Part shown: one piece after another, positions 1-64,000 of the stretch
Layout of the letters: each line of letters opens with the position of its first letter
Position numbering within the stretch: the stretch's first letter is position 1
Assembly: GCA_014376805.1 (NCBI GenBank)
Contig: JACMQU010000036.1
Coordinates: forward strand, 1-64,000
Length of the DNA stretch: 64,000 bases
Direction of reading: 5' to 3'
From: Bacteroidia bacterium
GTDB lineage: Bacteria; Bacteroidota; Bacteroidia; UKL13-3
Made by a program: the position numbers and the translations under genes
Notes under the pieces: model-generated
Told to the model about the DNA's origin: nothing
The model's database searches: none
The model's input: only the letters and a program-made list of their open reading frames with translations

Positions 1-1106
1 ATACTGAAAAAAAATTATATTTTCCTTACAGGAAATATTTGCTTCATGGATGCTTAAAAACTGATGATGGATATATTATTACTGGTGACACCGGAAAATA
101 CGTCTACTCGCCGGCCTTTGTTGCTTCATTTGATTTTGATTTTAATTTAAAATGGCTTAAGGTTTATACTTTTCAATGTAGATATACTTCCATTTTAAAA
201 TCAAATACGGGATATTTTTTATCAGGAATAAAAGATTTTGATGGTGCGCAACGAATTAGTCAGGTGGGTATTGACAGCATAGGTAACATTATTTGGGAAA
301 GGAACTATCTTGATACCTCTTATTATATAAGTGGATTTCTAGGGCAAGGGGTAAAAATTAATAATAAGTACTTTAGTTATGGATTTACTTCAAATAGTAC
401 AAATCTGAACGAAATTGGATACCTTAATGCATCCAATGAAGACGGGAATTTACTATTTGAGAAATTTTATCCAATGCAACAAAATTTTTCATTCAGAAAA
501 ATGATTGAATATAATAATTCATTGTATGCCATAGCGGCTTTAGATTCGTTAATCAACAATGTTACATTTACCAGGTTTGTTCAGTTTAGTAAAATATCGG
601 CCGAAACAGGTAATATAGAATGGTATCAATTGTATAAACATTATTCACGGAACAATGAGATCCATAATCTCTATAAAGTGGATAATGGTTTTTTGATGTG
701 CGGCAATGCTGTGAATCAAAATCGTCTTAAAGAATTTGATTCAACACATAGAATAGAGAGCGATGCCTGGTTGCTTAAAGTTGATACCAATGGTTGCATA
801 ATTCCCGGCTGCAAACCTTATGTGTACAGCGGTGTTCAACATATTTTGCACGATAATGCAATAATAGAAGTATATCCTAATCCGGTAGGTGAATATTTCA
901 CCATCACTTTTAAAAATCAACAATTATTTAATGGTTCAAACGAAATATTTATTTATGATATGGCGGGACGCGAATTGTTTAACCAAACTTTAAAAGCACT
1001 CACATCAAGCATCAAACTTCAAAACACATTCAATTATTCGGGTGCTGCATTTTTGGTGATAAAAAATGATGCGGGGATGTTTTATAAGAAGATCATTTTT
1101 CAATAA
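1..1106 (+). CDS. T9SS type A sorting-domain protein, 5'-truncated by window edge
   Basis: The frame is open from base 3, so the true start lies to the left of the window; the TTG at 39 is only an in-frame codon. The visible part of about 368 residues has WLLKVD/G-type blades such as DAWLLKVDTNG, which suggest a beta-propeller surface domain. The last 80 or so residues form a T9SS type A domain, with the motif VYPNPVGEYF, then IYDMAGRELF, then a C-terminal YKKIIFQ strand. The family is exported through the Sec pathway and then the T9SS, and is anchored at or released from the cell surface. The ligand is unknown. The neighbour downstream is another T9SS cargo protein, but a hairpin separates the two genes, so they are probably not co-transcribed. 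Confidence 0.85.
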   Translation, partial: TEKKLYFPYRKYLLHGCLKTDDGYIITGDTGKYVYSPAFVASFDFDFNLKWLKVYTFQCRYTSILKSNTGYFLSGIKDFDGAQRISQVGIDSIGNIIWERNYLDTSYYISGFLGQGVKINNKYFSYGFTSNSTNLNEIGYLNASNEDGNLLFEKFYPMQQNFSFRKMIEYNNSLYAIAALDSLINNVTFTRFVQFSKISAETGNIEWYQLYKHYSRNNEIHNLYKVDNGFLMCGNAVNQNRLKEFDSTHRIESDAWLLKVDTNGCIIPGCKPYVYSGVQHILHDNAIIEVYPNPVGEYFTITFKNQQLFNGSNEIFIYDMAGRELFNQTLKALTSSIKLQNTFNYSGAAFLVIKNDAGMFYKKIIFQ

Positions 1107-1447
1107 ATCTATGATGAAAAAATTTAAATCAATAGTGAATCAAAGGTATTTTAAAGGAGACTGTTTCAATATTGAAATGGTCTCTTATTATTTAAAGTTG
1201 ATTTTATTTTCTTCATCAGTATATACATTCATTAACAACTCATGCCATTTTTAATTGAACCTGTTTTAAAATTATTTTTAATTCATGAGTGCATATTTTA
1301 AAAAGTGGGGTCTCTGTTCATGGAAACAATGTCAATTTTAATTATCTGGTTTGCAACTCATTAATTTTTTTATCTGTATATATTATTTATTTTCACCAAC
1401 ACATTTAACAAAGCTTACGTCTTCTCTTTTATCAAACTAAAAACCTT
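1107..1447. other. Intergenic region between two T9SS genes
   Basis: This 341-base AT-rich stretch holds a hairpin at 1157-1184 (listed separately) and the leader of the PKD adhesin. A short open frame at 1066-1254 overlaps the upstream gene and has no protein-like character. I found no TAnnTTTG promoter box close to the adhesin start and no RNA gene. Confidence 0.6.
1157..1190 (+). terminator. Probable intrinsic terminator after the first T9SS gene
   Basis: The arms GAGAC (1157-1161) and GTCTC (1180-1184) pair, and the inner palindrome TTTCAATATTGAAA extends the stem. T-rich sequence follows. It lies about 50 bases after the stop codon of the upstream gene. Confidence 0.5.
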
Positions 1448-4294
1448 ATGAAAACGAATTGTACAAAACCTTTAAAGCACCTATTGTTAGTTACCGCTTT
1501 AATGTTTACTTTCTTTAGTGATGTAAAAGCACAATGCCATGCAGCCTTTACTTATGTGGTTAACCCTTACACAAAAACTGTTAGCTTTACAAGTACATCA
1601 ACCGGCAGTAGTTTATCTTACTTATGGAAATTTGGAAGTGGCAGTAATTTAACAGTTGCTAACCCGGTTAAAACTTATACAACTTTTGGCACCTATACTG
1701 TTTGTTTGTATGTAAGTTCGGGAGGTGCCTGTTATGATAGTATTTGCACCAGTGTTACCATTAATAATCCATGTAATGCAGATTTTACCTATACATCTGA
1801 TACCGTTAATTACCCAAAGGTTCTTCATTTTTACCCATCAAATACCGGATCAAACCTAACGTATTTATGGACTTTTGGTGATTCATCAACAACAACAACA
1901 ACATCACCCATTCATACCTATACCAACTCAGCAAATTATTATGTTTGTTTACGAGTTACCAAAGCATATAACGGCGATACTTGTACCACCACTTTATGTA
2001 AATATATACCCGTAGGTATTACGTCTAACTGCCATGCCGTATTTACTTATGTTGTTAATCCATACACCAAAGTTGTAACGTTTACCAATACATCAACAGG
2101 TACAGGTAGTGTTTATAACTGGACTTTCGGAGATGCAAGCGCTTCAACTGCGGCAAGCCCAACCAAAACATACAGTACTTATGGAACCTTTAATGTATGT
2201 TTAAGAAAAGGTACCGGCATTTCTTTTTGTGATAGCATTTGCACAACTATAACCCTAACAAATCCGTGCAACGCCAATTTCACTTATTCTGCCGACTCAT
2301 TAAACAGTAAGCTTATTCATTTTTATGCCGGTAGCGGTGGTACAAATGCTTTGTATTTATGGAACTTCGGCGATTCAACAACATCAACCGTTGCTTATCC
2401 TACACATACATTTGCAAATAACGGATTATATTCTGTTTGCCTGAGAGTTACCAAATTTACCAACAGCGACACATGTGTAAGTCAGGTATGTTATGGAGTT
2501 CCAATTGGCCCTGTTGCTTGTCGCGCCGCATTTACTTACTCTGTTAATCAAACCACCAAAACCGTAACGTTCACCAATACATCTGCGGGAACCGGTTTGT
2601 TTTACAACTGGAAGTTTGGTGACAATACCACATCATCTTTGTTAAACCCATCGCATACATACACAGCAAGTGGCACATATACTGTTTGTTTAAGAGTATA
2701 TAACAGTTCGGCTTGTATTGATAGTTTTTGTTCATCGGTAATTGTTAATCCTACCAGTGCTTGCTATACGAGTTTTACGGCCATACCTGATAGTGTAAAC
2801 AAAAGATTGGTTCATTTTAACGCCTTAAATACAGGTACAAATTTAAACTACTTCTGGACATTCGGAGATTCTACTACATCAGCATTAAGAAACCCTGATC
2901 ACCTTTATTCATCACTTGGAACCTATACTGCATGCTTGAGAATTACAAAAGCAGTTAATGGTGATACCTGTAATACCCAAAGCTGTTCAAGCTTTTCTTT
3001 AACAAATAATTGTAACAGCTTTTTCAGTGGTACTGTTGATCCTAATAATAATAAGAAGATCACTTTTGGGCCATCTGCCATTAATGCCTCCAACCTCAGT
3101 TTTTACTGGACCTTTGGCGATAGCAGCAGCAGTGCAGCATATAACCCATCACATACATATGCAACAAGTGGAATGTACACAGTATGTTTTAGGGTGATAA
3201 AGGGTGGACCTGATACTTGCAGTAGTCAAAAATGTTTAAATTTTGTGGCCGGTAACTATGTATTATGTAATGCTCAATTTATTTTCGTGAGAGATACCAC
3301 CAATGCATTAAAACTTCATTTTGGCAATACATCAATAGGTGATAGCTTAATTACTACGTGGAATTTCGGAGACGGAACAGGTAACTCAACATCAAGAAAT
3401 CCCGATCATATTTATGCAAAAGCCGGTACGTATTATGTGTGTATGAATATTACCAGAAACAACCCCGCCTGTTCATCATACAAATGTGATTCGGTAACAG
3501 TTGGTTCAAGTGCGGGCAGTTGTGATGCCAGGTTTAATGGTCTTGTGAATGCTAATACCAAAACTGTTGCATTTGCAAATTCATCAACAGGAAGCAGGCT
3601 AAAGTATGCATGGAGTTTTGGCGACAGCACTACATCAACCCTAAAAAACCCTATGCATGTTTATGCGCACGCCGGCACCTACGCTGTATGCTTATATGTT
3701 TTTGATTCGATGAACATAAATTGTAACAGTTTAAAATGTTTGAATTTTGGAGTGCCTCCAGTATCTAATTGTACCGCTGCATTTGCGCAAGAGCGTGATA
3801 CAGCTTTTCATACAGGAATAAAATACAACTTTACTTCGGCCACAGGCTATACCGCCACAGCAGCGTTTTTTCTTTGGACCTTTGGTGATGGAGATACGTC
3901 TCATGCAAAAAATCCGGATCATGTTTATGCTGCCCCCGGAAGTTATGCGGCGTGTTTAAATGTTGTGCGCCTGGCCGACAGTTGTAATGTAACTCATTGC
4001 CAGGTTATATCTGTTGCAGCAGGTGTAGGTGAACTTGCTAATGAATTACAATCGGCTAAGTTTTATCCTAATCCTTTCGATGAACATTTAACACTTGAAC
4101 TGAACAGTTTGAAGACCGGGAAATTAAGCATTGTAATTTATGATTTAACCGGCAGAACCCATTACACCAATGAGGTAATGTTGGACAGGAATTTAAGCCG
4201 GGTAGAAATAGAAACACAAGATTTTCCTAAAGGTGTTTACTTAATAAAATTAGGTACAAACGGCGATAACTTTTATAGAAAACTTGTTAAATAA
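1448..4294 (+). CDS. Secreted PKD-repeat protein (10 PKD-like domains) with T9SS sorting domain
   Basis: This is a large surface protein of 948 residues. A Sec signal peptide covers residues 1-29 (ending VKAQ). Ten PKD-like domains of about 80 residues follow, each with a YxWxFGDS core, an NPxHxY turn and a GTYxVCLxV strand. The tail (about 870-948) is a type A T9SS domain with KFYPNPFDEH and IYDLTGRTHY. Each PKD domain has exactly four cysteines, 40 in total, suggesting two disulfides per domain in the periplasm or outside the cell. Domains 1, 3 and 5 resemble each other, as do 2, 4 and 6, so the array probably grew by duplicating a two-domain unit. Likely roles are adhesion, matrix or polysaccharide binding; no catalytic domain is seen. 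The next operon encodes a sigma factor and another PKD protein, which may be linked. Confidence 0.88.
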   Translation: MKTNCTKPLKHLLLVTALMFTFFSDVKAQCHAAFTYVVNPYTKTVSFTSTSTGSSLSYLWKFGSGSNLTVANPVKTYTTFGTYTVCLYVSSGGACYDSICTSVTINNPCNADFTYTSDTVNYPKVLHFYPSNTGSNLTYLWTFGDSSTTTTTSPIHTYTNSANYYVCLRVTKAYNGDTCTTTLCKYIPVGITSNCHAVFTYVVNPYTKVVTFTNTSTGTGSVYNWTFGDASASTAASPTKTYSTYGTFNVCLRKGTGISFCDSICTTITLTNPCNANFTYSADSLNSKLIHFYAGSGGTNALYLWNFGDSTTSTVAYPTHTFANNGLYSVCLRVTKFTNSDTCVSQVCYGVPIGPVACRAAFTYSVNQTTKTVTFTNTSAGTGLFYNWKFGDNTTSSLLNPSHTYTASGTYTVCLRVYNSSACIDSFCSSVIVNPTSACYTSFTAIPDSVNKRLVHFNALNTGTNLNYFWTFGDSTTSALRNPDHLYSSLGTYTACLRITKAVNGDTCNTQSCSSFSLTNNCNSFFSGTVDPNNNKKITFGPSAINASNLSFYWTFGDSSSSAAYNPSHTYATSGMYTVCFRVIKGGPDTCSSQKCLNFVAGNYVLCNAQFIFVRDTTNALKLHFGNTSIGDSLITTWNFGDGTGNSTSRNPDHIYAKAGTYYVCMNITRNNPACSSYKCDSVTVGSSAGSCDARFNGLVNANTKTVAFANSSTGSRLKYAWSFGDSTTSTLKNPMHVYAHAGTYAVCLYVFDSMNINCNSLKCLNFGVPPVSNCTAAFAQERDTAFHTGIKYNFTSATGYTATAAFFLWTFGDGDTSHAKNPDHVYAAPGSYAACLNVVRLADSCNVTHCQVISVAAGVGELANELQSAKFYPNPFDEHLTLELNSLKTGKLSIVIYDLTGRTHYTNEVMLDRNLSRVEIETQDFPKGVYLIKLGTNGDNFYRKLVK
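1535..4018 (+). repeat. Ten-fold protein-level PKD repeat array
   Basis: Ten coding repeats of about 240-255 bases each start with a Cys codon (first at 1535) and carry the FGD core. The repeats have diverged at DNA level, so this is an old array. The alternating A/B pattern in the first six repeats indicates an ancestral unit of about 160 residues. Confidence 0.8.
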
Positions 4295-4470
4295 TGTCAG
4301 TTATTCACTCATCAACACACACCAGAACTATTTATCAGGAAGTTATCAGTATTTACCAAAAACGCAACTTAAAGATGAGTATAGAAGGTATAGCAGTAAT
4401 TTTATAGAAACAGTCCATCAACTTATTAATTTAAGGTATCCATAATTTGTATAGATACCTTTTATCAGAC

Positions 4471-5040
4471 ATGATAGATTTAAGTACACTTATTAATAAA
4501 TGCCGGAACAAGGACATACGAGCCGAGTATGAACTTTATAGATATTGCTTTGGGATTTTGATAGGAATTTGCAACCGTTATACAATAAATAAAGATGATT
4601 CTGTTGATTTATTAAACCGTGCTTTCTTAAAGATTTTAAACAATTTAAAAAAGTATGATGATACAAAATCGTTTGAGAAATGGAGTAAAAGCATCATGGT
4701 GAATACCATTATTGATGAGTTTAGAAAAAGCAAAAATTACAGGGCTCTTTTTGTTGAAAATGAATTGAAGGAAACAATATCAACAGTTAAGGGGTTTGAT
4801 ATGAACGAAGGAATGGAAAGGCTGAATGCAGCCGATATGATGAAAGAAATAAAGCGATTACCTGAAGGTTGTAAAGAGGTGTTTAATTTATATGTTTTTG
4901 AAGGACTTTCGCACAATGAAATAAGCAAGAGTTTATCAATTGCAGAAAGCACTTCGCGGTGGCACTTGTTAAACGCCAGAAACCTACTTAAAATAAAATT
5001 TGCAAGAATTGTTGAATCATTAAAAGTTATGATATTATGA
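4471..5040 (+). CDS. ECF-type RNA polymerase sigma factor
   Basis: This is an extracytoplasmic-function sigma-70 factor that would direct RNA polymerase to a small regulon. Region 2 is visible in the N-terminal half (DLLNRAFLKILNNLKKYD, then WSKSIMVNTIIDEFRKSK, the -10 recognition helix area). Region 4 is in the C-terminal third (LPEGCKEVFNLYVFEGLSHN, then EISKSLSIAESTSRWHL, a helix-turn-helix). I chose the ATG at 4471 (MIDLSTLINK) over the TTG at 4447 because it gives the usual length (189 residues) and start position. The stop overlaps the next gene's start as ATGA, so translation is probably coupled to the anti-sigma-like protein. Confidence 0.88.
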   Translation: MIDLSTLINKCRNKDIRAEYELYRYCFGILIGICNRYTINKDDSVDLLNRAFLKILNNLKKYDDTKSFEKWSKSIMVNTIIDEFRKSKNYRALFVENELKETISTVKGFDMNEGMERLNAADMMKEIKRLPEGCKEVFNLYVFEGLSHNEISKSLSIAESTSRWHLLNARNLLKIKFARIVESLKVMIL

Positions 5041-6383
5041 GAAGCGCCGATGAAGATTTTGATGATGGCATCAGGCAAAAAGTCAATGCTATCAACAATG
5101 AGTTTGATGAGGCTTATTGGTTAAAAGCGAAGAGTCTTATTAAAGCCGACAGGCAGTTTAAAGCAAATATTATGGTCTTCACTTTTGTTCTGTTTGCTTT
5201 GTTAATGGCCATTGCAGTAATGGGTTTCTTTATGCAAAATTATCAGCAAAAATTAAAGGCAACATCAACCGATTTAAGCCAGGCAGATATCAATAGACCT
5301 GTACAAACCCAAACAGTACCTGGCCAACAGAATGGGTTGTGGGTATTTAAATCTGAACCCTTGTTTGCAGTTAACGCAGGTTCTGTTTTTCCGGCAGGAA
5401 CTCAAATATTTATGCAAACTTTGCAACTGATGCATGAAACCGGGGTAGAAACGACCTGGCAGCAAACAATACATAAAGATGAATTTATAATTGAACCGGC
5501 ATTGCACATGAAAACAACTACAAATAAAACATTGCTAAAGCAGCCCTTTAAACCCTTAAACAGGGAGAACGAGCGCAAAATAACTATACATAAAAGCAAA
5601 GTTGAAAATGAATACATTGACGAAATACAGGCTTCAAACATATATGATGTTACGATGCTCCGGGTGCAGGAAAAGGATCCTGTAACCGTTGAGAATAAAA
5701 TGTGGAACGGGGCTATTTTAGCAACAACTTTATGGGATACCAGCAACCTAATAAAGAAAAATTTTCATAAGCATTTTGATAAAAAACCGAAAGCGTTTTA
5801 CTTAACAGCAGAAGCCTGTTTAACAAATTTTAACGGATCTCCATTAAAAGAAAACACTATAAGTTATGGCATAGGCATAAAGTGTTTTTATTTCTATTCC
5901 AAAAATTTCGGACTGAGTGCAGGTATTGAATACAGAAGGCTACACGAGCAATTGGGTGATCGAAAATATGTACAACTCAGCTATAATTTTGGCTCAAACC
6001 AGCAAATTAAAATATTAACAACGCAAAGGCTTGACTATATACAAATTCCGGTTTGGTTGGTGTATCGTTTAAACAATAAAAACCAGGTAAATGCAGGTAT
6101 TAATCTATTAGCAGTAATACAAACTACAGATATGGTTCAAACCATGCAAACCGGCGATGTTAATTTAAACAATGTTAAATACGAACATGGCTACTTTAAT
6201 GCAATAGCAGCAACCGACCTACAACTTAGTGTTGGTTATTCTTATGCCGCTACAGGTAGGCTTTATTTTCATGCAACTTTATATAAGGGGCTTATTGATA
6301 TAACTAATAACAAAGTATTTAAGTCGGCCAGTGCTGATTATAACAAAGGCTTTACAGTTGGTATAGGCTATAAATTTAATTAA
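5037..6383 (+). CDS. Anti-sigma-like inner-membrane segment fused to an outer-membrane beta-barrel-like domain
   Basis: The 448-residue protein starts with about 43 acidic/basic cytoplasmic residues, then one hydrophobic span at about 44-66, a long polar linker (67-250), and a C-terminal barrel-like domain (about 255-448). The barrel has alternating strands such as SYGIGIKCFYFYSKNFGLSA and ends FTVGIGYKFN, as in PF13568 proteins. Its position directly after an ECF sigma gene, with an ATGA overlap, suggests that the N-terminus holds the sigma factor. One polypeptide with both an inner-membrane helix and an outer-membrane-type barrel is unusual: it would have to span the periplasm, or the barrel-like part would have to fold in the periplasm. 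It could instead be a plain barrel protein with a signal anchor. Confidence 0.65.
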   Translation: MRSADEDFDDGIRQKVNAINNEFDEAYWLKAKSLIKADRQFKANIMVFTFVLFALLMAIAVMGFFMQNYQQKLKATSTDLSQADINRPVQTQTVPGQQNGLWVFKSEPLFAVNAGSVFPAGTQIFMQTLQLMHETGVETTWQQTIHKDEFIIEPALHMKTTTNKTLLKQPFKPLNRENERKITIHKSKVENEYIDEIQASNIYDVTMLRVQEKDPVTVENKMWNGAILATTLWDTSNLIKKNFHKHFDKKPKAFYLTAEACLTNFNGSPLKENTISYGIGIKCFYFYSKNFGLSAGIEYRRLHEQLGDRKYVQLSYNFGSNQQIKILTTQRLDYIQIPVWLVYRLNNKNQVNAGINLLAVIQTTDMVQTMQTGDVNLNNVKYEHGYFNAIAATDLQLSVGYSYAATGRLYFHATLYKGLIDITNNKVFKSASADYNKGFTVGIGYKFN

Positions 6384-6385
6384 AA

Positions 6386-7495
6386 ATGAAAGCATCTAAT
6401 TATGTCATTTTACTATTTATACTACTCGGTCTTTCATGCAAAAGAAAGGCTGAACCTTTTGATGAAACATCGGGCCCGGTATTTTATGCCAAAGGCTTTG
6501 CCGGCAATGAAGCCATCAACATTGAAGCAGGTGTAAACAGTTACTATCTTGAAACCGATCATGCCATTGATGCCAACCGAATACATGAGTTTACCGGTAA
6601 TTTTAAACAAACCTGCCCAAAATGCAAGCACTCTTTAAAGGTTAGAATAAGGGATTATCATCAGGCAAATGGATCAGGTTTTTTTGCTGACTCGAGTTTA
6701 GTGAATAAGGATTATGACTATAAGTTGAATGGCTTTTCCAATATTCCGTTTTATACCATTAAACTAACTGCAATACCCGAGGGTGAATCGGGCCTGAAAT
6801 CTCACCTGTGGGAGTTTTCAGACGGCTCTACATCAACCAAAAACACGTTAATTAAAACCTTTTTAAGTAGCACAGATCAACAAATAAAATACACTTGCAA
6901 TTATACCAATACCTGCTCATCAACCCTAAGTTATCATGTTAGGTTAAATCCATTTTTGAACCCCGTGGATTTACCCGATTTTAAAGCTGAAAAAATTGAC
7001 AGTGCTCAAATCATTTATCAGCTTACGGCAGTAGGTGATGCTAAAAATACTTATCTGTGGAATATGGGCAATGGGCAACGATTAAAAGGAAAATCGGTTT
7101 TTTATGGTTTTGATAGCAGTGGTGTTTTTACAGTAAGTCTGACCCGGATTAGCGAAAACGATACCGGCGAAGTAAGCAAAAACATTAGTGTTGGAAATGT
7201 TCCTGATTGTAAAGCAAATTTTATTAAAGAGCTTATACCTTTTGAAGACCCATTAAACCTATCTACAGTGGATGTTGAATGGACGAATGAAGCCGGCGAA
7301 TTATTTACAAGTGCAGGAGTTAAACAAAGTTTTTATAACCAATTTAAAGTACTCGAGTCATTGGGTCATAAAACAAATGCAGGCGGCCAACCTACAACAC
7401 TTATAAAGTTGCTTATCAACTGTAAGGTTTCTAACGGATCAAGAATTATTGAATTAAAAAACGTGGAAGCTAAAATGGCAGTAGCACATCCTTAA
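6386..7495 (+). CDS. PKD-domain lipoprotein in the sigma/anti-sigma operon
   Basis: The protein has 369 residues and a lipoprotein signal (lipobox LGLSC, Cys18), so it is predicted to be lipid-anchored in the outer or inner membrane. Two PKD-like domains are visible: HLWEFSDGSTSTKN at about residues 140-155, and YLWNMGNGQRLKG at about 225. The gene begins 3 bases after the barrel gene, so the three genes form one operon. It could act as the sensing or binding arm of the pathway, or as a partner of the PKD adhesin upstream. No catalytic motif was recognised. Confidence 0.7.
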   Translation: MKASNYVILLFILLGLSCKRKAEPFDETSGPVFYAKGFAGNEAINIEAGVNSYYLETDHAIDANRIHEFTGNFKQTCPKCKHSLKVRIRDYHQANGSGFFADSSLVNKDYDYKLNGFSNIPFYTIKLTAIPEGESGLKSHLWEFSDGSTSTKNTLIKTFLSSTDQQIKYTCNYTNTCSSTLSYHVRLNPFLNPVDLPDFKAEKIDSAQIIYQLTAVGDAKNTYLWNMGNGQRLKGKSVFYGFDSSGVFTVSLTRISENDTGEVSKNISVGNVPDCKANFIKELIPFEDPLNLSTVDVEWTNEAGELFTSAGVKQSFYNQFKVLESLGHKTNAGGQPTTLIKLLINCKVSNGSRIIELKNVEAKMAVAHP

Positions 7496-7497
7496 AC

Positions 7498-7914
7498 TTA
7501 TACTTTTTTTTCGCTTTCATTTATAGGTAAATCATTAATACTGGCAAAGCGTTTTTGCATATAACCATCTTCATTAAACTCCCACATTTCGTTGCCATAA
7601 GAGCGGTACCATTGCCCTTGTACATCATGCCACTCATATTCAAAACGAACGCCAATTTTATTATCGGTAAAGCACCACAATTCTTTTTTTAATTTATAAT
7701 CCAGTTCTTTTTCCCATTTAGCTATAAGGAATTTTTTCACCTCTGCACGGCCATTAATAAACTCATGTCTGTTGCGCCATTCTGTATCTATTGTATAAGC
7801 CATACTTACTTTATCGGGGTCTTTAGTGTTCCAGGCATTTTCGGCAAATTGAACTTTTTGTGTAGCCGTTTCTAACGTAAATGGTGGCAAGGGCAATCTT
7901 TTTTCTTCGGGCAT
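7498..7914 (-). CDS. DUF1348 / NTF2-like (SnoaL-fold) protein
   Basis: This 138-residue cytoplasmic protein is rich in Trp and Tyr, with [26 protein letters not shown] and the [19 protein letters not shown] block typical of the DUF1348 group of the NTF2 superfamily. Length matches the family and there is no signal peptide. The family has no firmly established reaction; the NTF2 fold usually forms a cone with a small-molecule pocket. It is convergent with the PKD lipoprotein gene, with only 2 bases between the stops. Confidence 0.75.
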
Positions 7915-7980
7915 GGGATGCTTGTTTAAAGTAATTAATCATAACGGTGCCAAAAAACGCTTTGGTTCACCCTATCAAAA

Positions 7981-8514
7981 TTATATATATAAAAGCAATT
8001 GTTCTCTAATATAATTATAATTTTCTTCATCAAAACATACAAAAATAACTTTATCGAGATCTTTTGTTTGAGCAAGTACAGCGTGTACAACCTGCACTGC
8101 AATTTGTGCGGCAAGTTTTTTGGGAAACCTGTAAATGCCTGTGCTTATGTTTGGGAACGCAATTGATTTACATTGATTGTTAATGGCAAGCTGCATGGAG
8201 TTTTTATAGCAATTGGCAAGCCTTGTGGCTTCGTCATGCAAGCCATCATTCCATACAGGCCCAACGGTATGAATTATAAATTTGGCAGGCAGGTTACCGG
8301 CGGTTGTAATAACGGCATTACCTGTTTTACAGTTACCCTGCGCAGCAACAATTTTTTTGCAAGCTTCTAATATTGCTGGTCCGCCTGCCCTGTGTATGGC
8401 TCCATCAACACCACCGCCACCTAACAACGATGAGTTTGCTGCGTTAACAATTGCATCGGCATAAATTAAAGTGATGTCTCCTTTTACAAGATCTGTTTTA
8501 TTAAATTGGTTCAT
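7981..8514 (-). CDS. Macro-domain protein, O-acetyl-ADP-ribose deacetylase type
   Basis: This 177-residue single macro domain has the ADP-ribose-binding motifs [34 protein letters not shown] and [12 protein letters not shown]. These match the MacroD/YmdB class, which removes acetyl from O-acetyl-ADP-ribose and can remove ADP-ribose from proteins. The catalytic-loop Asn (NAANSS) and Asp (GVDGAIH) are present. It is a stand-alone gene. The upstream intergenic region carries two copies of a 64-bp repeat. Confidence 0.88.
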
Positions 8515-8775
8515 AATATAACCATTTTTTTTTATGTTAAATCGTATACAAATTATGTATGTGTTATAACATATTTAGTTACTGTTCACCCAAAAATATA
8601 GAATATTCACCAAGTTAGGTTAACAAAAAGTGTATTTATTTTTTAATTAAAATGTGAACTGATCTTTGATGTAATGATTGTGGTACCGTAAGGTTACATA
8701 TTAATTAAAGAGATAGATTATTTCAAACTAAAAGAAGATCACGAAAAACTTCTTCAACTCGTTGCTATTTTAATG

Positions 8776-8839
8776 ACTTGCTGCGTAAAAGTTTTGGGGA
8801 GCTCTTATGGGTTATAAAGACTTCTGCACTAACGTGGTT
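8776..8839 (+). repeat. 64-bp direct repeat, copy 1
   Basis: The copy begins ACTTGCTGCGTAAAAG and ends CACTAACGTGGTT. It shares TAAAAGTTTTGGGGAGCTC, TATGGGTTA and CGTGGTT with copy 2, 145 bases downstream. Its end forms a small CAC-taac-GTG hairpin followed by seven T, like a weak terminator on the plus strand. Confidence 0.75.
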
Positions 8840-8920
8840 TTTTTGCATGGGGGGAGCATCATATTTCATTCAATATTTGTGCGATACGCGGTGTTAAAAA
8901 TTCGGATTCTAATATACTTC

Positions 8921-8984
8921 ACTTGCGGCGTAAAAGTTTTGGGGAGCTCCTATGGGTTACTAAGATGTCACCACTAGCGTGGTT
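8921..8984 (+). repeat. 64-bp direct repeat, copy 2
   Basis: The copy begins ACTTGCGGCGTAAAAG and ends CACTAGCGTGGTT, the same length as copy 1. It keeps the terminal hairpin (ACCAC-tagc-GTGGT, 8970-8983). The differences keep the hairpin paired, which suggests that structure is selected. Confidence 0.75.
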
Positions 8985-9027
8985 GATTTATATCTGATGC
9001 CCCGTTTAAAGTTAGCAACAAAATTAA

Positions 9028-9453
9028 TTAATGGTATTCATTAGAGGCAATACAAATTTGCCAGTATTCAACTATACTTTTAATTACGGTTTCGAGTTCT
9101 TTATAACTACTGGGTTTGATAAAGAAGCCTTGCACTGGCATTGTATAAGCATCATCAACAGTTTTAGAACTTGCAGCAGTAGTAAACACTAAAAAGGGAA
9201 TGTTTTTGTTTTTTAACTTTTGTGTATTTTGAATTTCTGCTCTTAATTCAAAGCCACTTATTTTGGGCATGTTTACATCAGAAAAAATCAAAAAAGGATT
9301 TGTTTCATTTGCATTTAAATATTCTATAGCTTCGAACCCATCGTTAAAAAAAAGCAAACTGTTTTTAATCTTCAGATCATTAAAAATATCTGTGAGTATT
9401 TTTTGATCATCTTTATCGTCATCAATAATTATAATTGGCCCTGATTTATTCAT
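9028..9453 (-). CDS. Single-domain response regulator (CheY/Rcp1-like receiver)
   Basis: The 141-residue protein is one receiver domain without an output domain. The acidic pocket is Asp11-Asp13, the phospho-acceptor is Asp59 (FSDVNMPK), the switch Thr is Thr91/92 (VFTTAASS) and the conserved Lys is Lys113 (FIKPSS). It would be phosphorylated by a histidine kinase and act through protein contacts. No kinase gene is adjacent; the nearest is the GAF kinase at 55.6-56.8 kb, and a link between them is only a guess. The rhomboid gene on the same strand ends 48 bases upstream of its start. Confidence 0.9.
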   Translation of the reverse strand: MNKSGPIIIIDDDKDDQKILTDIFNDLKIKNSLLFFNDGFEAIEYLNANETNPFLIFSDVNMPKISGFELRAEIQNTQKLKNKNIPFLVFTTAASSKTVDDAYTMPVQGFFIKPSSYKELETVIKSIVEYWQICIASNEYH

Positions 9454-9501
9454 AGTTTTAATTTATTGCTTTATAGGTAATTTTTAGTGGTTATAAGAGT
9501 A

Positions 9502-10362
9502 TTATTGTTTGGATAGTTTTTCAAGTTTTTCTCTTTCTTTTTGTGTTAAACTATTAAAACCATTTTCATTAATCTGATCTAATATTTCATCTAATTCAAT
9601 CTCTTTTTTTCTTTGGTTTGTATGCTGCTTTTCATCTGGTATTTCAAATGGCCCTACTTTTAAAAAAACTTGATAGGGTGTTTCCAGCAATAGAAATGCG
9701 GGTCTTTTAATAAGTAGGTACAAAAAGATAAATGTGGGAGTTAAAATTAAGACTACCGGGAAATAATTGCCTGCTATTTTATAAGGGAACATTAGGGTAA
9801 TTGCGAGCAAGCCAATTATACCGCCGCCCAAATGTGCCTCATGGCCAATATTGTACTTTTGCGATTGTATGCCATAGATGGAATATAAGACATACAATAT
9901 GCCATAAGCCCATGCAGCCATATAATAAGGAAAACCGAAAATACTTAGTTGTAAGCCGGGCGAAAATGCAATTGATGCGAATATTATTCCGGTGATAGCT
10001 GCTGAAGAACCCGTAGAGCGGTAATCGTAATGGTTTCTGTGTATATAAAGTGCAAATAAATTACCTCCTGCTAAACTTGCAAAATAAAGTAATAGAAAAT
10101 TTGATTTCCCTATAGATAGTTCAAGCGAATAACTGAAACAAAAAAACGAAATCATATTAAATAAAAGATGAACCCAGCTTATATGCAAAAACCCCGAGGT
10201 GATAATTCTTTTATAGTTTTTATTTAATAAGATTTCATCAACTTGAAAGGAATACTTTTCAAAAAAAAGAGGACTTCTCAAACCAAGGTATGTTACCGAT
10301 AGGTTTGCTATTAAAATAAGAATGCCTGTAATGCTGATCTGTTCCATTTTTTTTCGGATCAA
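9502..10362 (-). CDS. Rhomboid-family intramembrane serine protease
   Basis: This 286-residue protein has about six membrane helices. The catalytic pair appears as Ser120 in TGSSAAITG and His177 in GHEAHLGG, and the HLLFNM helix motif (65-70) is present. The usual Gly after the catalytic Ser is Ala, a mild deviation. The C-terminal cytoplasmic tail (ELDEILDQINENGFNSL then TQKEREKLEKL) is a DUF6576-type helical tail shared with the rhomboid at 17070-17942. The start could also be Met6, 15 bases downstream, since MEQISITG reads well as an N-terminus. The substrate is unknown. Confidence 0.88.
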   Translation of the reverse strand: MIRKKMEQISITGILILIANLSVTYLGLRSPLFFEKYSFQVDEILLNKNYKRIITSGFLHISWVHLLFNMISFFCFSYSLELSIGKSNFLLLYFASLAGGNLFALYIHRNHYDYRSTGSSAAITGIIFASIAFSPGLQLSIFGFPYYMAAWAYGILYVLYSIYGIQSQKYNIGHEAHLGGGIIGLLAITLMFPYKIAGNYFPVVLILTPTFIFLYLLIKRPAFLLLETPYQVFLKVGPFEIPDEKQHTNQRKKEIELDEILDQINENGFNSLTQKEREKLEKLSKQ

Positions 10363-10518
10363 TCATAAAATGTGCCTTCTCAAAAATAATATATATTAAC
10401 ATTAAAAGATACTTAACTGTGAATTTTGGAAGTTAAATAGTTCTTTTTAAAACATAAGAAGTACAGGGCAATTAAAGCTTAGTGCAGAAAAGAGGTGCTT
10501 GGGCAAAAATTTGGCAAT

Positions 10519-10553
10519 AAAAAAGCCATTCAACTTTAGTCGAACGGCTTTTT
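10519..10553 (-). terminator. Intrinsic terminator of the RRM gene
   Basis: The arms AAAAAGCC (10519-10526) and GGCTTTTT (10546-10553) enclose ATTCAACTTTAGTCGAAC, which pairs further. Reading leftwards the stem is followed by T-rich sequence. It lies just after the RRM gene stop and may work in both directions. Confidence 0.8.
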
Positions 10554-10575
10554 AATGGGTTTAAGTTTCTTAATA

Positions 10576-10887
10576 TTAATAAGATCTTCTGTTGTTGTCG
10601 CTTCCCCTGTCGTTGTAAGACCTTCTTTCACGGTTAGGTCTTTCTTCGCGTGGACGAGCTTCGTTAACGGTAATGTTTCTGTCTTTAAAAGACTGACCGT
10701 TTAGAGAGTTAATTGCACTTTGTGCACTTGCATTGTCTGGCATTTCAACAAAGCCAAAACCTTTGCTACGGCCAGTGAACTTGTCATTTACGATGTTAAT
10801 AGATGTAACTTCGCCAAATTGAGAAAACAGTGAGCGCAACTCATCATCAGTTGCGGTCCAGTTTAGGTTTCCGATGTAAATATTCAT
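10576..10887 (-). CDS. RRM-type RNA-binding protein
   Basis: The 103-residue protein has one RNA-recognition motif with RNP2 IYIGNL (3-8) and RNP1 KGFGFVEM (42-49), then an Arg/Asn/Ser-rich tail (EERPNRERRSYNDRG). It would bind single-stranded RNA through the aromatic RNP residues. Such small RRM proteins are common in Bacteroidota and cyanobacteria and are often highly expressed or cold-regulated; that is family knowledge, not visible here. It has its own near-consensus promoter and a strong terminator, so it is monocistronic. Confidence 0.93.
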   Translation of the reverse strand: MNIYIGNLNWTATDDELRSLFSQFGEVTSINIVNDKFTGRSKGFGFVEMPDNASAQSAINSLNGQSFKDRNITVNEARPREERPNRERRSYNDRGSDNNRRSY

Positions 10888-10909
10888 GAATATATAGAAA
10901 TAAGAAAGA

Positions 10910-10940
10910 CAAATTTAGGCTAATTAATTTATTTTCCAAA
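10910..10940 (-). promoter_or_regulatory. Bacteroidota-type promoter of the RRM gene
   Basis: Reading leftwards, TTTG (10937-10940) is followed by a 19-base spacer and TAAATTTG (10910-10917). This is an exact match to TTTG-N19-TAnnTTTG. The start codon lies about 22 bases further on, giving a very short leader. Confidence 0.75.
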
Positions 10941-11046
10941 CAAAAAATAAAGATTTGCACAAAAGTTGCACATTTTGCAATATTTTTATTTTAAAGAAAA
11001 TCGTAAGTCAATTAGAGGTAATAAAACAAACTAATTATCGGCTTTA

Positions 11047-13986
11047 TTAGTTTGCTTTTGCTTTTTTCATCACTTCATAAATGTGATCCTGAATTCTGGT
11101 TCTAATGTTCATTTGCGCCAGTTTATTATTTTCGGCAATTGGATTAACCCTGTTTGACAAAAACACATATACCAGATCATATTTAGGATCAGCCCAGGCA
11201 CATGTACCTGTAAATCCGGTATGACCAAATGTAAGCGGGGAGCAATTTTTGCCGGTAGGTGAGGGTTTTAAAGGATCTGTTTCAGGCTTATCAAAGCCCA
11301 ATCCTCTTCTCGAAAGTTTATTCTGTCTTTTGGTAAACAGCTCCACTGTAGATGCCTTTAATACCCGAACATTGCCATAGGTACCGCCGTTTAACAGCAT
11401 TTGCATCATAATAGCTACATCATTAGCATTGGCAAACAAGCCTGCATGTCCGCTAACACCGCCTAACATAGCTGCTCCCGGATCATGCACATATCCCTGC
11501 AATACCTGTTTTCTAAAAAGCAGATCATTTTCTGTTGCAGCAATCAGCTCTTTATGAATGCCTTTGTTTAGTGGGTTAAAAACCGTGTTTGCCAAATTTA
11601 ACGGTCTATAAAAATATTGGTTTAAGTAGTTTTCAAAATTCTGATTGGATACATTTTCTACCACTTTTCTAAGCATTATAAAACCAAGATCGCTATACAC
11701 ATACTCCCCTTTTGCTTTAAGTTCCGACTGAATGATAGTGTTCCAGATTTCCTGTTCATATTTATCGTTTATATAGAGGCTATCAGCTACTTTTACAGAA
11801 TATACCAGATCTTCTGTTTTGTGATAAATAAGCGTATCGGGATAACCATTGGTTAAAGTTTTTTTATAAAAAGGAATAAATGGGATCAGCCCTGCCTGAT
11901 GCAGCATTACTTCTTTAATTGTTATTTTTTCTTTGTTTGAACCTTTTAAAAGAGGTAGATATAAGCTCAATTTATCATTTAAATCTATTTTATTCTCTTC
12001 CACCAGTTTCATTAAAGCCAGGGTAGTAGCCAGCATTTTTGTTAAACTGGCAAGATCATACAAGTGGTAATTTTGAACAGCAATTGCATTCGTATCGCTA
12101 CTTAATTTACCAAAAGATTTCTGATAAATTACCTTTCCTGCCTTAGCAACCACAATCTGACAACCAGGTAAGGCAACTTTATCTATTGCCTCTTTAATTA
12201 TAGTATCTATATAACTTAAAGCCACAGGGTCTATACCTGTTTCTTCGGGCATGTTATATTCGAACCTGTTTAGGGTTTCATTTTCAATGCCTGATCCTAA
12301 AGGAAAGGCTGAAGTTACAGACACAGGCATGCGTCCGGTTGTGGTGTATGCCCCCATTAATGCTTGTGCTGCCAGGTTATTATAAACTGGCAGGTCTTCA
12401 TATGCTAAAATTACATTACGGGCAGTGCTAAAATGTTGTAAAATGTATGGATTTCCAAGGTTAACAAGTATGCACTTCCTATCAGTTAAAAGCCTGTTAA
12501 CAAAATCAATTTCCATTTGGGTAAGACCTAATTTTTTACTTACAAAGCGGCTCGTATTATGCAAGCTAATAATTATTAGACTATAATGCTGCAATAAACC
12601 AAAAACAGAATCAAACGACTGGCTGGACTCATTTTTATCTATAGAAAAATAGTTGGCATGCAAATAATTATGCAACGTTTGCTGAAATACGGTAAATTGA
12701 TTATTACCAACGGCAATGCTGGCAATTTTATATTGTGATGCATTATCTAAAGGAAGAACATGATCCTGATTTTTTGCAATTACAATTCCCTGTTTGATCA
12801 CTTTTTTTATAAGCAGATCGTTTGCACAACAGTTTAAATCTTTATATAAATTTTTTAATTCAACAGGTTTGTATTGGTTCAGGCCTGCCCAGTATTTGGC
12901 AATTAAAATTTTACGGCAGGCCTTGTTAACGTCATCTTCTGTTATTAAGCCTTTAATAATATATTCTTTGATCCAAAAAATACTTTGTGGAATATCTTCA
13001 ACAAAAAGTAACAAATCGTTTCCTGCTGCAAGTGCTTTTGCGGATACTTCTCCAGGTGCGGCATAGTTGGCAACACCTTTCATGTTTAACCCATCTGTTA
13101 CTACCAAACCACCAAAGGCGAGTTCTTTTTTAAGAAAAGTTTTTACTGCCAGTGGAGAAATGCTGGTTGCACGGTTGGCAGTGGTATCTATAGAAGGCAC
13201 ATATAAATGGGCAACCATTATTGCTCCTACATCATTTTTTATCAGTTCTTTAAATGGATATAATTCAAGAGAATCGAGCCTTTTACTGGTTGCATTAATA
13301 ACAGGGAGTGCAAAATGAGAATCGGATTCTGTATCGCCATGTCCCGGGAAATGCTTGGCACAGGCCATTACATGTTGCTCTTGCATGCCTTTTGCAAAAG
13401 CTACTCCATGCCTGGCAACAATGTACTTGTTTTCTCCAAAACTTCTGTCATTAATAACGGGGTTTGCAGGGTTACTATTAACATCAATATCAGGCGCAAA
13501 ATTTAAATGAATGCCTAACCTTTTGCATTGTTTAGCTATTTCATTACCTATTTGCCTTGTTAACTCAAGGTTATTAGCACCTCCCAAAACCATCTGGCGG
13601 GGGAAAACAGGCGTACTGTCTAAGCGCATACTAAGCCCCCATTCCCCGTCTATACTTACCAATAGAGGTACTTTAGATTTTGACTGAAAAAAATTGGTTA
13701 GTGTTGCTTCTTTATGGGGCGTGCCTTTCATAAACATGAGTCCGCCAATTTTTTGATCAATAATAAGTTTTTCTACCTCTTTTATATAAGTTGAATCGCG
13801 TTGTGTCCAAACGGCAATTGTCATAAGTTGTGCAATTTTTTCATCCAGTGTAAGTTTGCTCATCACCGAATCAACCCAGGGGTAATTTTTATTCCAGTTT
13901 ATAACAGAATTTTGCGCATTTGCATGAGAAACCATTAAACTGATGGCTGACATAAAAATAAAAATCCTACAAATAGTATCTCGCAT
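11047..13986 (-). CDS. Glycoside hydrolase family 3 (NagZ-like) fused to a class C beta-lactamase-like serine hydrolase
   Basis: The start at 13986 (MRDTICRIFIF) gives a clean signal peptide ending HANAQ. The longer frame to 14127 would put 47 polar residues in front of it. Residues about 35-400 form a GH3 N-terminal domain with the NagZ loop KHFPGHGDT (211-219, His216) and nucleophile Asp298 (VTDGLNMKG), followed by a GH3 C-terminal domain (about 400-575). Residues about 585-979 are a serine hydrolase with SLTK (647-650), YSDLGF and HTGFTGT. GH3-NagZ enzymes release beta-N-acetylglucosamine from muropeptides; the second domain may be an amidase, esterase or peptidase. The protein is exported, so it probably acts on cell wall in the periplasm. 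The fusion is known in Bacteroidota. Confidence 0.88.
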   Translation of the reverse strand: MRDTICRIFIFMSAISLMVSHANAQNSVINWNKNYPWVDSVMSKLTLDEKIAQLMTIAVWTQRDSTYIKEVEKLIIDQKIGGLMFMKGTPHKEATLTNFFQSKSKVPLLVSIDGEWGLSMRLDSTPVFPRQMVLGGANNLELTRQIGNEIAKQCKRLGIHLNFAPDIDVNSNPANPVINDRSFGENKYIVARHGVAFAKGMQEQHVMACAKHFPGHGDTESDSHFALPVINATSKRLDSLELYPFKELIKNDVGAIMVAHLYVPSIDTTANRATSISPLAVKTFLKKELAFGGLVVTDGLNMKGVANYAAPGEVSAKALAAGNDLLLFVEDIPQSIFWIKEYIIKGLITEDDVNKACRKILIAKYWAGLNQYKPVELKNLYKDLNCCANDLLIKKVIKQGIVIAKNQDHVLPLDNASQYKIASIAVGNNQFTVFQQTLHNYLHANYFSIDKNESSQSFDSVFGLLQHYSLIIISLHNTSRFVSKKLGLTQMEIDFVNRLLTDRKCILVNLGNPYILQHFSTARNVILAYEDLPVYNNLAAQALMGAYTTTGRMPVSVTSAFPLGSGIENETLNRFEYNMPEETGIDPVALSYIDTIIKEAIDKVALPGCQIVVAKAGKVIYQKSFGKLSSDTNAIAVQNYHLYDLASLTKMLATTLALMKLVEENKIDLNDKLSLYLPLLKGSNKEKITIKEVMLHQAGLIPFIPFYKKTLTNGYPDTLIYHKTEDLVYSVKVADSLYINDKYEQEIWNTIIQSELKAKGEYVYSDLGFIMLRKVVENVSNQNFENYLNQYFYRPLNLANTVFNPLNKGIHKELIAATENDLLFRKQVLQGYVHDPGAAMLGGVSGHAGLFANANDVAIMMQMLLNGGTYGNVRVLKASTVELFTKRQNKLSRRGLGFDKPETDPLKPSPTGKNCSPLTFGHTGFTGTCAWADPKYDLVYVFLSNRVNPIAENNKLAQMNIRTRIQDHIYEVMKKAKAN

Positions 13987-14152
13987 ACAACTGCAAAAAA
14001 GCGCAATTAACTTAACAATCCGAGAAATAGAAGATAATTTTTTAGTAAGTTTATTTTTGTAAATGGTTGTGGGCAGATAAAAAGAATAGCGATTTGTATA
14101 AATATTGCACTTTAAATTTACTTTCAATATAAGGCTTTAGAAGTTATTAGTT

Positions 14153-14160
14153 TAAATTTG
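14153..14160 (+). promoter_or_regulatory. Candidate -7 box upstream of mutL
   Basis: TAAATTTG matches TAnnTTTG. No TTTG box sits at the right distance upstream, so the call is tentative. A start about 7 bases downstream would leave an 88-base leader to the ATG at 14255. Confidence 0.35.
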
Positions 14161-14254
14161 TACGATTACCGGAAATTGTAACACAAAACCCAACGCTGTA
14201 ATAATGCAAGCCAGTACAAAATCCGAACTTTTAAAATCAGAGCCATCTCTAAAA

Positions 14255-16066
14255 ATGTCAGATATCATTAAACTTTTACCCGAACATGTTGCAAGCCAGA
14301 TTGCGGCAGGTGAAGTAATACAACGCCCGTCCTCCATTGTAAAAGAATTAATTGACAATGCCATTGATGCCGGAAGTACCGAGATTAAATTATATATAAA
14401 AGATGCAGGTAAATCGCTGGTACAAATAGTTGATAACGGCACGGGGATGAGTGCAGGTGATGCCAGACTTTGCTGGGAACGGCATGCAACTTCTAAAATT
14501 TCTCAAACAGAAGATATTTTTAAAATAAACACCATGGGTTTTAGAGGCGAGGCTCTTGCAAGTATTGCCTCTGTAGCACAAATAGAACTAAAAACAAGAA
14601 GAGAAACAGATGAACTGGGAACCTATATTCTTATTGAAGGTTCTGAAGTGAAAAAGCAGGAAAGTATTGCAGCTAACCGGGGCACTGGTATTTCTGTTAA
14701 AAACCTGTTTTATAATATTCCGGCACGGAGAAATTTTCTAAAATCGAATCCGGTTGAGTGGAAACACATAGTGGAGGAATTTACACGCGGAGCCTTATCA
14801 AATCCTCTAACTTCATTTATGCTATGGCACAATGATGAAGTGCAGTTTGATTTTAAAAAAGGTGATTTTTGCCACCGCGTTCTGGAAGTTTTTTCTGATA
14901 GAAAAAGTCAGGATCTTTTAGAGGTAGATGAACAAACTACTATTATTAATGTAACCGGGTTTATTGGCAAACCCGAAATTGCGAAAAGAATAAGAGGAGA
15001 GCAATTTTTTTTTGTAAATCGCCGCTTTATCAAAGATGCCTATTTAAATCACGCAGTTCAAAATGCCTTTGAAGGAATGTTAAGTAAGGAACAGTTTCCT
15101 TTTTATATACTCAATATTGAAATAGATGCATCGAAGATAGATATTAATATTCACCCTACTAAAACCGAGGTAAAATTTGAGGACGAACGAAATGTTTATC
15201 AGATTATAAGAGCTGTAGTAAGGAAGGCTTTAGGTGATTATGTGCAAACCCCTGTTAATCCGGATTTTGATGATAACCGTTTCATGAACTTACTATTAAC
15301 AGATACTCCAAAAGGAATAAATCTATCCGAAAATTCACACGAAGGTACCGTTGGAAGTTCTGCAGAGAGTTTGGGTAATTTTAAAGAGATTTATCAGCAA
15401 CAACGGAAACAGTCTGCATTAAACTGGGAAGCACTTTATAACCCTGAGCGGGGTATGAAACAGGAAGAGAAGGTTAAAACATTACTACTAAGCAATGATG
15501 GGGAACAGGAAAATCGCACATTTTTTCAGTTAAACAATCAGTTTATTGTTACTCCTATAAAAAGTGGGCTGATGCTCATAAACCAGCAAACTGGCCATGA
15601 AAGAATTCTGTATGAAAGGTATCTTCATGCATTGGTTCAAACCCCTATTGCCAGCCAGCAACTACTTTTCCCCAAAGCAGTAAATTTGCCTCCCGGCGAT
15701 GAGGCTATATTGCTGGAAATTTTACCTGAAATGGGGGCATTAGGTTTTACTATAAATTCGTTTGGAAAAAACACATTTGTAATTAATGGCTTACCTGCTG
15801 AGTTACATCTTGAAAATGAACAGGATCTGGTAGCGGCAATTATAGAAACGTATAAGGCTACTAAATTTACAGAATCAAATAAAAACAAAGTGGTGGCAAA
15901 AACGCTGGCTAAAAAAGCTGCAATTAAAAGCGGAACAAAGTTAAGAAATGAAGAAATGAACAGGTTGGTTGATGAGCTTTTTGCCTGCAGTGAACCTCAG
16001 TTTGCACCTGATGGAAAGGCTTGTATTAAAACACTCTCACTGGCTGAAATTGCTAAAATGTTTTAA
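14255..16066 (+). CDS. mutL: DNA mismatch repair protein MutL, with altered endonuclease motifs
   Basis: I chose the start at 14255 (MSDIIKLLPEHVASQIAAG), the usual MutL N-terminus, rather than the ATG at 14204. The GHKL ATPase domain is intact: KELIDNAIDAG with the Glu and Asn of motif I, DNGTGM (motif II) and GFRGEAL (motif III). FVNRRFIKD and NIHPTKTEVKF complete the N-terminal half. The C-terminal dimerisation domain is present, but the DQHAxxE metal site reads NQQTGHE (15581-15601), and the final CPHGRP-like motif reads APDGKAC. The nicking activity of most non-enterobacterial MutL proteins may therefore be weak or lost. It is the first gene of a rightward cluster with two rhomboids and an EEP protein, an arrangement often kept in Bacteroidota. 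Confidence 0.95.
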   Translation: MSDIIKLLPEHVASQIAAGEVIQRPSSIVKELIDNAIDAGSTEIKLYIKDAGKSLVQIVDNGTGMSAGDARLCWERHATSKISQTEDIFKINTMGFRGEALASIASVAQIELKTRRETDELGTYILIEGSEVKKQESIAANRGTGISVKNLFYNIPARRNFLKSNPVEWKHIVEEFTRGALSNPLTSFMLWHNDEVQFDFKKGDFCHRVLEVFSDRKSQDLLEVDEQTTIINVTGFIGKPEIAKRIRGEQFFFVNRRFIKDAYLNHAVQNAFEGMLSKEQFPFYILNIEIDASKIDINIHPTKTEVKFEDERNVYQIIRAVVRKALGDYVQTPVNPDFDDNRFMNLLLTDTPKGINLSENSHEGTVGSSAESLGNFKEIYQQQRKQSALNWEALYNPERGMKQEEKVKTLLLSNDGEQENRTFFQLNNQFIVTPIKSGLMLINQQTGHERILYERYLHALVQTPIASQQLLFPKAVNLPPGDEAILLEILPEMGALGFTINSFGKNTFVINGLPAELHLENEQDLVAAIIETYKATKFTESNKNKVVAKTLAKKAAIKSGTKLRNEEMNRLVDELFACSEPQFAPDGKACIKTLSLAEIAKMF

Positions 16067-16153
16067 CCTGAAATGAATATTCTTATCATAATTTTAAGTG
16101 TTCCGGTTTTGCAATCAGATTATTCCGTTTATTTGCCGTATAAAACAGTATAA

Positions 16154-16987
16154 ATGTATCAGCAACAAAGATCCTCTGGTTTTTCTAATATGCCAACGGT
16201 GGTAAAGAATCTTTTAATTATAAACGGTCTTTGCTTTTTGGCTCATGTTGTATTGGTTCATCTGGGAAGAACAGATATTAACAAAGTCTTTGGATTATAT
16301 TATCCGGAATCTCCTCTTTTTAAACCGTATCAAATTTTGTCTCATGTGTTTATGCATGGAGATCAATGGCATCTGCTTTTTAATATGTTTAGTTTGTGGA
16401 TGTTTGGCAGTAAACTTGAAAATTACTGGGGTCCGAAACGGTTTTTTATTTATTATTTTGTTACGGCATTTGGTGCAGCAGCCTTATATCTGGGTGTAAA
16501 TGCCATAGAAGTGCAAAGTATGAAGATGAGCATACAGGAGTTTTCTTTGAACCCCGGTTATGATTCATTTTTTAAGCTTTTACAAAGGGATAACCTGTTT
16601 GCAAACGCCACCGAAATTGTAGATTTTTTAGAAGCCTGGCGAAAAGATTTATCTAATCCGGGATATATAAATGATGCCAGACAAATTGCTCAAATGATGC
16701 TCGATAGAAAAATGAATGTTCCTGTGGTTGGGGCAAGTGGTGCTGTGTTTGGACTGCTATTGGGTTTTGGAATGCTTTTTCCGAATACAGAAATGATTAT
16801 GTTATTTTTCCCATTTCCTATTAAAGCAAAATATATTGTGTTTGGCATGGGAGCATGGGAATTGTATTCAGGCATTCAAAATAATCCGTCTGATAATGTT
16901 GCACACTTTGCACATTTGGGCGGCATGTTATTTGGGTTTATTCTGATAAAAATCTGGAACCGTACCAATAGAAAAAACTTTTACTGA
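16154..16987 (+). CDS. Rhomboid-family intramembrane serine protease
   Basis: The 277-residue protein has the catalytic Ser195 in VGASGAVFG and His254 in HFAHLGG. The HLLFNM helix (73-78) and SKLENYWGPKRF loop are typical. A polar insertion of about 70 residues (117-190) separates the early helices from the catalytic one; its substrate role is unknown. No DUF6576 tail is present, unlike the next gene. It lies 87 bases after mutL on the same strand. Confidence 0.93.
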   Translation: MYQQQRSSGFSNMPTVVKNLLIINGLCFLAHVVLVHLGRTDINKVFGLYYPESPLFKPYQILSHVFMHGDQWHLLFNMFSLWMFGSKLENYWGPKRFFIYYFVTAFGAAALYLGVNAIEVQSMKMSIQEFSLNPGYDSFFKLLQRDNLFANATEIVDFLEAWRKDLSNPGYINDARQIAQMMLDRKMNVPVVGASGAVFGLLLGFGMLFPNTEMIMLFFPFPIKAKYIVFGMGAWELYSGIQNNPSDNVAHFAHLGGMLFGFILIKIWNRTNRKNFY

Positions 16988-17069
16988 TGCTTTTTATTTT
17001 AATGGTAAAAATTTTTCATTTCTGATTTTTGTTAGAACGATTGTATATGTATGTTTGACCTAAGGAATA

Positions 17070-17942
17070 ATGACGGTTTTAGAAGAAATAAAATACAAGC
17101 TCAGGCAAGACAATGCAGTTGTAAAGATAATTGTCATTAATGTGATCGTTTTTCTGGCTCTTACTGTAATCAGTTTACTCTTTAATAGCGCAGGTAACTG
17201 GCTCTTCTCTCATCTTATTTTACCGGCTTCTCCGGCTAAATTTATCTATCAGCCCTGGACGATTATTACGCATTTCTTTTTGCACATTAAAGTCTTTCAT
17301 ATTTTGTTTAATATGCTATGGTTTTATTGGTTCGGGCAAATCTTTCAGCAGTACCTTGGCAACTCCAAAACTTACCAGGTATTTATATTTGGAGGCATTG
17401 TAGGGGGGTTGTTATTTATGCTGGCATTTAATCTGTTTCCAATTTTTTCGGCAAGTTTAGATAATTCGGTTGCCTGGGGTGCTTCTTCGGGCGTATTAGC
17501 AATTGTTGTGGCTACTGCAACCCTTTTACCAGATTACCAGTTAGGGTTGTTCCTGTTTGGTCCGGTGCGTCTTAAGTATATTGCGCTTTTTTCTGTTGTA
17601 CTTGATCTGATAAGCATTACAGGCTCAAACTCAGATGGCAATCCGGGCGGACATATTGGCCATTTAGGCGGAGCAGCTTTTGGGTTCATTTATATTAAAT
17701 ATTTGTATAATAAAGGAAATATACCCGATGGTATAGAGCGGTTTTTTGAAAATGCAGGTTCCCTGTTTAAAGCCAAACCCAAAATGAAAATATACCACAG
17801 TTCAAGTAAAATGCGGGTTGAAAATAATAGCAAGCCTTCGCAGTTGCAGATTGATATGATTTTGGATAAAATATCAAAAAACGGGTATGAAAGTTTAAGC
17901 AAACAGGAAAAAGAAATATTGTTTAAAGCAAGTAAAGATTAA
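17070..17942 (+). CDS. Rhomboid-family intramembrane serine protease with DUF6576-type tail
   Basis: The 290-residue protein has catalytic Ser140 (WGASSGV) and His198 (GHIGHLGG), with HILFNM at 77-82. The tail (QIDMILDKISKNGYESL, then SKQEKEILFKASK) matches the C-terminal helical tail of the rhomboid at 9502-10362, so the two are probable paralogues. It follows the previous rhomboid by 82 bases and precedes the EEP gene by 4 bases, so at least the last two genes are co-transcribed. Confidence 0.93.
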   Translation: MTVLEEIKYKLRQDNAVVKIIVINVIVFLALTVISLLFNSAGNWLFSHLILPASPAKFIYQPWTIITHFFLHIKVFHILFNMLWFYWFGQIFQQYLGNSKTYQVFIFGGIVGGLLFMLAFNLFPIFSASLDNSVAWGASSGVLAIVVATATLLPDYQLGLFLFGPVRLKYIALFSVVLDLISITGSNSDGNPGGHIGHLGGAAFGFIYIKYLYNKGNIPDGIERFFENAGSLFKAKPKMKIYHSSSKMRVENNSKPSQLQIDMILDKISKNGYESLSKQEKEILFKASKD

Positions 17943-17946
17943 TTCT

Positions 17947-19038
17947 GTGACATTTAAAATTGTAAATTATTTTGTTTTAATTTTTAATCTGTGTATAGCT
18001 GTTGCTTTGGTGGGTTCCTATTTAGCTCCATACATAAGTCCCACTCAATTTTGGCCAGTTGCATTTTTGGGTCTTGCCTTTCCCTTAATAGTGCTTGTAA
18101 ATTTTTTGTTGCTATTATACTGGGTGGTTCAAAAAAGCAAGTGGTTACTAATTTCATTAATTACAGCTCTGGCAGGCATTCAACATATCCCTTCATTTAT
18201 TCAAATAGGTTCCAAAACCAATACAGATTCTCTTACTAAAAAAGTTAATATTATTAGTTTTAACACCCATTATATGGGTGCCTTTGATCATATAAACAAC
18301 GATACCGCTTTTTTCTTTGAAGAACTTAACAGGATCAAACCAGACATTATTTGTTTTCAGGAATTTGCCAATTTGGGTGGCAACTATGAAACCCCTTTAT
18401 TCAGAAATTTTTTTAAGCAATACAAACATTTTGGCAGTGTTAATGCAGATGGATTAAGTGATACTTTTCCAACAGGATATGGTGTTTGTATTTTTTCCAG
18501 ATATCCTATTATAAATAAAGGTTTTGTTGAACTCATTAATAAAAATAGTAACCTAACAATATTTGCAGATGTGGTTATTAATAATGATACCATTAGAATA
18601 ATAAATACGCATTTAAAATCAATAGTGTTTGAAAAACAGGACTATCAAACTATTGAAGAAATTAAAGAGGTTAATGAGGGGCCGGAAGTAGGTAAAGTAA
18701 AAAGAATCGGATCAAAGCTAAAATATGCTTTTGTACAGCGTGCTTTGCAGGTAGATGAGATAAGACGGGAAATGAATAAATCTCCTTATAAAATAGTGGT
18801 TTGCGGAGATTTTAATGACTCACCTGCAAGTTATGCATATCATACAGTAAAAGGAGATTTAAAGGATGCCTTTAAAGAGTCGGGCTTTGGTATGAGCCGC
18901 ACCTACATTGGTAAAATGCCATCTTTTAGAATTGATTATATTTTACACGATCCCTCATTTGAAAGTTTTAATTACCTTACGCATACGTTAAATTTTAGTG
19001 ATCATAAAATGATAAGTTGCTCCATAGAAATCCGCTAA
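17947..19038 (+). CDS. Membrane-anchored endonuclease/exonuclease/phosphatase (EEP) family protein
   Basis: The start is a GTG 4 bases after the rhomboid stop; no in-frame ATG lies before the membrane region. Three hydrophobic spans (about 5-25, 36-60, 66-84) are followed by an EEP domain with IISFNTHYMG, PDIICFQEF (metal Glu), INTHLKS, VVCGDFNDSP and a final SDHKMISCSI (catalytic Asp-His). All the key residues of the fold are present. The family includes nucleases, phosphodiesterases and sphingomyelinases; with the domain outside the inner membrane, a nuclease or phosphodiesterase role is plausible. The gene is convergent with the TonB-receptor-like gene, 3 bases apart. Confidence 0.88.
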   Translation: MTFKIVNYFVLIFNLCIAVALVGSYLAPYISPTQFWPVAFLGLAFPLIVLVNFLLLLYWVVQKSKWLLISLITALAGIQHIPSFIQIGSKTNTDSLTKKVNIISFNTHYMGAFDHINNDTAFFFEELNRIKPDIICFQEFANLGGNYETPLFRNFFKQYKHFGSVNADGLSDTFPTGYGVCIFSRYPIINKGFVELINKNSNLTIFADVVINNDTIRIINTHLKSIVFEKQDYQTIEEIKEVNEGPEVGKVKRIGSKLKYAFVQRALQVDEIRREMNKSPYKIVVCGDFNDSPASYAYHTVKGDLKDAFKESGFGMSRTYIGKMPSFRIDYILHDPSFESFNYLTHTLNFSDHKMISCSIEIR

Positions 19039-19041
19039 AAC

Positions 19042-21963
19042 TTATGGTGTAAAAGGCTTTTCAATATGCTTTTGCAAATCACTTGCAGAGGATACAAACT
19101 TTCTTAAATTGTAGGTAAAAGTTAACATGAAATAACGTTGCAAAATATTGCTTTTACTGTCTTCTATATAGGTTTCGGTTACTGTTCTGGAAATACTGTT
19201 ATTTTGTTTTAAAATATCAAATACAGAGAAACGAAATTCTGCAGCTTTACTCTTAAAAAATTTATAAGCAATTGAAGCATTCCATAATAAAAAATTCTGG
19301 TTAAAAGCAGATCCTAATCCAAGGTAATTTGTATAACTTAAATCGGTGCTTATTACAAGTACTTTGAAGGGCACTAAAGTAGCTTTTAGTACGCTTGTAT
19401 TTATAAAATAATTGTTAGTTTGTTGCGCTTGTAAAGTGTTTCTTACTAAATTAATATTTGCATTATGACTTACTGTGAAATCTATTTGCTGACTTATATT
19501 ACTACCCAAAACAAAGCCACCGGTTAAATTTAAAGTGTTAACGAAATTTGTTCTATAATTTATTAAACCGGGAGTGGATGAGTAATTAGCACCGAGATTG
19601 AGATTTAAATTACTTCTTAATTTTTTAACAGGTAAACCATAAGTTATAAAAGTTCTCATAAATACATTACCATTTATGTTAACAGGTTTAGATAATTGCG
19701 AACCTCTTTGCAGTATAACACCGTTTTGCAGCATAGTATCTTTATTTGCCATATAAGTAGCATTTGATATAGCATTATTGGTTAAACCCCACATAGCAAA
19801 AACAAAAAACGACCTTGCTGTTTTAATGTTGTTTATGCCATACCTGATAAGTGCCGTATGTGAAAATTCCTGTTTTAAATCTGCATTGCCCGAACTTAAT
19901 AAAAAGGGGTTGCTATTGTCTATCACATTTTGCAATTGGTTAATTGCCGGCGTATTTGTATTGGTTCGGTAAACAACTCTTATTGTTTTGCTGGTATTAA
20001 ATTTATAAGCGTAAACAAAGTTAGGTAGTATGTTAAAAAATTTTTTGTTAAATACCAACCTTTGTGGAAATATCTGATCACTGTTTAACGCAACAAACTG
20101 TGGGCTTAACCCTGCAGAAAATGAATGATTGGCTACATTTAAATTGTAGCCTAAGTTTCCCTTTTGTACAATAATAATATTATCTAATTTGTTTGAAAGC
20201 TGTATGTTCAAAGAGTCGTATTCATTAGATGTACTATCGTAAATCTTAGTTACTTTATTAGCTTGGTTTTTTGTGTAAGAAGGACTGTAACTTATTAACA
20301 GTTGAGACGATTTTGTAATTGGTTCAGTATAAGTTATACTGGCCAAATAGGTATAACCATTTGTATTGGTGACTGCTCTTTGTTTAAAATTGTTTTGTAC
20401 AATTAAACCTGTAGAATCTGTTGTTGAGTTTTGTGAGTTTTGATCCGTACGATTTGTTTTTTGATTGAAATCATTGCCTGCATTAAAACTTATAGTTCGC
20501 CCCGTTTTTAAATACTTATGTCGGTAAAGTAAATTACTGTTAAAACTTACTCCAATATTATTTGCATCTTTATTTGTCTCACTGCTGTTTATTAATTTAT
20601 TTAAAACATTATTTAATCCTTTTGTTGAACCTGTTGTCTCGTTGTTTTGAAAGCTGATTTTTGGAGTAAAGAGAATTATATTAAACGAATCGAAAGTATG
20701 CTCTATACGAAGGTTAAAGCGATTGTTATAATTGTTTGAAATGTAATTACTTGTTTCGTTGTAAAGCTGATTTATTTCGGGGTTAATTAAATAATGCCTT
20801 TGCAAAGATTTTCCGGTAGTTGTATTACTGTTGTTAAAAAAATAACTTCCAGACAGTTGCGTTTTGAGACCCCATTTATCTGCATAATTTAAGCCAAAAG
20901 AATTTGTTTGACTGATGCCTGCTTGCTGGCCGACCAAAAAATTACTTATATCGCTTCCACCACCCGAATTTCCACCGCCTCCAGTTCCCCCTCGGCCCAT
21001 TCCTCCTGGCATTCCGGCTATTCTGGGGGCAGTTGCTGTTCCACCAAATAAATCCTGATTTGAAAAGTTTTGTTGGTTAATATTGTTCGAAATCCCTAGA
21101 ATGGTAACTCTTCTGTTCCCATTAAACATATTCAAATTAAAACCCGATTGATAGCGATCAACTGTGCCGTAGCCTGCATAAATTTTTCCAAAAGTTCCAT
21201 TATTTCGGCCAGGTTTGGTTACTATGTTTATGGTTTTATCCGTATTGCCGTCATTAAAACCTGTAAACTGTCCCTGGTCGCTAAGTCTATTAAAGATTTG
21301 CACCTTCTCCACAATTTCTGCCGGTAAATTTTTGAGGGCCATTTGCGCATCTTCTCCAAAAAATTCTTTCCCATCTAACAATACTTTTCTTACCTCTTCT
21401 CCTTGTGCTTTTATAACTCCGTTTTCTATCGTTATGCCAGGCATTTTTTTTAACAGATCTTCGGTGGTTGCATCTGTATTTACTTTAAATGACCCTGCAT
21501 TTATACTGGTAGTATCTCCATTTTGTGTCACTCTTGTTTGTGTATTTTCAATGGTTATTTCTTTAAGTACTTTCTGTTCTTTATTTAAAAATATTGTACC
21601 TATGTATTTATCATTATTTAATATAATAGTTTGCACTCTTTGCGCCATACCAATATAGTTCATCACTAATTCATAGGTATCGCGCTTCATATTTTTGAAT
21701 TGGAAAGATCCATTTTCAATCGATAGCGTAAGGGCTACAATCTTCCCCTTTTGCCTTAAGGAAACGTTCACATTTGAGGCTGGTTTTAACGATTCTTTTT
21801 CCATAATTCTGCCGGTAATTATAAATGTTTGCGCATTTAAAATTGAAATTGGAAACAGTAGAAAAACACAAAAGAAATAATGGAGAAGATATTTTGTGTT
21901 CAAAACGATTTGTTTTTTAAATATGGGATCAATATTGCAATTTGTTTTGATAAGATTTATCAC
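19042..21963 (-). CDS. Outer-membrane beta-barrel protein with carboxypeptidase-regulatory-like N-domain (TonB-receptor-like)
   Basis: The protein has up to 973 residues. A signal peptide ends SILNAQ. The TTG at 21903 (reading NTKYLLHYFFCVFLL) would give a more normal signal peptide than the ATG at 21963, so the start is uncertain. After the signal comes a carboxypeptidase-regulatory-like fold (TGRIMEKESLKPASNVNVSL), a plug-like segment (DLLKKMPGITIENG, KVLLDGKEFFGED) and a long barrel. A Gly-rich stretch (about 325-350, GGMGRGGTGGGG) lies in the early barrel. The group resembles PF14905 outer-membrane barrels and is TonB-receptor-like, but no partner lipoprotein (SusD-like) is adjacent, so the substrate is unknown. 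Confidence 0.85.
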   Translation of the reverse strand: MINLIKTNCNIDPIFKKQIVLNTKYLLHYFFCVFLLFPISILNAQTFIITGRIMEKESLKPASNVNVSLRQKGKIVALTLSIENGSFQFKNMKRDTYELVMNYIGMAQRVQTIILNNDKYIGTIFLNKEQKVLKEITIENTQTRVTQNGDTTSINAGSFKVNTDATTEDLLKKMPGITIENGVIKAQGEEVRKVLLDGKEFFGEDAQMALKNLPAEIVEKVQIFNRLSDQGQFTGFNDGNTDKTINIVTKPGRNNGTFGKIYAGYGTVDRYQSGFNLNMFNGNRRVTILGISNNINQQNFSNQDLFGGTATAPRIAGMPGGMGRGGTGGGGNSGGGSDISNFLVGQQAGISQTNSFGLNYADKWGLKTQLSGSYFFNNSNTTTGKSLQRHYLINPEINQLYNETSNYISNNYNNRFNLRIEHTFDSFNIILFTPKISFQNNETTGSTKGLNNVLNKLINSSETNKDANNIGVSFNSNLLYRHKYLKTGRTISFNAGNDFNQKTNRTDQNSQNSTTDSTGLIVQNNFKQRAVTNTNGYTYLASITYTEPITKSSQLLISYSPSYTKNQANKVTKIYDSTSNEYDSLNIQLSNKLDNIIIVQKGNLGYNLNVANHSFSAGLSPQFVALNSDQIFPQRLVFNKKFFNILPNFVYAYKFNTSKTIRVVYRTNTNTPAINQLQNVIDNSNPFLLSSGNADLKQEFSHTALIRYGINNIKTARSFFVFAMWGLTNNAISNATYMANKDTMLQNGVILQRGSQLSKPVNINGNVFMRTFITYGLPVKKLRSNLNLNLGANYSSTPGLINYRTNFVNTLNLTGGFVLGSNISQQIDFTVSHNANINLVRNTLQAQQTNNYFINTSVLKATLVPFKVLVISTDLSYTNYLGLGSAFNQNFLLWNASIAYKFFKSKAAEFRFSVFDILKQNNSISRTVTETYIEDSKSNILQRYFMLTFTYNLRKFVSSASDLQKHIEKPFTP

Positions 21964-22024
21964 GAAAGGTTTATTTTTTTTAATATTAATTTTATATGCA
22001 ATAAATTTTTGTACTTTCGTCCTC

Positions 22025-22160
22025 GTCTTTGGGGGTGCCTGCGTTTATGGTTCATAAAAGTTACATGTATAAAATGTAGTTTTTTTTGAACACAAAACCG
22101 GAGCTGAGATCAAACCCTTGGAACCTGATCAGGATAATACCTGCGAAGGGAAAAGCAAGT
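22025..22160 (+). ncRNA. TPP riboswitch (THI element)
   Basis: The 5' part GGGGGTGCC (22031-22039) and the 3' core CTGAGA (22104-22109), ACCCTTGGAACCTGATC, GGATAATACCTGCG and AAGGGA match the thiamin pyrophosphate riboswitch consensus. The P3 arm is long, with about 60 bases between the two halves. A TACTTTCG box at 22012-22019 with TTTA 17 bases upstream may be its promoter and would start transcription at about 22025. A terminator-like hairpin lies downstream. In the THI class, TPP binding lowers expression of the gene below, here a TonB-dependent receptor. Confidence 0.93.
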
Positions 22161-22253
22161 TAATTATGTAAGAAGTTTTTATTTCTTTTATATGATTGAC
22201 GGCATAATTTAGGGGTAAACTAAATTATTTCCAGGGGAGTTAATATACTTTCG

Positions 22254-22279
22254 GCAAGCAACCTCTGCTTGTTGTTTTA
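22254..22279 (+). terminator. Expression-platform hairpin of the TPP riboswitch
   Basis: CAAGCA (22255-22260) and TGCTTG (22266-22271) form a stem with loop ACCTC, followed by TTGTTTT. The aptamer's 3' end carries AAAAGCAAG (22151-22159), which can pair partly with the same CTTG and T-rich sequence. A TPP-controlled switch between the two pairings is therefore possible (inference). Confidence 0.65.
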
Positions 22280-22294
22280 ACTTCACATAATACT

Positions 22295-24502
22295 ATGTAC
22301 AATTTTTTTAAAACTACAGTACTTTTACTTATTACAATTAGCTCGGTAAAAGCCCAAACAGACACTTCAAAGTCAAAAAATGAATTACAGGAATCCATTA
22401 TCCTTGGGATCAAAGCAACCAGGCGCCTGCCTGTAACCTATACTATTTTAAACCGCAAAGAAATAGAAGACAGGTATTATGGTGCAGATCTGCCTTCGCT
22501 TATTAATAGTAGCCCCGGTGTAAATAGTTATAGCGACAATGGTACAGGTATTGGATACAGTTATTTTCGTTTAAGGGGTATAGATCAAACCCGCATAAAT
22601 ACTACTATTAATGGCATTCCCGTTAACGATCCCGAAAATCAGGGGGTGTTTTTTAATAATTTTGCTGATCTTGCCACTAGTGCTGAAAGTATTCAGATTC
22701 AGCGGGGAGTTGGCACTTCTACCAATGGAAGTTCGGCATTTGGCGGAAGTATTAATCTGCTTACCAAAAATCTTAGCCAAACACCCGAAGTTAAAGTGAG
22801 TGCCGGAATAGGATCATATAACGCCAGCCGTATAGCAACAGAATTACAAAGTGGCATAGTTGCAAACCATTTTATGTTTTATGGCCGTTATAGTGAATTA
22901 AAAACGAATGGTTTCAGAGAACATTCAGGCGCCTCTATTCAATCTTACACCTTTAGTGGTGCATTTATTAACAAGCGTTCCGTTATAAAATTAAACCTGT
23001 TTGGAGGAAACGCACAGAATCAACTTTCTTATACTGGTTTAACTAAAGCCAATTTTGAAGCAAATAATAAAGCAAATGATTTTACCAATGGTGAAACCGA
23101 TGCATTTAAACAACAATTTTATCAATTGCAATACAGCTTACAAATAAGCCATAAACAAACACTTTCTGCTTCTGTATATTTTGTAAAGGGCAATGCGCCT
23201 AAGTTTCAATACCTCTTTCCGGGTAGTTGGGGGTTGGGCTTTAATTATTTTAACATGCCCAATGCCATCATAGGATCAGATACTATAACAACCGCCGGAG
23301 ATATGATGACTTCCTATCGGGTTAATCAGCACTTTTCAGGGGGCTTTTTAACGTATAACTACCATAACGGTAAAGTTGATTTAACCACCGGACTTCATGC
23401 AAATTCATTTGTTTCTGATCATTTTATGGAAGTAAACTGGGGTAATATAATTCCTGCGGGCGTTCAACAAAACCATCAGGTTTATTTTAATACCGGGTAC
23501 AAGAAAGAGGCAAGTATTTTTACCAAATTAAATTATTACCTCACAGAGAAGATAAATATTTTTGCAGACTTACAAATGCGTTTTACTGGATTTTCCTATC
23601 GGGGTAAAAGCCTTGAAATTAAAAAAGATACTTTCCAGGTTGAACCGATGAACTGGACTTTTTTTAACCCAAAAATTGGCGCCAGATTTAGTCTAACAAC
23701 TACTCAGGCAATTTATATAATGGCAGGTATAAGTAGTCGTGAACCAACTCGTTTTGATTATTTTCAGGACGACTTTGCAACAAAAGGAAACACCCGTCAG
23801 AATGATATTAAAGCTGAAAAAGTTTTTAATGTGGAATTAGGTCATGAAATTAATACCAGGAAAATACAATCTAAAATAAATTTATATGCAATGGAGTTTA
23901 GTAATCAGATTGTAGGGCTTGGGCAACTTAATAATTTTGGATACCAGATTACAGGAAATGTAGGTAAAAGCTTCCGTAGGGGCTTGGAGCTTGATTTTAA
24001 TTGGATTGCAATTAAAAATGTTCATGTATTTATGAGTTCCGCCATTAGTATTAACCAAATTAATGTGTTAAATCAACATTTTACTTCAGTTGAAAGTGGA
24101 AATGATACACTCGTTATTTATAAAAATACGGTTACAGGCTTTTCTCCATCTGTTATTCAAAACATTGGTCTCCGCGTTTTGCCGGCGTCCTGGTTTAGTG
24201 CCGATTTTATATACAGATATGTTGACAAGCAATATCTGGATAACACGCAAAACGCAAACCTTTCAGTGCCTTCGTTTAATTTATTTGATGTTCGCTTAGC
24301 TCTTCAACTTAAGCAATGGATTAAAGCAGGAGAGCCTGTTTTGCGATTGCAGATAAATAATGTGGGAGATGTAAAATATGCCCCTACAGGAAGCCTTGGT
24401 GGTGTTAATACCTTAGAAGCATCAGGTAAAAGAGGTAATAATTCATTGTACTTCCCTGCTGCCGGACGCAATATTTTTATTACTTTATCGTGGAAATTTT
24501 AA
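22295..24502 (+). CDS. TonB-dependent receptor under TPP control, probable thiamin or thiamin-precursor importer
   Basis: The 735-residue protein has a signal peptide ending SVKAQ. A plug domain (about 35-165) contains RLRGIDQTRINTTINGIPVN and QRGVGTSTNGSSAFGGSINL, and a 22-strand-type barrel ends with an aromatic strand (IFITLSWKF). It would import a ligand across the outer membrane using TonB energy. The TPP riboswitch in its leader links it to thiamin; TPP-controlled outer-membrane receptors in Bacteroidota are established as predicted thiamin importers. No thi biosynthetic or inner-membrane transporter gene follows, so those would be elsewhere. Confidence 0.9.
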   Translation: MYNFFKTTVLLLITISSVKAQTDTSKSKNELQESIILGIKATRRLPVTYTILNRKEIEDRYYGADLPSLINSSPGVNSYSDNGTGIGYSYFRLRGIDQTRINTTINGIPVNDPENQGVFFNNFADLATSAESIQIQRGVGTSTNGSSAFGGSINLLTKNLSQTPEVKVSAGIGSYNASRIATELQSGIVANHFMFYGRYSELKTNGFREHSGASIQSYTFSGAFINKRSVIKLNLFGGNAQNQLSYTGLTKANFEANNKANDFTNGETDAFKQQFYQLQYSLQISHKQTLSASVYFVKGNAPKFQYLFPGSWGLGFNYFNMPNAIIGSDTITTAGDMMTSYRVNQHFSGGFLTYNYHNGKVDLTTGLHANSFVSDHFMEVNWGNIIPAGVQQNHQVYFNTGYKKEASIFTKLNYYLTEKINIFADLQMRFTGFSYRGKSLEIKKDTFQVEPMNWTFFNPKIGARFSLTTTQAIYIMAGISSREPTRFDYFQDDFATKGNTRQNDIKAEKVFNVELGHEINTRKIQSKINLYAMEFSNQIVGLGQLNNFGYQITGNVGKSFRRGLELDFNWIAIKNVHVFMSSAISINQINVLNQHFTSVESGNDTLVIYKNTVTGFSPSVIQNIGLRVLPASWFSADFIYRYVDKQYLDNTQNANLSVPSFNLFDVRLALQLKQWIKAGEPVLRLQINNVGDVKYAPTGSLGGVNTLEASGKRGNNSLYFPAAGRNIFITLSWKF

Positions 24503-24601
24503 AGGAATGCGAAAAATTAAGTTACCCCTTTTATACTTATATGGTGGTTGGTATTGAAAGATTTAACAGACTAACAAATTTAGAAAACTGAAGTTCGTTT
24601 T

Positions 24602-25174
24602 TTAGTCGGCAAACACCATCATAAACCCTTTTATTGGATTACCTGAATAAGCTATCTCAGAAATAATTACTTTAGCCTGAGATTTTTGCGGAGCATTTAC
24701 TTCAACTATTTCTTCGAGGTTTTGAATGGCTTCTTTTTCGATGCCCGCTTTTAAATAAGCAAGAGAAAGATACCATCTGCTTAATTGTATTTTATCATAA
24801 CTTGTTGCCAGATTAACCGCTTCTAATAAATGGGTTATGGCAAGGTTATCAAAATCTGCTTTAAGGTAACAAATTCCTATATACAAATTATAAAGGGCCT
24901 CATCTTCTTTAGCCGGTTCAAACCGTTGAAATGCTTCTAGTGCTAATACATACTCACCTTGATCATATAAACGCATAGCCATTGCCTGTAAACTATTAGT
25001 ATCTGTAAAATTAGGATCGGTAGTCCAGTAATTCATGCAGGGTTTAATGTTATTACTGTATATTGTTCTTAAACTTTCTTCAGGTGCCCTTAGTTTTCCG
25101 TTAATAAACCAGCCGCAAAAAAATAAGAAGAAAAGGATGGTTAGGGCTAAAATTGTTTTAATCAGGCTTTTCAT
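24602..25174 (-). CDS. Membrane-anchored tetratricopeptide-repeat protein
   Basis: The 190-residue protein has an N-terminal membrane span (about 5-25, ILALTILFFLFFCGWF). Two or three helix pairs follow, of TPR type: AMRLYDQGEYVLALEAFQRF, ALYNLYIGICYLKADFDNLA and YLSLAYLKAGIEKEAIQNLE. These usually serve as scaffolds for protein contacts. No enzymatic motif is visible, the function is unknown, and no operon partner is near. Confidence 0.7.
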   Translation of the reverse strand: MKSLIKTILALTILFFLFFCGWFINGKLRAPEESLRTIYSNNIKPCMNYWTTDPNFTDTNSLQAMAMRLYDQGEYVLALEAFQRFEPAKEDEALYNLYIGICYLKADFDNLAITHLLEAVNLATSYDKIQLSRWYLSLAYLKAGIEKEAIQNLEEIVEVNAPQKSQAKVIISEIAYSGNPIKGFMMVFAD

Positions 25175-25595
25175 AATAGTAGCAAGTTATTGCATTTCCA
25201 GATACACATCCATTATATTATACTAAAGCACTTTCTGCCCATCTAAAGTTGCAGCAATACCTATTAAACTGTTGATTTATAAAAGTTAAAAATATTGTGA
25301 TTTCTTAAGTTAGTGATTTATGATGGCCAAATAACTACAGTTATAATTGATAATTTAAATAACTAAATGGATTGTTTATTTTCAATAAAATTATTTCTGA
25401 TATACTAGTATAAAACAGGTTTAATGCACTACCTGCTTTACTTATAAAAACATTTAATGAACACGCACAAAATTAAAAGTTGAAAGTGAATTAGAATTAG
25501 AAGTATTTCCGTCTACATTTGCATAATTTACACCTATTTAAAACGTAGATAAAAATAAAAGTTAAAAATCACTTTAAAATATATAACGAAAACTT
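25175..25595. other. Intergenic region upstream of carB
   Basis: This 421-base AT-rich, non-coding stretch lies between the divergent TPR and carB genes. TACATTTG at 25514-25521 fits the TAnnTTTG box and would give carB a leader of about 68 bases, but I see no TTTG at the proper distance. No riboswitch, attenuator or RNA gene was recognised. Confidence 0.5.
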
Positions 25596-28427
25596 ATGCC
25601 AAAAGACAACAGTATTAAATCCGTACTTATTATTGGAAGTGGCCCCATTATTATAGGTCAGGCCTGTGAATTTGATTATAGTGGAAGCCAGGCTGCCCGT
25701 TCACTAAAAGAGGAAGGAATAAATGTTATTTTAATTAATAGTAATCCCGCCACTATAATGACTGATCCAGTTACTGCTGACCATATTTATTTATTGCCAC
25801 TTAATTCAGCATCCATAGAGCAAATATTAATGGAACATAAAATTGATGCAGTGCTTCCAACAATGGGTGGTCAAACGGCTTTAAATCTTGCTATTGAATG
25901 TGAAGAAATGGGTATTTGGGAACGGTACCAGGTGAGAATGATTGGTGTGGATACCAAAGCCATTGAAACAACAGAAAACCGCGAGAAATTTCGCCAGAAA
26001 ATGATTGATATTGGGGTGCCTGTTGCAGATTCTAATGTGGCAAACTCTTTTCTGGAAGGTAAAGAAATTGCACAAAAAATTGGCTTTCCGTTAGTTATCA
26101 GACCATCTTACACTTTAGGAGGAACAGGGGGTGGATTTGTTTGGGTTAAAGAAGAACTTGATGCGGCATTACAAAGAGGATTATCGGCCTCTCCTACACA
26201 TGAAGTTTTAGTTGAAAGGGCCGTGTTTGGCTGGAAAGAATATGAACTTGAACTGTTGCGTGATCAAAACGACAGTGTAGCAATTATTTGTGCCATCGAA
26301 AATTTTGATCCTATGGGAATTCATACCGGCGATTCTATTACAGTTGCACCGGCAATGACCTTAAGTGATAAGGTATATCAAAGAATGCGTACAATGGCTA
26401 TACATATGATCAGGAGTATTGGAAACTTTGCAGGAGGCTGTAATGTGCAATTCGCTGTTAATCCTGCTGATGAGGCTATTATTGCGGTTGAAATTAATCC
26501 TCGTGTTTCCCGTTCATCTGCTTTGGCCAGTAAAGCTACTGGGTACCCTATTGCCAAAATTGCAGCTAAACTGGCAATTGGCTATCATTTAAATGAACTC
26601 AAAAACCCGGTAACAAAAACAACATCCGCTTTTTTTGAACCGGCTATTGATTATGTAATTGTAAAAATACCCAGATGGAATTTCGATAAATTTAAAGGTT
26701 CAAACAAAACACTTGGCTTACAGATGAAATCGGTAGGGGAAGTTATGGGAATTGGTAGAACTTTTATTGAAGCTTTGCAAAAAGCCACGCAGAGTTTAGA
26801 AATAAAACGGAATGGTTTGGGTGCTGATGGATACCAGCAAAGGAACTTGGAGCAAATTGTTGAAAAGCTAAAAAATCCAAGTTGGGACCGCTTATTTGCC
26901 GTAAAAGATGCCCTTAGTTTGGGAATGCCTATTTCATCTGTTGAAAAAATTACCAGAATAGACAGATGGTTTTTAACTCAGATAAACGACATGGTTAGAA
27001 TTGAAAGTGATACCAAACGTTTTAATATTAATAATATACCTCACGATATATTGGTTGAACTTAAGCAAAAAGGATATAGTGATATACAGGTTGCTTACCT
27101 GCTGGGAGGAGATACAACAGAAGATGATGTATGGAATTTGCGGAAGAAAATGAATATCAACCGGATTTATAAAATGGTAGATACCTGTGCGGCAGAATTT
27201 CCTTCCCCCACAAATTATTTCTACTCCACTTTTGATGGGGAAAACGAAAGTAAAGTGAGCAACCGGAAAAAAATTATAGTACTTGGCTCTGGCCCAAACA
27301 GAATAGGACAAGGAATTGAATTTGATTACAGTTGTGTTCATGGCTTGCTTGCAGCTAAAGAATGCGGGTTTGAGGCTATAATGATTAATTGTAATCCGGA
27401 AACCGTTAGTACAGACTTTGACATGGCTGATAAGCTTTATTTTGAACCCGTATTCTGGGAAACTTTAAGAGAAATTATTGAACTGGAAAAACCCGAAGGA
27501 GTAATTGTTCAATTAGGAGGACAAACGGCACTTAAATTAGCTCGAAAACTGCATGAACATGGTATAAAGATTATCGGAACTAGTTTTGCTGATATGGATC
27601 TTTCAGAAGATCGTGGATCTTTTTCCAATCTGCTTAAAGAACTGGATATTCCATATCCGGATTTTGGAGTTGCAGAGGATGCAGAGGAAGCAATTGCCGT
27701 TGCACATGTTGTGGGTTACCCGGTATTGGTAAGGCCCAGTTATGTTTTGGGGGGGCAGGGTATGAAAATTGTTATTAATGATGAAGATCTGGAGCAAGCT
27801 GTAATAGATTTGTTGGGCGATTTACCTGGAAACCGCGTTTTAATTGACCATTTTTTAGACAGGGCAGAAGAAGCTGAAATTGATCTTATTTGCGATGGCA
27901 CCGCCGATGAAACTGGCGTGCACGTTATTGGAATGATGGAGCACATTGAACCGGCTGGAATACACAGTGGCGATAGCAGTGCTGTTCTTCCTCCATTTAG
28001 TTTGAGTAAAACGGTTCAGGAAACAATGGAAATATATGCAAAAAAACTGGCCCTTAATATGAATATTATAGGTTTATTGAATATTCAGTTTGCCATAAAA
28101 GATGAAAAAGTTTACGTTATAGAAGCCAATCCAAGAGCCAGTAGAACTGTTCCTTTTATTGCAAAAGCATATCAGATACCTTATATAAATATTGCCACCA
28201 AAGTAATGTTAGGGCATAAAAAAATAAAAGACTTTATATTTGACAGAAAACTGGTTGGTTATGCAATTAAAGAACCTGTTTTTTCTTTTGATAAGTTTCC
28301 AAATGTAAACAAAGAATTAGGACCAGAAATGAAGTCTACTGGAGAAGCGATAAGGTTTATTAAAGATCTTCACGATCCGGTATTCAGAAACCTTGTTAAG
28401 GAGAAAAGTATGTACCTGAGTAAATAA
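25596..28427 (+). CDS. carB: Carbamoyl-phosphate synthase large subunit, lacking the allosteric MGS domain
   Basis: The enzyme makes carbamoyl phosphate from ammonia, bicarbonate and two ATP for pyrimidine and arginine synthesis. Two homologous ATP-grasp halves are clear. The first starts VLIIGSGPIIIGQACEFDYS and includes RPSYTLGGTGGGF and EINPRVSRSSALASKATGYP. The second starts VLGSGPNRIGQGIEFDYSC and includes RPSYVLGGQGM and EANPRASRTVPFIAKA. The protein stops at 943 residues after GPEMKSTGEAIRFIKDL, where a full-length enzyme (about 1070) continues into the MGS-like domain that senses UMP, IMP or ornithine. The lack of this domain seems usual in Bacteroidota. The small subunit gene (carA) is not in the window. 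Confidence 0.97.
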   Translation: MPKDNSIKSVLIIGSGPIIIGQACEFDYSGSQAARSLKEEGINVILINSNPATIMTDPVTADHIYLLPLNSASIEQILMEHKIDAVLPTMGGQTALNLAIECEEMGIWERYQVRMIGVDTKAIETTENREKFRQKMIDIGVPVADSNVANSFLEGKEIAQKIGFPLVIRPSYTLGGTGGGFVWVKEELDAALQRGLSASPTHEVLVERAVFGWKEYELELLRDQNDSVAIICAIENFDPMGIHTGDSITVAPAMTLSDKVYQRMRTMAIHMIRSIGNFAGGCNVQFAVNPADEAIIAVEINPRVSRSSALASKATGYPIAKIAAKLAIGYHLNELKNPVTKTTSAFFEPAIDYVIVKIPRWNFDKFKGSNKTLGLQMKSVGEVMGIGRTFIEALQKATQSLEIKRNGLGADGYQQRNLEQIVEKLKNPSWDRLFAVKDALSLGMPISSVEKITRIDRWFLTQINDMVRIESDTKRFNINNIPHDILVELKQKGYSDIQVAYLLGGDTTEDDVWNLRKKMNINRIYKMVDTCAAEFPSPTNYFYSTFDGENESKVSNRKKIIVLGSGPNRIGQGIEFDYSCVHGLLAAKECGFEAIMINCNPETVSTDFDMADKLYFEPVFWETLREIIELEKPEGVIVQLGGQTALKLARKLHEHGIKIIGTSFADMDLSEDRGSFSNLLKELDIPYPDFGVAEDAEEAIAVAHVVGYPVLVRPSYVLGGQGMKIVINDEDLEQAVIDLLGDLPGNRVLIDHFLDRAEEAEIDLICDGTADETGVHVIGMMEHIEPAGIHSGDSSAVLPPFSLSKTVQETMEIYAKKLALNMNIIGLLNIQFAIKDEKVYVIEANPRASRTVPFIAKAYQIPYINIATKVMLGHKKIKDFIFDRKLVGYAIKEPVFSFDKFPNVNKELGPEMKSTGEAIRFIKDLHDPVFRNLVKEKSMYLSK

Positions 28428-28487
28428 GCTACTTCTTAATTTGTTAAAATAAATAATGGTTATAGGGGCAGGTAAAAAATAAATGGG

Positions 28488-29015
28488 TTATTCAAATAAA
28501 TGATCAGGCTCAGGAATTTTAAACACCAGTTTATTTGTTCCGAAAAAGTTTAAAAATACGTTTATAAAAATTGAAAACACATTTGAAACCAGTGGGCCAT
28601 TTTTTTCAAGCCAGATGGCCATTTCATGCTGGTTCATGTTTTCTGCCATAATTCCTACCCAAATGTTTGGAAAAAGATAATGATCGAAAACAAAATTGAT
28701 GACCAGATAAACCATGAAAGTAATGGCATACACCAGAATGTATTTAAGTAAATATTTTTCTCCATCGTCCGTCTGATCAATATATGTCCAGAATTTGTTT
28801 AAAGTAAACCCAACAAAAAACCCCATTACGTAACCTATGGCCTTAGATAATAGATTAAGTGCAGGATATTGAAGGGACATTAGCCAAAAAACACTTAAAC
28901 TTACCGTAGCACTGGTGGCACCCACTATCCCAAATTTTAAAAACTTACGGGTGGTTGGATATTGTCGCAACCATAATCTAAATCGCTGAATCTGTTTAAT
29001 TGACATCAATGGCAA
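28488..29015 (-). CDS. GtrA-like membrane protein
   Basis: The 175-residue protein has four hydrophobic segments, with FLKFGIVGATSATVSLSVFW, GYVMGFFVGFTLNKFWTY and a final NVFLNFFGTNKLVF. These are the signatures of the GtrA family, thought to take part in moving lipid-linked sugars across the inner membrane for cell-surface glycans. The neighbouring genes do not point to a glycan pathway. It is convergent with carB. Confidence 0.82.
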   Translation of the reverse strand: MPLMSIKQIQRFRLWLRQYPTTRKFLKFGIVGATSATVSLSVFWLMSLQYPALNLLSKAIGYVMGFFVGFTLNKFWTYIDQTDDGEKYLLKYILVYAITFMVYLVINFVFDHYLFPNIWVGIMAENMNQHEMAIWLEKNGPLVSNVFSIFINVFLNFFGTNKLVFKIPEPDHLFE

Positions 29016-29059
29016 AAGTAGCAGATTTATTACACAGCCAAAAATTTAGTTGAGTTAAC

Positions 29060-29770
29060 TTACATCATGCCCTCATCAGCAAAGCTAAAGTACTTTTTGT
29101 TTCCAATAATAAGGTGGTCACTTACAAAAATATCTAGTAATCTTCCGGCATCGATAAGTTTTCGGGTTAACAAAATATCTTGTTTACTTGGCTGTACACT
29201 TCCTGATGGGTGGTTATGGCAAAGTACAATGCCACTGGCCATTGCGTCTAATGCGTATTTGTAAATAATTTTTGGATCAACAACAGTGGAACTTATACCG
29301 CCGGTACTAACTTGCCTTTTTCCAATAATAGAATTATTTCTGCTCAGAAACATGATCCAGAATTCTTCATGCGGGAGGTCCTCTAAAATATATTCAAAAT
29401 GAAGGTATGCATCACTACTGCAAGTCATTTTTGGTGATTGTATAGCTTCCTCTTCTTTTCTGCGCCTGCCTAATTCCATTGCCGCTACTATGGTAATGGC
29501 TTTTGCTTCTCCTATTCCTTTTATTTTAATCAGGTCTTTTACCTGAAGTTTGCCTATTTCATTTAACCGGTTATTGGCAAATTGCAAAACCCGCTGCCCT
29601 AAATCTATAGCAGAACAATCTTTGGTTCCGGTGGCTATAAGAATTGCAAGAAGTTCTGCATTACTTAAGTTTTGGCGGCCTCTAAGGATTAATTTTTCTC
29701 TTGGGCGGTCGTCTTCAGCTAATTGTTTAATACCAAACCGCTTTTCCAAATGTTCTGTTTTAGTTTCCAT
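29060..29770 (-). CDS. radC: RadC-family JAB1/MPN-domain protein
   Basis: The 236-residue protein has a helix-hairpin-helix N-terminal part (LSNAELLAILIATGTKD, LIKIKGIGEAKAITIVAAME) and a JAB domain with the metal motif CHNHPSGSVQPSKQD. The domain is zinc-peptidase-like, but the molecular activity of chromosomal RadC is still unclear; the old link to DNA repair is not supported. Length is normal for the family. Confidence 0.93.
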   Translation of the reverse strand: METKTEHLEKRFGIKQLAEDDRPREKLILRGRQNLSNAELLAILIATGTKDCSAIDLGQRVLQFANNRLNEIGKLQVKDLIKIKGIGEAKAITIVAAMELGRRRKEEEAIQSPKMTCSSDAYLHFEYILEDLPHEEFWIMFLSRNNSIIGKRQVSTGGISSTVVDPKIIYKYALDAMASGIVLCHNHPSGSVQPSKQDILLTRKLIDAGRLLDIFVSDHLIIGNKKYFSFADEGMM

Positions 29771-29857
29771 ATAAAGGAACTAAATTAATAGGATCACCTT
29801 ACATTTAAAAACTTTAACCACTAACTAAATCCAGTAAATAAGATAATGTTTTAAATT

Positions 29858-29888
29858 AAAAAGGCCTTCCGTAATGGAAAGCCCTTTA
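29858..29888 (-). terminator. Intrinsic terminator of rpsT
   Basis: Reading leftwards, AAAGGGCTTTCC (29876-29887) pairs, with one mismatch or bulge, with GGAAGGCCTTT, loop ATTAC. TTTTTAATTT follows. Confidence 0.7.
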
Positions 29889-29935
29889 AACTAATTCTAT
29901 ATATTAATTGTGGTTCACTACTTAAGGGGAACTAA

Positions 29936-30241
29936 CTACTTTTTAGTGATTTTTTTCTTAATAGATTTTTTAACAACAACTTTCTCTGTACCTACTTTAC
30001 TTACAACTTTAGCAAGTTTAGATTTTTGATTTGAAGCTTTGTTTTTATGAATAATGCTACGTTTAGCCAGTTTGTCTAACATAGAGCTTACTTCTTTTAA
30101 TAAGGTTTCGGCTTCACTTTTTACAGTGCTGGTGCGAATGCGTTTAGCTAAGGTACGCGTGGTTTTAGCCTGGTAACGGTTACGCAAACGCTTTGTTGCG
30201 TTATTTCTGATTCTTTTTTTTGCTGATTTATGGTTTGCCAT
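29936..30241 (-). CDS. rpsT: 30S ribosomal protein S20
   Basis: The 101-residue, very basic protein starts MANHKSAKKRIRNNATKRLR, the typical S20 N-terminus, and has the conserved ASNQKSKLAKVV helix. The C-terminal KKSIKKKITKK tail makes it a little longer than E. coli S20 (about 87). It binds 16S rRNA in the small subunit. It stands alone, with its own promoter and terminator. Confidence 0.96.
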   Translation of the reverse strand: MANHKSAKKRIRNNATKRLRNRYQAKTTRTLAKRIRTSTVKSEAETLLKEVSSMLDKLAKRSIIHKNKASNQKSKLAKVVSKVGTEKVVVKKSIKKKITKK

Positions 30242-30291
30242 TTTCTCGTACTTTTCTTTTTTTGTGGTTTTGTTCCTTAAAAAAGGGATGG

Positions 30292-30321
30292 CAAAGATAT
30301 GATTTTACAATTAAAATCAAA
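30292..30321 (-). promoter_or_regulatory. Promoter of rpsT
   Basis: Reading leftwards, TTTG (30318-30321), an 18-base spacer and TATCTTTG (30292-30299) match the Bacteroidota promoter. The leader to the rpsT start is about 45-50 bases. Confidence 0.7.
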
Positions 30322-30341
30322 CTTGCAAAATAAAATTATCC

Positions 30342-30668
30342 TCAAACAGAAAAACTTTCACCGCAACTACATGTACGTGAAGCATTTGGATTGTTGAAAG
30401 TAAATCCTTTGCCATTTAATCCGTCTGTAAAATCCAGTTCGGTTCCAAATAAATAAAGCACACTCCGTTTGTCGGTAACTACTCTTACTCCATTATCATC
30501 AAATGCCTCATCTCCGCTTTTTAAAACATTATCGAAGTCTAATTTATAAGAAAGTCCAGAGCAGCCGCCACTATCCACACCTACCCTTAAAAAATAACTG
30601 TCGTCATAATGTTGCTCTTCAATTAACTTACTAATTCTGTTTTTGGCTTTTTCGCTTACGGTTATCAT
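30342..30668 (-). CDS. IscA/HesB-type iron-sulfur assembly protein
   Basis: This 108-residue A-type carrier has the three conserved cysteines: Cys36 in DSGGCSGLSY, and Cys100 and Cys102 in the CSCGESF tail. It would hold or transfer a Fe-S cluster or iron to target enzymes. Sequence alone does not separate IscA, SufA and ErpA. No isc/suf operon adjoins it; it has its own promoter, back to back with the dehydrogenase gene. Confidence 0.92.
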   Translation of the reverse strand: MITVSEKAKNRISKLIEEQHYDDSYFLRVGVDSGGCSGLSYKLDFDNVLKSGDEAFDDNGVRVVTDKRSVLYLFGTELDFTDGLNGKGFTFNNPNASRTCSCGESFSV

Positions 30669-30688
30669 TTCAATAATGATTTATTGTG

Positions 30689-30718
30689 CAAAATTAATGC
30701 TTTATATTTACATAGCAA
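30689..30718 (-). promoter_or_regulatory. Promoter of the IscA-type gene
   Basis: Reading leftwards, ATTG/TTG (30716-30718 core), a 19-base spacer and TAATTTTG (30689-30696) fit the consensus. The -33 element is half of the palindrome CAATTG (30716-30721). Confidence 0.65.
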
Positions 30719-30750
30719 TTGAAATGCCTCAATTGTTTTTGATAAATTTG
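30719..30750 (+). promoter_or_regulatory. Promoter of the 3-hydroxyacyl-CoA dehydrogenase gene
   Basis: TTG (30719-30721), a 21-base spacer and TAAATTTG (30743-30750). The ATG follows 21 bases later. Its -33 element is the other half of the palindrome used by the leftward promoter. Confidence 0.65.
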
Positions 30751-30771
30751 AACCAAAGTAAGTTATAACGA

Positions 30772-31623
30772 ATGATAAATAAAGTACAAACCATAGCCAT
30801 AGCAGGGGCGGGAACAATGGGGGTTGGCATTGCACAGGTTACAGCTACTGCCGGTTTTAAAACTATTTTGTTTGATATTGATGCTTCTATGCTGACAAAA
30901 GCTGAAGATAGCTTAAACAAAACCATGAATATGCTGGTTGAAAAGAAAAAAATTACCGCTGAAAAAAAACTTCTCATTCTTGGTAATATTAAATTTACAG
31001 ATAAAATTGAATACCTTATAGCTGATCTGATTATTGAAGCTGTGGTGGAACGACTTGATGTAAAGCACCAGTTTTTTCAAGCTGTGGCCGCCATTAATAA
31101 ACCAGAAACTATTCTGGCAACTAATACTTCCTCTATTCCGGTAACCCGCATCGCTGCTAAAATCCCTTACCCTGAAAGAGTAATTGGCATCCACTTTTTT
31201 AACCCAGCACCTGTTATGAAACTGGTTGAAATTATTAGGGGTGTTGAAACCGCGAATACGATTGCTCAAACTTGTAAAAGTTTAATTGAAGGAATGGGTA
31301 AAACAGGTGTTATGGTAGAAGATGCACCGGGTTTTATTGTTAACCGGGTTGCAAGGCATTACTATGTAGAAGGGTTAAAATTACTGGAGGAAAAGGTGGC
31401 TTCATTTGAAGATATTGATGCCTTAATGGAAAGCACCGGTTTTAAAATGGGCCCTTTTAAACTCATGGATCTGATAGGAGTTGATACAAATTTTTCTGTA
31501 ACGGCAAGTATGTATAATTTATTTCATCAGGATGCAAAGTTCAGGCCAAGCAGAATTCAGCAACAAAAAGTTGATGCAGGTATGAACGGACGTAAAACAG
31601 GGAAAGGCTTTTATGCATATTGA
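30772..31623 (+). CDS. 3-hydroxybutyryl-CoA (3-hydroxyacyl-CoA) dehydrogenase
   Basis: The 283-residue cytoplasmic protein has an NAD-binding N-terminal fold (IAIAGAGTMGVGIAQV), the catalytic-His region GIHFFNPAPVMKLVEII with ATNTSSIP before it, and a C-terminal helical domain (APGFIVNRVARHYYVEGLKL, then GRKTGKGFYAY). It oxidises or reduces 3-hydroxyacyl-CoA with NAD(H), in short-chain beta-oxidation or phenylacetate breakdown (PaaH role). The paa genes at 52-55 kb make the second role possible but the two loci are far apart. It overlaps the next gene by 11 bases. Confidence 0.92.
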   Translation: MINKVQTIAIAGAGTMGVGIAQVTATAGFKTILFDIDASMLTKAEDSLNKTMNMLVEKKKITAEKKLLILGNIKFTDKIEYLIADLIIEAVVERLDVKHQFFQAVAAINKPETILATNTSSIPVTRIAAKIPYPERVIGIHFFNPAPVMKLVEIIRGVETANTIAQTCKSLIEGMGKTGVMVEDAPGFIVNRVARHYYVEGLKLLEEKVASFEDIDALMESTGFKMGPFKLMDLIGVDTNFSVTASMYNLFHQDAKFRPSRIQQQKVDAGMNGRKTGKGFYAY

Positions 31624-32128
31624 ACCAACTGAAATTGCTATAAGACCAGCTAGTATTGTTGATATTGCAGCAATCACAGAAATTTATAATGAAGCAGTAA
31701 TAAATGGCGTTGCCACTTTTGATACGGAAGTTAAAAGTATTGAAAACCGTATAGAGTGGCTCAAACAGCATGATGCAACTCATCCGGTATTAGTGGCGTG
31801 TATTAATAATGAAGTAGTAGCCTGGGCGTCTTTAAGCAGGTGGAGTGACCGCAGTGCATATGATGGAACTGTTGAGGTTTCGGTGTATGTGCATCAAAAT
31901 CACAGAGCAAAAGGTATTGGAAGTTACCTGTTTGAAAACCTTATTCACCTGGCTCATAATCTTGGCCTGCATTATTTAATGTCGCGCATCTCCCAAGGTA
32001 ATGAAACCAGTGTACGCTTGCACGAAAGAAATGGCTTTAAAAAGGTAGGAATTATGCATGAAGTTGGATATAAATTTGGACAATACCTGGATGTAACTAT
32101 AATGGAAAAAGTTTTTAATAATTACTAA
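31613..32128 (+). CDS. GNAT-family N-acetyltransferase, phosphinothricin-acetyltransferase-like
   Basis: The 171-residue protein has a GNAT fold: IRPASIVDIAAITEIYNEAV, VEVSVYVHQNHRAKGIGSYL (acetyl-CoA-binding RxxGxG/A motif) and RLHERNGFKKVGIMHEVGYK. This spacing resembles the Pat/MnaT subgroup, which acetylates amino-acid-like amines such as methionine sulfone or phosphinothricin. The actual substrate cannot be told. The ATG at 31613 overlaps the dehydrogenase by 11 bases, so it is co-transcribed. Confidence 0.88.
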   Translation: MHIEPTEIAIRPASIVDIAAITEIYNEAVINGVATFDTEVKSIENRIEWLKQHDATHPVLVACINNEVVAWASLSRWSDRSAYDGTVEVSVYVHQNHRAKGIGSYLFENLIHLAHNLGLHYLMSRISQGNETSVRLHERNGFKKVGIMHEVGYKFGQYLDVTIMEKVFNNY

Positions 32129-32132
32129 CCTT

Positions 32133-32627
32133 ATGAAATATTTTAAATTATCTATACTTCTTTTTGTTTTATTACTTATGTTAACTTGTAAGAAAAATAA
32201 GAATACAGTTAATGCCAATACAGATTTTTTTGGACCAGTACCGGTAGATTTTTATATCAATATGGATTTGCCTTCTGCCGTTGATCTTAAATTTCCTAAC
32301 GGTTATTTTTATCAGTTAAATGCGGGCTTCAAAGGTGTAGTTGTTTATAATACCGGCTTTAGCGGACCAGATCAATATGTGGCATACGACCGAACATGCC
32401 CATATAGGCCCGACAGCAGTTGTAGCTATGTAAGTATTGATAGCAGTTCTACTTTGTTTTTCCGTTGCGGACAATACCTCACACCCGGAAAGTTTACCGG
32501 TTGTTGTGCTTCAAAATTTACAGCCATAAATGGTACACAGGTAGAAGGAAAAGCTACACGAGGTTTAAGGCAATATTATGTTACAAATTATGGCAATCAG
32601 TTAAGAATAACCAATACGCCTTTGTAA
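32133..32627 (+). CDS. Lipoprotein with a Rieske-like fold lacking the usual histidine ligands
   Basis: The 164-residue protein has a lipobox (LMLTC, Cys19). The pattern DRTCPYRP (Cys89), CCASKF (Cys124-125) and a G-(K)-A-T-x-x-L-x-Y-Y-V ending follows the layout of a Rieske domain, with cysteines at 89, 97, 112, 124 and 125. The CxH and CxxH cluster motifs are not complete because the His positions are Tyr and Ser. A [2Fe-2S] cluster is therefore doubtful; disulfides are more likely outside the cytoplasm. Related small lipoproteins occur in Bacteroidota with unknown function. It follows the GNAT gene by 4 bases. Confidence 0.6.
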   Translation: MKYFKLSILLFVLLLMLTCKKNKNTVNANTDFFGPVPVDFYINMDLPSAVDLKFPNGYFYQLNAGFKGVVVYNTGFSGPDQYVAYDRTCPYRPDSSCSYVSIDSSSTLFFRCGQYLTPGKFTGCCASKFTAINGTQVEGKATRGLRQYYVTNYGNQLRITNTPL

Positions 32628-32667
32628 CTAAATGCTAAATTTTAAATTGCTGAAAGTTTTTAAACAC

Positions 32668-34182
32668 ATGAAAAAAATATTATTGAATCTGATACTGCTG
32701 TTTTTAATTAATAGCTTATTTGCACAGCCGGCTTTTATTAACGACTCATTAGACATTTACATAAAGCGCGAAATGGAACGCTGGCAAGTTCCCGGCCTTG
32801 CTATTGCCATTGTTAAAGATGGTAAGATTGTTTTGTGCAAAGGTTATGGGGTAAAAGAAAGTGGTAAAAAAGATGCTGTAAATGAATATACTCTGTTTCA
32901 GATTGCCAGTAATAGCAAGGCTTTTACAGGCACGGCCATAGCTTTGCTTAATTACGAAAAACGCTTGTCTTTGGATCAGAAAGTAACAAACTACTTACCT
33001 TACTTTAAATTGTATGATACTGTTGCCACACAACTTTGTACCGTACGCGATTTGTTGTGTCATCGTATTGGCTTGTTTACATTTCAGGGTGATTTTTTAA
33101 ATTGGGGAAGCACTTTAACAAGAAAAGAAATTGTTGAACACCTGCAATTTACCAAACCTGTTTATAGGTTCAGGTATAATTTTGGATATTGTAATGCCGC
33201 ATTTGTTACTGCCGGTGAAGTTATTAAAACGGTAACTGATACTAGCTGGGATGATTTTATCGGCTCCCGTTTTTTTGAACCACTGGAAATGAAGCATACC
33301 AATACCTCTTATCTTACTATGTTAAACGATAAGAATGCATGCAAACCACATACACTTGTAAATAATAAATTGCTAGCAATGCCGCTAACTAATATAGATA
33401 ATATGAGTTCATCGGCAGCTATAAATTCTTGTGCCAGGGATATGGCAAACTGGTTGTTATTTCAGTTAGACAGTGGTAGGTTTAATGGCAGGCGTTTAAT
33501 CCCTTTTTCTGTGTTGGCTGAAACCCGAAAATCACAAATGGTGGTTAGTGATGTTAATTCACGCTTATTTAAAACAAAGCACTTTACTACTTATGGCCTT
33601 GGTTGGTTCAGTTATGATTATGAGGCCCGCAGAATATGGGAGCACAGTGGAGGTTCTAATGGCTTTGTTACCAAAACAGAATTTATTCCCGAAGAAAATC
33701 TTGGCGTTTTGGTGTACACCAATTCTGATGCGAATTCACTTTATGAGGCATTGTGTAAACAAATAATAGAAGCCTATTTAAAAATGCCATACCGCAATCT
33801 TAGCGAGAAGTATTTTATCCCATCACAACAAGGATATATAGCCGATCAAAAAGAATTAGATAGTTTACAAAACCTTGTTCAGATACATATAAAAACCCCT
33901 GTAGATTTTAAAAAATATGAGGCGGCCTATTCCAATGAATTATATGGTAAAATAGAAATCAGGAATGTAAAAAATCAACTTCGCATTATCTTTAGTAACC
34001 ATCCTCAGAATACAGGAAATCTGAAATATATTGGCGATCATAAATTTTTATGTACTTATTCTGATCCCACTTTGGGAGTACAGGTGATTCCATTTGAAAT
34101 GCTGAATGGTATAGCTGATTCAGTAACAATTAAAGTGGCAGATTTTATAGATTATCAATCATATCTATTTAAGCGGTTATAA
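32668..34182 (+). CDS. Secreted class C beta-lactamase-like serine hydrolase
   Basis: I chose the ATG at 32668 (MKKILLNLILLFLINSLFAQ) because it gives a clean signal peptide; the ATG at 32632 would add 12 residues before it. The hydrolase domain has the nucleophile motif SNSK (in FQIASNSKAFTG), a YxN-type site (GYCNAAF) and HSGGSNGF as the third motif. A C-terminal part after about residue 400 resembles DUF3471. Members are D-aminopeptidases, esterases or beta-lactam hydrolases acting in the periplasm. It closes the operon that starts with the dehydrogenase. Confidence 0.85.
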   Translation: MKKILLNLILLFLINSLFAQPAFINDSLDIYIKREMERWQVPGLAIAIVKDGKIVLCKGYGVKESGKKDAVNEYTLFQIASNSKAFTGTAIALLNYEKRLSLDQKVTNYLPYFKLYDTVATQLCTVRDLLCHRIGLFTFQGDFLNWGSTLTRKEIVEHLQFTKPVYRFRYNFGYCNAAFVTAGEVIKTVTDTSWDDFIGSRFFEPLEMKHTNTSYLTMLNDKNACKPHTLVNNKLLAMPLTNIDNMSSSAAINSCARDMANWLLFQLDSGRFNGRRLIPFSVLAETRKSQMVVSDVNSRLFKTKHFTTYGLGWFSYDYEARRIWEHSGGSNGFVTKTEFIPEENLGVLVYTNSDANSLYEALCKQIIEAYLKMPYRNLSEKYFIPSQQGYIADQKELDSLQNLVQIHIKTPVDFKKYEAAYSNELYGKIEIRNVKNQLRIIFSNHPQNTGNLKYIGDHKFLCTYSDPTLGVQVIPFEMLNGIADSVTIKVADFIDYQSYLFKRL

Positions 34183-34224
34183 TATTAAAATTGATTATAC
34201 ATTAAATTGAATCTATTTATCCAT

Positions 34225-34751
34225 TTATGATTCGATAACTTTTTTCATAATCACCATTCCTCTGTATTCTTCTTTCATAAGGGGATATGTTAATTGCAGC
34301 GTATCACAAACTTCAAAGCCAAGTTTCCGATAAAAGTGAATAGAGTCTGTGCTGCTATCCATTGCTTTTAAAAACACAATTTTTTTCTTTAACGTCTTCG
34401 CTTTTTCGAATGCATTTTGCATTAAGAGTTTTCCTAAGCCCTTTCCTGCAGCCTTTTTTAAAATATAAATCCGTTCAACTTCTAGGCAATTTTCATTTTC
34501 ATTGTTTTGAAAATGAGATGAGAGTCTGATCTTTTAATAGGCAATTGCCTCCTCCTTTTCATATGCCATAAAATGAAGGGTATTTAAATCTTTTAATTCT
34601 TCTAAAAGTATTTCCGGATTGTAAGCGTGCTGTTTATACCATGCTCCCTTATCATACCATAAATAATTGAAATTTTCGTCGTAAATTTTTAAAGCTAACG
34701 CTGATAATTTTTCTGCCTGCTATAGTCTATCTTCACTATTTCAATTTTCAT
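34225..34751 (-). pseudogene. Broken GNAT acetyltransferase gene
   Basis: The reading starts at the ATG 34751 (MKIEIVKIDYS). It shifts frame near 34700 (continuing AEKLSALALKIYDENF), meets an in-frame TAA at 34534-34536 after EKEEAIAY, and resumes KIRLSSHFQNNENE. It then ends normally (AAGKGLGKLLMQNAFEKAKT, then SIHFYRKLGFEVCD). The GKGLGK acetyl-CoA motif and the F-Y-x-K-L-G-F motif mark it as GNAT. One frameshift and one stop make it a recent pseudogene, unless they are assembly errors. Confidence 0.85.
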
Positions 34752-34943
34752 CGCTCTAAATTAACACTGTTAGGCCATTTGTTGCCAGTTATTTCTAAAC
34801 GGTGTTACTTATTATGCAAGGCATGGAGCGTTTAACAAAAACAGGTTGCAGGAATATATGCAGGATAAAAAAAATGTTCCGGTAATGTCCTATAAATTGC
34901 AAGTGTTTTTACAGCTAATCATAATTATTGTTAGCTATATACA

Positions 34944-35783
34944 TTATTCTATGCAAATCTTTTTAAATTGTACATCATCACCTAATTCAATCTTAAGCAA
35001 GTATATGCCTTTTAAATTGTAATTTCCGATGTTAAAAGTAGGGGTATTTGCTCCTTTGGTTAATATTTGATTACTTAATATCTGTATATCTTTTCCATTT
35101 AAATCAATTATAGAAAACACCGCTTTGGTGTCTTCTTTAACGGCAAGCTGCACCTGTAAAGTTTCAGTAGCCGGATTTGGATATATGTTAAAAGAGTTTA
35201 GGCTTTTAGGTTCAAACAGGCTCGTTGTACCTGATGAAGGAAAGTTAAGATTTGTGGTATATACAAAATCACCGCCGTCTCCACCTGTGCCATTTGCGGC
35301 CATTCCCGAAGCATAAAACGTAACCGTTCCTGCATTGGTAACCGGTGCTACCCAGTTAAACTTAAAAACTTTGCTGTCTGTATTACCTAATGTACCGTTG
35401 CTGGTATGGGTCATATATGAATTACCGGAGCCTAATCTTACATTTGTATTTCCGTTTGTTGCAAGGGTTCCTGCAGCAATGCCACCGGTTTTTTTAGCTG
35501 ATAATGCAAAACCAAACCTGCTTCTGCCGGTAAATGCCACTGTAACATTTACCTCATAAGTTTGCCCGGGCGTATAACTGGCAGGATTACCGGTAATAGT
35601 TATAGCAACACTACCTCCATTTACAGGATTAACTGGGGTGCCTGAGTGGCAACTGGTACAGTTGCTTTCTCCCGGGGCACTCGTATATCCGGCGTTTGGT
35701 CCGGTTGAATAAGAGGCAACCTGCGTTATATTAAAAATAGCAACAAGTGCAAATACGGATACTAAAGTTAATTTTTTATTCAT
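34944..35783 (-). CDS. Choice-of-anchor V / Reeler-like domain protein with CxxCH motif and T9SS sorting domain
   Basis: I chose the ATG at 35783 (MNKKLTLVSVFALVAIFNI), which gives a signal peptide; the longer frame to 35852 does not. The mature start has GESNCTSCHSGTP, a CxxCH that could bind one c-type heme. A beta-sandwich of about 130 residues like reelin/choice-of-anchor V follows, and a type A T9SS tail (NIYPNPATETLQV, then YLLKIELGD). It is exported to the cell surface. A candidate -7 box (TACTTTTG) sits at 35850-35857 on this strand. The role is unknown; redox or heme binding is a guess from the motif. Confidence 0.85.
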   Translation of the reverse strand: MNKKLTLVSVFALVAIFNITQVASYSTGPNAGYTSAPGESNCTSCHSGTPVNPVNGGSVAITITGNPASYTPGQTYEVNVTVAFTGRSRFGFALSAKKTGGIAAGTLATNGNTNVRLGSGNSYMTHTSNGTLGNTDSKVFKFNWVAPVTNAGTVTFYASGMAANGTGGDGGDFVYTTNLNFPSSGTTSLFEPKSLNSFNIYPNPATETLQVQLAVKEDTKAVFSIIDLNGKDIQILSNQILTKGANTPTFNIGNYNLKGIYLLKIELGDDVQFKKICIE

Positions 35784-35858
35784 ACAGGTTTTTTTGTACT
35801 TAGGATTATTAACAGCAAATAAAGGCTGCTTTCGTAAATTTAAAACGAACAAAAGTAT

Positions 35859-36746
35859 TTATTGATGGTACTTTTCGCGGATTTGTACCCGAAAGTTACC
35901 GGGTGTATATGCTGTTGATTTTCTAAAAAACCTTACAAAATATGTTGGGTCTTCAAAATTTAGGCTGAACGCAATTTCTTTAACGGAGTTATTGGTATTA
36001 AGTAATAACCGTTTAGCTTCCAGAATAACCCTGGCATGAATATGTGAACTTACCGTGATTCCGGTAATTTTTTTTACCGTATCGTTTAAATGACTTGGAG
36101 TAATGGATAACATTTCTGCGTATTCATTTACCTCCTGTAGTTTTACAAAATGGAGTTCAAGCAATTGTTTAAAACGAGATACTAAATCATTGCTCTTAGA
36201 GAAAATCGAGGTAATTGAATCTTTATATTTATTAAGGAATATACGGTTGCTATAAACAAGCATAACATTAAGGTAAGACCTCATTAGTTCTTCATGCATT
36301 TCACCATCGTTTTTAGATTCTTTAACCAGGCACTCCACCAACATCCTAAAGGTTTTTAATTGCTCAGTATTGCAGGTAATAATTGGAGGTTGTGTATAGT
36401 TATTGTAAAGTGTTATTTGTTGCAAAAATTTTTGTTGACCTTGCAGGGTGTAGAGTTCTTCAGGAAAAGTAATTACATATCCGTAACATCCTTTTGCCCT
36501 CTTAATTAAATGAACCTGTCCGGGAGAAATAAAATGTAAGGAGGCCGTTTCAATTTTATATTCCTGGAAATCGATCTTATGTAAACCGCCACCTCTATAA
36601 AAAATAAAAATCTCATAATAACTATGGCGATGAGGTGAGTTAACGGTTTCATATGTTTCCATAGTAACCGCATCCAGTTTTTCAATGTCAAAGGAAATTT
36701 CCTTATTATTAAAACGGTGAAGGGGAATAACCTGTTTGATTTTCAT
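35859..36746 (-). CDS. AraC-family transcriptional regulator
   Basis: The 295-residue protein has an N-terminal cupin-like sensing part (HRHSYYEIFIFYRGGGLHKI) and a C-terminal double helix-turn-helix (VNEYAEMLSITPSHLNDTVK, then SVKEIAFSLNFEDPTYFVRF and FRKSTAYTPGNFR). It would bind DNA as a ligand-dependent activator. It shares orientation with the T9SS gene downstream and the lipoprotein gene upstream, but the 75-base gap to the former and the 49-base gap to the latter do not prove an operon. Confidence 0.92.
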   Translation of the reverse strand: MKIKQVIPLHRFNNKEISFDIEKLDAVTMETYETVNSPHRHSYYEIFIFYRGGGLHKIDFQEYKIETASLHFISPGQVHLIKRAKGCYGYVITFPEELYTLQGQQKFLQQITLYNNYTQPPIITCNTEQLKTFRMLVECLVKESKNDGEMHEELMRSYLNVMLVYSNRIFLNKYKDSITSIFSKSNDLVSRFKQLLELHFVKLQEVNEYAEMLSITPSHLNDTVKKITGITVSSHIHARVILEAKRLLLNTNNSVKEIAFSLNFEDPTYFVRFFRKSTAYTPGNFRVQIREKYHQ

Positions 36747-36795
36747 TGTGTTTAAACCAAAAAAAGAAACCGTCAGTTAAGTTCATATTCAATTA

Positions 36796-37524
36796 TTATT
36801 TAAAGAATACTTTTACATAATCTGACTTATTTGTTTTTACATTAACTCTTTTAAAAACCACCGTATTATTGTCTACCCATCTGGCCTCACTTAAACTTAT
36901 TTCAGTTAGCTCCCTGATCCAGACAGGTTCAATTTTTTTGTTTTTGATTTTTAAATATTCGATACCGTTAAATTCAAGTCCGCTTTCCAGATCCTCTTTA
37001 ATTACAATGATCTTATCATGGCCGGGAGAAACCAGAGGATAATCAATTATTTCGGTTATGCTTCCGTCAGATTTATCAACTAATTCATACGTTGACCACT
37101 CATAATGCGATACGTGCAACAGCCATTGATTAATTTTAGCCATATCCGTATATTCATCATATTGCTTATATGATTCCACGTCATCGTCATTCACATTTAA
37201 TAGCTTAATCTGCTCACCGTTTTGAAGTTTAAAAACATAACCACTATCATCCCGGTGCGTGATGGAATCTTCTCTAAAAATTTTATGTTGCGGGTTTTGT
37301 TCTCCCAAAACCGCAAGTGCAGGTGTAAATGTTATGGTATCATTTTCTATAATAAATGTATCGAGTTCAGAAAAAAGTGGTACCGAATGTAATGAAGTTG
37401 TAGCCAGATCATCTGTTAATAAAGGATTTCCGGTATTGCAGGCTGTATGTTGAACCAAAAGCAATATCACCAATATTCCAGACATGCTCCTGCATAGATA
37501 TTTTACTATTCTTATGGGTTTCAT
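36796..37524 (-). CDS. Uncharacterised lipoprotein
   Basis: The 242-residue protein has a lipobox (LVQHTAC, Cys about 29), so it should be lipid-anchored. The rest is polar and beta-rich, with repeated WxxD-type blades (KINQWLLHVSHYEWSTYEL, EISLSEARWVDNNTVVFKR) that loosely resemble WD40-like/TolB propeller strands. No family was recognised. Confidence 0.6.
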   Translation of the reverse strand: MKPIRIVKYLCRSMSGILVILLLVQHTACNTGNPLLTDDLATTSLHSVPLFSELDTFIIENDTITFTPALAVLGEQNPQHKIFREDSITHRDDSGYVFKLQNGEQIKLLNVNDDDVESYKQYDEYTDMAKINQWLLHVSHYEWSTYELVDKSDGSITEIIDYPLVSPGHDKIIVIKEDLESGLEFNGIEYLKIKNKKIEPVWIRELTEISLSEARWVDNNTVVFKRVNVKTNKSDYVKVFFK

Positions 37525-37716
37525 AACGGTTCAATAAGCAAGATTAAAGTACTGGATTTATCTTCTCTTAGCGCAGGAAAGATATAAGTTTTTTAGTAAA
37601 TAATTAACCGCAAATTTTTTAAATTGCCTATTTTAATTAGTAATCGAACTAATGATTTATGGTTTGTTCCTAGGAGATATTCCATGATTTATTTTACCCG
37701 GTTACCATTTATTATT

Positions 37717-38481
37717 TTAAGGGCGATTCATTAAAGGAGGAAAATATTTTCCTGTGTGAATTTTAATAAAAATACCAAGAGAGTATAATTCTTTATTGTA
37801 ATTAATACTTCCATTGCTTAATTTAATGCAATATAGATACTGAAACTGAATCTTTACATTTCTTATTCCGGCCCTTAAAGTAATTGCGGGCTCAATAAAA
37901 CTGTAGTTTAAATTTAACTCATCAAAATGGTCATCATATAGGCGTTCAACCGGCCAGTTTTTCGTTTTTATATTAAGATAACTAATGTTAGAATACCTAA
38001 GACCGGCCGAAATTTCAAAAAGACGTAATTTATACCCAATGGCAGGTTGAATAAACATTTTGAGTCCATTGGCTGTTAAACTTCGTTGTTGAACAGCAAA
38101 TCCGTTCATGGGATCGCTGTAATTTTTAAATTGAGACATGTGTCCGTAACCTATGCCGCCGTATGTTTCAAAAATGATTTCTGGTTTAGGATATATTTTT
38201 CTGAAATATCCGGCCCCAATTTCTCCCAGAAACCCTTTGCCTCCATTTCCAACCCGGTCAATTGGCGCATCTTGTTGTTCAAAGTAACCATTGGCCATTA
38301 CCCCAATATGATCAGTTACAGAATAAGCGGCCTGAAAATTTGTTGTTGTTGCAGCTATTGCTATTTCTTTTTTAGCAGAGAAAAGAGGCGTATTCAGCAT
38401 TGTGGATCTATAGGCCACATTGCAGGAAGAAATGGCACATATACAAATAGCAATTTTGGTTATAAGTGTTTTCATACGCAT
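37717..38481 (-). CDS. Uncharacterised lipoprotein-like beta-barrel protein
   Basis: The 254-residue protein has a possible lipobox (CAISSC, Cys20). Alternating aromatic/small strands follow (GEIGAGYFRKIYPKP, FETYGGIGYGH, FEISAGLRYSNISYL) and a final strand LYSLGIFIKIHTG, suggesting an 8- to 12-stranded outer-membrane barrel. A lipidated barrel would be odd, so the Cys may instead be part of an ordinary signal. No family was recognised. The start could be Met1 or Met3. Confidence 0.55.
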   Translation of the reverse strand: MRMKTLITKIAICICAISSCNVAYRSTMLNTPLFSAKKEIAIAATTTNFQAAYSVTDHIGVMANGYFEQQDAPIDRVGNGGKGFLGEIGAGYFRKIYPKPEIIFETYGGIGYGHMSQFKNYSDPMNGFAVQQRSLTANGLKMFIQPAIGYKLRLFEISAGLRYSNISYLNIKTKNWPVERLYDDHFDELNLNYSFIEPAITLRAGIRNVKIQFQYLYCIKLSNGSINYNKELYSLGIFIKIHTGKYFPPLMNRP

Positions 38482-38796
38482 GTTTTATACCTTAAATTAA
38501 AATGCAAAATTCAACCCCTTATCCATTATTGCAAGGCTACCTGTTAATTATGTAATAATTTTAATTATCATTCTATTCAACCGTACTTTAACAATTTACT
38601 ATAACAGATTCGTTTTCCTTTACCCTTTATTCTAAATCTTTTAAATTTATGATAATCAGCAGTGGTGCTAACGGTCAATATAAAACGCCTTCAACCTCTT
38701 AAAACATTTCGCCATTTTTTGAAGACTTTTTTTTATTATAGGGTCAGGCAGGCACAATAAAACTTACTGGTGTCTTATCCTTTTCATTTATACATA
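38482..38796. other. Intergenic region without recognised features
   Basis: The 315 bases are AT-rich. No open frame, promoter box, clear hairpin or RNA gene was found. Confidence 0.5.
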
Positions 38797-39330
38797 CTAT
38801 TTATAGTTGAAGCTAAAGGTACCGCCGGTAATATTTCTTTTAATCTGAAAACCTAAAGGATTTTTAAATACACCGGTAAAATTAAATTCTCCGCTCACCT
38901 GTTTATTGGTGAGATCGATTGATTTTATATTAATAACCCCATTAGGCTGAGCATCAAATTCCTTATCATTCGTATTCGTAAGGTTATCATCAAGCAGGTA
39001 AAATCCATAAAAGTCATCGCCGGCAAACATAGTGTCCACTGCTACTTCGCAAGGGAAAACAAAATCGAGATTGATGATATGAAATGTGGTGTCTTTCATA
39101 CTATGGCGAACATAATGATTTCCCTGAATGGAATAACCGCCCTGATCAATTTTAACAGCATAATCGTTGGGTGCCCATAAAATTGTATCAATATACGCAC
39201 TCATTTTTACATTATAAATTTGAGTGAAAGTCAATTGAAAATCGTCATCTGGTTCACCTGTTATTTTTTCAATTTTTGTGCAGGCAGATAGGCAATGTAT
39301 TGCCAAAATGAGATATAGTATCTTTTTCAT
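38797..39330 (-). CDS. Uncharacterised lipoprotein of the polysaccharide operon
   Basis: The 177-residue protein has a lipobox (CLSAC, Cys16), so it is lipidated. The remainder is a small beta-rich domain ending NITGGTFSFNYK, a pattern common to small Bacteroidota lipoproteins. Its start overlaps the synthase stop as ATGA, so it belongs to the same operon as the GH18-NodB-GT2 enzyme and may help export or bind the product. No specific family was recognised. Confidence 0.65.
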   Translation of the reverse strand: MKKILYLILAIHCLSACTKIEKITGEPDDDFQLTFTQIYNVKMSAYIDTILWAPNDYAVKIDQGGYSIQGNHYVRHSMKDTTFHIINLDFVFPCEVAVDTMFAGDDFYGFYLLDDNLTNTNDKEFDAQPNGVINIKSIDLTNKQVSGEFNFTGVFKNPLGFQIKRNITGGTFSFNYK

Positions 39331-42300
39331 GCTTTACTTTCCTTACCAATTATGCCTTTAACATTTCCGCTTCTTTTTAAAATTCCCCAATTAACCAGTT
39401 CTCCTTTTATTGCATTTAGCAATGATTTGATTAAAACAACAAAAAGCAATTGGCGGTATACAATGCGTTGCGGGATCATCAGTAATAAAATTTTCAGTCT
39501 GATTTTTTCTCCTTCATAAGCATAAGCCAAAACTGCAACTAACATCTCTATAACCATATACAAAAGATACAGAGCTAGTGTTACAGAAGTCTTACCAAAG
39601 ATCAGGGAAAAGATTAACATTAAATCTACCAAAGGATTAAAGAGCGGAAGAAAAATCTGAAATAAAATAATGTTCGGCAGTAGTATCCAACCTATGTTTT
39701 TATGTTTAAAACTAAACAATAGATTTTTATGTTTCCAAAAACTCTGCAGTATACCATAGCACCACCTGTACCGTTGTTTCATAAATGCGCCAACAGTTTC
39801 AGGTGCCTCGGTAAAGGCATAGGCATTGTTACATGTTTTTACTTTATAACCAGCGCTTAACAGGCGCATTGTCAAGTCGCAATCTTCAGCAAGTGTATCT
39901 AATTTAAAGGAACCTACTTCTTCAACATGCGTTTTTCTAAACATACCAATAGCACCTGGTATAACCATTATTGCATTCAGCAAATCAAAAGCGAGTCTGT
40001 CAAAATTCTGACTGGTAGTGTATTCAATGCTTTGCCAGCTTGTAAGGAGATTAATGGTGTTGCCCACTTTTACATTACCTGATAAACCCGCCAGTTGCGG
40101 ATCTTCAAAAAAAGGAAGCATTTTTTCAATAGCATCTATTGCAATCAGGGTGTCAGCATCAATACAAAATAAAAGTTCCCCATTACAAATTTTTATTCCA
40201 TAATTAATTGCTGAAGCTTTGCCACCATTAGGTTTAGTAAAAAGTTTCACGATAGAATGCTTATAAAAGTTCTCCGATACTTTTTTAAAAGTTTCATCTG
40301 TTGAACCATCATCGACAACAATTATTTCAAAATTTTTATAAGTGCTTTCCAGAAGTTGTGCTACCGTTTTCACAATATTAATTTCTTCATTATAAGCTGG
40401 AATAATGATGCTCACCAATTTGTTAATCCCATTTATTCCGACCGATTTTTTTAAGTTCATTTTTTTCTTGGTGGCCAGCATTGCAATAACTATAGCCCTG
40501 AATGCGGTAACGATTAAAGCAAAAAAAAACAAAGCAAATAAAAACTTTTGACCGAAATATATTAATGTGATAAGCACAATATTAAGTATACTTAACTTTT
40601 TATCATTGCCACTTGTAATAGGTGGCATCAATTCATCTTTAGGCTTACCAAGTAACCCTGCAATTGTGGTAAAAGTGTAACCGTTATTTTTATAATATTC
40701 AATAATAGCAGGCAGTGCTTTTATTGTCTGTTCTCTGTTTCCACCGGCATCATGCAATAGTATAATATTACCAAGTCCTTTTTGCGCTATTGCTCTTGCT
40801 ATAATTGTATCTGCACTAATTCCTTTTTCCCAGTCACGCGGATCAATAGAAGATCCAATGCTAATATAATTATCTGTTTTACCAATGGCGATAGGCTGCA
40901 ATTCCGAAAATTTTGTTGGCTCGGCATCTGTGTTATAGGGTGCTCTGAAAAGTATTGTAGAATGGTCTGTTATGGCTTCTATCATTCTGCGCGTTGTTCT
41001 TAATTCAATAAGGGTGCGTTCCTTACTTACCAGTTCAAGGTTTACGTGGGTGTATGTATGATTGCCAATTTCATAACCTTCATTATAAATTTGTTTTAAT
41101 CCCGGCACATCACTCTGTATATTAATTCCGGTTACAAAAAAGGAAGCCGGTACGTTATATTTTTTTAATATGGAAATGATTCTTGGGGTATAATCCGCAT
41201 CCGGACCATCATCAAAAGATAGTACGATCATTTTAGGTTTCTCACCCGCTTTCCTGATAACATAACCCGATGGAAGTTCAATATATTTTTCTTCAGAAAT
41301 AAGCTGGTCTATGCTATCATATTCAAAATGTATAACTCCTTTTGATGGCGATGTAACAACGTTAAGAATCTCTCCCGCACCTATATAATCAACGTTAACA
41401 GAGGCCGCAATTTCCTTTAGCTGCAGGGTAACAGGTGGTTTATTTTTGATAGAATCGATGCCAAGGTTCTTGTCATAAAAATTCCAGATGCGTTCGTCTT
41501 CAGAACCAAGCCGCCATAATGCACACCCCGCGGTGCCAAAATCCTCACCTGTACGCATGGCATTATACGCAGATGCCGCATCTGTAAAATAAACTTCGTG
41601 CTCCTTGTCTTCTTCGTCCCAATAGGTATAATTTAAATTGTAAGTATGATTGTTAAAATGTGGAATGGTATCGCTCTCCGAAGCTATAGCAACCGCTTCC
41701 TGGTAAGTAATATTTGCCCCTTCAAAACCTTTAACCCAATCATAACCGTAAGCCGAAATACACAATACAACTTTTTCTGCCGGTATAACTTTCAATGCCT
41801 GATCCAAACCATTTTCAATCCAGTTTTGAGCGGCAACCGCACCAGGATAACTGCTTTCGTTATGCTGATCATAAGCCATCAAAAAAATGAAGTCATTGTA
41901 TTTAATCAGCTCTTTATAGTTATAATCTTCATTAAAAGGAGAGACATCCTGAGTAACCATAAAACCGTTTTTGTGCAGGGTATTATAAAGGTCTTTCTGA
42001 AAAGAAATTATATACTCATCGGTGGTTTCATTAAGTTCCTCAAAATCTATGTTAACCCCATTAAACTTGTATTTTTTTAAATTGTAAATGATGCTCGCAA
42101 TAAACTTCTTTTTTCTTACTGGGTCATGAATAATGCGCGCCACATTTTTACCATTCCATTTTTGGTTAAAGTAATTGGATACCATAGGAACTATGTGTAC
42201 ATTATTTTTGCGCATTATAGCAAGTGCTTTTAAAGAGACATCGTTAAAATCAATAGCTATTTCATCGCTTGAGTCTGATACAAAAAACCATTCCGGTAAC

Positions 42301-42716
42301 ACTACATTCATTTTGCCAATGTGGTCTCTTAAGGATAAATAAGATTGGATATCCCAGTTAACAAAGAAGCCTGCCTTAATAGGCAGCAATGGTTTTAAAT
42401 GTGTATTGTGGCTTTTAAATAATGGCAGGTTTTGCCTCAAATAAAAGTCGGCATGATTTTGAGCTCTAATTTTGCTGATGTCTTTATTAAATTCATCATG
42501 TGTTGCTTTACTTATGGTATCTCTTTCCGTTATTTTTTTAAAGGTGCTTTCACCGATTTGCTTTGGCAGACTTAGTTTTTCTGATTTACTGATTGAATAG
42601 AAACCTAAGGCCGTTAACAAGATAAACAGCGCAATGGATGAGCCTATAATCAGCCTGAAACTGTGCCAGCGAAGGCGCGAATCTGACCGGAAGATCTGTT
42701 TATTTTCTATTTCCAT
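39327..42716 (-). CDS. Trifunctional GH18 + NodB polysaccharide deacetylase + GT2 polysaccharide synthase
   Basis: The 1129-residue membrane protein joins three enzymes. After a membrane span (about 22-42) comes a GH18 domain (about 110-420) with catalytic Asp224 and Glu226 in NGVNIDFE; the first two Asp of the DGxDxDxE motif are Asn, as in SleL/YaaH-type members. A NodB deacetylase domain (about 495-690) has the metal triad Asp503, His553 and His557 (FDDGPD, HTYTH) and LLHDAGG. After two spans (about 710-750) comes a processive GT2 domain (about 765-1000) with Asp802/803, DAD (853-855), EDCD (944-947) and QRYRW (981-985), then several C-terminal spans. By analogy with Pga and chitosan systems, it would polymerise and extrude a GlcNAc-type glycan and then deacetylate and trim it in the periplasm. 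The sugar is inferred. Confidence 0.9.
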   Translation of the reverse strand: MEIENKQIFRSDSRLRWHSFRLIIGSSIALFILLTALGFYSISKSEKLSLPKQIGESTFKKITERDTISKATHDEFNKDISKIRAQNHADFYLRQNLPLFKSHNTHLKPLLPIKAGFFVNWDIQSYLSLRDHIGKMNVVLPEWFFVSDSSDEIAIDFNDVSLKALAIMRKNNVHIVPMVSNYFNQKWNGKNVARIIHDPVRKKKFIASIIYNLKKYKFNGVNIDFEELNETTDEYIISFQKDLYNTLHKNGFMVTQDVSPFNEDYNYKELIKYNDFIFLMAYDQHNESSYPGAVAAQNWIENGLDQALKVIPAEKVVLCISAYGYDWVKGFEGANITYQEAVAIASESDTIPHFNNHTYNLNYTYWDEEDKEHEVYFTDAASAYNAMRTGEDFGTAGCALWRLGSEDERIWNFYDKNLGIDSIKNKPPVTLQLKEIAASVNVDYIGAGEILNVVTSPSKGVIHFEYDSIDQLISEEKYIELPSGYVIRKAGEKPKMIVLSFDDGPDADYTPRIISILKKYNVPASFFVTGINIQSDVPGLKQIYNEGYEIGNHTYTHVNLELVSKERTLIELRTTRRMIEAITDHSTILFRAPYNTDAEPTKFSELQPIAIGKTDNYISIGSSIDPRDWEKGISADTIIARAIAQKGLGNIILLHDAGGNREQTIKALPAIIEYYKNNGYTFTTIAGLLGKPKDELMPPITSGNDKKLSILNIVLITLIYFGQKFLFALFFFALIVTAFRAIVIAMLATKKKMNLKKSVGINGINKLVSIIIPAYNEEINIVKTVAQLLESTYKNFEIIVVDDGSTDETFKKVSENFYKHSIVKLFTKPNGGKASAINYGIKICNGELLFCIDADTLIAIDAIEKMLPFFEDPQLAGLSGNVKVGNTINLLTSWQSIEYTTSQNFDRLAFDLLNAIMVIPGAIGMFRKTHVEEVGSFKLDTLAEDCDLTMRLLSAGYKVKTCNNAYAFTEAPETVGAFMKQRYRWCYGILQSFWKHKNLLFSFKHKNIGWILLPNIILFQIFLPLFNPLVDLMLIFSLIFGKTSVTLALYLLYMVIEMLVAVLAYAYEGEKIRLKILLLMIPQRIVYRQLLFVVLIKSLLNAIKGELVNWGILKRSGNVKGIIGKESKA

Positions 42717-43635
42717 TGTTTTGTATTGCGAAATATAAATTATACAGAATGTTTAAAGAGAAATAACTGTAGCCTCCAATTAGATACGGACTTAAAAGAG
42801 GGTCTTCATAGCGCAGTGCAATCGGATAATTATAATGATAAAGTGGAGTGATTACAAAATTTTTGAACTCAATATTCAGTCCCAGCATGGCTTCATAATT
42901 TACAATATCAGGACTTTGCAAAACATGTTTGGTTTTATAATCGCGGTATGGAATATTATTTACAATATACCTTGTTGTATCGCCATATCCCACGCTTTTG
43001 TCCCCGGCATATCCTTCCACAAGAAGCGCCGGCTTTATATTCCAGTAGAAGTTTTTGCCGGTACCGGGAAGGTCTATGGTGTAATCGATCTGAGCCTGTA
43101 TAAGCAACGCGTTTTCTTTGCCCCACAAATAATAAACACCCAGTTCGCCATTTAGCTTTTCGTAGTTTGTTGACAGCGCTGCCTGTATCATATTTTTAAA
43201 ACTCAAACCAACAAAAAAGGAATCTTTAGCAAGAAACCATCTTTCATACGAAACATTTAAATTTAAATGTGGAGTGAGATCTTTTTCAATACCAATACCT
43301 AAATCGGTTTTAGCGAATGGGGTGTTTATGCCACTCCATTTATAATTATTTAAGTTAACATAAATTCCAACAGGTGTTTTGTATACCAACGAAGTATTAA
43401 AACCATATTGTTTCAACCCAAAATCCCTTCCCCTGTATACAACTTTGCTCACATAAGCAGCTTCAAATGAAATTAAATGACTGTTTTTATGCGCCATATT
43501 TATACTGTCTTGTTGCAGCTGGTCAAGGCTATCCTGAATGATGTCGGCCCTTTGTTGCATGGTTGTTCCAGGTTCATTTTGAGCGAATGATAAACAATAC
43601 CAGAAAACAAAAACGCTAAACAATATTGCCCGCAT
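42700..43635 (-). CDS. Outer-membrane barrel protein of the polysaccharide operon
   Basis: The 311-residue protein has a signal peptide (ending CLSFAQ). After a short coil-like polar stretch (residues 25-50) come beta-hairpin strands typical of outer-membrane barrels (SFEAAYVSKVVYRGRDFGL, LNLNVSYERWFLAKDSFFVG) to a final strand SLNILYNLYFA. It overlaps the synthase start by 17 bases and is the first gene of the operon. It could be the outer-membrane exit for the polymer, taking the role of PgaA, but it lacks the TPR region of PgaA and no family name is secure. Confidence 0.7.
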   Translation of the reverse strand: MRAILFSVFVFWYCLSFAQNEPGTTMQQRADIIQDSLDQLQQDSINMAHKNSHLISFEAAYVSKVVYRGRDFGLKQYGFNTSLVYKTPVGIYVNLNNYKWSGINTPFAKTDLGIGIEKDLTPHLNLNVSYERWFLAKDSFFVGLSFKNMIQAALSTNYEKLNGELGVYYLWGKENALLIQAQIDYTIDLPGTGKNFYWNIKPALLVEGYAGDKSVGYGDTTRYIVNNIPYRDYKTKHVLQSPDIVNYEAMLGLNIEFKNFVITPLYHYNYPIALRYEDPLLSPYLIGGYSYFSLNILYNLYFAIQNNGNRK

Positions 43636-43877
43636 AGGTATATGATGAATTAAAAGGGTTAAAGTTTAATCAGGTACCGGCCTGTTTATGCTGCAAGGTA
43701 CTTAATAAGCGCAGTTAAGAGATTGGGTTTGGGTTAAATTGTACTTAAAAGATTTGATGTAACACCACTAGCTGATTCTTTAATCCTATAGTCTCTAATA
43801 AAACAGGTGTTTACTTTATTAAAAATTTTTAGAGTGAAAATTCTACCTTTACTTGCTAAATTAAATTTAGACTTGTA

Positions 43878-45062
43878 ATGGCAACAATAAAATGGGGCAA
43901 TGAAGAAGTAGAAATATTTGAAATAGAACAACTGGAAGAAGTAGATTCTTAAATTGGCATAGAAAACATTGTCAGTCCTTTTAATCCTTAAGACATCAAG
44001 ATTATTGTTGAGCCGAAAACTATTGACCATTTAATTTCTAGACTTCGCCATGATGAGATTGATTTGAATACAGAATTTCAAAGAAAGGGTAACCTTTGGA
44101 ATTTTGAAAAACAAAGTCGCTTAATTGAATCAATTTTACTTAGATTACCATTACCAGCTTTTTATTTTGATGCCTCAAATGATAATAAATGGCTTGTTGT
44201 AGAAGGTCTTCAAAGGTTATGGAGTTTGAAAAATTTTATCGTCAATGTTGAATTAGTAGAATCAAAAAAGCCCGAAGATAAATCTATCGAATTAAGTGGT
44301 TTAGAGATTTTAACTGAATTAAACAACAAGGGAATTACCTATAATAAGTTAAACAGGACAATGTAAAGAAGAATTTTAGAAACCCCTATAACTACTTATT
44401 TAATTCAACCTGAAACTCCAAAGAATGTAAAGTATAATGTTTTTAAAAGAATTAATTCCGGTGGATTAGGTTTGAACGCTATGGAAATAAGAAATGCACT
44501 TAACCAAGAAAGAATTTCTGAAAACAAAACAAGTCCTGCAGTTTTTATGAAGGAGATGTCTGAAAGCCCAAAATTGAAAGCCATTTTAAAATTGCTGGAT
44601 AAAAGAATGGAAGACCGTGAGTTGTTATTAAGAGCTTATTCTTTTATTGAAAAGGATTTTTCTGAATGTGAGAAACCTTTATCTAGTTTCCTAGATAAGA
44701 CAATAGAAACATTATCTGTTAAAACGAATAATGAACTTGAAAGGATCTCAACTGGGATTATTGAAGCTGTTTATTTTCAACAGGAATTATTCGGTAAACA
44801 TATGTTTAGTCGTTCCATTAATGGAAGCAGTATTAAATTGAACAGTGCATTATTTGAAGTTTGGATTTCCGAAACTTATAAGCTGACCAGAGTTCAAAAG
44901 GAAAAATTGATTATAAATAAAGGAGAACTTACAGAGAAATACAAAGCGATGTTTAGAGAGGATGATTTTTATAAATCTATTGTATCATCAACATCAGGAA
45001 AAGGATCTGTCATGACAAGGTTTAATAAAATTAAATCCTTAATAAATACATATTCAAAATGA
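43878..45062 (+). pseudogene. DUF262-domain protein gene with three in-frame TAA codons
   Basis: A single frame runs from the ATG at 43878 to the TGA at 45060-45062, broken only by TAA at 43950-43952, 43989-43991 and 44364-44366. Its protein has a DUF262/ParB-nuclease-like start, with TEFQRKGNLWNFEKQSRLIE and VVEGLQRLWSLKNF. The family's D-G-Q/L-Q-R active motif here reads EGLQR. A C-terminal helical part follows the KRINSGG motif. DUF262 proteins include GmrSD-type restriction nucleases. The ATPase gene begins in an ATGA overlap, so these were coupled genes. With three stops it is probably dead; misassembly or readthrough are less likely, since TAA ends many intact genes here. Confidence 0.85.
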
Positions 45063-46172
45063 TTACTAGGATTAGAATAAGGAATTTTAAAGCGTTCAGA
45101 GAGGCCGAAATAAATTTGTCCTCGCTAAATTTATTAACAGGCATGAATGGCATGGGTAAGTCAACTTTTATACAATCGTTGCTTTTACTTCGTCAATCTG
45201 ATGCTAACTTGATCCCCGAAATAAGAGGTTTACTATTAAAAGGAGAGATGATTGATATAGGGAAAGGTAAAGATGCCCATAGTATTAATGCCGATAGCGA
45301 TATTATAAGTTTTGAAGTGGATTACGAATATAAACCGGTTGTAAATGTATCGTACAATTTTGTTGCGGAAAGTGATGTACTCCCCTATGATAGCGCAAAT
45401 GAAAAAAATTTAATAAGCGGAGGGCACTTTTCTTTATTTAATAGCAATTTCAAATATATAAAGGCAGAACGAATAGCTCCAGACCATAATTATAAAGCAA
45501 ATCTTGCAGCTGTTCAACAAAATGGTTTTTTAGGATATAGAGGAGAGAACACTCCTTTATTTATTGCACTTAAGGAAGAGACCCAGTTGGTTCGAAAAGT
45601 GTAATTCATCCGAAAGCTGTTTCTGATGAAATTATTTCAAATGTAGATGCATGGCTTAATGAAATTACTCCGGGAACACATATCATATCAAGATATTTCG
45701 GAGAGTTAGATATTGTAAAAATGGGTTATCAATTTGATTATGGAAAAGATGTAACTCCTGAATTTAGTCCAGTCAATGTAGGGTTTGGTTTTACTTATAC
45801 CTTACCCGTAATTTCTGCAATTCTCTCAGCAAAAAAGGAGATTTAATAATAATTGAAAACCCCGAATCACACTTGCATCCGCAAGGTCAGGCTAAATTAG
45901 GGGAGTTAATTGCAAGAGCAGCCAGTGGGGGTGTACAATTAATAATTGAATCACATTCTGACCATTTGTTTAATGGAATTCGCGTTGCTATAAAAAATGG
46001 CTTTGTGAAATCAGATGATGTTTCCGTTTTCTATTTTGTGAGAGATGAAAATTCTAATGAGCATATTACAACTATTGAACAACCTATAATTGAATCAAAT
46101 GGCAGACTTAGTCACAAGCCAAAAGGCTTTTTTGATGAATATTCAAAGCAATTAGATGAACTCATAAAATAA
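45059..46172 (+). pseudogene. AAA-family ATPase (DUF3696) gene with two frameshifts
   Basis: The first frame (45059-45604) has Walker A GMNGMGKSTF after IRNFKAFREAEINLSSLNLL. It shifts near 45590 into a frame reading VIHPKAVSDEIISNVDAWL to about 45830. It shifts again after AKKGDLIIIENPESHLHPQ (Walker B region) and ends with ESHSDHLFNGIR and GFFDEYSKQLDELI, the DUF3696 tail. Joined, it is a complete SMC/OLD-like ATPase. Such ATPases pair with DUF262 nucleases in defence loci (family knowledge). The second shift sits at an A/G run, a normal place for indels. Confidence 0.85.
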
Positions 46173-46178
46173 TTAGAA

Positions 46179-47134
46179 ATGGTTTACATGTTTAATGAGT
46201 TATCTCTCTCACAAGTAGATTCAATATCTGATGTCAGAAAGGTTTTAGAAACATTTGTAAAATCATACATACGAGCAAAGGAATTTGGATTAACTGAAAT
46301 TCGAATTCACGAAAGGGTTAAGGATTTGTATCAATTTAAATTGCACGATAATTACAGAATTGATACTTGGTTGAAAGATAATGAAGTTAATTACGATTTA
46401 AAAGATAGATTTAGGGAGATTGTTGCTAATCCACCTTTAATTAGGGAAGATGAAATAATGGAAAGGAGTTATATGAACGCTCCGAATTTTATAAAATTAT
46501 TGATGAAACAAAAAACGCTGTTTTTGGTTTGGGTGCAGCACACATTTATGGCACATTGGCCCTAAGTTTGGGAACATATAATGAGTGGTTAAAATCTTCA
46601 ATTTCAATTCAACATTACTCATTAAATTATCAAGGAAATGAGAATATTCTTGATGTTAATGTATTTAACTTTTCATCGAAGGAAATTCATTCTGAATGGA
46701 TTAAAAATGAGCAAAAGCAAAACCTTGAAAAAAGCATTGACCTTTGGAATAAAAGGGAAGAGTATTTTCCAAACATCTTATTTGGAACTGATTTAGAAAA
46801 TCAACTTAAAAAAATAGGATTGACAAAAAAATTTTCTAAAATTATTGAATGTTTAAAAAGATTGGATGCGTATGCTAAAATTTGGAATGAGGGTGGGTTT
46901 AATTTGAATAAACTCAAAAATCAGTCCTTAATGGACATTAGTGGGGAATCGGAAAGCACCATGAAACAATACGCTGCATTGAGAATGTTCAGTTTATCTA
47001 ATGGTCAAAAAGTTCAATTTGAATTGCACATTAAAATACCTGATGTTAGAATTTATTTTGTCGCAAATGAAACATTACATAAAATAACTGTAGGATACAT
47101 TGGTATGCATATTAGAACTTCTTTGTATAATTGA
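46179..47134 (+). pseudogene. Unknown third protein of the cassette, one frameshift
   Basis: Frame one (46179-46565) gives ELSLSQVDSISDVRKVLETF and IRIHERVKDLYQFKLHDNYR. It must shift near 46460-46475 to the frame reading YERSEFYKIIDETKNAVFGL, which runs to 47134. Joined, the protein has about 318 residues. Its C-terminal part (FELHIKIPDVRIYFV, then KITVGYIGMHIRTS) has the look of a small RelE/ParE-like or similar domain, but I cannot name the family. It begins 6 bases after the ATPase stop, so it was part of the same operon. Confidence 0.65.
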
Positions 47135-47273
47135 TGTATAACAAAATCGATTTCTACAGCACACTTTTATTTTTGTTTAAACTAAAAAAGCTAACCCAAT
47201 TACCTAAGTCTACATCAGTTACAAATTACGCATATCTTCAAGCTTATCATGAACATAACAATAAGTTTAATAT

Positions 47274-49919
47274 TTACGACATTGCCGGCTCTGCACCAAA
47301 CTCCATTTCACCTACATCATCCATTTCTTTTAGTTTCATAATCTGATCCAAAGCATCCGGAACAACATCAGAACATATAGTGATAAAACTATGTCTGGTT
47401 GCGTTTTTTATGGCGTAATCTATCGCTTCAGTTTCTTTCATGATCACGGTAACCTTTTTGTTCGGATCAACCTGGGTAATTCCCTTCATCATTAAAGCAA
47501 CAATTTCTTTTTCGGTACGGCCACGTAAATTTTTGTCCTGCCTGATTATAATCTCATCAAATATTTTTGCGGCTATGGTTCCGAGTGCAATGGTATCTTC
47601 ATCGCGCCTGTCGCCTACACCCGCTATCACACCAATATGGCGCGCATCAATTTTTGAAAGAAGTTCTGCTATGGCTTCAAATCCTGCTGCATTGTGCGCA
47701 TAATCAACCATCACCTCAAAATTTCTGAATCTGAAAATATTCATTCGTCCCGGTGTTTGTGCCGGGCCGGGAATAAAGGTAGCAAGTGCTGTGCGCATAT
47801 CTTCAATTTTAAAATTACGGATAAAACCTGCTAAAACCGTAGGAAGTATATTTTGAATATTATAGGTGGCCCTTCCACCAAATGTAAGCGGAATATTAAC
47901 AGATTTTTCAACCCTTATTTTCCATGTCCCTTTACAAATAGTAACATAACCGTTTTCGTGTATGGCCGCCAAACCGCCTGTTTTCATATGCTCAACTATT
48001 AACGGATTGTTTTCGTCCATGCTAAAGTAAGCCACCTTGCAATTTAGTCCGTTTGCCATTGCAGCGGTCCATTTGTTATCAGCATTTAAAATAGCATAGC
48101 CTTCAGGTAAAACACTTTCAGGAACTACACCTTTTACACGGGCTAATTGTTCAATTGTATCAATGTCCTGCAAGCCTAAATGGTCTTCGGCTATATTTGT
48201 AACTATGGCCATATCGCAGTTATGAAAACCTAAGCCTGCACGCAATATTCCGCCTCGTGCACATTCCAGTACGGCAAAATCAACAGTTGGATCTTTTAAT
48301 ACAAACTCAGAGCTAACCGGGCCGGTGCAATCTCCACGCATCATGAGTTGATTTTGAATATATATACCATCTGTTGTGGTATATCCTACTTTATAACCCA
48401 TTGTTTTTACCATGTGAGCCATTAAGCGGGTAGTGGTAGTTTTACCATTGGTACCGGCAACAGCAATAATAGGGATGCGGGCACTTGTTCCAGGAGGATA
48501 TAACATATCTATAACCGGCTCGGCTACATTGCGTGGCAAACCCTCCGTTGGATCAATATGCATTCTGAAACCCGGAGCGGCATTAACTTCTAACACGGCA
48601 CCTCCGTTTTTTGTTATCGGCTCACTTAAACTTTCAGCCATTATATCAATGCCACAAATATCCAAACCAATAATCTGCGCAATACGTTCACACATAAAGA
48701 TATTATCAGGGTGAACTCTATCTGTTATATCTGTTGCTGTACCTCCGGTACTTAAGTTAGCAGTTGGCTTAAGCCATAACTCTTCGCCAGCCGGAAGGAT
48801 GCTTTCCAGCGTTAAATTGTTTTTTATAAGAATGTCTTCTGTAAATAAATCAATCTTAATGCTTGTCAGCGTTTTTTCATGTCCGAAACCTCTTCTTGGA
48901 TCTTTATTGATAAGGTCTATCAACTCTTGGATGGTATGTTTGCCATCCCCTTTTACAGCTGCCGGTTTTCGGATAGCAGCAGCTACAAATTTATAATTGA
49001 TCACCAGAACTCTATGGTCGAGCCCGGTTATAAAGCGTTCAACAATAATGGCCCTTCCGTATTTTTTTGCAGCCTCCATTCCTTTCACAGCTTCCTCCCA
49101 GTTCATTATATTGGTGGTTGCACCTTTGCCGTGATTGCCATCAACCGGTTTCGTAACAAGTGGATATTTTACACTTTCTACAGCAGCCAGCAAGCCTTCT
49201 TCGTTATATACGATTCTTCCTTTAGGTACCGGAATTTCTGCTGCTTCCAGTAAGTTTTTAGTTTCTTCTTTATCGCATGCAATATCTACAGCTATACTGC
49301 TTGTTGTGCTGGCAATGGTGGCTCTTATTCTGCGTTGGTTCTTACCGTAACCTAACTGTACAAGAGAGCTACGGTTTAAACGGATATAAGGTATGCCTCT
49401 AGCTACAGCTTCATCCACTATGCTGCCGGTACTGGGCCCCAGGCGTTCATCTTCTCTTATTTCGCGCAGGTTCTGTATGTCATCTGTAAGGTCGTAAGGA
49501 ATGTTTGCAATAAGGGCTTCTGCAATTCTAACGGAGGCCTTGGCTGTATAAACCCCTGCCTTTTCTTCCATATAGCTGAACACTACATTATATATGCCAT
49601 GTTTGCCGGTTGTTCGGGTTCGTCCAAAACCACACTCCATACCGGCAAGGCTCTGTAATTCAAGTGCTATATGCTCAATTACATGGCCCATCCAGGTGCC
49701 TTCTTTTATGCGTTCAAAAAAACCTCCCGGCTTGCCTACAGAACACCTGTGACTATACATTGTAGGGAACATTGCTGCCAGGCGTTCCCCATATCCCTCA
49801 ATCATATTAGTAGGACGCTCTTCCATTTCCTCTAAATCAAGCCGCATGTGTATAAGTTTATGCCGGCGAACCGACCAGTAATTTGGCCCACGCATTACTT
49901 TGATGTCAAGTATTTTCAT
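47274..49919 (-). CDS. cphA: Cyanophycin synthetase
   Basis: The 881-residue cytoplasmic enzyme builds multi-L-arginyl-poly-L-aspartate (cyanophycin) from Asp and Arg with ATP. Its N-terminal CphA domain (1-160) has GYGERLAAMFPTMYSHRCS and HVIEHIALELQSLAG. An ATP-grasp domain (about 215-475) has TKPVDGNHGKGATTN and VLEVNAAPGFRMH. A Mur-ligase-like domain (about 480-881) has the P-loop AGTNGKTTTTRL and MVDYAHNAAGFEAI. Length and order match the family. The cphB gene is divergent, 145 bases away, and an iaaA-type gene lies next to that. Confidence 0.96.
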   Translation of the reverse strand: MKILDIKVMRGPNYWSVRRHKLIHMRLDLEEMEERPTNMIEGYGERLAAMFPTMYSHRCSVGKPGGFFERIKEGTWMGHVIEHIALELQSLAGMECGFGRTRTTGKHGIYNVVFSYMEEKAGVYTAKASVRIAEALIANIPYDLTDDIQNLREIREDERLGPSTGSIVDEAVARGIPYIRLNRSSLVQLGYGKNQRRIRATIASTTSSIAVDIACDKEETKNLLEAAEIPVPKGRIVYNEEGLLAAVESVKYPLVTKPVDGNHGKGATTNIMNWEEAVKGMEAAKKYGRAIIVERFITGLDHRVLVINYKFVAAAIRKPAAVKGDGKHTIQELIDLINKDPRRGFGHEKTLTSIKIDLFTEDILIKNNLTLESILPAGEELWLKPTANLSTGGTATDITDRVHPDNIFMCERIAQIIGLDICGIDIMAESLSEPITKNGGAVLEVNAAPGFRMHIDPTEGLPRNVAEPVIDMLYPPGTSARIPIIAVAGTNGKTTTTRLMAHMVKTMGYKVGYTTTDGIYIQNQLMMRGDCTGPVSSEFVLKDPTVDFAVLECARGGILRAGLGFHNCDMAIVTNIAEDHLGLQDIDTIEQLARVKGVVPESVLPEGYAILNADNKWTAAMANGLNCKVAYFSMDENNPLIVEHMKTGGLAAIHENGYVTICKGTWKIRVEKSVNIPLTFGGRATYNIQNILPTVLAGFIRNFKIEDMRTALATFIPGPAQTPGRMNIFRFRNFEVMVDYAHNAAGFEAIAELLSKIDARHIGVIAGVGDRRDEDTIALGTIAAKIFDEIIIRQDKNLRGRTEKEIVALMMKGITQVDPNKKVTVIMKETEAIDYAIKNATRHSFITICSDVVPDALDQIMKLKEMDDVGEMEFGAEPAMS

Positions 49920-50002
49920 AATTTTCTGCTTTAATTATTGAGGTTTTTGTTTGTTTATTATGGCATTCTATACACTGAGTGTTAATTTAGTGTAAATCTT
50001 TT

Positions 50003-50033
50003 TTTGAATCAAAATAGGTGACCTTTATATTTG
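50003..50033 (+). promoter_or_regulatory. Promoter of cphB
   Basis: TTTG (50003-50006), a 19-base spacer and TATATTTG (50026-50033) match the Bacteroidota consensus exactly. The TTG start of cphB follows 31 bases later. Confidence 0.75.
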
Positions 50034-50064
50034 CTCCTTCAAGAACAATAATAACTAAACAAAA

Positions 50065-50943
50065 TTGGAAAAACCAAAGGGAAAACTCATCTCTATAGGT
50101 GGGGCTGAAGATAAAGGCACAGATTTAGAGCATGGATTTTTGCAACGCAACCGACTTAATTTTTTTGAACTGGGCATTTTAAAGCGTATCGTTGATGAAG
50201 TTGGGGGTGTTGATAAAAGGATTGAAGTGATTACAACAGCCTCTTCTATTCCGGATGAGGTGGGAGCTAATTATGTTCATGCATTTGGTAAAATTGGATG
50301 TAAGAATATTGGATTATTACCTATTCGTAACCGGCAGGATGTGGCTGATGTAGAATACATTGAACGCATAAAAAATTGCAATGGTGTTATGTTTAGTGGC
50401 GGAGATCAGTTAAGGCTGTCTACGGTGTTTGGAGGAACCGATATTTATCAGATACTTCATGAAAGGTTACTAGCAGAAGAACGGTTTGTGATAGCGGGTA
50501 CAAGTGCCGGAGCAATGGCAATGAGCAATACAATGATTTATCAGGGCAAAAGCGATCTTGCCCATTTAAAAGGTGAAGTAAAAATTACTACCGGCCTTGC
50601 TTTTGTAGCTAATGTAATTATTGATTCTCACTTTGATACACGCGGTAGGTTCAACCGGCTTGCGCAGGCTATAGCAAGTAATCCGCAATGCACTGGTATT
50701 GGATTGGGAGAAGACACAGGTGTAATTATTACAGAAGGTAATCAAATGGAAGTTATTGGAAGTGGTGCTGTGGTAATAGTTGATGGTAAAGACATTAGAC
50801 ATTCTAATATTACTGACATTTCTGAAGGTGCCCCTATTTCTATTGAAGGATTAAGGGTGAATATACTTGTTAAGGGTAATGGCTATTTGTTGAAGGAAAG
50901 AAAATTTATTGAAAAAGTTACTGAATATATAAGTATTAAATAA
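50065..50943 (+). CDS. cphB: Cyanophycinase
   Basis: The 292-residue serine peptidase (S51) degrades cyanophycin to beta-Asp-Arg dipeptides. The nucleophile is Ser147 in AGTSAGAMAM, with GVMFSGGDQLRLS and DSHFDTRGRFNRL as family motifs. The start must be the TTG at 50065; no in-frame ATG occurs until residue 109 and a stop lies just upstream. There is no signal peptide, so it acts inside the cell. It is divergent from cphA, with its own promoter, so synthesis and breakdown could be regulated separately. Confidence 0.95.
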   Translation: MEKPKGKLISIGGAEDKGTDLEHGFLQRNRLNFFELGILKRIVDEVGGVDKRIEVITTASSIPDEVGANYVHAFGKIGCKNIGLLPIRNRQDVADVEYIERIKNCNGVMFSGGDQLRLSTVFGGTDIYQILHERLLAEERFVIAGTSAGAMAMSNTMIYQGKSDLAHLKGEVKITTGLAFVANVIIDSHFDTRGRFNRLAQAIASNPQCTGIGLGEDTGVIITEGNQMEVIGSGAVVIVDGKDIRHSNITDISEGAPISIEGLRVNILVKGNGYLLKERKFIEKVTEYISIK

Positions 50944-51121
50944 TACAACATTTGCATGCCCTGTTTATTGGGTTTTTAATTAAGCAAGTATCAGAACAGT
51001 GCATTATAACAGGCAAGTTTTATTACAGATAATGCTTTCATTTTAACGATGATTATTTGTTTTAATAGAAGAAATTATATACTATTGATGTTGAGTACAA
51101 TTTAGCACCTAAAATAAAAAT

Positions 51122-51319
51122 ATGATTAATACAGATGATGTTCAGATTGAATTAAGTCGTGAGTTTCAGTCTTATATTGCCGAAGTGCCTGAATTACCTG
51201 GCTGTATAGCCAATGGTGAAACAGAAATTGAAGCAATTGAGAATGTGAAATTAATTATCAGTGAATGGATGAACACTGCCAAAACAAGAGCAGAACTTCG
51301 TGCACTGGCTGTTAATTAA
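51122..51319 (+). CDS. Orphan HicB-family antitoxin-like protein
   Basis: The 65-residue protein has the HicB core YIAEVPELPGCIANGETEIE and AIENVKLIISEWMN. HicB antitoxins bind and neutralise HicA RNases and usually carry a DNA-binding domain; here no DNA-binding extension and no HicA ORF appear within several hundred bases either side. It could have another role, or the toxin may have been lost. Confidence 0.75.
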   Translation: MINTDDVQIELSREFQSYIAEVPELPGCIANGETEIEAIENVKLIISEWMNTAKTRAELRALAVN

Positions 51320-51471
51320 ATTGAATAATTATTTAGTCCGATTAATAAATTTTGATCGTTAGTTTGTTTTTTTCAGGTCAGAAACTTTTTACATGTCTTC
51401 AAAGTAACCTGTACACTTAAAGCAGGCAGTTTCTTTTCATTAAATTTTAAGGTAGTATTTTTAATAGTAGC

Positions 51472-52410
51472 CTATTCATAAATCCTTATCTGCAGTTCTG
51501 TATCACTGTTTTTCCATGCTCTGTACATCCCTGCCGAGTTAAATGGGAGTTCAATATTTCCATATGAATCAATAGCTATTAACCCACCTTCTCCTCCCAT
51601 TTTTACCAGCTTTTCTTTAACTACAAAATCACAGGCCTCTTTTAATGAAAGTCCTTTGTATTCCATTAAGCAACTAATATCGTAAGCTACAACGGCACGT
51701 ATAAAATACTCGCCATGCCCGGTACAACTAATGGCGCAGGTATTATTGTTAGCATAAGTGCCCGCACCAATTATCGAACTATCACCTACCCGGCCAAAAC
51801 GTTTATTGGTCATACCTCCGGTTGAAGTGGCAGCAGCCAGGTTGCCGTATTGATCTAAAGCAACACAACCAACTGTTCCAAATTTTTTTTCGCTGTTTTC
51901 TTTTTTGTCGGTATGATCCAATTGATAACTATCTGTTTCTTTTACTTCCTGCCATTGATTGAAACGTTCCTGCGTATAAAAATATTCAGGACCGGCAGTT
52001 GGTAAACTCATCTTATGGGCAAAGGCTTCAGCATCTGGCCCACTTAAAAAAACATGACCCGATTTTTCTTTTATGAGCCTTGCCAGTTGTACAGGGTTTT
52101 TAATATTACTTACGCCGCAAACTGCACCCGCCTCCAGCGTTAATCCATCCATTATACTTGCATCCATTTCATGCGTTCCTTTGTTGGTAAAAACAGCCCC
52201 CTTACCCGCATTAAATAATGGAAAATTTTCAAGACTGCTTACGGAAGATTCAACAGCATCCAAGCTGCTACCTCCCATTTTTAAAATTTGTTCGCCAATT
52301 GTAATCGCATCCTGTAAACCTTGCTTATACATATTTTCTTTTTCAGTAAACATTAAATGTCGCAATATGGTTCCGGCTCCGCCATGTATGGCAATTGCGT
52401 ATTTTTTCAT
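51472..52410 (-). CDS. iaaA: Isoaspartyl peptidase / type III L-asparaginase
   Basis: This 312-residue Ntn-hydrolase is made as a precursor that cleaves itself before Thr179 in the motif FGTVGCVALD, which becomes the nucleophile. The N-terminal motif IAIHGGAGTI and the later GDSSIIGAGTYA and SCTGHGEYFIR are typical of family T2. The enzyme removes beta-aspartyl residues. It can split the beta-Asp-Arg dipeptides released by cyanophycinase, and its place beside cphA and cphB supports that job. It has no signal peptide. Confidence 0.93.
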   Translation of the reverse strand: MKKYAIAIHGGAGTILRHLMFTEKENMYKQGLQDAITIGEQILKMGGSSLDAVESSVSSLENFPLFNAGKGAVFTNKGTHEMDASIMDGLTLEAGAVCGVSNIKNPVQLARLIKEKSGHVFLSGPDAEAFAHKMSLPTAGPEYFYTQERFNQWQEVKETDSYQLDHTDKKENSEKKFGTVGCVALDQYGNLAAATSTGGMTNKRFGRVGDSSIIGAGTYANNNTCAISCTGHGEYFIRAVVAYDISCLMEYKGLSLKEACDFVVKEKLVKMGGEGGLIAIDSYGNIELPFNSAGMYRAWKNSDTELQIRIYE

Positions 52411-52605
52411 GCTTTAAAATTATTGTATTTTATTATTTGTTCCAGAAATGAACTAAGCTTTTTTAAGTTATTATCAATTGAAAAATGTTAGAGGTTTTGT
52501 ATAAAAATTAAGAAACGGGCCTTAACATAATGAAAAGTACAATCTTACATTTTACTGCTGAACCGACAATATATTACTGCTGCTACAGGCGGTAAATTTG
52601 ATAAC

Positions 52606-53370
52606 CTACCATTGAGCAGTTGGATCATACCTGAATACTTCACTCATTTCTTCAACTAAAGGGGTTAAATAGGGGCTGTGTTCGCATTTTCTGCCCCCGT
52701 TAATAGGTTTCCATGTGTATTCATCCGGCAAGCATAGGCCGGCCTTTAAAAGAATAGGTGTAATATTCTTTAACCATTTTTCCTGCAATATTTTTTCCCC
52801 TTCAAAAATACCTTCCTCTCTTAAAAGGTCTTCAAATGGGCCTTCTTCAAACATGCCTAAAGCAAAGTTCCATGCCTCGTTTAAAACAGTCTGCATTTTA
52901 AAATGACTTTCATCATTAGCTGCTCCCAATTTTACTACCCAGGTATTAGCATGAAATACATGGTACTTCAATTCTCCTTTAACTTTACGTGCAACTTTGG
53001 CTAAAGGTTCATAACTGCTATGTGCCAGCATTTCAAAACGCAACTGATCTGCATGATCATATAAAAAGTGACGGATCAGACTAAAATCATAGTCGCCATT
53101 TGGCAATTCCAGTAATTGTGCATTATGAAACTGACTTGCGTTACGCATAAAAGCAACTATGTCGGGTTCCTGCTCGCCAAACTCATGCAATAATGTATAC
53201 AATGCCTGCGCCTGGCCAATTTTATCCTGTGCCATGCTAGAAAAAGCAATGTCTTCTTCCAGAATAGGGCCTAATCCGGTCCATTCACTGTTGCGGTGCC
53301 CGATAATCAGCAAGTCGTCGGCCATTTTATAGAGCAACTCCTTTAGGGCATCAGTTGTATTTTCATTCAT
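52606..53370 (-). CDS. paaC: 1,2-phenylacetyl-CoA epoxidase subunit C
   Basis: The start at 53370 (MNENTTDALKEL) fits better than 53397, which would overlap paaB by 17 bases. The 254-residue protein has the ferritin-like subunit C blocks NSEWTGLGPILEEDIAFSSM, HVFHANTWVVKLGAANDES and LNEAWNFALGMF. PaaC forms a structural heterodimer with the diiron subunit PaaA in ring epoxidation of phenylacetyl-CoA. It is the last gene of the cluster. Confidence 0.93.
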   Translation of the reverse strand: MNENTTDALKELLYKMADDLLIIGHRNSEWTGLGPILEEDIAFSSMAQDKIGQAQALYTLLHEFGEQEPDIVAFMRNASQFHNAQLLELPNGDYDFSLIRHFLYDHADQLRFEMLAHSSYEPLAKVARKVKGELKYHVFHANTWVVKLGAANDESHFKMQTVLNEAWNFALGMFEEGPFEDLLREEGIFEGEKILQEKWLKNITPILLKAGLCLPDEYTWKPINGGRKCEHSPYLTPLVEEMSEVFRYDPTAQW

Positions 53371-53380
53371 GTGTAATCTT

Positions 53381-53758
53381 TTAATCTTTTGGCCCAAGCC
53401 CTTTTTTAAATTTATTTATTTTATCCATCACTTTGTAACCACCGGCTTCCCGGTATTGTTTTTCCGGTATTGTTTCAAATATATCGGAATCTTCATAGTC
53501 TGTAGTAAATACATCACGGGTTTTAACTACCCAGATATTTACACTTATTCCTCTTCGGCCAAATTGTTCTTTGCCAAATAAAAGTGCCATTTCGGTATTT
53601 GGAGCATGCACAATGCCAACATGCATGTGTTGATCACCACGTTTTTTTTGGTGAAAAACTTCATATGTTTCCCATTGATCCATTTCTTTCAGCGGTTCAA
53701 TAGGATTACTGTCTTCTATAGCTGCCCGTATTACACGCGGGTCGAGAGATTTGATCAT
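53381..53758 (-). CDS. paaB: 1,2-phenylacetyl-CoA epoxidase subunit B
   Basis: The 125-residue protein has the PaaB blocks WETYEVFHQKKRGDQHMHVG and HAPNTEMALLFGKEQFGRRG. It is a small bridging subunit of the epoxidase. The gene is 10 bases from paaC and 62 from paaA, so all three form an operon. Confidence 0.92.
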   Translation of the reverse strand: MIKSLDPRVIRAAIEDSNPIEPLKEMDQWETYEVFHQKKRGDQHMHVGIVHAPNTEMALLFGKEQFGRRGISVNIWVVKTRDVFTTDYEDSDIFETIPEKQYREAGGYKVMDKINKFKKGLGPKD

Positions 53759-53820
53759 GTATGGATGTAAACTTTAAAAAGTATAGGAATATTTAAATAC
53801 GGGTATTGTTGCTGAAAAGT

Positions 53821-54807
53821 TTACGCAAACGGGGCCACATATTTTGCGTCTGATGTATTTAAAGCATTTCGTACCCAGCGTCCGCGCTCTTCGGCCATTC
53901 TGCGCACAGCCAGCCGTTCAGCATTACAAGGTCCGCCGCCATTTATCACCCGTTTAAATTCCTCCCAGTCTGGTTCTGTATAATCCCATTTGCCATCCTC
54001 GTTTTTCTTAAGATTTACATCAGGAACATTTAAACCAAGGTCCCATATTTTGGGAACATACATGTTTAAAAATTGCTGACGCATATCGTCATTAGTCGCC
54101 ATTTTAACCTTCCAGCGCATCAAAATTTCAGTATGGCTGGAGATTTTATCTGAAGGTCCGAAAAAATGCATGATGGGGGGCCACCATCTGGTTAATGCCG
54201 CCTGAACCATTTCACGTTGTTTTGGGGTTCCTGTGGCAAGGGTTACAACATTATCATGTCCATATTTTAAATGAAAAGATTCTTCCGTGCAAATGCGGTC
54301 TAAGGCCCGTCCATAAGGCCCATAGCTTCCTTTTGCATTGGCAACCTGATTAATTATTGCTCCGGCATCTATTAACCAGGCAATAATGCAGGCATCAGCC
54401 CAAGTGTAGGCAGGGTAATTAAAAACGTTTGAGTATTTTGACTTACCGGTAATCAAATCATTAATCATAGCCTCCCTTGTTTTACCTAAGGTTTCAGCAG
54501 CACTGTAAAGCAATTGTGCATGGCCAACTTCATCCTGTACTTTAGCCATTAATGCAAGTTTGCGCTTAAAACCCGGAGCTCTTGTAATCCACGTTCCTTC
54601 GGGCAAAGCACCAATTATTTCGCTATGTCCGTGTTGTTCAATCATCCTTATTAATTGTTTGCGGTATTCTCGCGGCATCCAGTCTTTAGGTTCTATTTTT
54701 TCACCGCGCGCTACCCTGGCTTCAAATTCCTGCAATCTTTGCGGATCTTCTCCTTCCAAAATTCCCGCTGGTTTTTCTGTTGTGTCGATGTAAGCGTTAC
54801 CGTACAT
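53821..54807 (-). CDS. paaA: 1,2-phenylacetyl-CoA epoxidase subunit A (catalytic)
   Basis: The 328-residue diiron subunit has two ExxH-type metal blocks, [10 protein letters not shown] and [10 protein letters not shown], and opens QDEVGHAQ-style after the typical [20 protein letters not shown]. It carries out the oxygen-dependent epoxidation of phenylacetyl-CoA. A TetR gene on the same strand is 89 bases upstream. The iron-sulfur reductase PaaE and PaaD are not next to it. Confidence 0.95.
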
Positions 54808-54896
54808 AATTTATTTTATTTAGTATTATTCCTATTTTACCCGATACTAAGTTATCAGGCTTTTTAAAATCTTTTGTTTTAAAATTATAAGTTGGT

Positions 54897-55508
54897 TCAG
54901 GGCTTATAATAAATATCTGTTACAAACTTTTTACTTAAACCGCCCATTATAAAATCACTTATTTTTAGGGCAATCTCATCAGCTTGCATTTTGCCGGTAG
55001 GGGAGTACCACTCGTTAATCCAGTTAACACTGCTCATAATATTTAACACAGCGAATTTCTGATCAATGGCATCAAAAATGTCTTCATTAATGCCACTTTC
55101 TATTATATGCTTAAACCCATTTTCATAGTGGTTTCTCAACTCTTTAAAATCCTTAAGTGAAGTAGGTGATAAACTGCGCCATTCATTTAAAAACACAGCA
55201 CTTTGGTTTTGGTTAGAAGTTATAATATGAACATGATTTTTAATGGCCATTCTTAATTTTTCAGCAGCATTAAAATAAATATCATTTACCTCAGCAATTG
55301 CGGTAATAAATTTATCAGCCATTCCAAAACAAATAATTTCAAGAATTTCTTCTTTTGATTTTATATGGTGGTATAAGCTTGCTGCCTCAATATTAAGTTT
55401 AGTGGCAATATCCCTCATCGAAGTTGCGGAATAGCCTCTTTCTTTAAAAAGTAATGCAGCCGTATTCAAAATCTGCTCTTTCCGTTTGATATTCAGAGTT
55501 TCAGCCAT
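54897..55508 (-). CDS. TetR-family transcriptional regulator, probable paa regulator
   Basis: The 203-residue protein has an N-terminal helix-turn-helix (TSMRDIATKLNIEAASLYHH) and a helical ligand domain. Its place directly upstream of paaA and on the same strand suggests that it controls the paa genes (PaaR-like) in response to a CoA ester; this is inferred. Confidence 0.85.
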   Translation of the reverse strand: MAETLNIKRKEQILNTAALLFKERGYSATSMRDIATKLNIEAASLYHHIKSKEEILEIICFGMADKFITAIAEVNDIYFNAAEKLRMAIKNHVHIITSNQNQSAVFLNEWRSLSPTSLKDFKELRNHYENGFKHIIESGINEDIFDAIDQKFAVLNIMSSVNWINEWYSPTGKMQADEIALKISDFIMGGLSKKFVTDIYYKP

Positions 55509-55569
55509 AAACCTAACAATTGTTAGACAAATTTATAAAATCCTCATTATATAACAAATTTATTTATCT

Positions 55570-56790
55570 TTAATTTTCTGTTAGGTTTTTGATCACAATG
55601 GTAAACTTTGATCCTATGCCTTCTTTGCTACTAACTTCCAAGATTGCGTTATTCTTAGATAAAAGGCTTTGGCATAGCTTTAAACCAATGCCAATACCTT
55701 TTTCATTGCCGGTGCCATACGTGCTTAAATGATTCTTCTCATCAAACAGGGTTGCAAGGTTTTGGATAGATATACCACAACCGAAATCGCTTACGATAAT
55801 TCGTGCATTATTCTGAGTTTCTTCAGATGAAAGAATAATTTTACTGCCCGCTTTAGAAAATTTTATTGCATTGGTTAAAAGGTTACGGATTACAATTCTT
55901 AAAACTTCGGGTTCAATATAAGCCATTAAATTACTTTTAATATTATTATCAATGGTAATTTTCTTTTCTAAAGCAGTTTTTTCTAATTGTTTAACTTTAA
56001 CAGCAATAATTTCAGAAACGTCTTCTTTTTGAAGTACGGTTTTAAGTTCCGCAAACTCATTTTGAGACCAGTTTAATAAGTTGTCGAGCATCTCTGAAGC
56101 AACACTTACCTTTTCGTTTAATTTGGGCAGTATATTCAAAAGTTCAGATCTATCTGCATCAGTATCGTCAAACATTTCCAGTATTGATGAAATATTACGA
56201 AGAGGTGTTCTTAAATCATGGGCTACAATCGAAAATATTTTATTTTTGAGTTCATTGAGTACTTCAAGTTGTATTCTTTTATCCTCAAGTATATTGCCAA
56301 AGGCTATCTCTTTTTCAAGACTCATTTTTAGCTCCATTTGTTTTATAACCTGTTTCGAAAGTATCCTTAAGTTATCAAGTTGCTGTGCAGTTAAAATACG
56401 CGGAACCCTGTCTATTACACATAAAGTGCCAAGGTTAAAACCATCATGGGTTAAAAGAGGCATGCCTGCATAAAACCTTATATCGGGCTCACCTACAACT
56501 AATGGATTTTTATTAAACCTTTCATCTTTTGTAGCATCAGAAACGATGAAAATTTCATTATGCAGAATAGCATGGTGGCAAAAGGAAATTTCCCTGGGAG
56601 TTTCTGATACCGAAAGGCCTATTTTTGCTTTAAACCATTGCCTGTCTTCATCTATTAAAGAAATAAGTGAGATTGGCGTATTGCAAATGTTTGAAGCAAG
56701 CAATACAAGTTCATCAAAGTCATTTTCAGCCGGTGTATCCAATATATGATAAGTTGAAAGTTTCTCCAGTCTTTTTTTCTCTGATTCCAT
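55570..56790 (-). CDS. Soluble GAF-domain sensor histidine kinase
   Basis: The 406-residue protein has a GAF domain (about 20-155; LISLIDEDRQWFKAKIGLSV, SFCHHAILHN, YAGMPLLTHDGFNLGTLCVI), a dimerisation helix with phospho-His191 (SIVAHDLRTPL) and a GHKL ATPase domain (NLLTNAIKFSK, DFGCGI, GIGIGLKL). There is no membrane span. It would sense a cytoplasmic signal. No response regulator gene is adjacent. Confidence 0.92.
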   Translation of the reverse strand: MESEKKRLEKLSTYHILDTPAENDFDELVLLASNICNTPISLISLIDEDRQWFKAKIGLSVSETPREISFCHHAILHNEIFIVSDATKDERFNKNPLVVGEPDIRFYAGMPLLTHDGFNLGTLCVIDRVPRILTAQQLDNLRILSKQVIKQMELKMSLEKEIAFGNILEDKRIQLEVLNELKNKIFSIVAHDLRTPLRNISSILEMFDDTDADRSELLNILPKLNEKVSVASEMLDNLLNWSQNEFAELKTVLQKEDVSEIIAVKVKQLEKTALEKKITIDNNIKSNLMAYIEPEVLRIVIRNLLTNAIKFSKAGSKIILSSEETQNNARIIVSDFGCGISIQNLATLFDEKNHLSTYGTGNEKGIGIGLKLCQSLLSKNNAILEVSSKEGIGSKFTIVIKNLTEN

Positions 56791-56869
56791 TCCATTTATT
56801 TATTACAAAAGTACCCTAATTAAAGTATAAATTGCATATTAAGAGCGCAAATTAAAATAGGATTATGAA

Positions 56870-57577
56870 CTATTTTCCCAATATAAAAATACAAGGCTTC
56901 TTGTGTAAATCGGGTTTGTGTTTTTTCCATTCTAAAACTGTTTTGGTTCTAACCCAACCATTATTGCCGCTAACGGCACATCCAATGCAAAGTTTTGTTT
57001 GATCCAAACATTGTTGCAGTAAATCTTCCAAAACGTGATTGTTTCGATAAGGTGTCTCCATGAAAAGTTGTGTTAATCCGCCATACATGAGTGCCTCAAG
57101 AGCTTTTATTTTTTTTATTCGCATAGGCCTTTCTACCGGCAGGTAACCGCTAAAACTAAATTGCTGCCCGTTAAAACCGCTTGCCATTAAGGCCATCATC
57201 ATACTCGATGCTCCGGGTAAGGCAATTACTTCAATATTTTTTTGTTGAGCCAATGCCACCAAGTCTGAACCGGGATCGGCAATGCAAGGTAATCCGGCAT
57301 CACTTATAATTCCGGCATCCTCATTTTCAAGTGCTTTTAACAACCCGGCAATTTCAATTTTAGGAGTATGTTCATTTAATAACCATATCTGCAATTCCTG
57401 TTGAGAATGTTGTATGTTTAATCTTTTGATAAGAGCCCGACCCTGTTTTTCATTTTCTACTACAAAATTTCGCAGTTGATGAACCATTTTTCGCACCATT
57501 TCTGCTATGAATTCATCGGGATTATCTTCACTTAAAAAGTTAGGAATCAGATAAAGTTTACCGTAGTTGTTTGACAT
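56870..57577 (-). CDS. SAM-dependent methyltransferase, RsmI-like
   Basis: The 235-residue protein has the tetrapyrrole-methylase fold: GKLYLIPNFL at the start, ISDAGLPCIADPGSDLV, ALPGASSMMMALMASGF and ETPYRNNHVLEDLL. These resemble RsmI, which 2'-O-methylates C1402 of 16S rRNA, but the N-terminal NSxD region is different and the helper LYxxE motif is diverged. A subgroup common in Bacteroidota is likely; rRNA as the substrate is inferred. Confidence 0.85.
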   Translation of the reverse strand: MSNNYGKLYLIPNFLSEDNPDEFIAEMVRKMVHQLRNFVVENEKQGRALIKRLNIQHSQQELQIWLLNEHTPKIEIAGLLKALENEDAGIISDAGLPCIADPGSDLVALAQQKNIEVIALPGASSMMMALMASGFNGQQFSFSGYLPVERPMRIKKIKALEALMYGGLTQLFMETPYRNNHVLEDLLQQCLDQTKLCIGCAVSGNNGWVRTKTVLEWKKHKPDLHKKPCIFILGK

Positions 57578-57624
57578 GTTTTTATAAGCTATTGATTATT
57601 ATAAAGTTAAAACTATAAAAATAA

Positions 57625-57657
57625 TTTGATTTTTTGAAAAATACCCCCTTATTTTTG
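57625..57657 (+). promoter_or_regulatory. Promoter of the PpiD-like gene
   Basis: TTTG (57625-57628), a 21-base spacer and TATTTTTG (57650-57657). The ATG follows 20 bases later. Confidence 0.65.
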
Positions 57658-57677
57658 CGCTTCGTAAAATTTTATAG

Positions 57678-59795
57678 ATGGCAATATTAACAAAAATTAG
57701 AAACAGGTCAGGATTAGCTATTGGAGCAGTCGGTTTAGCCTTAGGTTTATTCGTTGTTTCTGATGCATTAAACTCGAGCTCAGGAATGTTTGGTAATGGC
57801 AACAGAACCAATAATGTTGGGGTAATAGATGGAGAAAGTATTGGTATAAAACAGTTTGAAGATAAACTGGATTATAATACTGCCAACTTTAAAAAAAGAA
57901 CGCAACAGGAAAATCTTGATGAGGCTACCCGTGGACAAGTTCGTGAGCAAACATGGAATCAGATGTTACAGGATTACATGATGTCTAAAGAATATAAAGA
58001 CCTGGGCATTTCCATGAGTGAGGATGAACTGGCTGATGTTCTGTACGGTAATAATGTTCATCCGCAAATAAAACAATCATTTACAGATCCGGCAAACGGG
58101 CAGTTTGATGTTAATAATGTTAAACGTTACTTAAAAGGTTTGGATCAAAAAAACGAAGCGGAGAGAACACAATGGAAAGATTTTGAAGATTATATTGTAA
58201 CAGAAACTCTGCAAAAAAAATATGCCAGTCTGCTTAAAAAGGGAGTATATGTAACAACTTTTGAAGCTAAAAAAGTTTACCTGGCAAGGAATAAAAGCGC
58301 TGAATTAAATTTTGTGGCTTTGGCTTATACAACTATTGCTGATTCATCAATAAAAACTGATGATGGTGACCTGAAATCTTATTTCAAAAAAAATATGGAT
58401 AAGTACAAAGAGCGTGAGAACAGTCGTAAGTTGGAATTTGTAGTATGGGATTTTGCACCCACCTCTGATGATAGTGCTGTAGTGAAAAAATGGGCTATGG
58501 ATCAGTTAGAGCAATTTAGAGTAACAGATAATGATACTGCTTATGTTGATTTAAACGGGGATACTAAATTTGATGCAGTGGCAAAACCACGCAGTGCTTA
58601 TCCTGAAGAGGTTCAGGCACGTTTATTTTCCGACTCAGTAGGTACCGTTATAGGGCCAGTTTTTAAGGATGGAAAATATAAAATATATAAAATTTCAGGG
58701 ATCAAACAAGATACAACTTATAATATGCGTGCAAGTCATATTCTGCTTAAGGTGGAAGGTTCAACTAACGCTGATACGGCAGCAGCTAAAAAGAAAGCTA
58801 CCGATATTTTAACACGTATTAAGGGCGGAGAAGACTTTTCAATGTTGGCTATGCAATTTGGAACCGATGGTACTAAAGATAAAGGGGGTGACCTGGGTTG
58901 GTTTGCAGAAGGACAAATGGTAAAGGAATTTAATGATGCCATAAAAAATGGTAAAAAGGGTGATCAGTTTGTTTTAAAAACACAATTTGGTTTCCATGTT
59001 ATTAAGATTACTGAAGATAAAACTAAAAAACAGGTAACCGCGGGTATATTGGAACGCGCCATTGAAGCAAGTGAAAAAACATCTTCGATAGCTTATAATG
59101 AAGCCAGCCAGTTTGCATCCACCAGCCAGAATGTGGAAGATTTTAATAAGAACTGCGAAGAAAAGAAAATCACTAAAAGAGTTGCTGAGTTTGTACGCGA
59201 AACAGATAATTTTTTACCGGGTTATAATGAAGCAAGAGAAGCTGTTCGCTGGGCATTTAATGCTAAAGTGGGAGATGTAAGTGAAGTGATAAATGTGGGC
59301 AATGATAAATATGTTATTGCTACCTTAACAACTATTCGCGAAAAAGGAAAAGCTAATTTTGACGCAGCTAAAGAACGTGTTATTACTGATTATCGTAAAG
59401 ATAAAAAGGGCGAACAATTGATGGATAAATTAAAAACAGCGATGGAAGGTAACACCACTTTAGATGCAGTAAGTCGTAAAATTAACCAGGCAGTTACACC
59501 CGTAGCTTCACAAACTTTTGAAAACCCAAGTATTCCTTATGTAGGCTTTGATCCAATCTTTGCAGGTATGGTGGCGGGTACCACTGCTACTAATAAATTA
59601 CTGGGTCCTGTAAAAGGAGACGCTGCAGTATATGCGTATCTGGTAACTAAAATATCAAACGGGCCAGAAACAAAAGAATATGGCCCGCAAAAAGCAGAAC
59701 TTACCGGAGCTTTACAACAGAAACTGGAGTATGGCTATTTTGAAGTTTTAAAAGAGATAAGGAATGTAAAAGATAACAGGTACATGTTTTATTAA
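57678..59795 (+). CDS. PpiD/SurA-like periplasmic peptidyl-prolyl isomerase
   Basis: The 705-residue protein is anchored by an N-terminal span (about 12-32). A SurA_N-type region (about 45-240) is followed by a parvulin domain (about 350-455; MRASHILLKVEG, GGDLGWFAEGQMVKEFNDAI, TQFGFHVIKIT) and a long C-terminal chaperone part (VITDYRKDKKGEQLMDKLK). It would help outer-membrane and secreted proteins to fold in the periplasm. The alpha/beta hydrolase gene starts 12 bases later and is probably co-transcribed. Confidence 0.9.
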   Translation: MAILTKIRNRSGLAIGAVGLALGLFVVSDALNSSSGMFGNGNRTNNVGVIDGESIGIKQFEDKLDYNTANFKKRTQQENLDEATRGQVREQTWNQMLQDYMMSKEYKDLGISMSEDELADVLYGNNVHPQIKQSFTDPANGQFDVNNVKRYLKGLDQKNEAERTQWKDFEDYIVTETLQKKYASLLKKGVYVTTFEAKKVYLARNKSAELNFVALAYTTIADSSIKTDDGDLKSYFKKNMDKYKERENSRKLEFVVWDFAPTSDDSAVVKKWAMDQLEQFRVTDNDTAYVDLNGDTKFDAVAKPRSAYPEEVQARLFSDSVGTVIGPVFKDGKYKIYKISGIKQDTTYNMRASHILLKVEGSTNADTAAAKKKATDILTRIKGGEDFSMLAMQFGTDGTKDKGGDLGWFAEGQMVKEFNDAIKNGKKGDQFVLKTQFGFHVIKITEDKTKKQVTAGILERAIEASEKTSSIAYNEASQFASTSQNVEDFNKNCEEKKITKRVAEFVRETDNFLPGYNEAREAVRWAFNAKVGDVSEVINVGNDKYVIATLTTIREKGKANFDAAKERVITDYRKDKKGEQLMDKLKTAMEGNTTLDAVSRKINQAVTPVASQTFENPSIPYVGFDPIFAGMVAGTTATNKLLGPVKGDAAVYAYLVTKISNGPETKEYGPQKAELTGALQQKLEYGYFEVLKEIRNVKDNRYMFY

Positions 59796-59807
59796 TTTAT
59801 ATTTCAA

Positions 59808-60569
59808 ATGCTAAAATATTTTAGTTACGGATCAGGCACGCAAACAATTGTGCTGATTCATGGCTTTTGCGAAAACAACACCTGCTTTAACCAGCAGGTG
59901 TTGTTTTTTAAACCCACCCATTCGGTAATAACTGTTGATTTGCCGGGCTTTGGAGGAAGCGAAGTTCAAGCAGGTGTTACTATTGACGAAATGGCCTTAG
60001 AGGTGGCACTTGTATTAAAGCATTTAGGGGTAAATAAATGCACTTTGTTTGGGCATAGCATGGGTGGTTATGTTACATTGGCCTTTGCAGAATTATATCC
60101 TCAAGTGTTAAAAGGTTTTGGTTTGATCCATTCAACTGCTTTGCCAGACAATACAGAAAGAATAGAGAAACGAAAACAAAGTATTGGCTTCATTGAAAAA
60201 AATGGGAAAGAGGCATATATCAATAATTTTATTCCCGGGTTATTTGCTGAAAATAACAAATCTAAACTATATGTACAGGATTTTATTAATGAAGCACTTA
60301 CAGGGCCGCAGGAAGGAATTACACTGGCCCTTAAGGCCATGATGAACAGGCCTGACAGAATTAAAATTTTAGAAGAAAGCAAGATACCTGTATTTTTTGG
60401 GATAGGTAAAAACGATCAGTTGATTTCTGAAGATGTCATGCTTAAGCAAGCTTCAATTTGCAAGCAATCTCAGGTTTGTTACCTGCAAGATTCAGCGCAT
60501 ATGAGTATGGTTGAAGAAAGTGATAAGTTGAATGAATCAATGGCGGAATTTTTAAATGATATTTGGTAA
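59808..60569 (+). CDS. Alpha/beta hydrolase
   Basis: The 253-residue cytoplasmic protein has the oxyanion motif IHGFCENN (18-25), nucleophile elbow GHSMGGY, acidic position FGIGKNDQLIS and final His in DSAHMSMVEE. This is a complete Ser-Asp-His triad. The substrate is not evident; related proteins include esterases and MenH-like enzymes. Confidence 0.88.
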   Translation: MLKYFSYGSGTQTIVLIHGFCENNTCFNQQVLFFKPTHSVITVDLPGFGGSEVQAGVTIDEMALEVALVLKHLGVNKCTLFGHSMGGYVTLAFAELYPQVLKGFGLIHSTALPDNTERIEKRKQSIGFIEKNGKEAYINNFIPGLFAENNKSKLYVQDFINEALTGPQEGITLALKAMMNRPDRIKILEESKIPVFFGIGKNDQLISEDVMLKQASICKQSQVCYLQDSAHMSMVEESDKLNESMAEFLNDIW

Positions 60570-60699
60570 ACGGCTTGTTTAAAAATGTTTTAAATTAAAA
60601 CCTAAGCAGCTGTTTTTAATTCCTGGAATCTGCTACAGTTGCCAATGCAACCAGCAATATGGATAGGCATTTCTTTTTTTTCTTAATTGAGGATACAGT

Positions 60700-62655
60700 T
60701 TAATTTCCGCAACTTCTAATCGCTCTCATTACAATTAGCAAATCCTTTTCAACTGAGTAATCTTTGGCGTACAGAAAGTTTAATTTTTGAATTGTAACCG
60801 GATTATAAATTCTGCCACTTTCTGCATCAAGCGGACTAACAACACCCGCCTTTAAAGAAGGAAGCAATTTAATATTATCGGCCATGGCATAGCTTACCCA
60901 TGTTTTTTGGCCGCTTATTACCTGAAAAATATTATGGAAAAAGTTAATACGCTGCCTTACAAAAAGAATAAGTAAAGGTGAAAAGGTAAGCATTAAAAAT
61001 CCTGCAGCAATATCAAACATGCGTTTCTTTTGTTGCTCAAATGCTTTGGCTAACTTCAGGTTAATTTCAATTGTATAAAAATCTCCCGGCGTGTTTTTAT
61101 TGTTACTTCCAATAATGAATAAACTTTCTTCGGGCACAATTTTATACATGATATCTTTTTGTGTAATAATGCCCATCCACTCTATAATGCGGCTGGCAGC
61201 AAGGTCTTTACTACAGAAGATAATTTCTTCAACCCCAAACAAGGCTACAATCTCTGTTAGCTGGTTTACCTGGCCCAGGTAATGACTGTCTTCGCTATTA
61301 GGTTCAACCGATACATAACCAAGATAATCGCTCTTTGATTTTGATTTTACCAACAGATCCTGTACCCGTTCCACTTCAGATTTATTGCCTACAATGATTG
61401 TCTTTAGATGACTGCTCATATTAAAACTAAAGCGGCCATAAGTGAACCAGTATATAAACACCCGGATAAGATATGCGCCCGTAATTGCAGCCCCAGCCCC
61501 CAGCAAAATAATGGCTCTGGAAAAACGGTAGGGTTCACCAACGAATGCATAAAAAACGGCAATGGCAAGCGTACCAAATGCAATGCCTTTAACCACACTA
61601 AAAAAAGTTTTACGCTTATTATAAGACCCTGCCAGAAATAATCCTGTTAGCCAGAGTAAAGTATAAACGAGGCTGTTAGTGTAAACCACTTCTGATGGAT
61701 AGCCTAAAGGTGTATCATATTTTAGATTTGACCAGAAACTAACCAGCAGTGCAAGGCTTGTAAAAATAACAGTAAAATCAACAAGTGGAATAAAAATTCT
61801 GGCCGTGATACGGCTAATTAAAGCGGCAAAAGCCCTCAGGTAAATGGCAATATTTATGAGTGCACTAAAATTACGGGCAAGCTTTTTTGAATAGTGTTTT
61901 TTGGCAAAGATAACCATTGCCTTATAAAAGGTAAATACAAAATTTATACTTGTTTTCTTAGTGCTTTCACCTTTGTAATGAATGATGGTGGTTTCGGGGA
62001 AATAATAATTCTTATATCCGGCTTTGTTAATGCAATAGCTTAAATCTATATCTTCGCCATACATAAAATAATCTTCATCAAGTAAACCAACCTGCTTTAA
62101 AACATCATGCCTTATCATCATAAAAGCACCGGCCAATACCTCCACCGGATTTATTTCATCTTTATTTAAAAAACCTAAATGATATTTTCCAAAGCGACGG
62201 GATTTAGGAAAGATAGCAGCTAGGCCACTGATCTTATAAAAAGCCACTTCGGGAGTGGGCAAACCACGTTTTGATTCAGGTAAAAATTTGCCGGAACCGT
62301 CAATCATCTTAACACCAACACTTCCGGCATCCGGGGTGTTGTCCATAAAACCAATAACTTTGGTAAAGCAATCTTCTTCAATAACAGTATCGGGGTTTAG
62401 CAACAAAACATATTTACCCGTTGCAATTTTTATTGCCTGGTTATTAGCTTTGGCAAATCCAAAATTATATTTGTTTTCTAGGAGGATTACTTCAGGGAAA
62501 AGGTGTTTTACCATTTCACAACTGCCATCAACCGAGTTATTATCTACAACAAAAACTTCGGCTTTTAAACCCATACAAGCTTTACGCACCGCATGTAATG
62601 CCTGTTCAAGAAAATATTTTACGTTATAATTTACAATTACTACAGAAAGCTGCAT
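60700..62655 (-). CDS. GT2 glycosyltransferase fused to a membrane and degenerate sugar-phosphate-transferase-like region
   Basis: I chose the start at 62655 (MQLSVVIVNYNVKYF), the normal opening of WbbL-type GT2 enzymes; the frame to 62799 adds 48 low-complexity residues. The GT2 domain (1-250) has FVVDNNSVDG, LLLNPDTVIE and FMYGEDIDLS. Then come four or five spans (about 285-405) and a NAD-fold-like part (about 415-515). Residues 543-651 begin like a polyprenyl-phosphate sugar transferase (KRMFDIAAGFLMLTFSPLLI) and end like one (GVVSPLDAE, LNFLYAKDYSVEKDLLIVMR), but its catalytic middle is missing. It probably makes a surface glycan, the second half serving as membrane scaffold. Confidence 0.8.
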   Translation of the reverse strand: MQLSVVIVNYNVKYFLEQALHAVRKACMGLKAEVFVVDNNSVDGSCEMVKHLFPEVILLENKYNFGFAKANNQAIKIATGKYVLLLNPDTVIEEDCFTKVIGFMDNTPDAGSVGVKMIDGSGKFLPESKRGLPTPEVAFYKISGLAAIFPKSRRFGKYHLGFLNKDEINPVEVLAGAFMMIRHDVLKQVGLLDEDYFMYGEDIDLSYCINKAGYKNYYFPETTIIHYKGESTKKTSINFVFTFYKAMVIFAKKHYSKKLARNFSALINIAIYLRAFAALISRITARIFIPLVDFTVIFTSLALLVSFWSNLKYDTPLGYPSEVVYTNSLVYTLLWLTGLFLAGSYNKRKTFFSVVKGIAFGTLAIAVFYAFVGEPYRFSRAIILLGAGAAITGAYLIRVFIYWFTYGRFSFNMSSHLKTIIVGNKSEVERVQDLLVKSKSKSDYLGYVSVEPNSEDSHYLGQVNQLTEIVALFGVEEIIFCSKDLAASRIIEWMGIITQKDIMYKIVPEESLFIIGSNNKNTPGDFYTIEINLKLAKAFEQQKKRMFDIAAGFLMLTFSPLLILFVRQRINFFHNIFQVISGQKTWVSYAMADNIKLLPSLKAGVVSPLDAESGRIYNPVTIQKLNFLYAKDYSVEKDLLIVMRAIRSCGN

Positions 62656-62918
62656 AGAAAGATGGAACGAAAATAAGTGTTTGTGTATTGTATTAAAATT
62701 AAAGTTGAATTTAAATTTAGCACAAATTATACATTCTATACCGATGCTACCAAATAAAAATGTAGTATTTAAATTTTTTTTTAATAAGCCTTTCATCAAT
62801 TCAAATATTCATTTCAGCTACTAAAATATTCATTTCATCTAAAAAATATTTAAGGTGGCTGTAACTTAATGAATATTTGCTTCGTTATATTATTGAAAAC
62901 AAAAAATTATCACAACTT

Positions 62919-63275
62919 ATGAAGCTATTTAATTTCGTATTATTAAACATGCTGCTTTTAGGCGGCCTATCCTTATCAACTTGCAACAAAGCTAATGCAG
63001 CAGAGCGCCCTGAGGCTAAAAAAATTAAAGCAATCTGCACCGAGATCAAAGAAAAAGTTCCTTATCCTGATGAATTACTTAACCTGAAACTTAATGAAAA
63101 AGTAATAGTGGAATTTAAGGTAAAAGAGGATAAAACTATTGAAGTAATTGCTGTTGAAACATTAAATAATTTTCTTAAATTATATGTTAAAAAACAGCTC
63201 GAAAATATTCAATTAAACAACCTTGAAGGGGTAGAAGGGAAAACTTTACAGCTAATGCTTTTATTTACGAACTAA
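62919..63275 (+). CDS. Small secreted protein of unknown function
   Basis: I chose the ATG at 62919 (MKLFNFVLLNMLLLGG) over the TTG at 62877. The 118-residue protein has a signal peptide with a possible lipobox (SLSTC) or a cleavage at NAAERP. The mature part (KVPYPDELLNLKLNEKVIVE, then KEDKTIEVIAVETLNNFLK) resembles the two-strand core of TonB C-terminal domains, but the match is weak. It faces rightwards, divergent from the GT2 gene. Confidence 0.65.
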   Translation: MKLFNFVLLNMLLLGGLSLSTCNKANAAERPEAKKIKAICTEIKEKVPYPDELLNLKLNEKVIVEFKVKEDKTIEVIAVETLNNFLKLYVKKQLENIQLNNLEGVEGKTLQLMLLFTN

Positions 63276-63295
63276 AATTTAAGGGGTCTTAGGCA

Positions 63296-63436
63296 ATGTT
63301 TAAAAATGTTGATCCAACAGTAGATTTGGTTAGAACAACCTTTTTAGTAAAACGGCCTTTACTAATATTAAAAAAGATTGAGGTGCCAGGGTACATCTCT
63401 TTTTCTCATGAACATTTTACATTTACATTACCTTAA
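63296..63436 (+). CDS. Possible 46-residue micro-protein
   Basis: The frame begins with ATG 21 bases after the upstream stop and finishes at the base of a terminator hairpin. The peptide is basic and hydrophobic (LVRTTFLVKRPLLILKKIEV), with no known family. Frame conservation elsewhere would be needed to accept it. Confidence 0.2.
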   Translation: MFKNVDPTVDLVRTTFLVKRPLLILKKIEVPGYISFSHEHFTFTLP

Positions 63437-63476
63437 AAAACCATTTCGCTGAGCACGGAATGGTTTTTGTTTTTTA
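63436..63476 (+). terminator. Strong intrinsic terminator
   Basis: AAAAACCATTTCG and CGGAATGGTTTTT pair over about 13 bp, with loop CTGAGCA and a TGTTTTTT tail (to 63476). It would end transcription from the small secreted protein gene, and because A runs precede the stem it may also act leftwards. Confidence 0.8.
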
Positions 63477-63626
63477 GAATTTATGTGTGGCACAATTAGT
63501 TCAAATGCTGTATTGGATAAATGAAGTCGGTTTTACATTTTTTTTAAATAAAAAGGGAACTGATAGGTTTTTATTATGTTTTAAAAAACAACACTTATAG
63601 CTTAAAAAATATATTAAATGAAAGGA

Positions 63627-64000
63627 TTAATGGCGGTAAGGAACTCGACCAATGATGGAGCGACCAAGAGTTATTTCATCCGCATATTCAAGCTCCCCTC
63701 CAATGGCAATGCCTCTTGAAATGGTGCTAATGCTTACTTGTGAGGCAGCGAGTTTTTTTGAAAGGTAAAACACAGTTGTATCTCCTTCCATAGTTGCACT
63801 TAAAGCCATTATAATTTCTTTGACATCCATTTCTTTTACGCGGTTTATTAAACTGTTTACCTGCAATTGATCGGGACCAATTCCGTTAATAGGATTTATT
63901 AATCCACCAAGAATATGGTATGTGCCATTAAACTGATTGGTGTTTTCGATGGCCATAACATCACGCAAATCTTCCACTAAGCATACCAATTGCTGATCGC
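63627..64000 (-). CDS. recR: Recombination protein RecR, N-terminus beyond window
   Basis: The frame is open to the right edge (QQLVCLVEDLRDVMAIENTN), so the N-terminal zinc-finger part lies outside; the TTG at 63989 is only an internal Leu codon. The visible Toprim region has VCLVEDLRDVMAIE, GTYHILGGLINPINGIGPDQ, ALSATMEGDTT and the tail SRGIAIGGELEYADEITLG. RecR with RecO loads RecA at single-strand gaps. Confidence 0.95.
   Translation of the reverse strand, partial: DQQLVCLVEDLRDVMAIENTNQFNGTYHILGGLINPINGIGPDQLQVNSLINRVKEMDVKEIIMALSATMEGDTTVFYLSKKLAASQVSISTISRGIAIGGELEYADEITLGRSIIGRVPYRH

Follow-up and report, generated by a model that had tools for sequence, protein, structure and literature searches.

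Closest described systems

The PgaABCD system of E. coli unites in a single operon the functions of GlcNAc polymerase, deacetylase, hydrolase and outer-membrane barrel, which lie on separate proteins: PgaA is a porin with a periplasmic TPR domain, PgaB carries a deacetylase followed by a hydrolase, PgaC makes the beta-1,6 linkage, and PgaD is a small membrane subunit. In processive GT2 synthases, the GT2 domain is established to be cytosolic. Proteins that combine GH18, CE4 and GT2 modules on one chain are also already known, and we take this architecture to be the one recorded in CDD as cd06549 (GH18_trifunctional). They are a common and little-studied kind: no paper on a GH18-CE4-GT2 three-module protein was found in our literature search, and the main text of PMC6902481, a lead obtained via cd06549, holds no usable passage.

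Fusions of a glycosyltransferase to a deacetylase have been described. In Streptomyces, MatB carries a cytosolic GT2 domain, nearest to PgaC, and an extracellular CE4 domain, nearest to PgdA, joined on one chain by a transmembrane helix, and PNAG formation depends on it (PMC5972031); MatA, the partner of MatB, is without known domains. In Gram-negative bacteria, Bundalovic-Torma et al. (2020) reported operons with GT-PgaB fusions and without detectable pgaA or pgaD, and suggested that other export routes may exist (PMC7112194).

A cassette of three overlapping genes

The DNA analysed here, referred to as the window, is a 64,000-nucleotide stretch of contig JACMQU010000036.1 from a Bacteroidia bacterium (GCA_014376805.1). 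Its minus strand carries three consecutive open reading frames, all with an ATG start: a barrel gene, first in the cassette, encoding 311 aa with an N-terminal signal sequence (42700..43635), a synthase gene encoding a GH18-NodB-GT2 protein of 1129 aa (39327..42716) and a lipoprotein gene encoding 177 aa with an LSAC lipobox (38797..39330). The barrel stop and the synthase start overlap by 17 nt (42700..42716), and the synthase stop and the lipoprotein start by 4 nt (39327..39330), so that the ORF coordinates agree exactly with the overlaps given by the first-pass annotation of this DNA.

Another small barrel-like protein without a family is encoded 315 bases downstream of it (37717-38481, minus strand). 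On the other side, at 43900-47134 (plus strand), fragments of GmrSD_N (DUF262), AAA_15 and DUF3696 lie in separate short frames and look like a broken cassette, perhaps the remains of a defence system. Two proteins of the window (1448-4291, plus strand; 34947-35852, minus strand) carry type IX secretion C-terminal sorting domains; one of them has many PKD repeats, the other a Reeler-like domain.

When the three-gene set was searched for in other Bacteroidota, the full trio was recovered in one other genome only, at locus L016, in a distant lineage. The L016 trio (6187-10803) aligns to window positions 43539-38914 with 70% DNA identity and nothing aligns beyond either end, which leaves the barrel-like gene at 37717-38481 outside the homology. 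In L016, the barrel frame runs to 7014 plus its stop, the synthase extends from 7001 to the 10390 region and the lipoprotein starts at 10390, so that both overlaps are equally long as in the window. For each gene, codon identity between the two loci is 45-49% at third positions and 79-86% at second positions, and barrel, synthase and lipoprotein are thus alike under purifying selection. Since L016 repeats the overlaps of 17 and 4 bases and each gene is under purifying selection, the arrangement is not due to chance. That two distant lineages have preserved the trio intact is the best evidence for joint action of its genes. The earlier proposal of an operon centred on a trifunctional enzyme therefore stands in that the trio behaves as a unit, but most synthases of this type sit in unrelated surroundings, without barrel or lipoprotein neighbours; co-occurrence of the three is real and the exception.

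The window and L016 synthases are 72% identical, whereas the window synthase is 46-47% identical to that of G021, a member of the same family as the window genome. By rpoB, the window genome is 78-79% identical to Hufsiella, to G021 and to the genome of locus L054 and 71% identical to that of L016; outside its own genus its nearest relatives are G021, Hufsiella and Pedobacter, and the L016 genome is nearest to Chitinophaga (75%). In the synthase tree, the window joins L016 and then Bacteroidales, apart from Sphingobacteriaceae (Pedobacter, Hufsiella). As the synthase tree conflicts with the rpoB comparison, the trio appears to have passed horizontally as a unit between distant bacteria. The GC content shows no sign of transfer.

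One enzyme with three modules

The analysis of the synthase confirmed what was first annotated, namely that modules for polymerisation, deacetylation and hydrolysis are joined in a single protein; their catalytic residues are kept. Three Pfam families pass their cut-offs: GH18 (PF00704, 1e-18, residues 161-404), Polysacc_deac_1/NodB (PF01522, 4.8e-29, residues 492-595) and Glycos_transf_2 (PF00535, 2.5e-33, residues 769-933). Taking Pfam, NCBIfam, PDB sequence matches and catalytic residues together, the modules span about residues 110-420 (GH18), 490-690 (CE4/NodB) and 765-1000 (GT2). The catalytic residues are D224 and E226 in GH18, D502, D503, H553, H557, R591 and H655 in CE4, and D853, D855, E944, D945, Q981, R984 and W985 in GT2. 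Conservation was read from an alignment of 105 full-length synthase relatives, in which the CE4 metal and base residues and the DxD, ED and QxxRW residues of GT2 are invariant (105/105). In the GH18 module, the acid E is kept in 102/105 and the preceding D in 104/105, and N stands in 105/105 where the usual GH18 motif has its second D.

Hydropathy places an N-terminal transmembrane helix at residues 22-40 (42597..42653, minus strand), a transmembrane stretch between the CE4 and GT2 modules at residues 718-744 (40485..40565, minus strand) and several C-terminal transmembrane segments after the GT2 module. Since the GT2 domain is cytosolic in such synthases and the stretch 718-744 separates it from CE4, the GH18 and CE4 modules would face the periplasm, with GT2 on the cytosolic side.

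With regard to the product, the best family model for the GT2 module is clearly PgaC_IcaA, at 173 bits against a cut-off of 422, followed by NodC (92) and CelA (73) among NCBIfam models. Over 241 aa, the module is 30% identical to E. coli PgaC (E 7e-34). The other two modules point in another direction: the closest solved structures of CE4 are deacetylases that act on peptidoglycan GlcNAc, and the nearest solved relatives of GH18 include 5jh8, a probable chitinase, and two spore enzymes, YdhD and YaaH. The usual target of GH18 enzymes is the beta-1,4 GlcNAc link, whereas PgaC, the nearest synthase family, makes beta-1,6 linkages, which counts against the cassette model preferred below. Instead of a PNAG-like beta-1,6 polymer, the enzyme could conceivably make a beta-1,4 chain of the chitin or chitosan type, or a glycan related to peptidoglycan, with GH18 setting its length. 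We judge this reading somewhat improbable; it can be combined with the preferred cassette model, and the lower-scoring NodC match agrees with it. Against it stand the difference between 173 and 92 bits and the case of MatB, which has a GT2/CE4 profile like this one and makes PNAG (PMC5972031).

The cassette resembles the Pga operon in bringing polymerase, deacetylase, hydrolase and barrel together, but it differs in placing the three enzymatic functions on one chain. It also differs in its parts: the 311-aa barrel has no significant similarity to PgaA, the modules follow the order GH18 then CE4 instead of deacetylase then hydrolase, GH18 gives no significant match to PgaB and CE4 is only marginally similar to it, and no PgaD-like protein is found in the cassette, the homology with L016 also ending at the trio. 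As it departs from Pga in PgaA, in the order and hydrolase of PgaB and in PgaD, we do not file it there; it is not a Pga operon, though it probably works along similar lines. With MatB it shares GT2 and CE4 on one chain with a transmembrane stretch between them, the sidedness in the window being predicted; no GH18 module is described in MatB, and its host is Gram-positive and so has no outer-membrane barrel. The fusion of a deacetylase to a glycosyltransferase is likewise shared with the GT-PgaB clades, which carry an N-terminal GT and no glycosyl hydrolase domain, whereas the window has a GH18 module, a C-terminal GT2 and a neighbouring barrel. By analogy, the cassette would fit the export gap of these GT-deacetylase fusions, adding a GH18 module and a candidate exit.

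The barrel and the lipoprotein

No Pfam or NCBIfam match was found for the barrel, in agreement with the earlier statement that it belongs to no known family. Its predicted model (pLDDT 52) is rich in beta strands, and its Foldseek matches are the barrels of OmpG, PcoB, an autotransporter and FapF, with PgaA (4y25) at rank 30. The model supports a generic outer-membrane beta barrel as the product of 42700..43635 and that much only.

Neighbours of the synthase were compared across 82 loci, among them L016-L095, the best 80 of 297 related stretches, all Bacteroidota by title; 51 of these 80 named loci have long flanks on both sides. Direct and profile searches of the frames recovered barrel homologs in L016, L027, L014 and L054, and in these four loci as in the window barrel and synthase directly adjoin each other on one strand, the barrel lying upstream in the window, L016 and L027 and downstream in L014 and L054. 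Apart from L016, these loci belong to the culturable Pseudarcicella hirudinis (L027) and to two related MAGs. The barrel-linked synthases occupy three separated places in the FastTree tree, with 3 changes forced by the starred branches and L027 as a long branch. The occurrence of two gene orders speaks for several separate joinings of barrel and synthase rather than one gain and several losses, and adjacency in both orders at three separate places makes the link look functional. No such barrel lies beside the synthase in 78/82 loci, some of them on short contigs, so the enzyme does not generally require one.

The barrel family is also found in other settings. A profile search detected members in 18/392 genomes, and homologs often adjoin sigma-factor genes or pairs of response regulator and kinase, with no synthase beside them. 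At L146, L148, L150, L154, L155 and L157, they lie directly beside a response regulator and a histidine kinase, with no linked synthase; the two-component neighbours suggest an envelope-stress setting. With neighbours of these kinds, the family reaches beyond polymer export, and the exit-pore role is one that we infer. The co-occurrence of barrel and synthase among 391 genomes (6 shared, hypergeometric P 0.00017) was set aside as functional evidence, because five of the six genomes belong to one genus and their barrels lie away from the synthase, mostly by two-component genes.

For the lipoprotein, the earlier statement held only roughly: it matches DUF6252 at 25 bits, below the Pfam cut-off of 27.2, and, over its full length, NF052634 (Riean_0653) at 35.6 bits, below the NCBIfam cut-off of 57. 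Direct and profile searches of the 82 loci, and all the genomes searched, gave a homolog in L016 alone, and a model built from these two sequences is unusable (pLDDT 39). The suggestion that it acts as an accessory is consistent with the trio being kept together in L016, but, coming from one pair of loci, is weaker than first presented; a role for the lipoprotein in the cassette is barely supported.

These observations bear on a simpler explanation, namely that the synthase works alone, its polymer staying at the inner membrane or in the periplasm or leaving by a general route, while barrel and lipoprotein are unrelated envelope proteins sharing the transcript. The 78 loci without a linked barrel, the other settings of the barrel family and the linkage of the lipoprotein in two loci only would all be expected from it. 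However, two distant lineages have kept the trio together, with purifying selection on its genes, and synthases with an adjoining barrel turn up at three places of the tree and in both orders; we consider this explanation rather unlikely.

Distribution of the synthase and its MprF neighbours

A scan of named genomes gave the 297 confirmed related stretches. In the Bacteroidota genomes sampled, the synthase is present in 24/392, the window's own genome counted. None of 18 other species of the window's genus carries a copy, and within the window's family it occurs in one of 18 other genomes, G021. Long matches in plasmid records, at 32-42% identity, come from Prevotella, Sphingobium, Sphingomonas, Novosphingobium, Sulfitobacter and Deinococcus, and the plasmid match tally taken irrespective of coverage also includes Streptomyces and Natrinema. 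Outside Bacteroidota, the long matches are thus on plasmids of Alphaproteobacteria and Deinococcus.

Neighbour clustering gave mostly lineage-specific sets, plus MprF, and the idea that the synthase family as a whole has a conserved neighbourhood was rejected. In Flavobacterium (L040, L043, L047, L070, L076), a separate lipoprotein of roughly 260 aa lies near the synthase; in L040, the one tested, it carries a polysaccharide-deacetylase domain. MprF, the lysyl-phosphatidylglycerol synthase, is encoded near the synthase in L022, L040, L043, L045, L046, L060, L069, L076 and L085, and also in L183 and L186. In Sphingobium, the synthase, VirJ, MprF, a response regulator and a kinase form a single run.

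The MprF neighbourhood suggests a surface-charge role for the synthase family. Its main purpose, in this cassette too, could then be to protect the cell from acid or cationic antimicrobial peptides by a positive surface, in the manner of lysyl-phosphatidylglycerol; this reading could again be combined with the preferred cassette model. MprF near synthase relatives in 9/82 Bacteroidota loci, with VirJ/AcvB in three of the nine, and similar neighbourhoods in Sphingobium and Sphingomonas agree with such a purpose. However, no LPG_synthase_C match is found in the genome of the window or of L016, and 9/82 is a raw count that includes four related Flavobacterium; we regard this purpose as improbable.

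A candidate export cassette

The explanation we prefer, to which we give roughly even chances, is that the trio is a horizontally transferred surface-polysaccharide cassette in which one enzyme makes, deacetylates and trims a GlcNAc polymer and the barrel is its exit. From the sequence comparisons we infer the topology of the synthase, its substrate and the barrel as exit. On the cytoplasmic side, GT2 would polymerise N-acetylglucosamine from UDP-GlcNAc and push the chain through the synthase's own membrane segment. On the periplasmic side, CE4 would deacetylate the chain as it emerges and so make it positively charged, and GH18 would cut or edit it. The co-encoded outer-membrane barrel would let the polymer out, and the lipoprotein may assist as a small accessory in the periplasm or at the outer membrane. 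No TPR domain is recognised in the barrel, and the confidence of its predicted model is too low for an estimate of pore size. More tentatively, the trio may form a mobile export system of Gram-negative bacteria that is minimal and complete in itself: one inner-membrane enzyme would do the polymerising, deacetylating and trimming, and a short TPR-less barrel, joined several times to such enzymes, would replace PgaA.

The enzyme itself is of a common kind, and most cd06549-type proteins share its three modules without the barrel and lipoprotein neighbours; what is new in this cassette is the linked barrel, in a rare linked set. We found no description in the literature of how the product of a trifunctional synthase passes the outer membrane in Bacteroidota. 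A barrel that lies repeatedly beside the synthase, and appears to have moved with it once as part of the trio, is a concrete candidate for this exit. If this is true, three genes would do the job that needs four in Pga systems.

What the first reader, a model, noticed from the sequence alone, without database searches (positions are those of the whole stretch)
43878..47134. Decayed three-gene DUF262 / DUF3696-ATPase / unknown cassette
The DUF262 gene reads through in one frame with TAA at 43950, 43989 and 44364; the ATPase changes frame twice; the third gene changes frame once. Gene order, an ATGA overlap and complete domain motifs show an operon that was once intact. A DUF262 nuclease with an SMC-like DUF3696 ATPase is a plausible anti-phage pair, and the third protein is not a family I recognise, so the parent system may be undescribed.
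Basis: partly seen in the sequence, partly recalled or inferred. Interest (0 to 1): 0.72.

Follow-up and report, generated by a model that had tools for sequence, protein, structure and literature searches.

The report
Decayed copy of Menshen phage-defence operon
A three-gene stretch of a Bacteroidota genome is a recently broken copy of Menshen, an already described bacterial anti-phage system, sitting at a spot where related bacteria carry nothing or other genes; the copy itself is ordinary, although its third protein may end in a RelE-like RNA-cutting domain.

Summary
Window 43878-47134 carries three collinear genes with six disabling lesions: three in-frame TAA in gene 1, two single-base deletions in gene 2, one in gene 3. 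The rest of the 101-kb contig has long open genes, so assembly error is unlikely, but reads were not available.

The proposal that the parent system may be undescribed is wrong. PADLOC models identify NsnA (8e-98), NsnB (1e-106) and NsnC (2e-62): the Menshen anti-phage system. Intact operons in the same order occur in dozens of genomes; the closest (L025) is 75/80/66% identical. Two same-genus genomes have the flanking genes directly adjacent (empty site); a third carries type I restriction plus Septu nearby. Amino-acid change is not accelerated relative to L025, so decay is recent. One more loss hits the nucleotide-binding motif (DGLQR to EGLQR; D is 63/63 in intact homologues).

The 'unknown' third protein gives a confident AlphaFold2 model (pLDDT 93). 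Its conserved C-terminal domain resembles RelE/YoeB mRNA interferases (Foldseek probability up to 0.97, but E about 0.1 and no profile-level support). An RNA-cutting effector is suggested, not shown. Verdict: a decayed member of a known kind.

The parts
43878..45062 (+). nsnA pseudogene (DUF262/GmrSD_N protein), in-frame TAA at 43950, 43989, 44364; D109E in the DGLQR motif
   Evidence: PADLOC NsnA E=7.9e-98; Pfam GmrSD_N 1.6e-18; stops read directly; D109 in 63/63 intact homologues, E here
45059..46172 (+). nsnB pseudogene (AAA_15/AAA_21 ATPase with DUF3696), two net -1 frameshifts
   Evidence: PADLOC NsnB E=1.2e-106; Pfam AAA_15 5e-25, DUF3696 1.3e-13; frames, alignment to L025
45572..45635 (+). 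first frameshift interval in nsnB (net one base short of L025)
45831..45836 (+). second frameshift in nsnB: run of six A where L025 has seven
46179..47134 (+). nsnC pseudogene, one net -1 frameshift at about 46455-46485
   Evidence: PADLOC NsnC E=1.9e-62; no Pfam family; alignment to L025
46700..47134 (+). part of nsnC encoding the conserved C-terminal domain (HIK...R...YIGxH) with RelE-like predicted fold (limits approximate)
   Evidence: AlphaFold2 models of the L025 homologue, Foldseek, conservation
45059..45062 (+). ATGA overlap of nsnA stop and nsnB start
   Evidence: same overlap in L025
47274..49919 (-). cyanophycin-synthetase-like gene conserved in the genus; the variable spot lies next to its 3' end (context, not part of the system)

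Best explanation
The locus is a horizontally acquired Menshen anti-phage operon (nsnA-nsnB-nsnC) that has recently become a set of pseudogenes, in a variable accessory spot beside a conserved cyanophycin-synthetase-like gene. No functional product is expected from it now (inferred from the lesions). In the intact system I think it most likely that NsnA, a DUF262/ParB-Srx-like NTP-binding protein, senses infection or gates activation; NsnB, an SMC/OLD-like DUF3696 ATPase, transmits the signal; and NsnC is the effector, whose C-terminal domain acts as a RelE-like RNase that stops translation in infected cells. Shown here: gene identities, order, lesions, relatives, empty site. Inferred: all three roles; the NsnC role rests on fold resemblance without statistical significance. 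The confidence given is for the identity and decay, not for the roles (RNase step about 0.3).
For: Identity: PADLOC NsnA 7.9e-98, NsnB 1.2e-106, NsnC 1.9e-62 over nearly full length. Operon: 79 NsnB loci across many phyla, most with NsnA immediately upstream and an NsnC-sized gene immediately downstream; an NsnA-NsnB fusion in L041. Decay: six lesions across all three genes plus D109E in the nucleotide-binding motif, D in 63/63. Recency: amino-acid changes private to the window 21/15/11 versus 22/10/9 private to L025 for NsnA/B/C. Variable spot: flanking genes directly adjacent in G004 and G015 (L090, L091); type I R-M and Septu near the same site in G001 (L096). Defence neighbours of intact copies: HsdS and Septu beside L009; Vsr, cytosine methyltransferase and REase beside L010. 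NsnC fold: pLDDT 92.9 full length, 89.5 for the C-terminal part; eight of the top nine PDB matches of the C-terminal part are RelE or YoeB chains, best 3bpq_B with probability 0.97 and TM by target 0.72. NsnC alone is frameshifted in L010, L011 and L033.
Against: No reads were available, so locus-specific assembly or strain-mixture error is not excluded. The lack of extra amino-acid change is less than long neutral decay with six lesions would suggest. RelE resemblance: Foldseek E about 0.1-0.2, none below 0.001; profile comparison with 30 RelE/ParE relatives gives nothing; Pfam finds no toxin family with confidence.
Confidence: 0.93

Rival explanations
1. The lesions are assembly or sequencing errors and the operon is an intact Menshen system in the living organism.
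For: The genome is a draft in 183 contigs, 88.5% complete; one lesion is in an A-run; amino-acid change is not accelerated.
Against: Six lesions in 3.26 kb while 15 long frames elsewhere on the contig are open; chance clustering about 1e-9; three lesions are substitutions to TAA, and D109E is a further substitution in an invariant motif.
Confidence: 0.06
2. The genes are still expressed by stop-codon read-through or programmed frameshifting.
For: All three stops are TAA and the reading continues well beyond each.
Against: Intact homologues are single uninterrupted frames; TAA ends the intact neighbouring gene 47274-49919, so the codon is a normal stop here; the frameshift sites share no motif; D109E adds damage.
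Confidence: 0.01
3. NsnC of intact Menshen is not an RNase; its C-terminal domain is a binding or inhibitory module and the damaging activity lies in the OLD-like ATPase NsnB or in NsnA.
For: RelE resemblance is not statistically significant and has no profile support; a review describes a Menshen component as a predicted OLD nuclease (PMC10952713).
Against: NsnB of this branch is about 371 aa and matches ATPase and DUF3696 models only, with no TOPRIM hit in Pfam; NsnA lacks DUF1524; the most conserved residues of NsnC lie largely in its C-terminal domain.
Confidence: 0.5

Closest known systems
Menshen anti-phage system (NsnA-NsnB-NsnC)
   Same: All three proteins match PADLOC Menshen models over nearly full length, in the same order with the same tight spacing as relatives
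   Different: The window copy carries three stops, three frameshifts and a D-to-E change in the DGxQR motif, so it is not expected to work
PD-T4-2 (another DUF262 system)
   Same: NsnA here also matches PD-T4-2_A (2.8e-27)
   Different: Far weaker than the NsnA match, and the partner genes are those of Menshen
GmrSD / BrxU / SspE (DUF262 + DUF1524 enzymes)
   Same: N-terminal GmrSD_N domain; DGxQR-type motif
   Different: No DUF1524/HNH nuclease domain; separate ATPase and NsnC partners
PARIS (AriA), Gabija (GajA), Septu (PtuA) ATPases
   Same: NsnB shares the OLD/SMC-like AAA domain (AriA 3.6e-27, GajA 1.5e-18)
   Different: The NsnB model scores 1.2e-106; no TOPRIM domain found; different partners
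RelE/YoeB mRNA interferases
   Same: Predicted fold of the NsnC C-terminal domain, probability up to 0.97; conserved H, R, Y
   Different: No significant E-value, no sequence-profile similarity, an additional N-terminal domain of about 170 aa, no adjacent antitoxin gene

Membership tests
Menshen | NsnA (DUF262) gene | tested here: met
   PADLOC NsnA 7.9e-98, residues 19-392; GmrSD_N
Menshen | NsnB (SMC/OLD-like ATPase) gene | tested here: met
   PADLOC NsnB 1.2e-106, residues 1-367; AAA_15, DUF3696
Menshen | NsnC gene | tested here: met
   PADLOC NsnC 1.9e-62 and 6.4e-61 over nearly full length
Menshen | Three genes adjacent in the order A-B-C on one strand | tested here: met
   same in most of 79 relatives
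Menshen | Intact open reading frames (for a working system) | tested here: not met
   three TAA and three frameshifts: a decayed member, not a working one
Menshen | Protects against phage | not testable with these tools
   needs a bench test with an intact copy
GmrSD-type restriction enzyme | DUF262 and DUF1524 domains together | tested here: not met
   only GmrSD_N found; no DUF1524
RelE/YoeB toxin (NsnC C-terminal domain) | RelE fold by structure comparison | tested here: inconclusive
   probability 0.97, TM 0.72 by target for 3bpq_B, but E 0.14
RelE/YoeB toxin (NsnC C-terminal domain) | Sequence-profile match to the RelE/ParE family | tested here: not met
   hhalign E 0.58 over 13 columns; one of 47 members hits ParE_toxin at E 0.14
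RelE/YoeB toxin (NsnC C-terminal domain) | Ribosome-dependent mRNA cleavage | not testable with these tools
   needs biochemistry

The most novel reading that the evidence does not exclude
Menshen's NsnC is an infection-triggered RelE-like RNase controlled by a DUF262 sensor and an SMC-like ATPase instead of an antitoxin, and loss of the system in this genome was favoured by the cost of that activity. A 2025 paper on Menshen domain polymorphism (NAR gkaf357, seen here only as a citation) was not readable and may already report the NsnC assignment.
Probability: 0.3. Interest if true: 0.4.

Novelty: new member of a known kind. Interest (0 to 1): 0.15.

Why it matters
As a finding it mainly closes a question: the 'undescribed' cassette is a known defence system in decay, one documented case of recent loss of all three Menshen genes. 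The by-product worth keeping is a testable idea about NsnC, whose activity I could not find described in the literature held here: a confident structural model with a conserved H/R/Y cluster in a RelE-like C-terminal domain.

Tried and rejected
Stop-codon reassignment or read-through: intact homologues have single frames, and only one of the three stops is a CAA-to-TAA change. A C-to-T hypermutation pattern: rejected for the same reason. Flanking direct repeats or a tRNA as an insertion scar: only short chance repeats and no tRNA in the window. Accelerated protein evolution as a clock of decay: no excess over L025, and dS is saturated. Sequence search of NsnC against solved structures: nothing. 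NsnC against viral structures: nothing convincing. NsnC profile against RelE/ParE relatives: nothing. A first script to extract RelE/ParE proteins picked wrong frames and was replaced. The 2025 Menshen paper is not held.

Full report
Observation. Gene 1 (43878-45062) has TAA at 43950, 43989 and 44364 in an otherwise open frame. Gene 2 (45059-46172) runs through three frames and gene 3 (46179-47134) through two. Alignment with the closest intact relative, L025 (a Bacteroidetes MAG, isolate Loclat_bin-03441), shows each frameshift as a net single-base deletion: in 45572-45635, in an A-run at 45831-45836 (six A against seven), and at about 46455-46485. The ATGA overlap is shared by L025. The third stop replaces CAA (Gln in 43 of 63 homologues); the second replaces a mostly Lys position; the first lies in the variable N-terminus.

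Error or decay. The contig (101 kb) carries 15 open frames of 500 aa or more, up to 1381 aa. Six random errors would all fall in these 3.26 kb with probability about 1e-9. A further substitution, D109E, hits the DGLQR motif, where D is present in 63 of 63 intact NsnA proteins. I take the decay as real, but reads were not available.

Identity. PADLOC scores NsnA 7.9e-98, NsnB 1.2e-106 and NsnC 1.9e-62, each over almost the whole protein. Pfam gives GmrSD_N for gene 1, AAA_15/AAA_21 and DUF3696 for gene 2, and nothing for gene 3. This is Menshen; a review lists it among anti-phage systems, states that deletion or mutation of its DUF262 gene abolishes resistance, and notes that it lacks DUF1524 (PMC10952713). 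That the Nsn gene names belong to Menshen (Millman et al. 2022) is from my own knowledge; the papers read here do not spell out the letters.

Relatives. A scan of genome contigs with NsnB gave 79 loci. In most of them an NsnA gene ends at the NsnB start and an NsnC-sized gene follows at once. Intact copies lie beside other defence genes: HsdS and Septu at L009 (Hufsiella), Vsr, cytosine methyltransferase and REase at L010 (Arcticibacter). L025 itself lies among non-defence genes (by eye). Twenty-eight plasmid records and five viral contigs carry more distant NsnB relatives. Within the genus, NsnB occurs in four of 18 other genomes, with low identity to the window copy, which fits repeated horizontal gain.

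Site. In G004 and G015 the gene corresponding to window 32133-32627 lies about 15 bases from the cyanophycin-synthetase-like gene (window 47274-49919), so the whole 32.6-47.3 kb stretch is absent there. G003 and G009 have other short inserts at that junction. G001 carries, one gene further on, a type I restriction system and Septu. The Menshen remnant thus sits in a variable spot that can take up defence genes in this genus. No insertion scar was found.

Age of decay. Against outgroups, amino-acid changes private to the window are 21, 15 and 11 for NsnA, B and C; those private to L025 are 22, 10 and 9. There is no detectable acceleration, so inactivation is recent relative to their split. Since all three genes are hit, and NsnA three times, either several lesions arose fast after release from selection, or inactivation itself was favoured. 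These two are not separable here.

Mechanism. NsnA: a DUF262 protein with the DGxQR-type motif; in related enzymes this domain binds and hydrolyses NTP and regulates a nuclease (PMC10952713). NsnB: an SMC/OLD-like ATPase; its best sequence relatives among solved structures are OLD and Rad50 ATPases. One locus (L041) fuses NsnA to NsnB in a single frame, pointing to a direct partnership. NsnC: AlphaFold2 with 47 relatives gives pLDDT 92.9. Of the top nine PDB matches of its C-terminal 150 residues, eight are RelE or YoeB chains (3bpq_B probability 0.97, TM 0.72 by target; ribosome-bound RelE 4v7k, 0.80), though no E-value is below 0.08. The strongest conservation lies there: H287 and R294 invariant or nearly so, R272, F274, Y310 and G312 nearly so. 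Three loci with open NsnA and NsnB (L010, L011, L033) have a frameshift in NsnC alone, as one might expect of a costly effector, though three cases prove nothing. Profile comparison with 30 RelE/ParE relatives found nothing. The model 'NsnA gates, NsnB transmits, NsnC cuts RNA' is therefore an inference, with about one-in-three odds for the RNase step.

Verdict. A recently decayed member of the known Menshen system at a genus-level accessory spot. Interest is low, apart from the NsnC lead.

Noticed in passing
L096 (G001:C4) 6183-16754: Type I restriction-modification genes with a Septu (PtuA/PtuB) pair and a PDC-S36-like gene inside, near the same genus-level variable spot beside the cyanophycin-synthetase-like gene.
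   Followed up: partly
L041 4882-7113: NsnA and NsnB fused in one 743-aa open frame in a Rhodobacteraceae MAG, suggesting direct interaction of the two proteins.
   Followed up: partly
L010 3998-6004: NsnA of Arcticibacter svalbardensis has about 280 extra N-terminal residues, part of which match a type IV restriction enzyme model (1.2e-13); other loci (L045, L062, L075, L076, L079) also have long NsnA frames.
   Followed up: partly
L010 7123-8081, L011 4111-5107, L033 7123-8104: NsnC alone is frameshifted while NsnA and NsnB stay open; in each case the conserved C-terminal domain is cut off. Possible selective loss of a toxic effector.
   Followed up: partly
window 39327-42716: 1129-aa protein joining a glycosyl hydrolase 18 domain, a polysaccharide deacetylase and a family 2 glycosyltransferase.
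   Followed up: no
window 51122-51319: Small open frame (65 aa) that looks like a HicB-type antitoxin; no toxin partner checked; recognised by eye only.
   Followed up: no
window 32632-47273: About 14.6 kb of accessory genes absent from the same junction in G004 and G015; apart from the Menshen remnant these show no defence family in Pfam (beta-lactamase-like, AraC regulator, secreted protein).
   Followed up: partly
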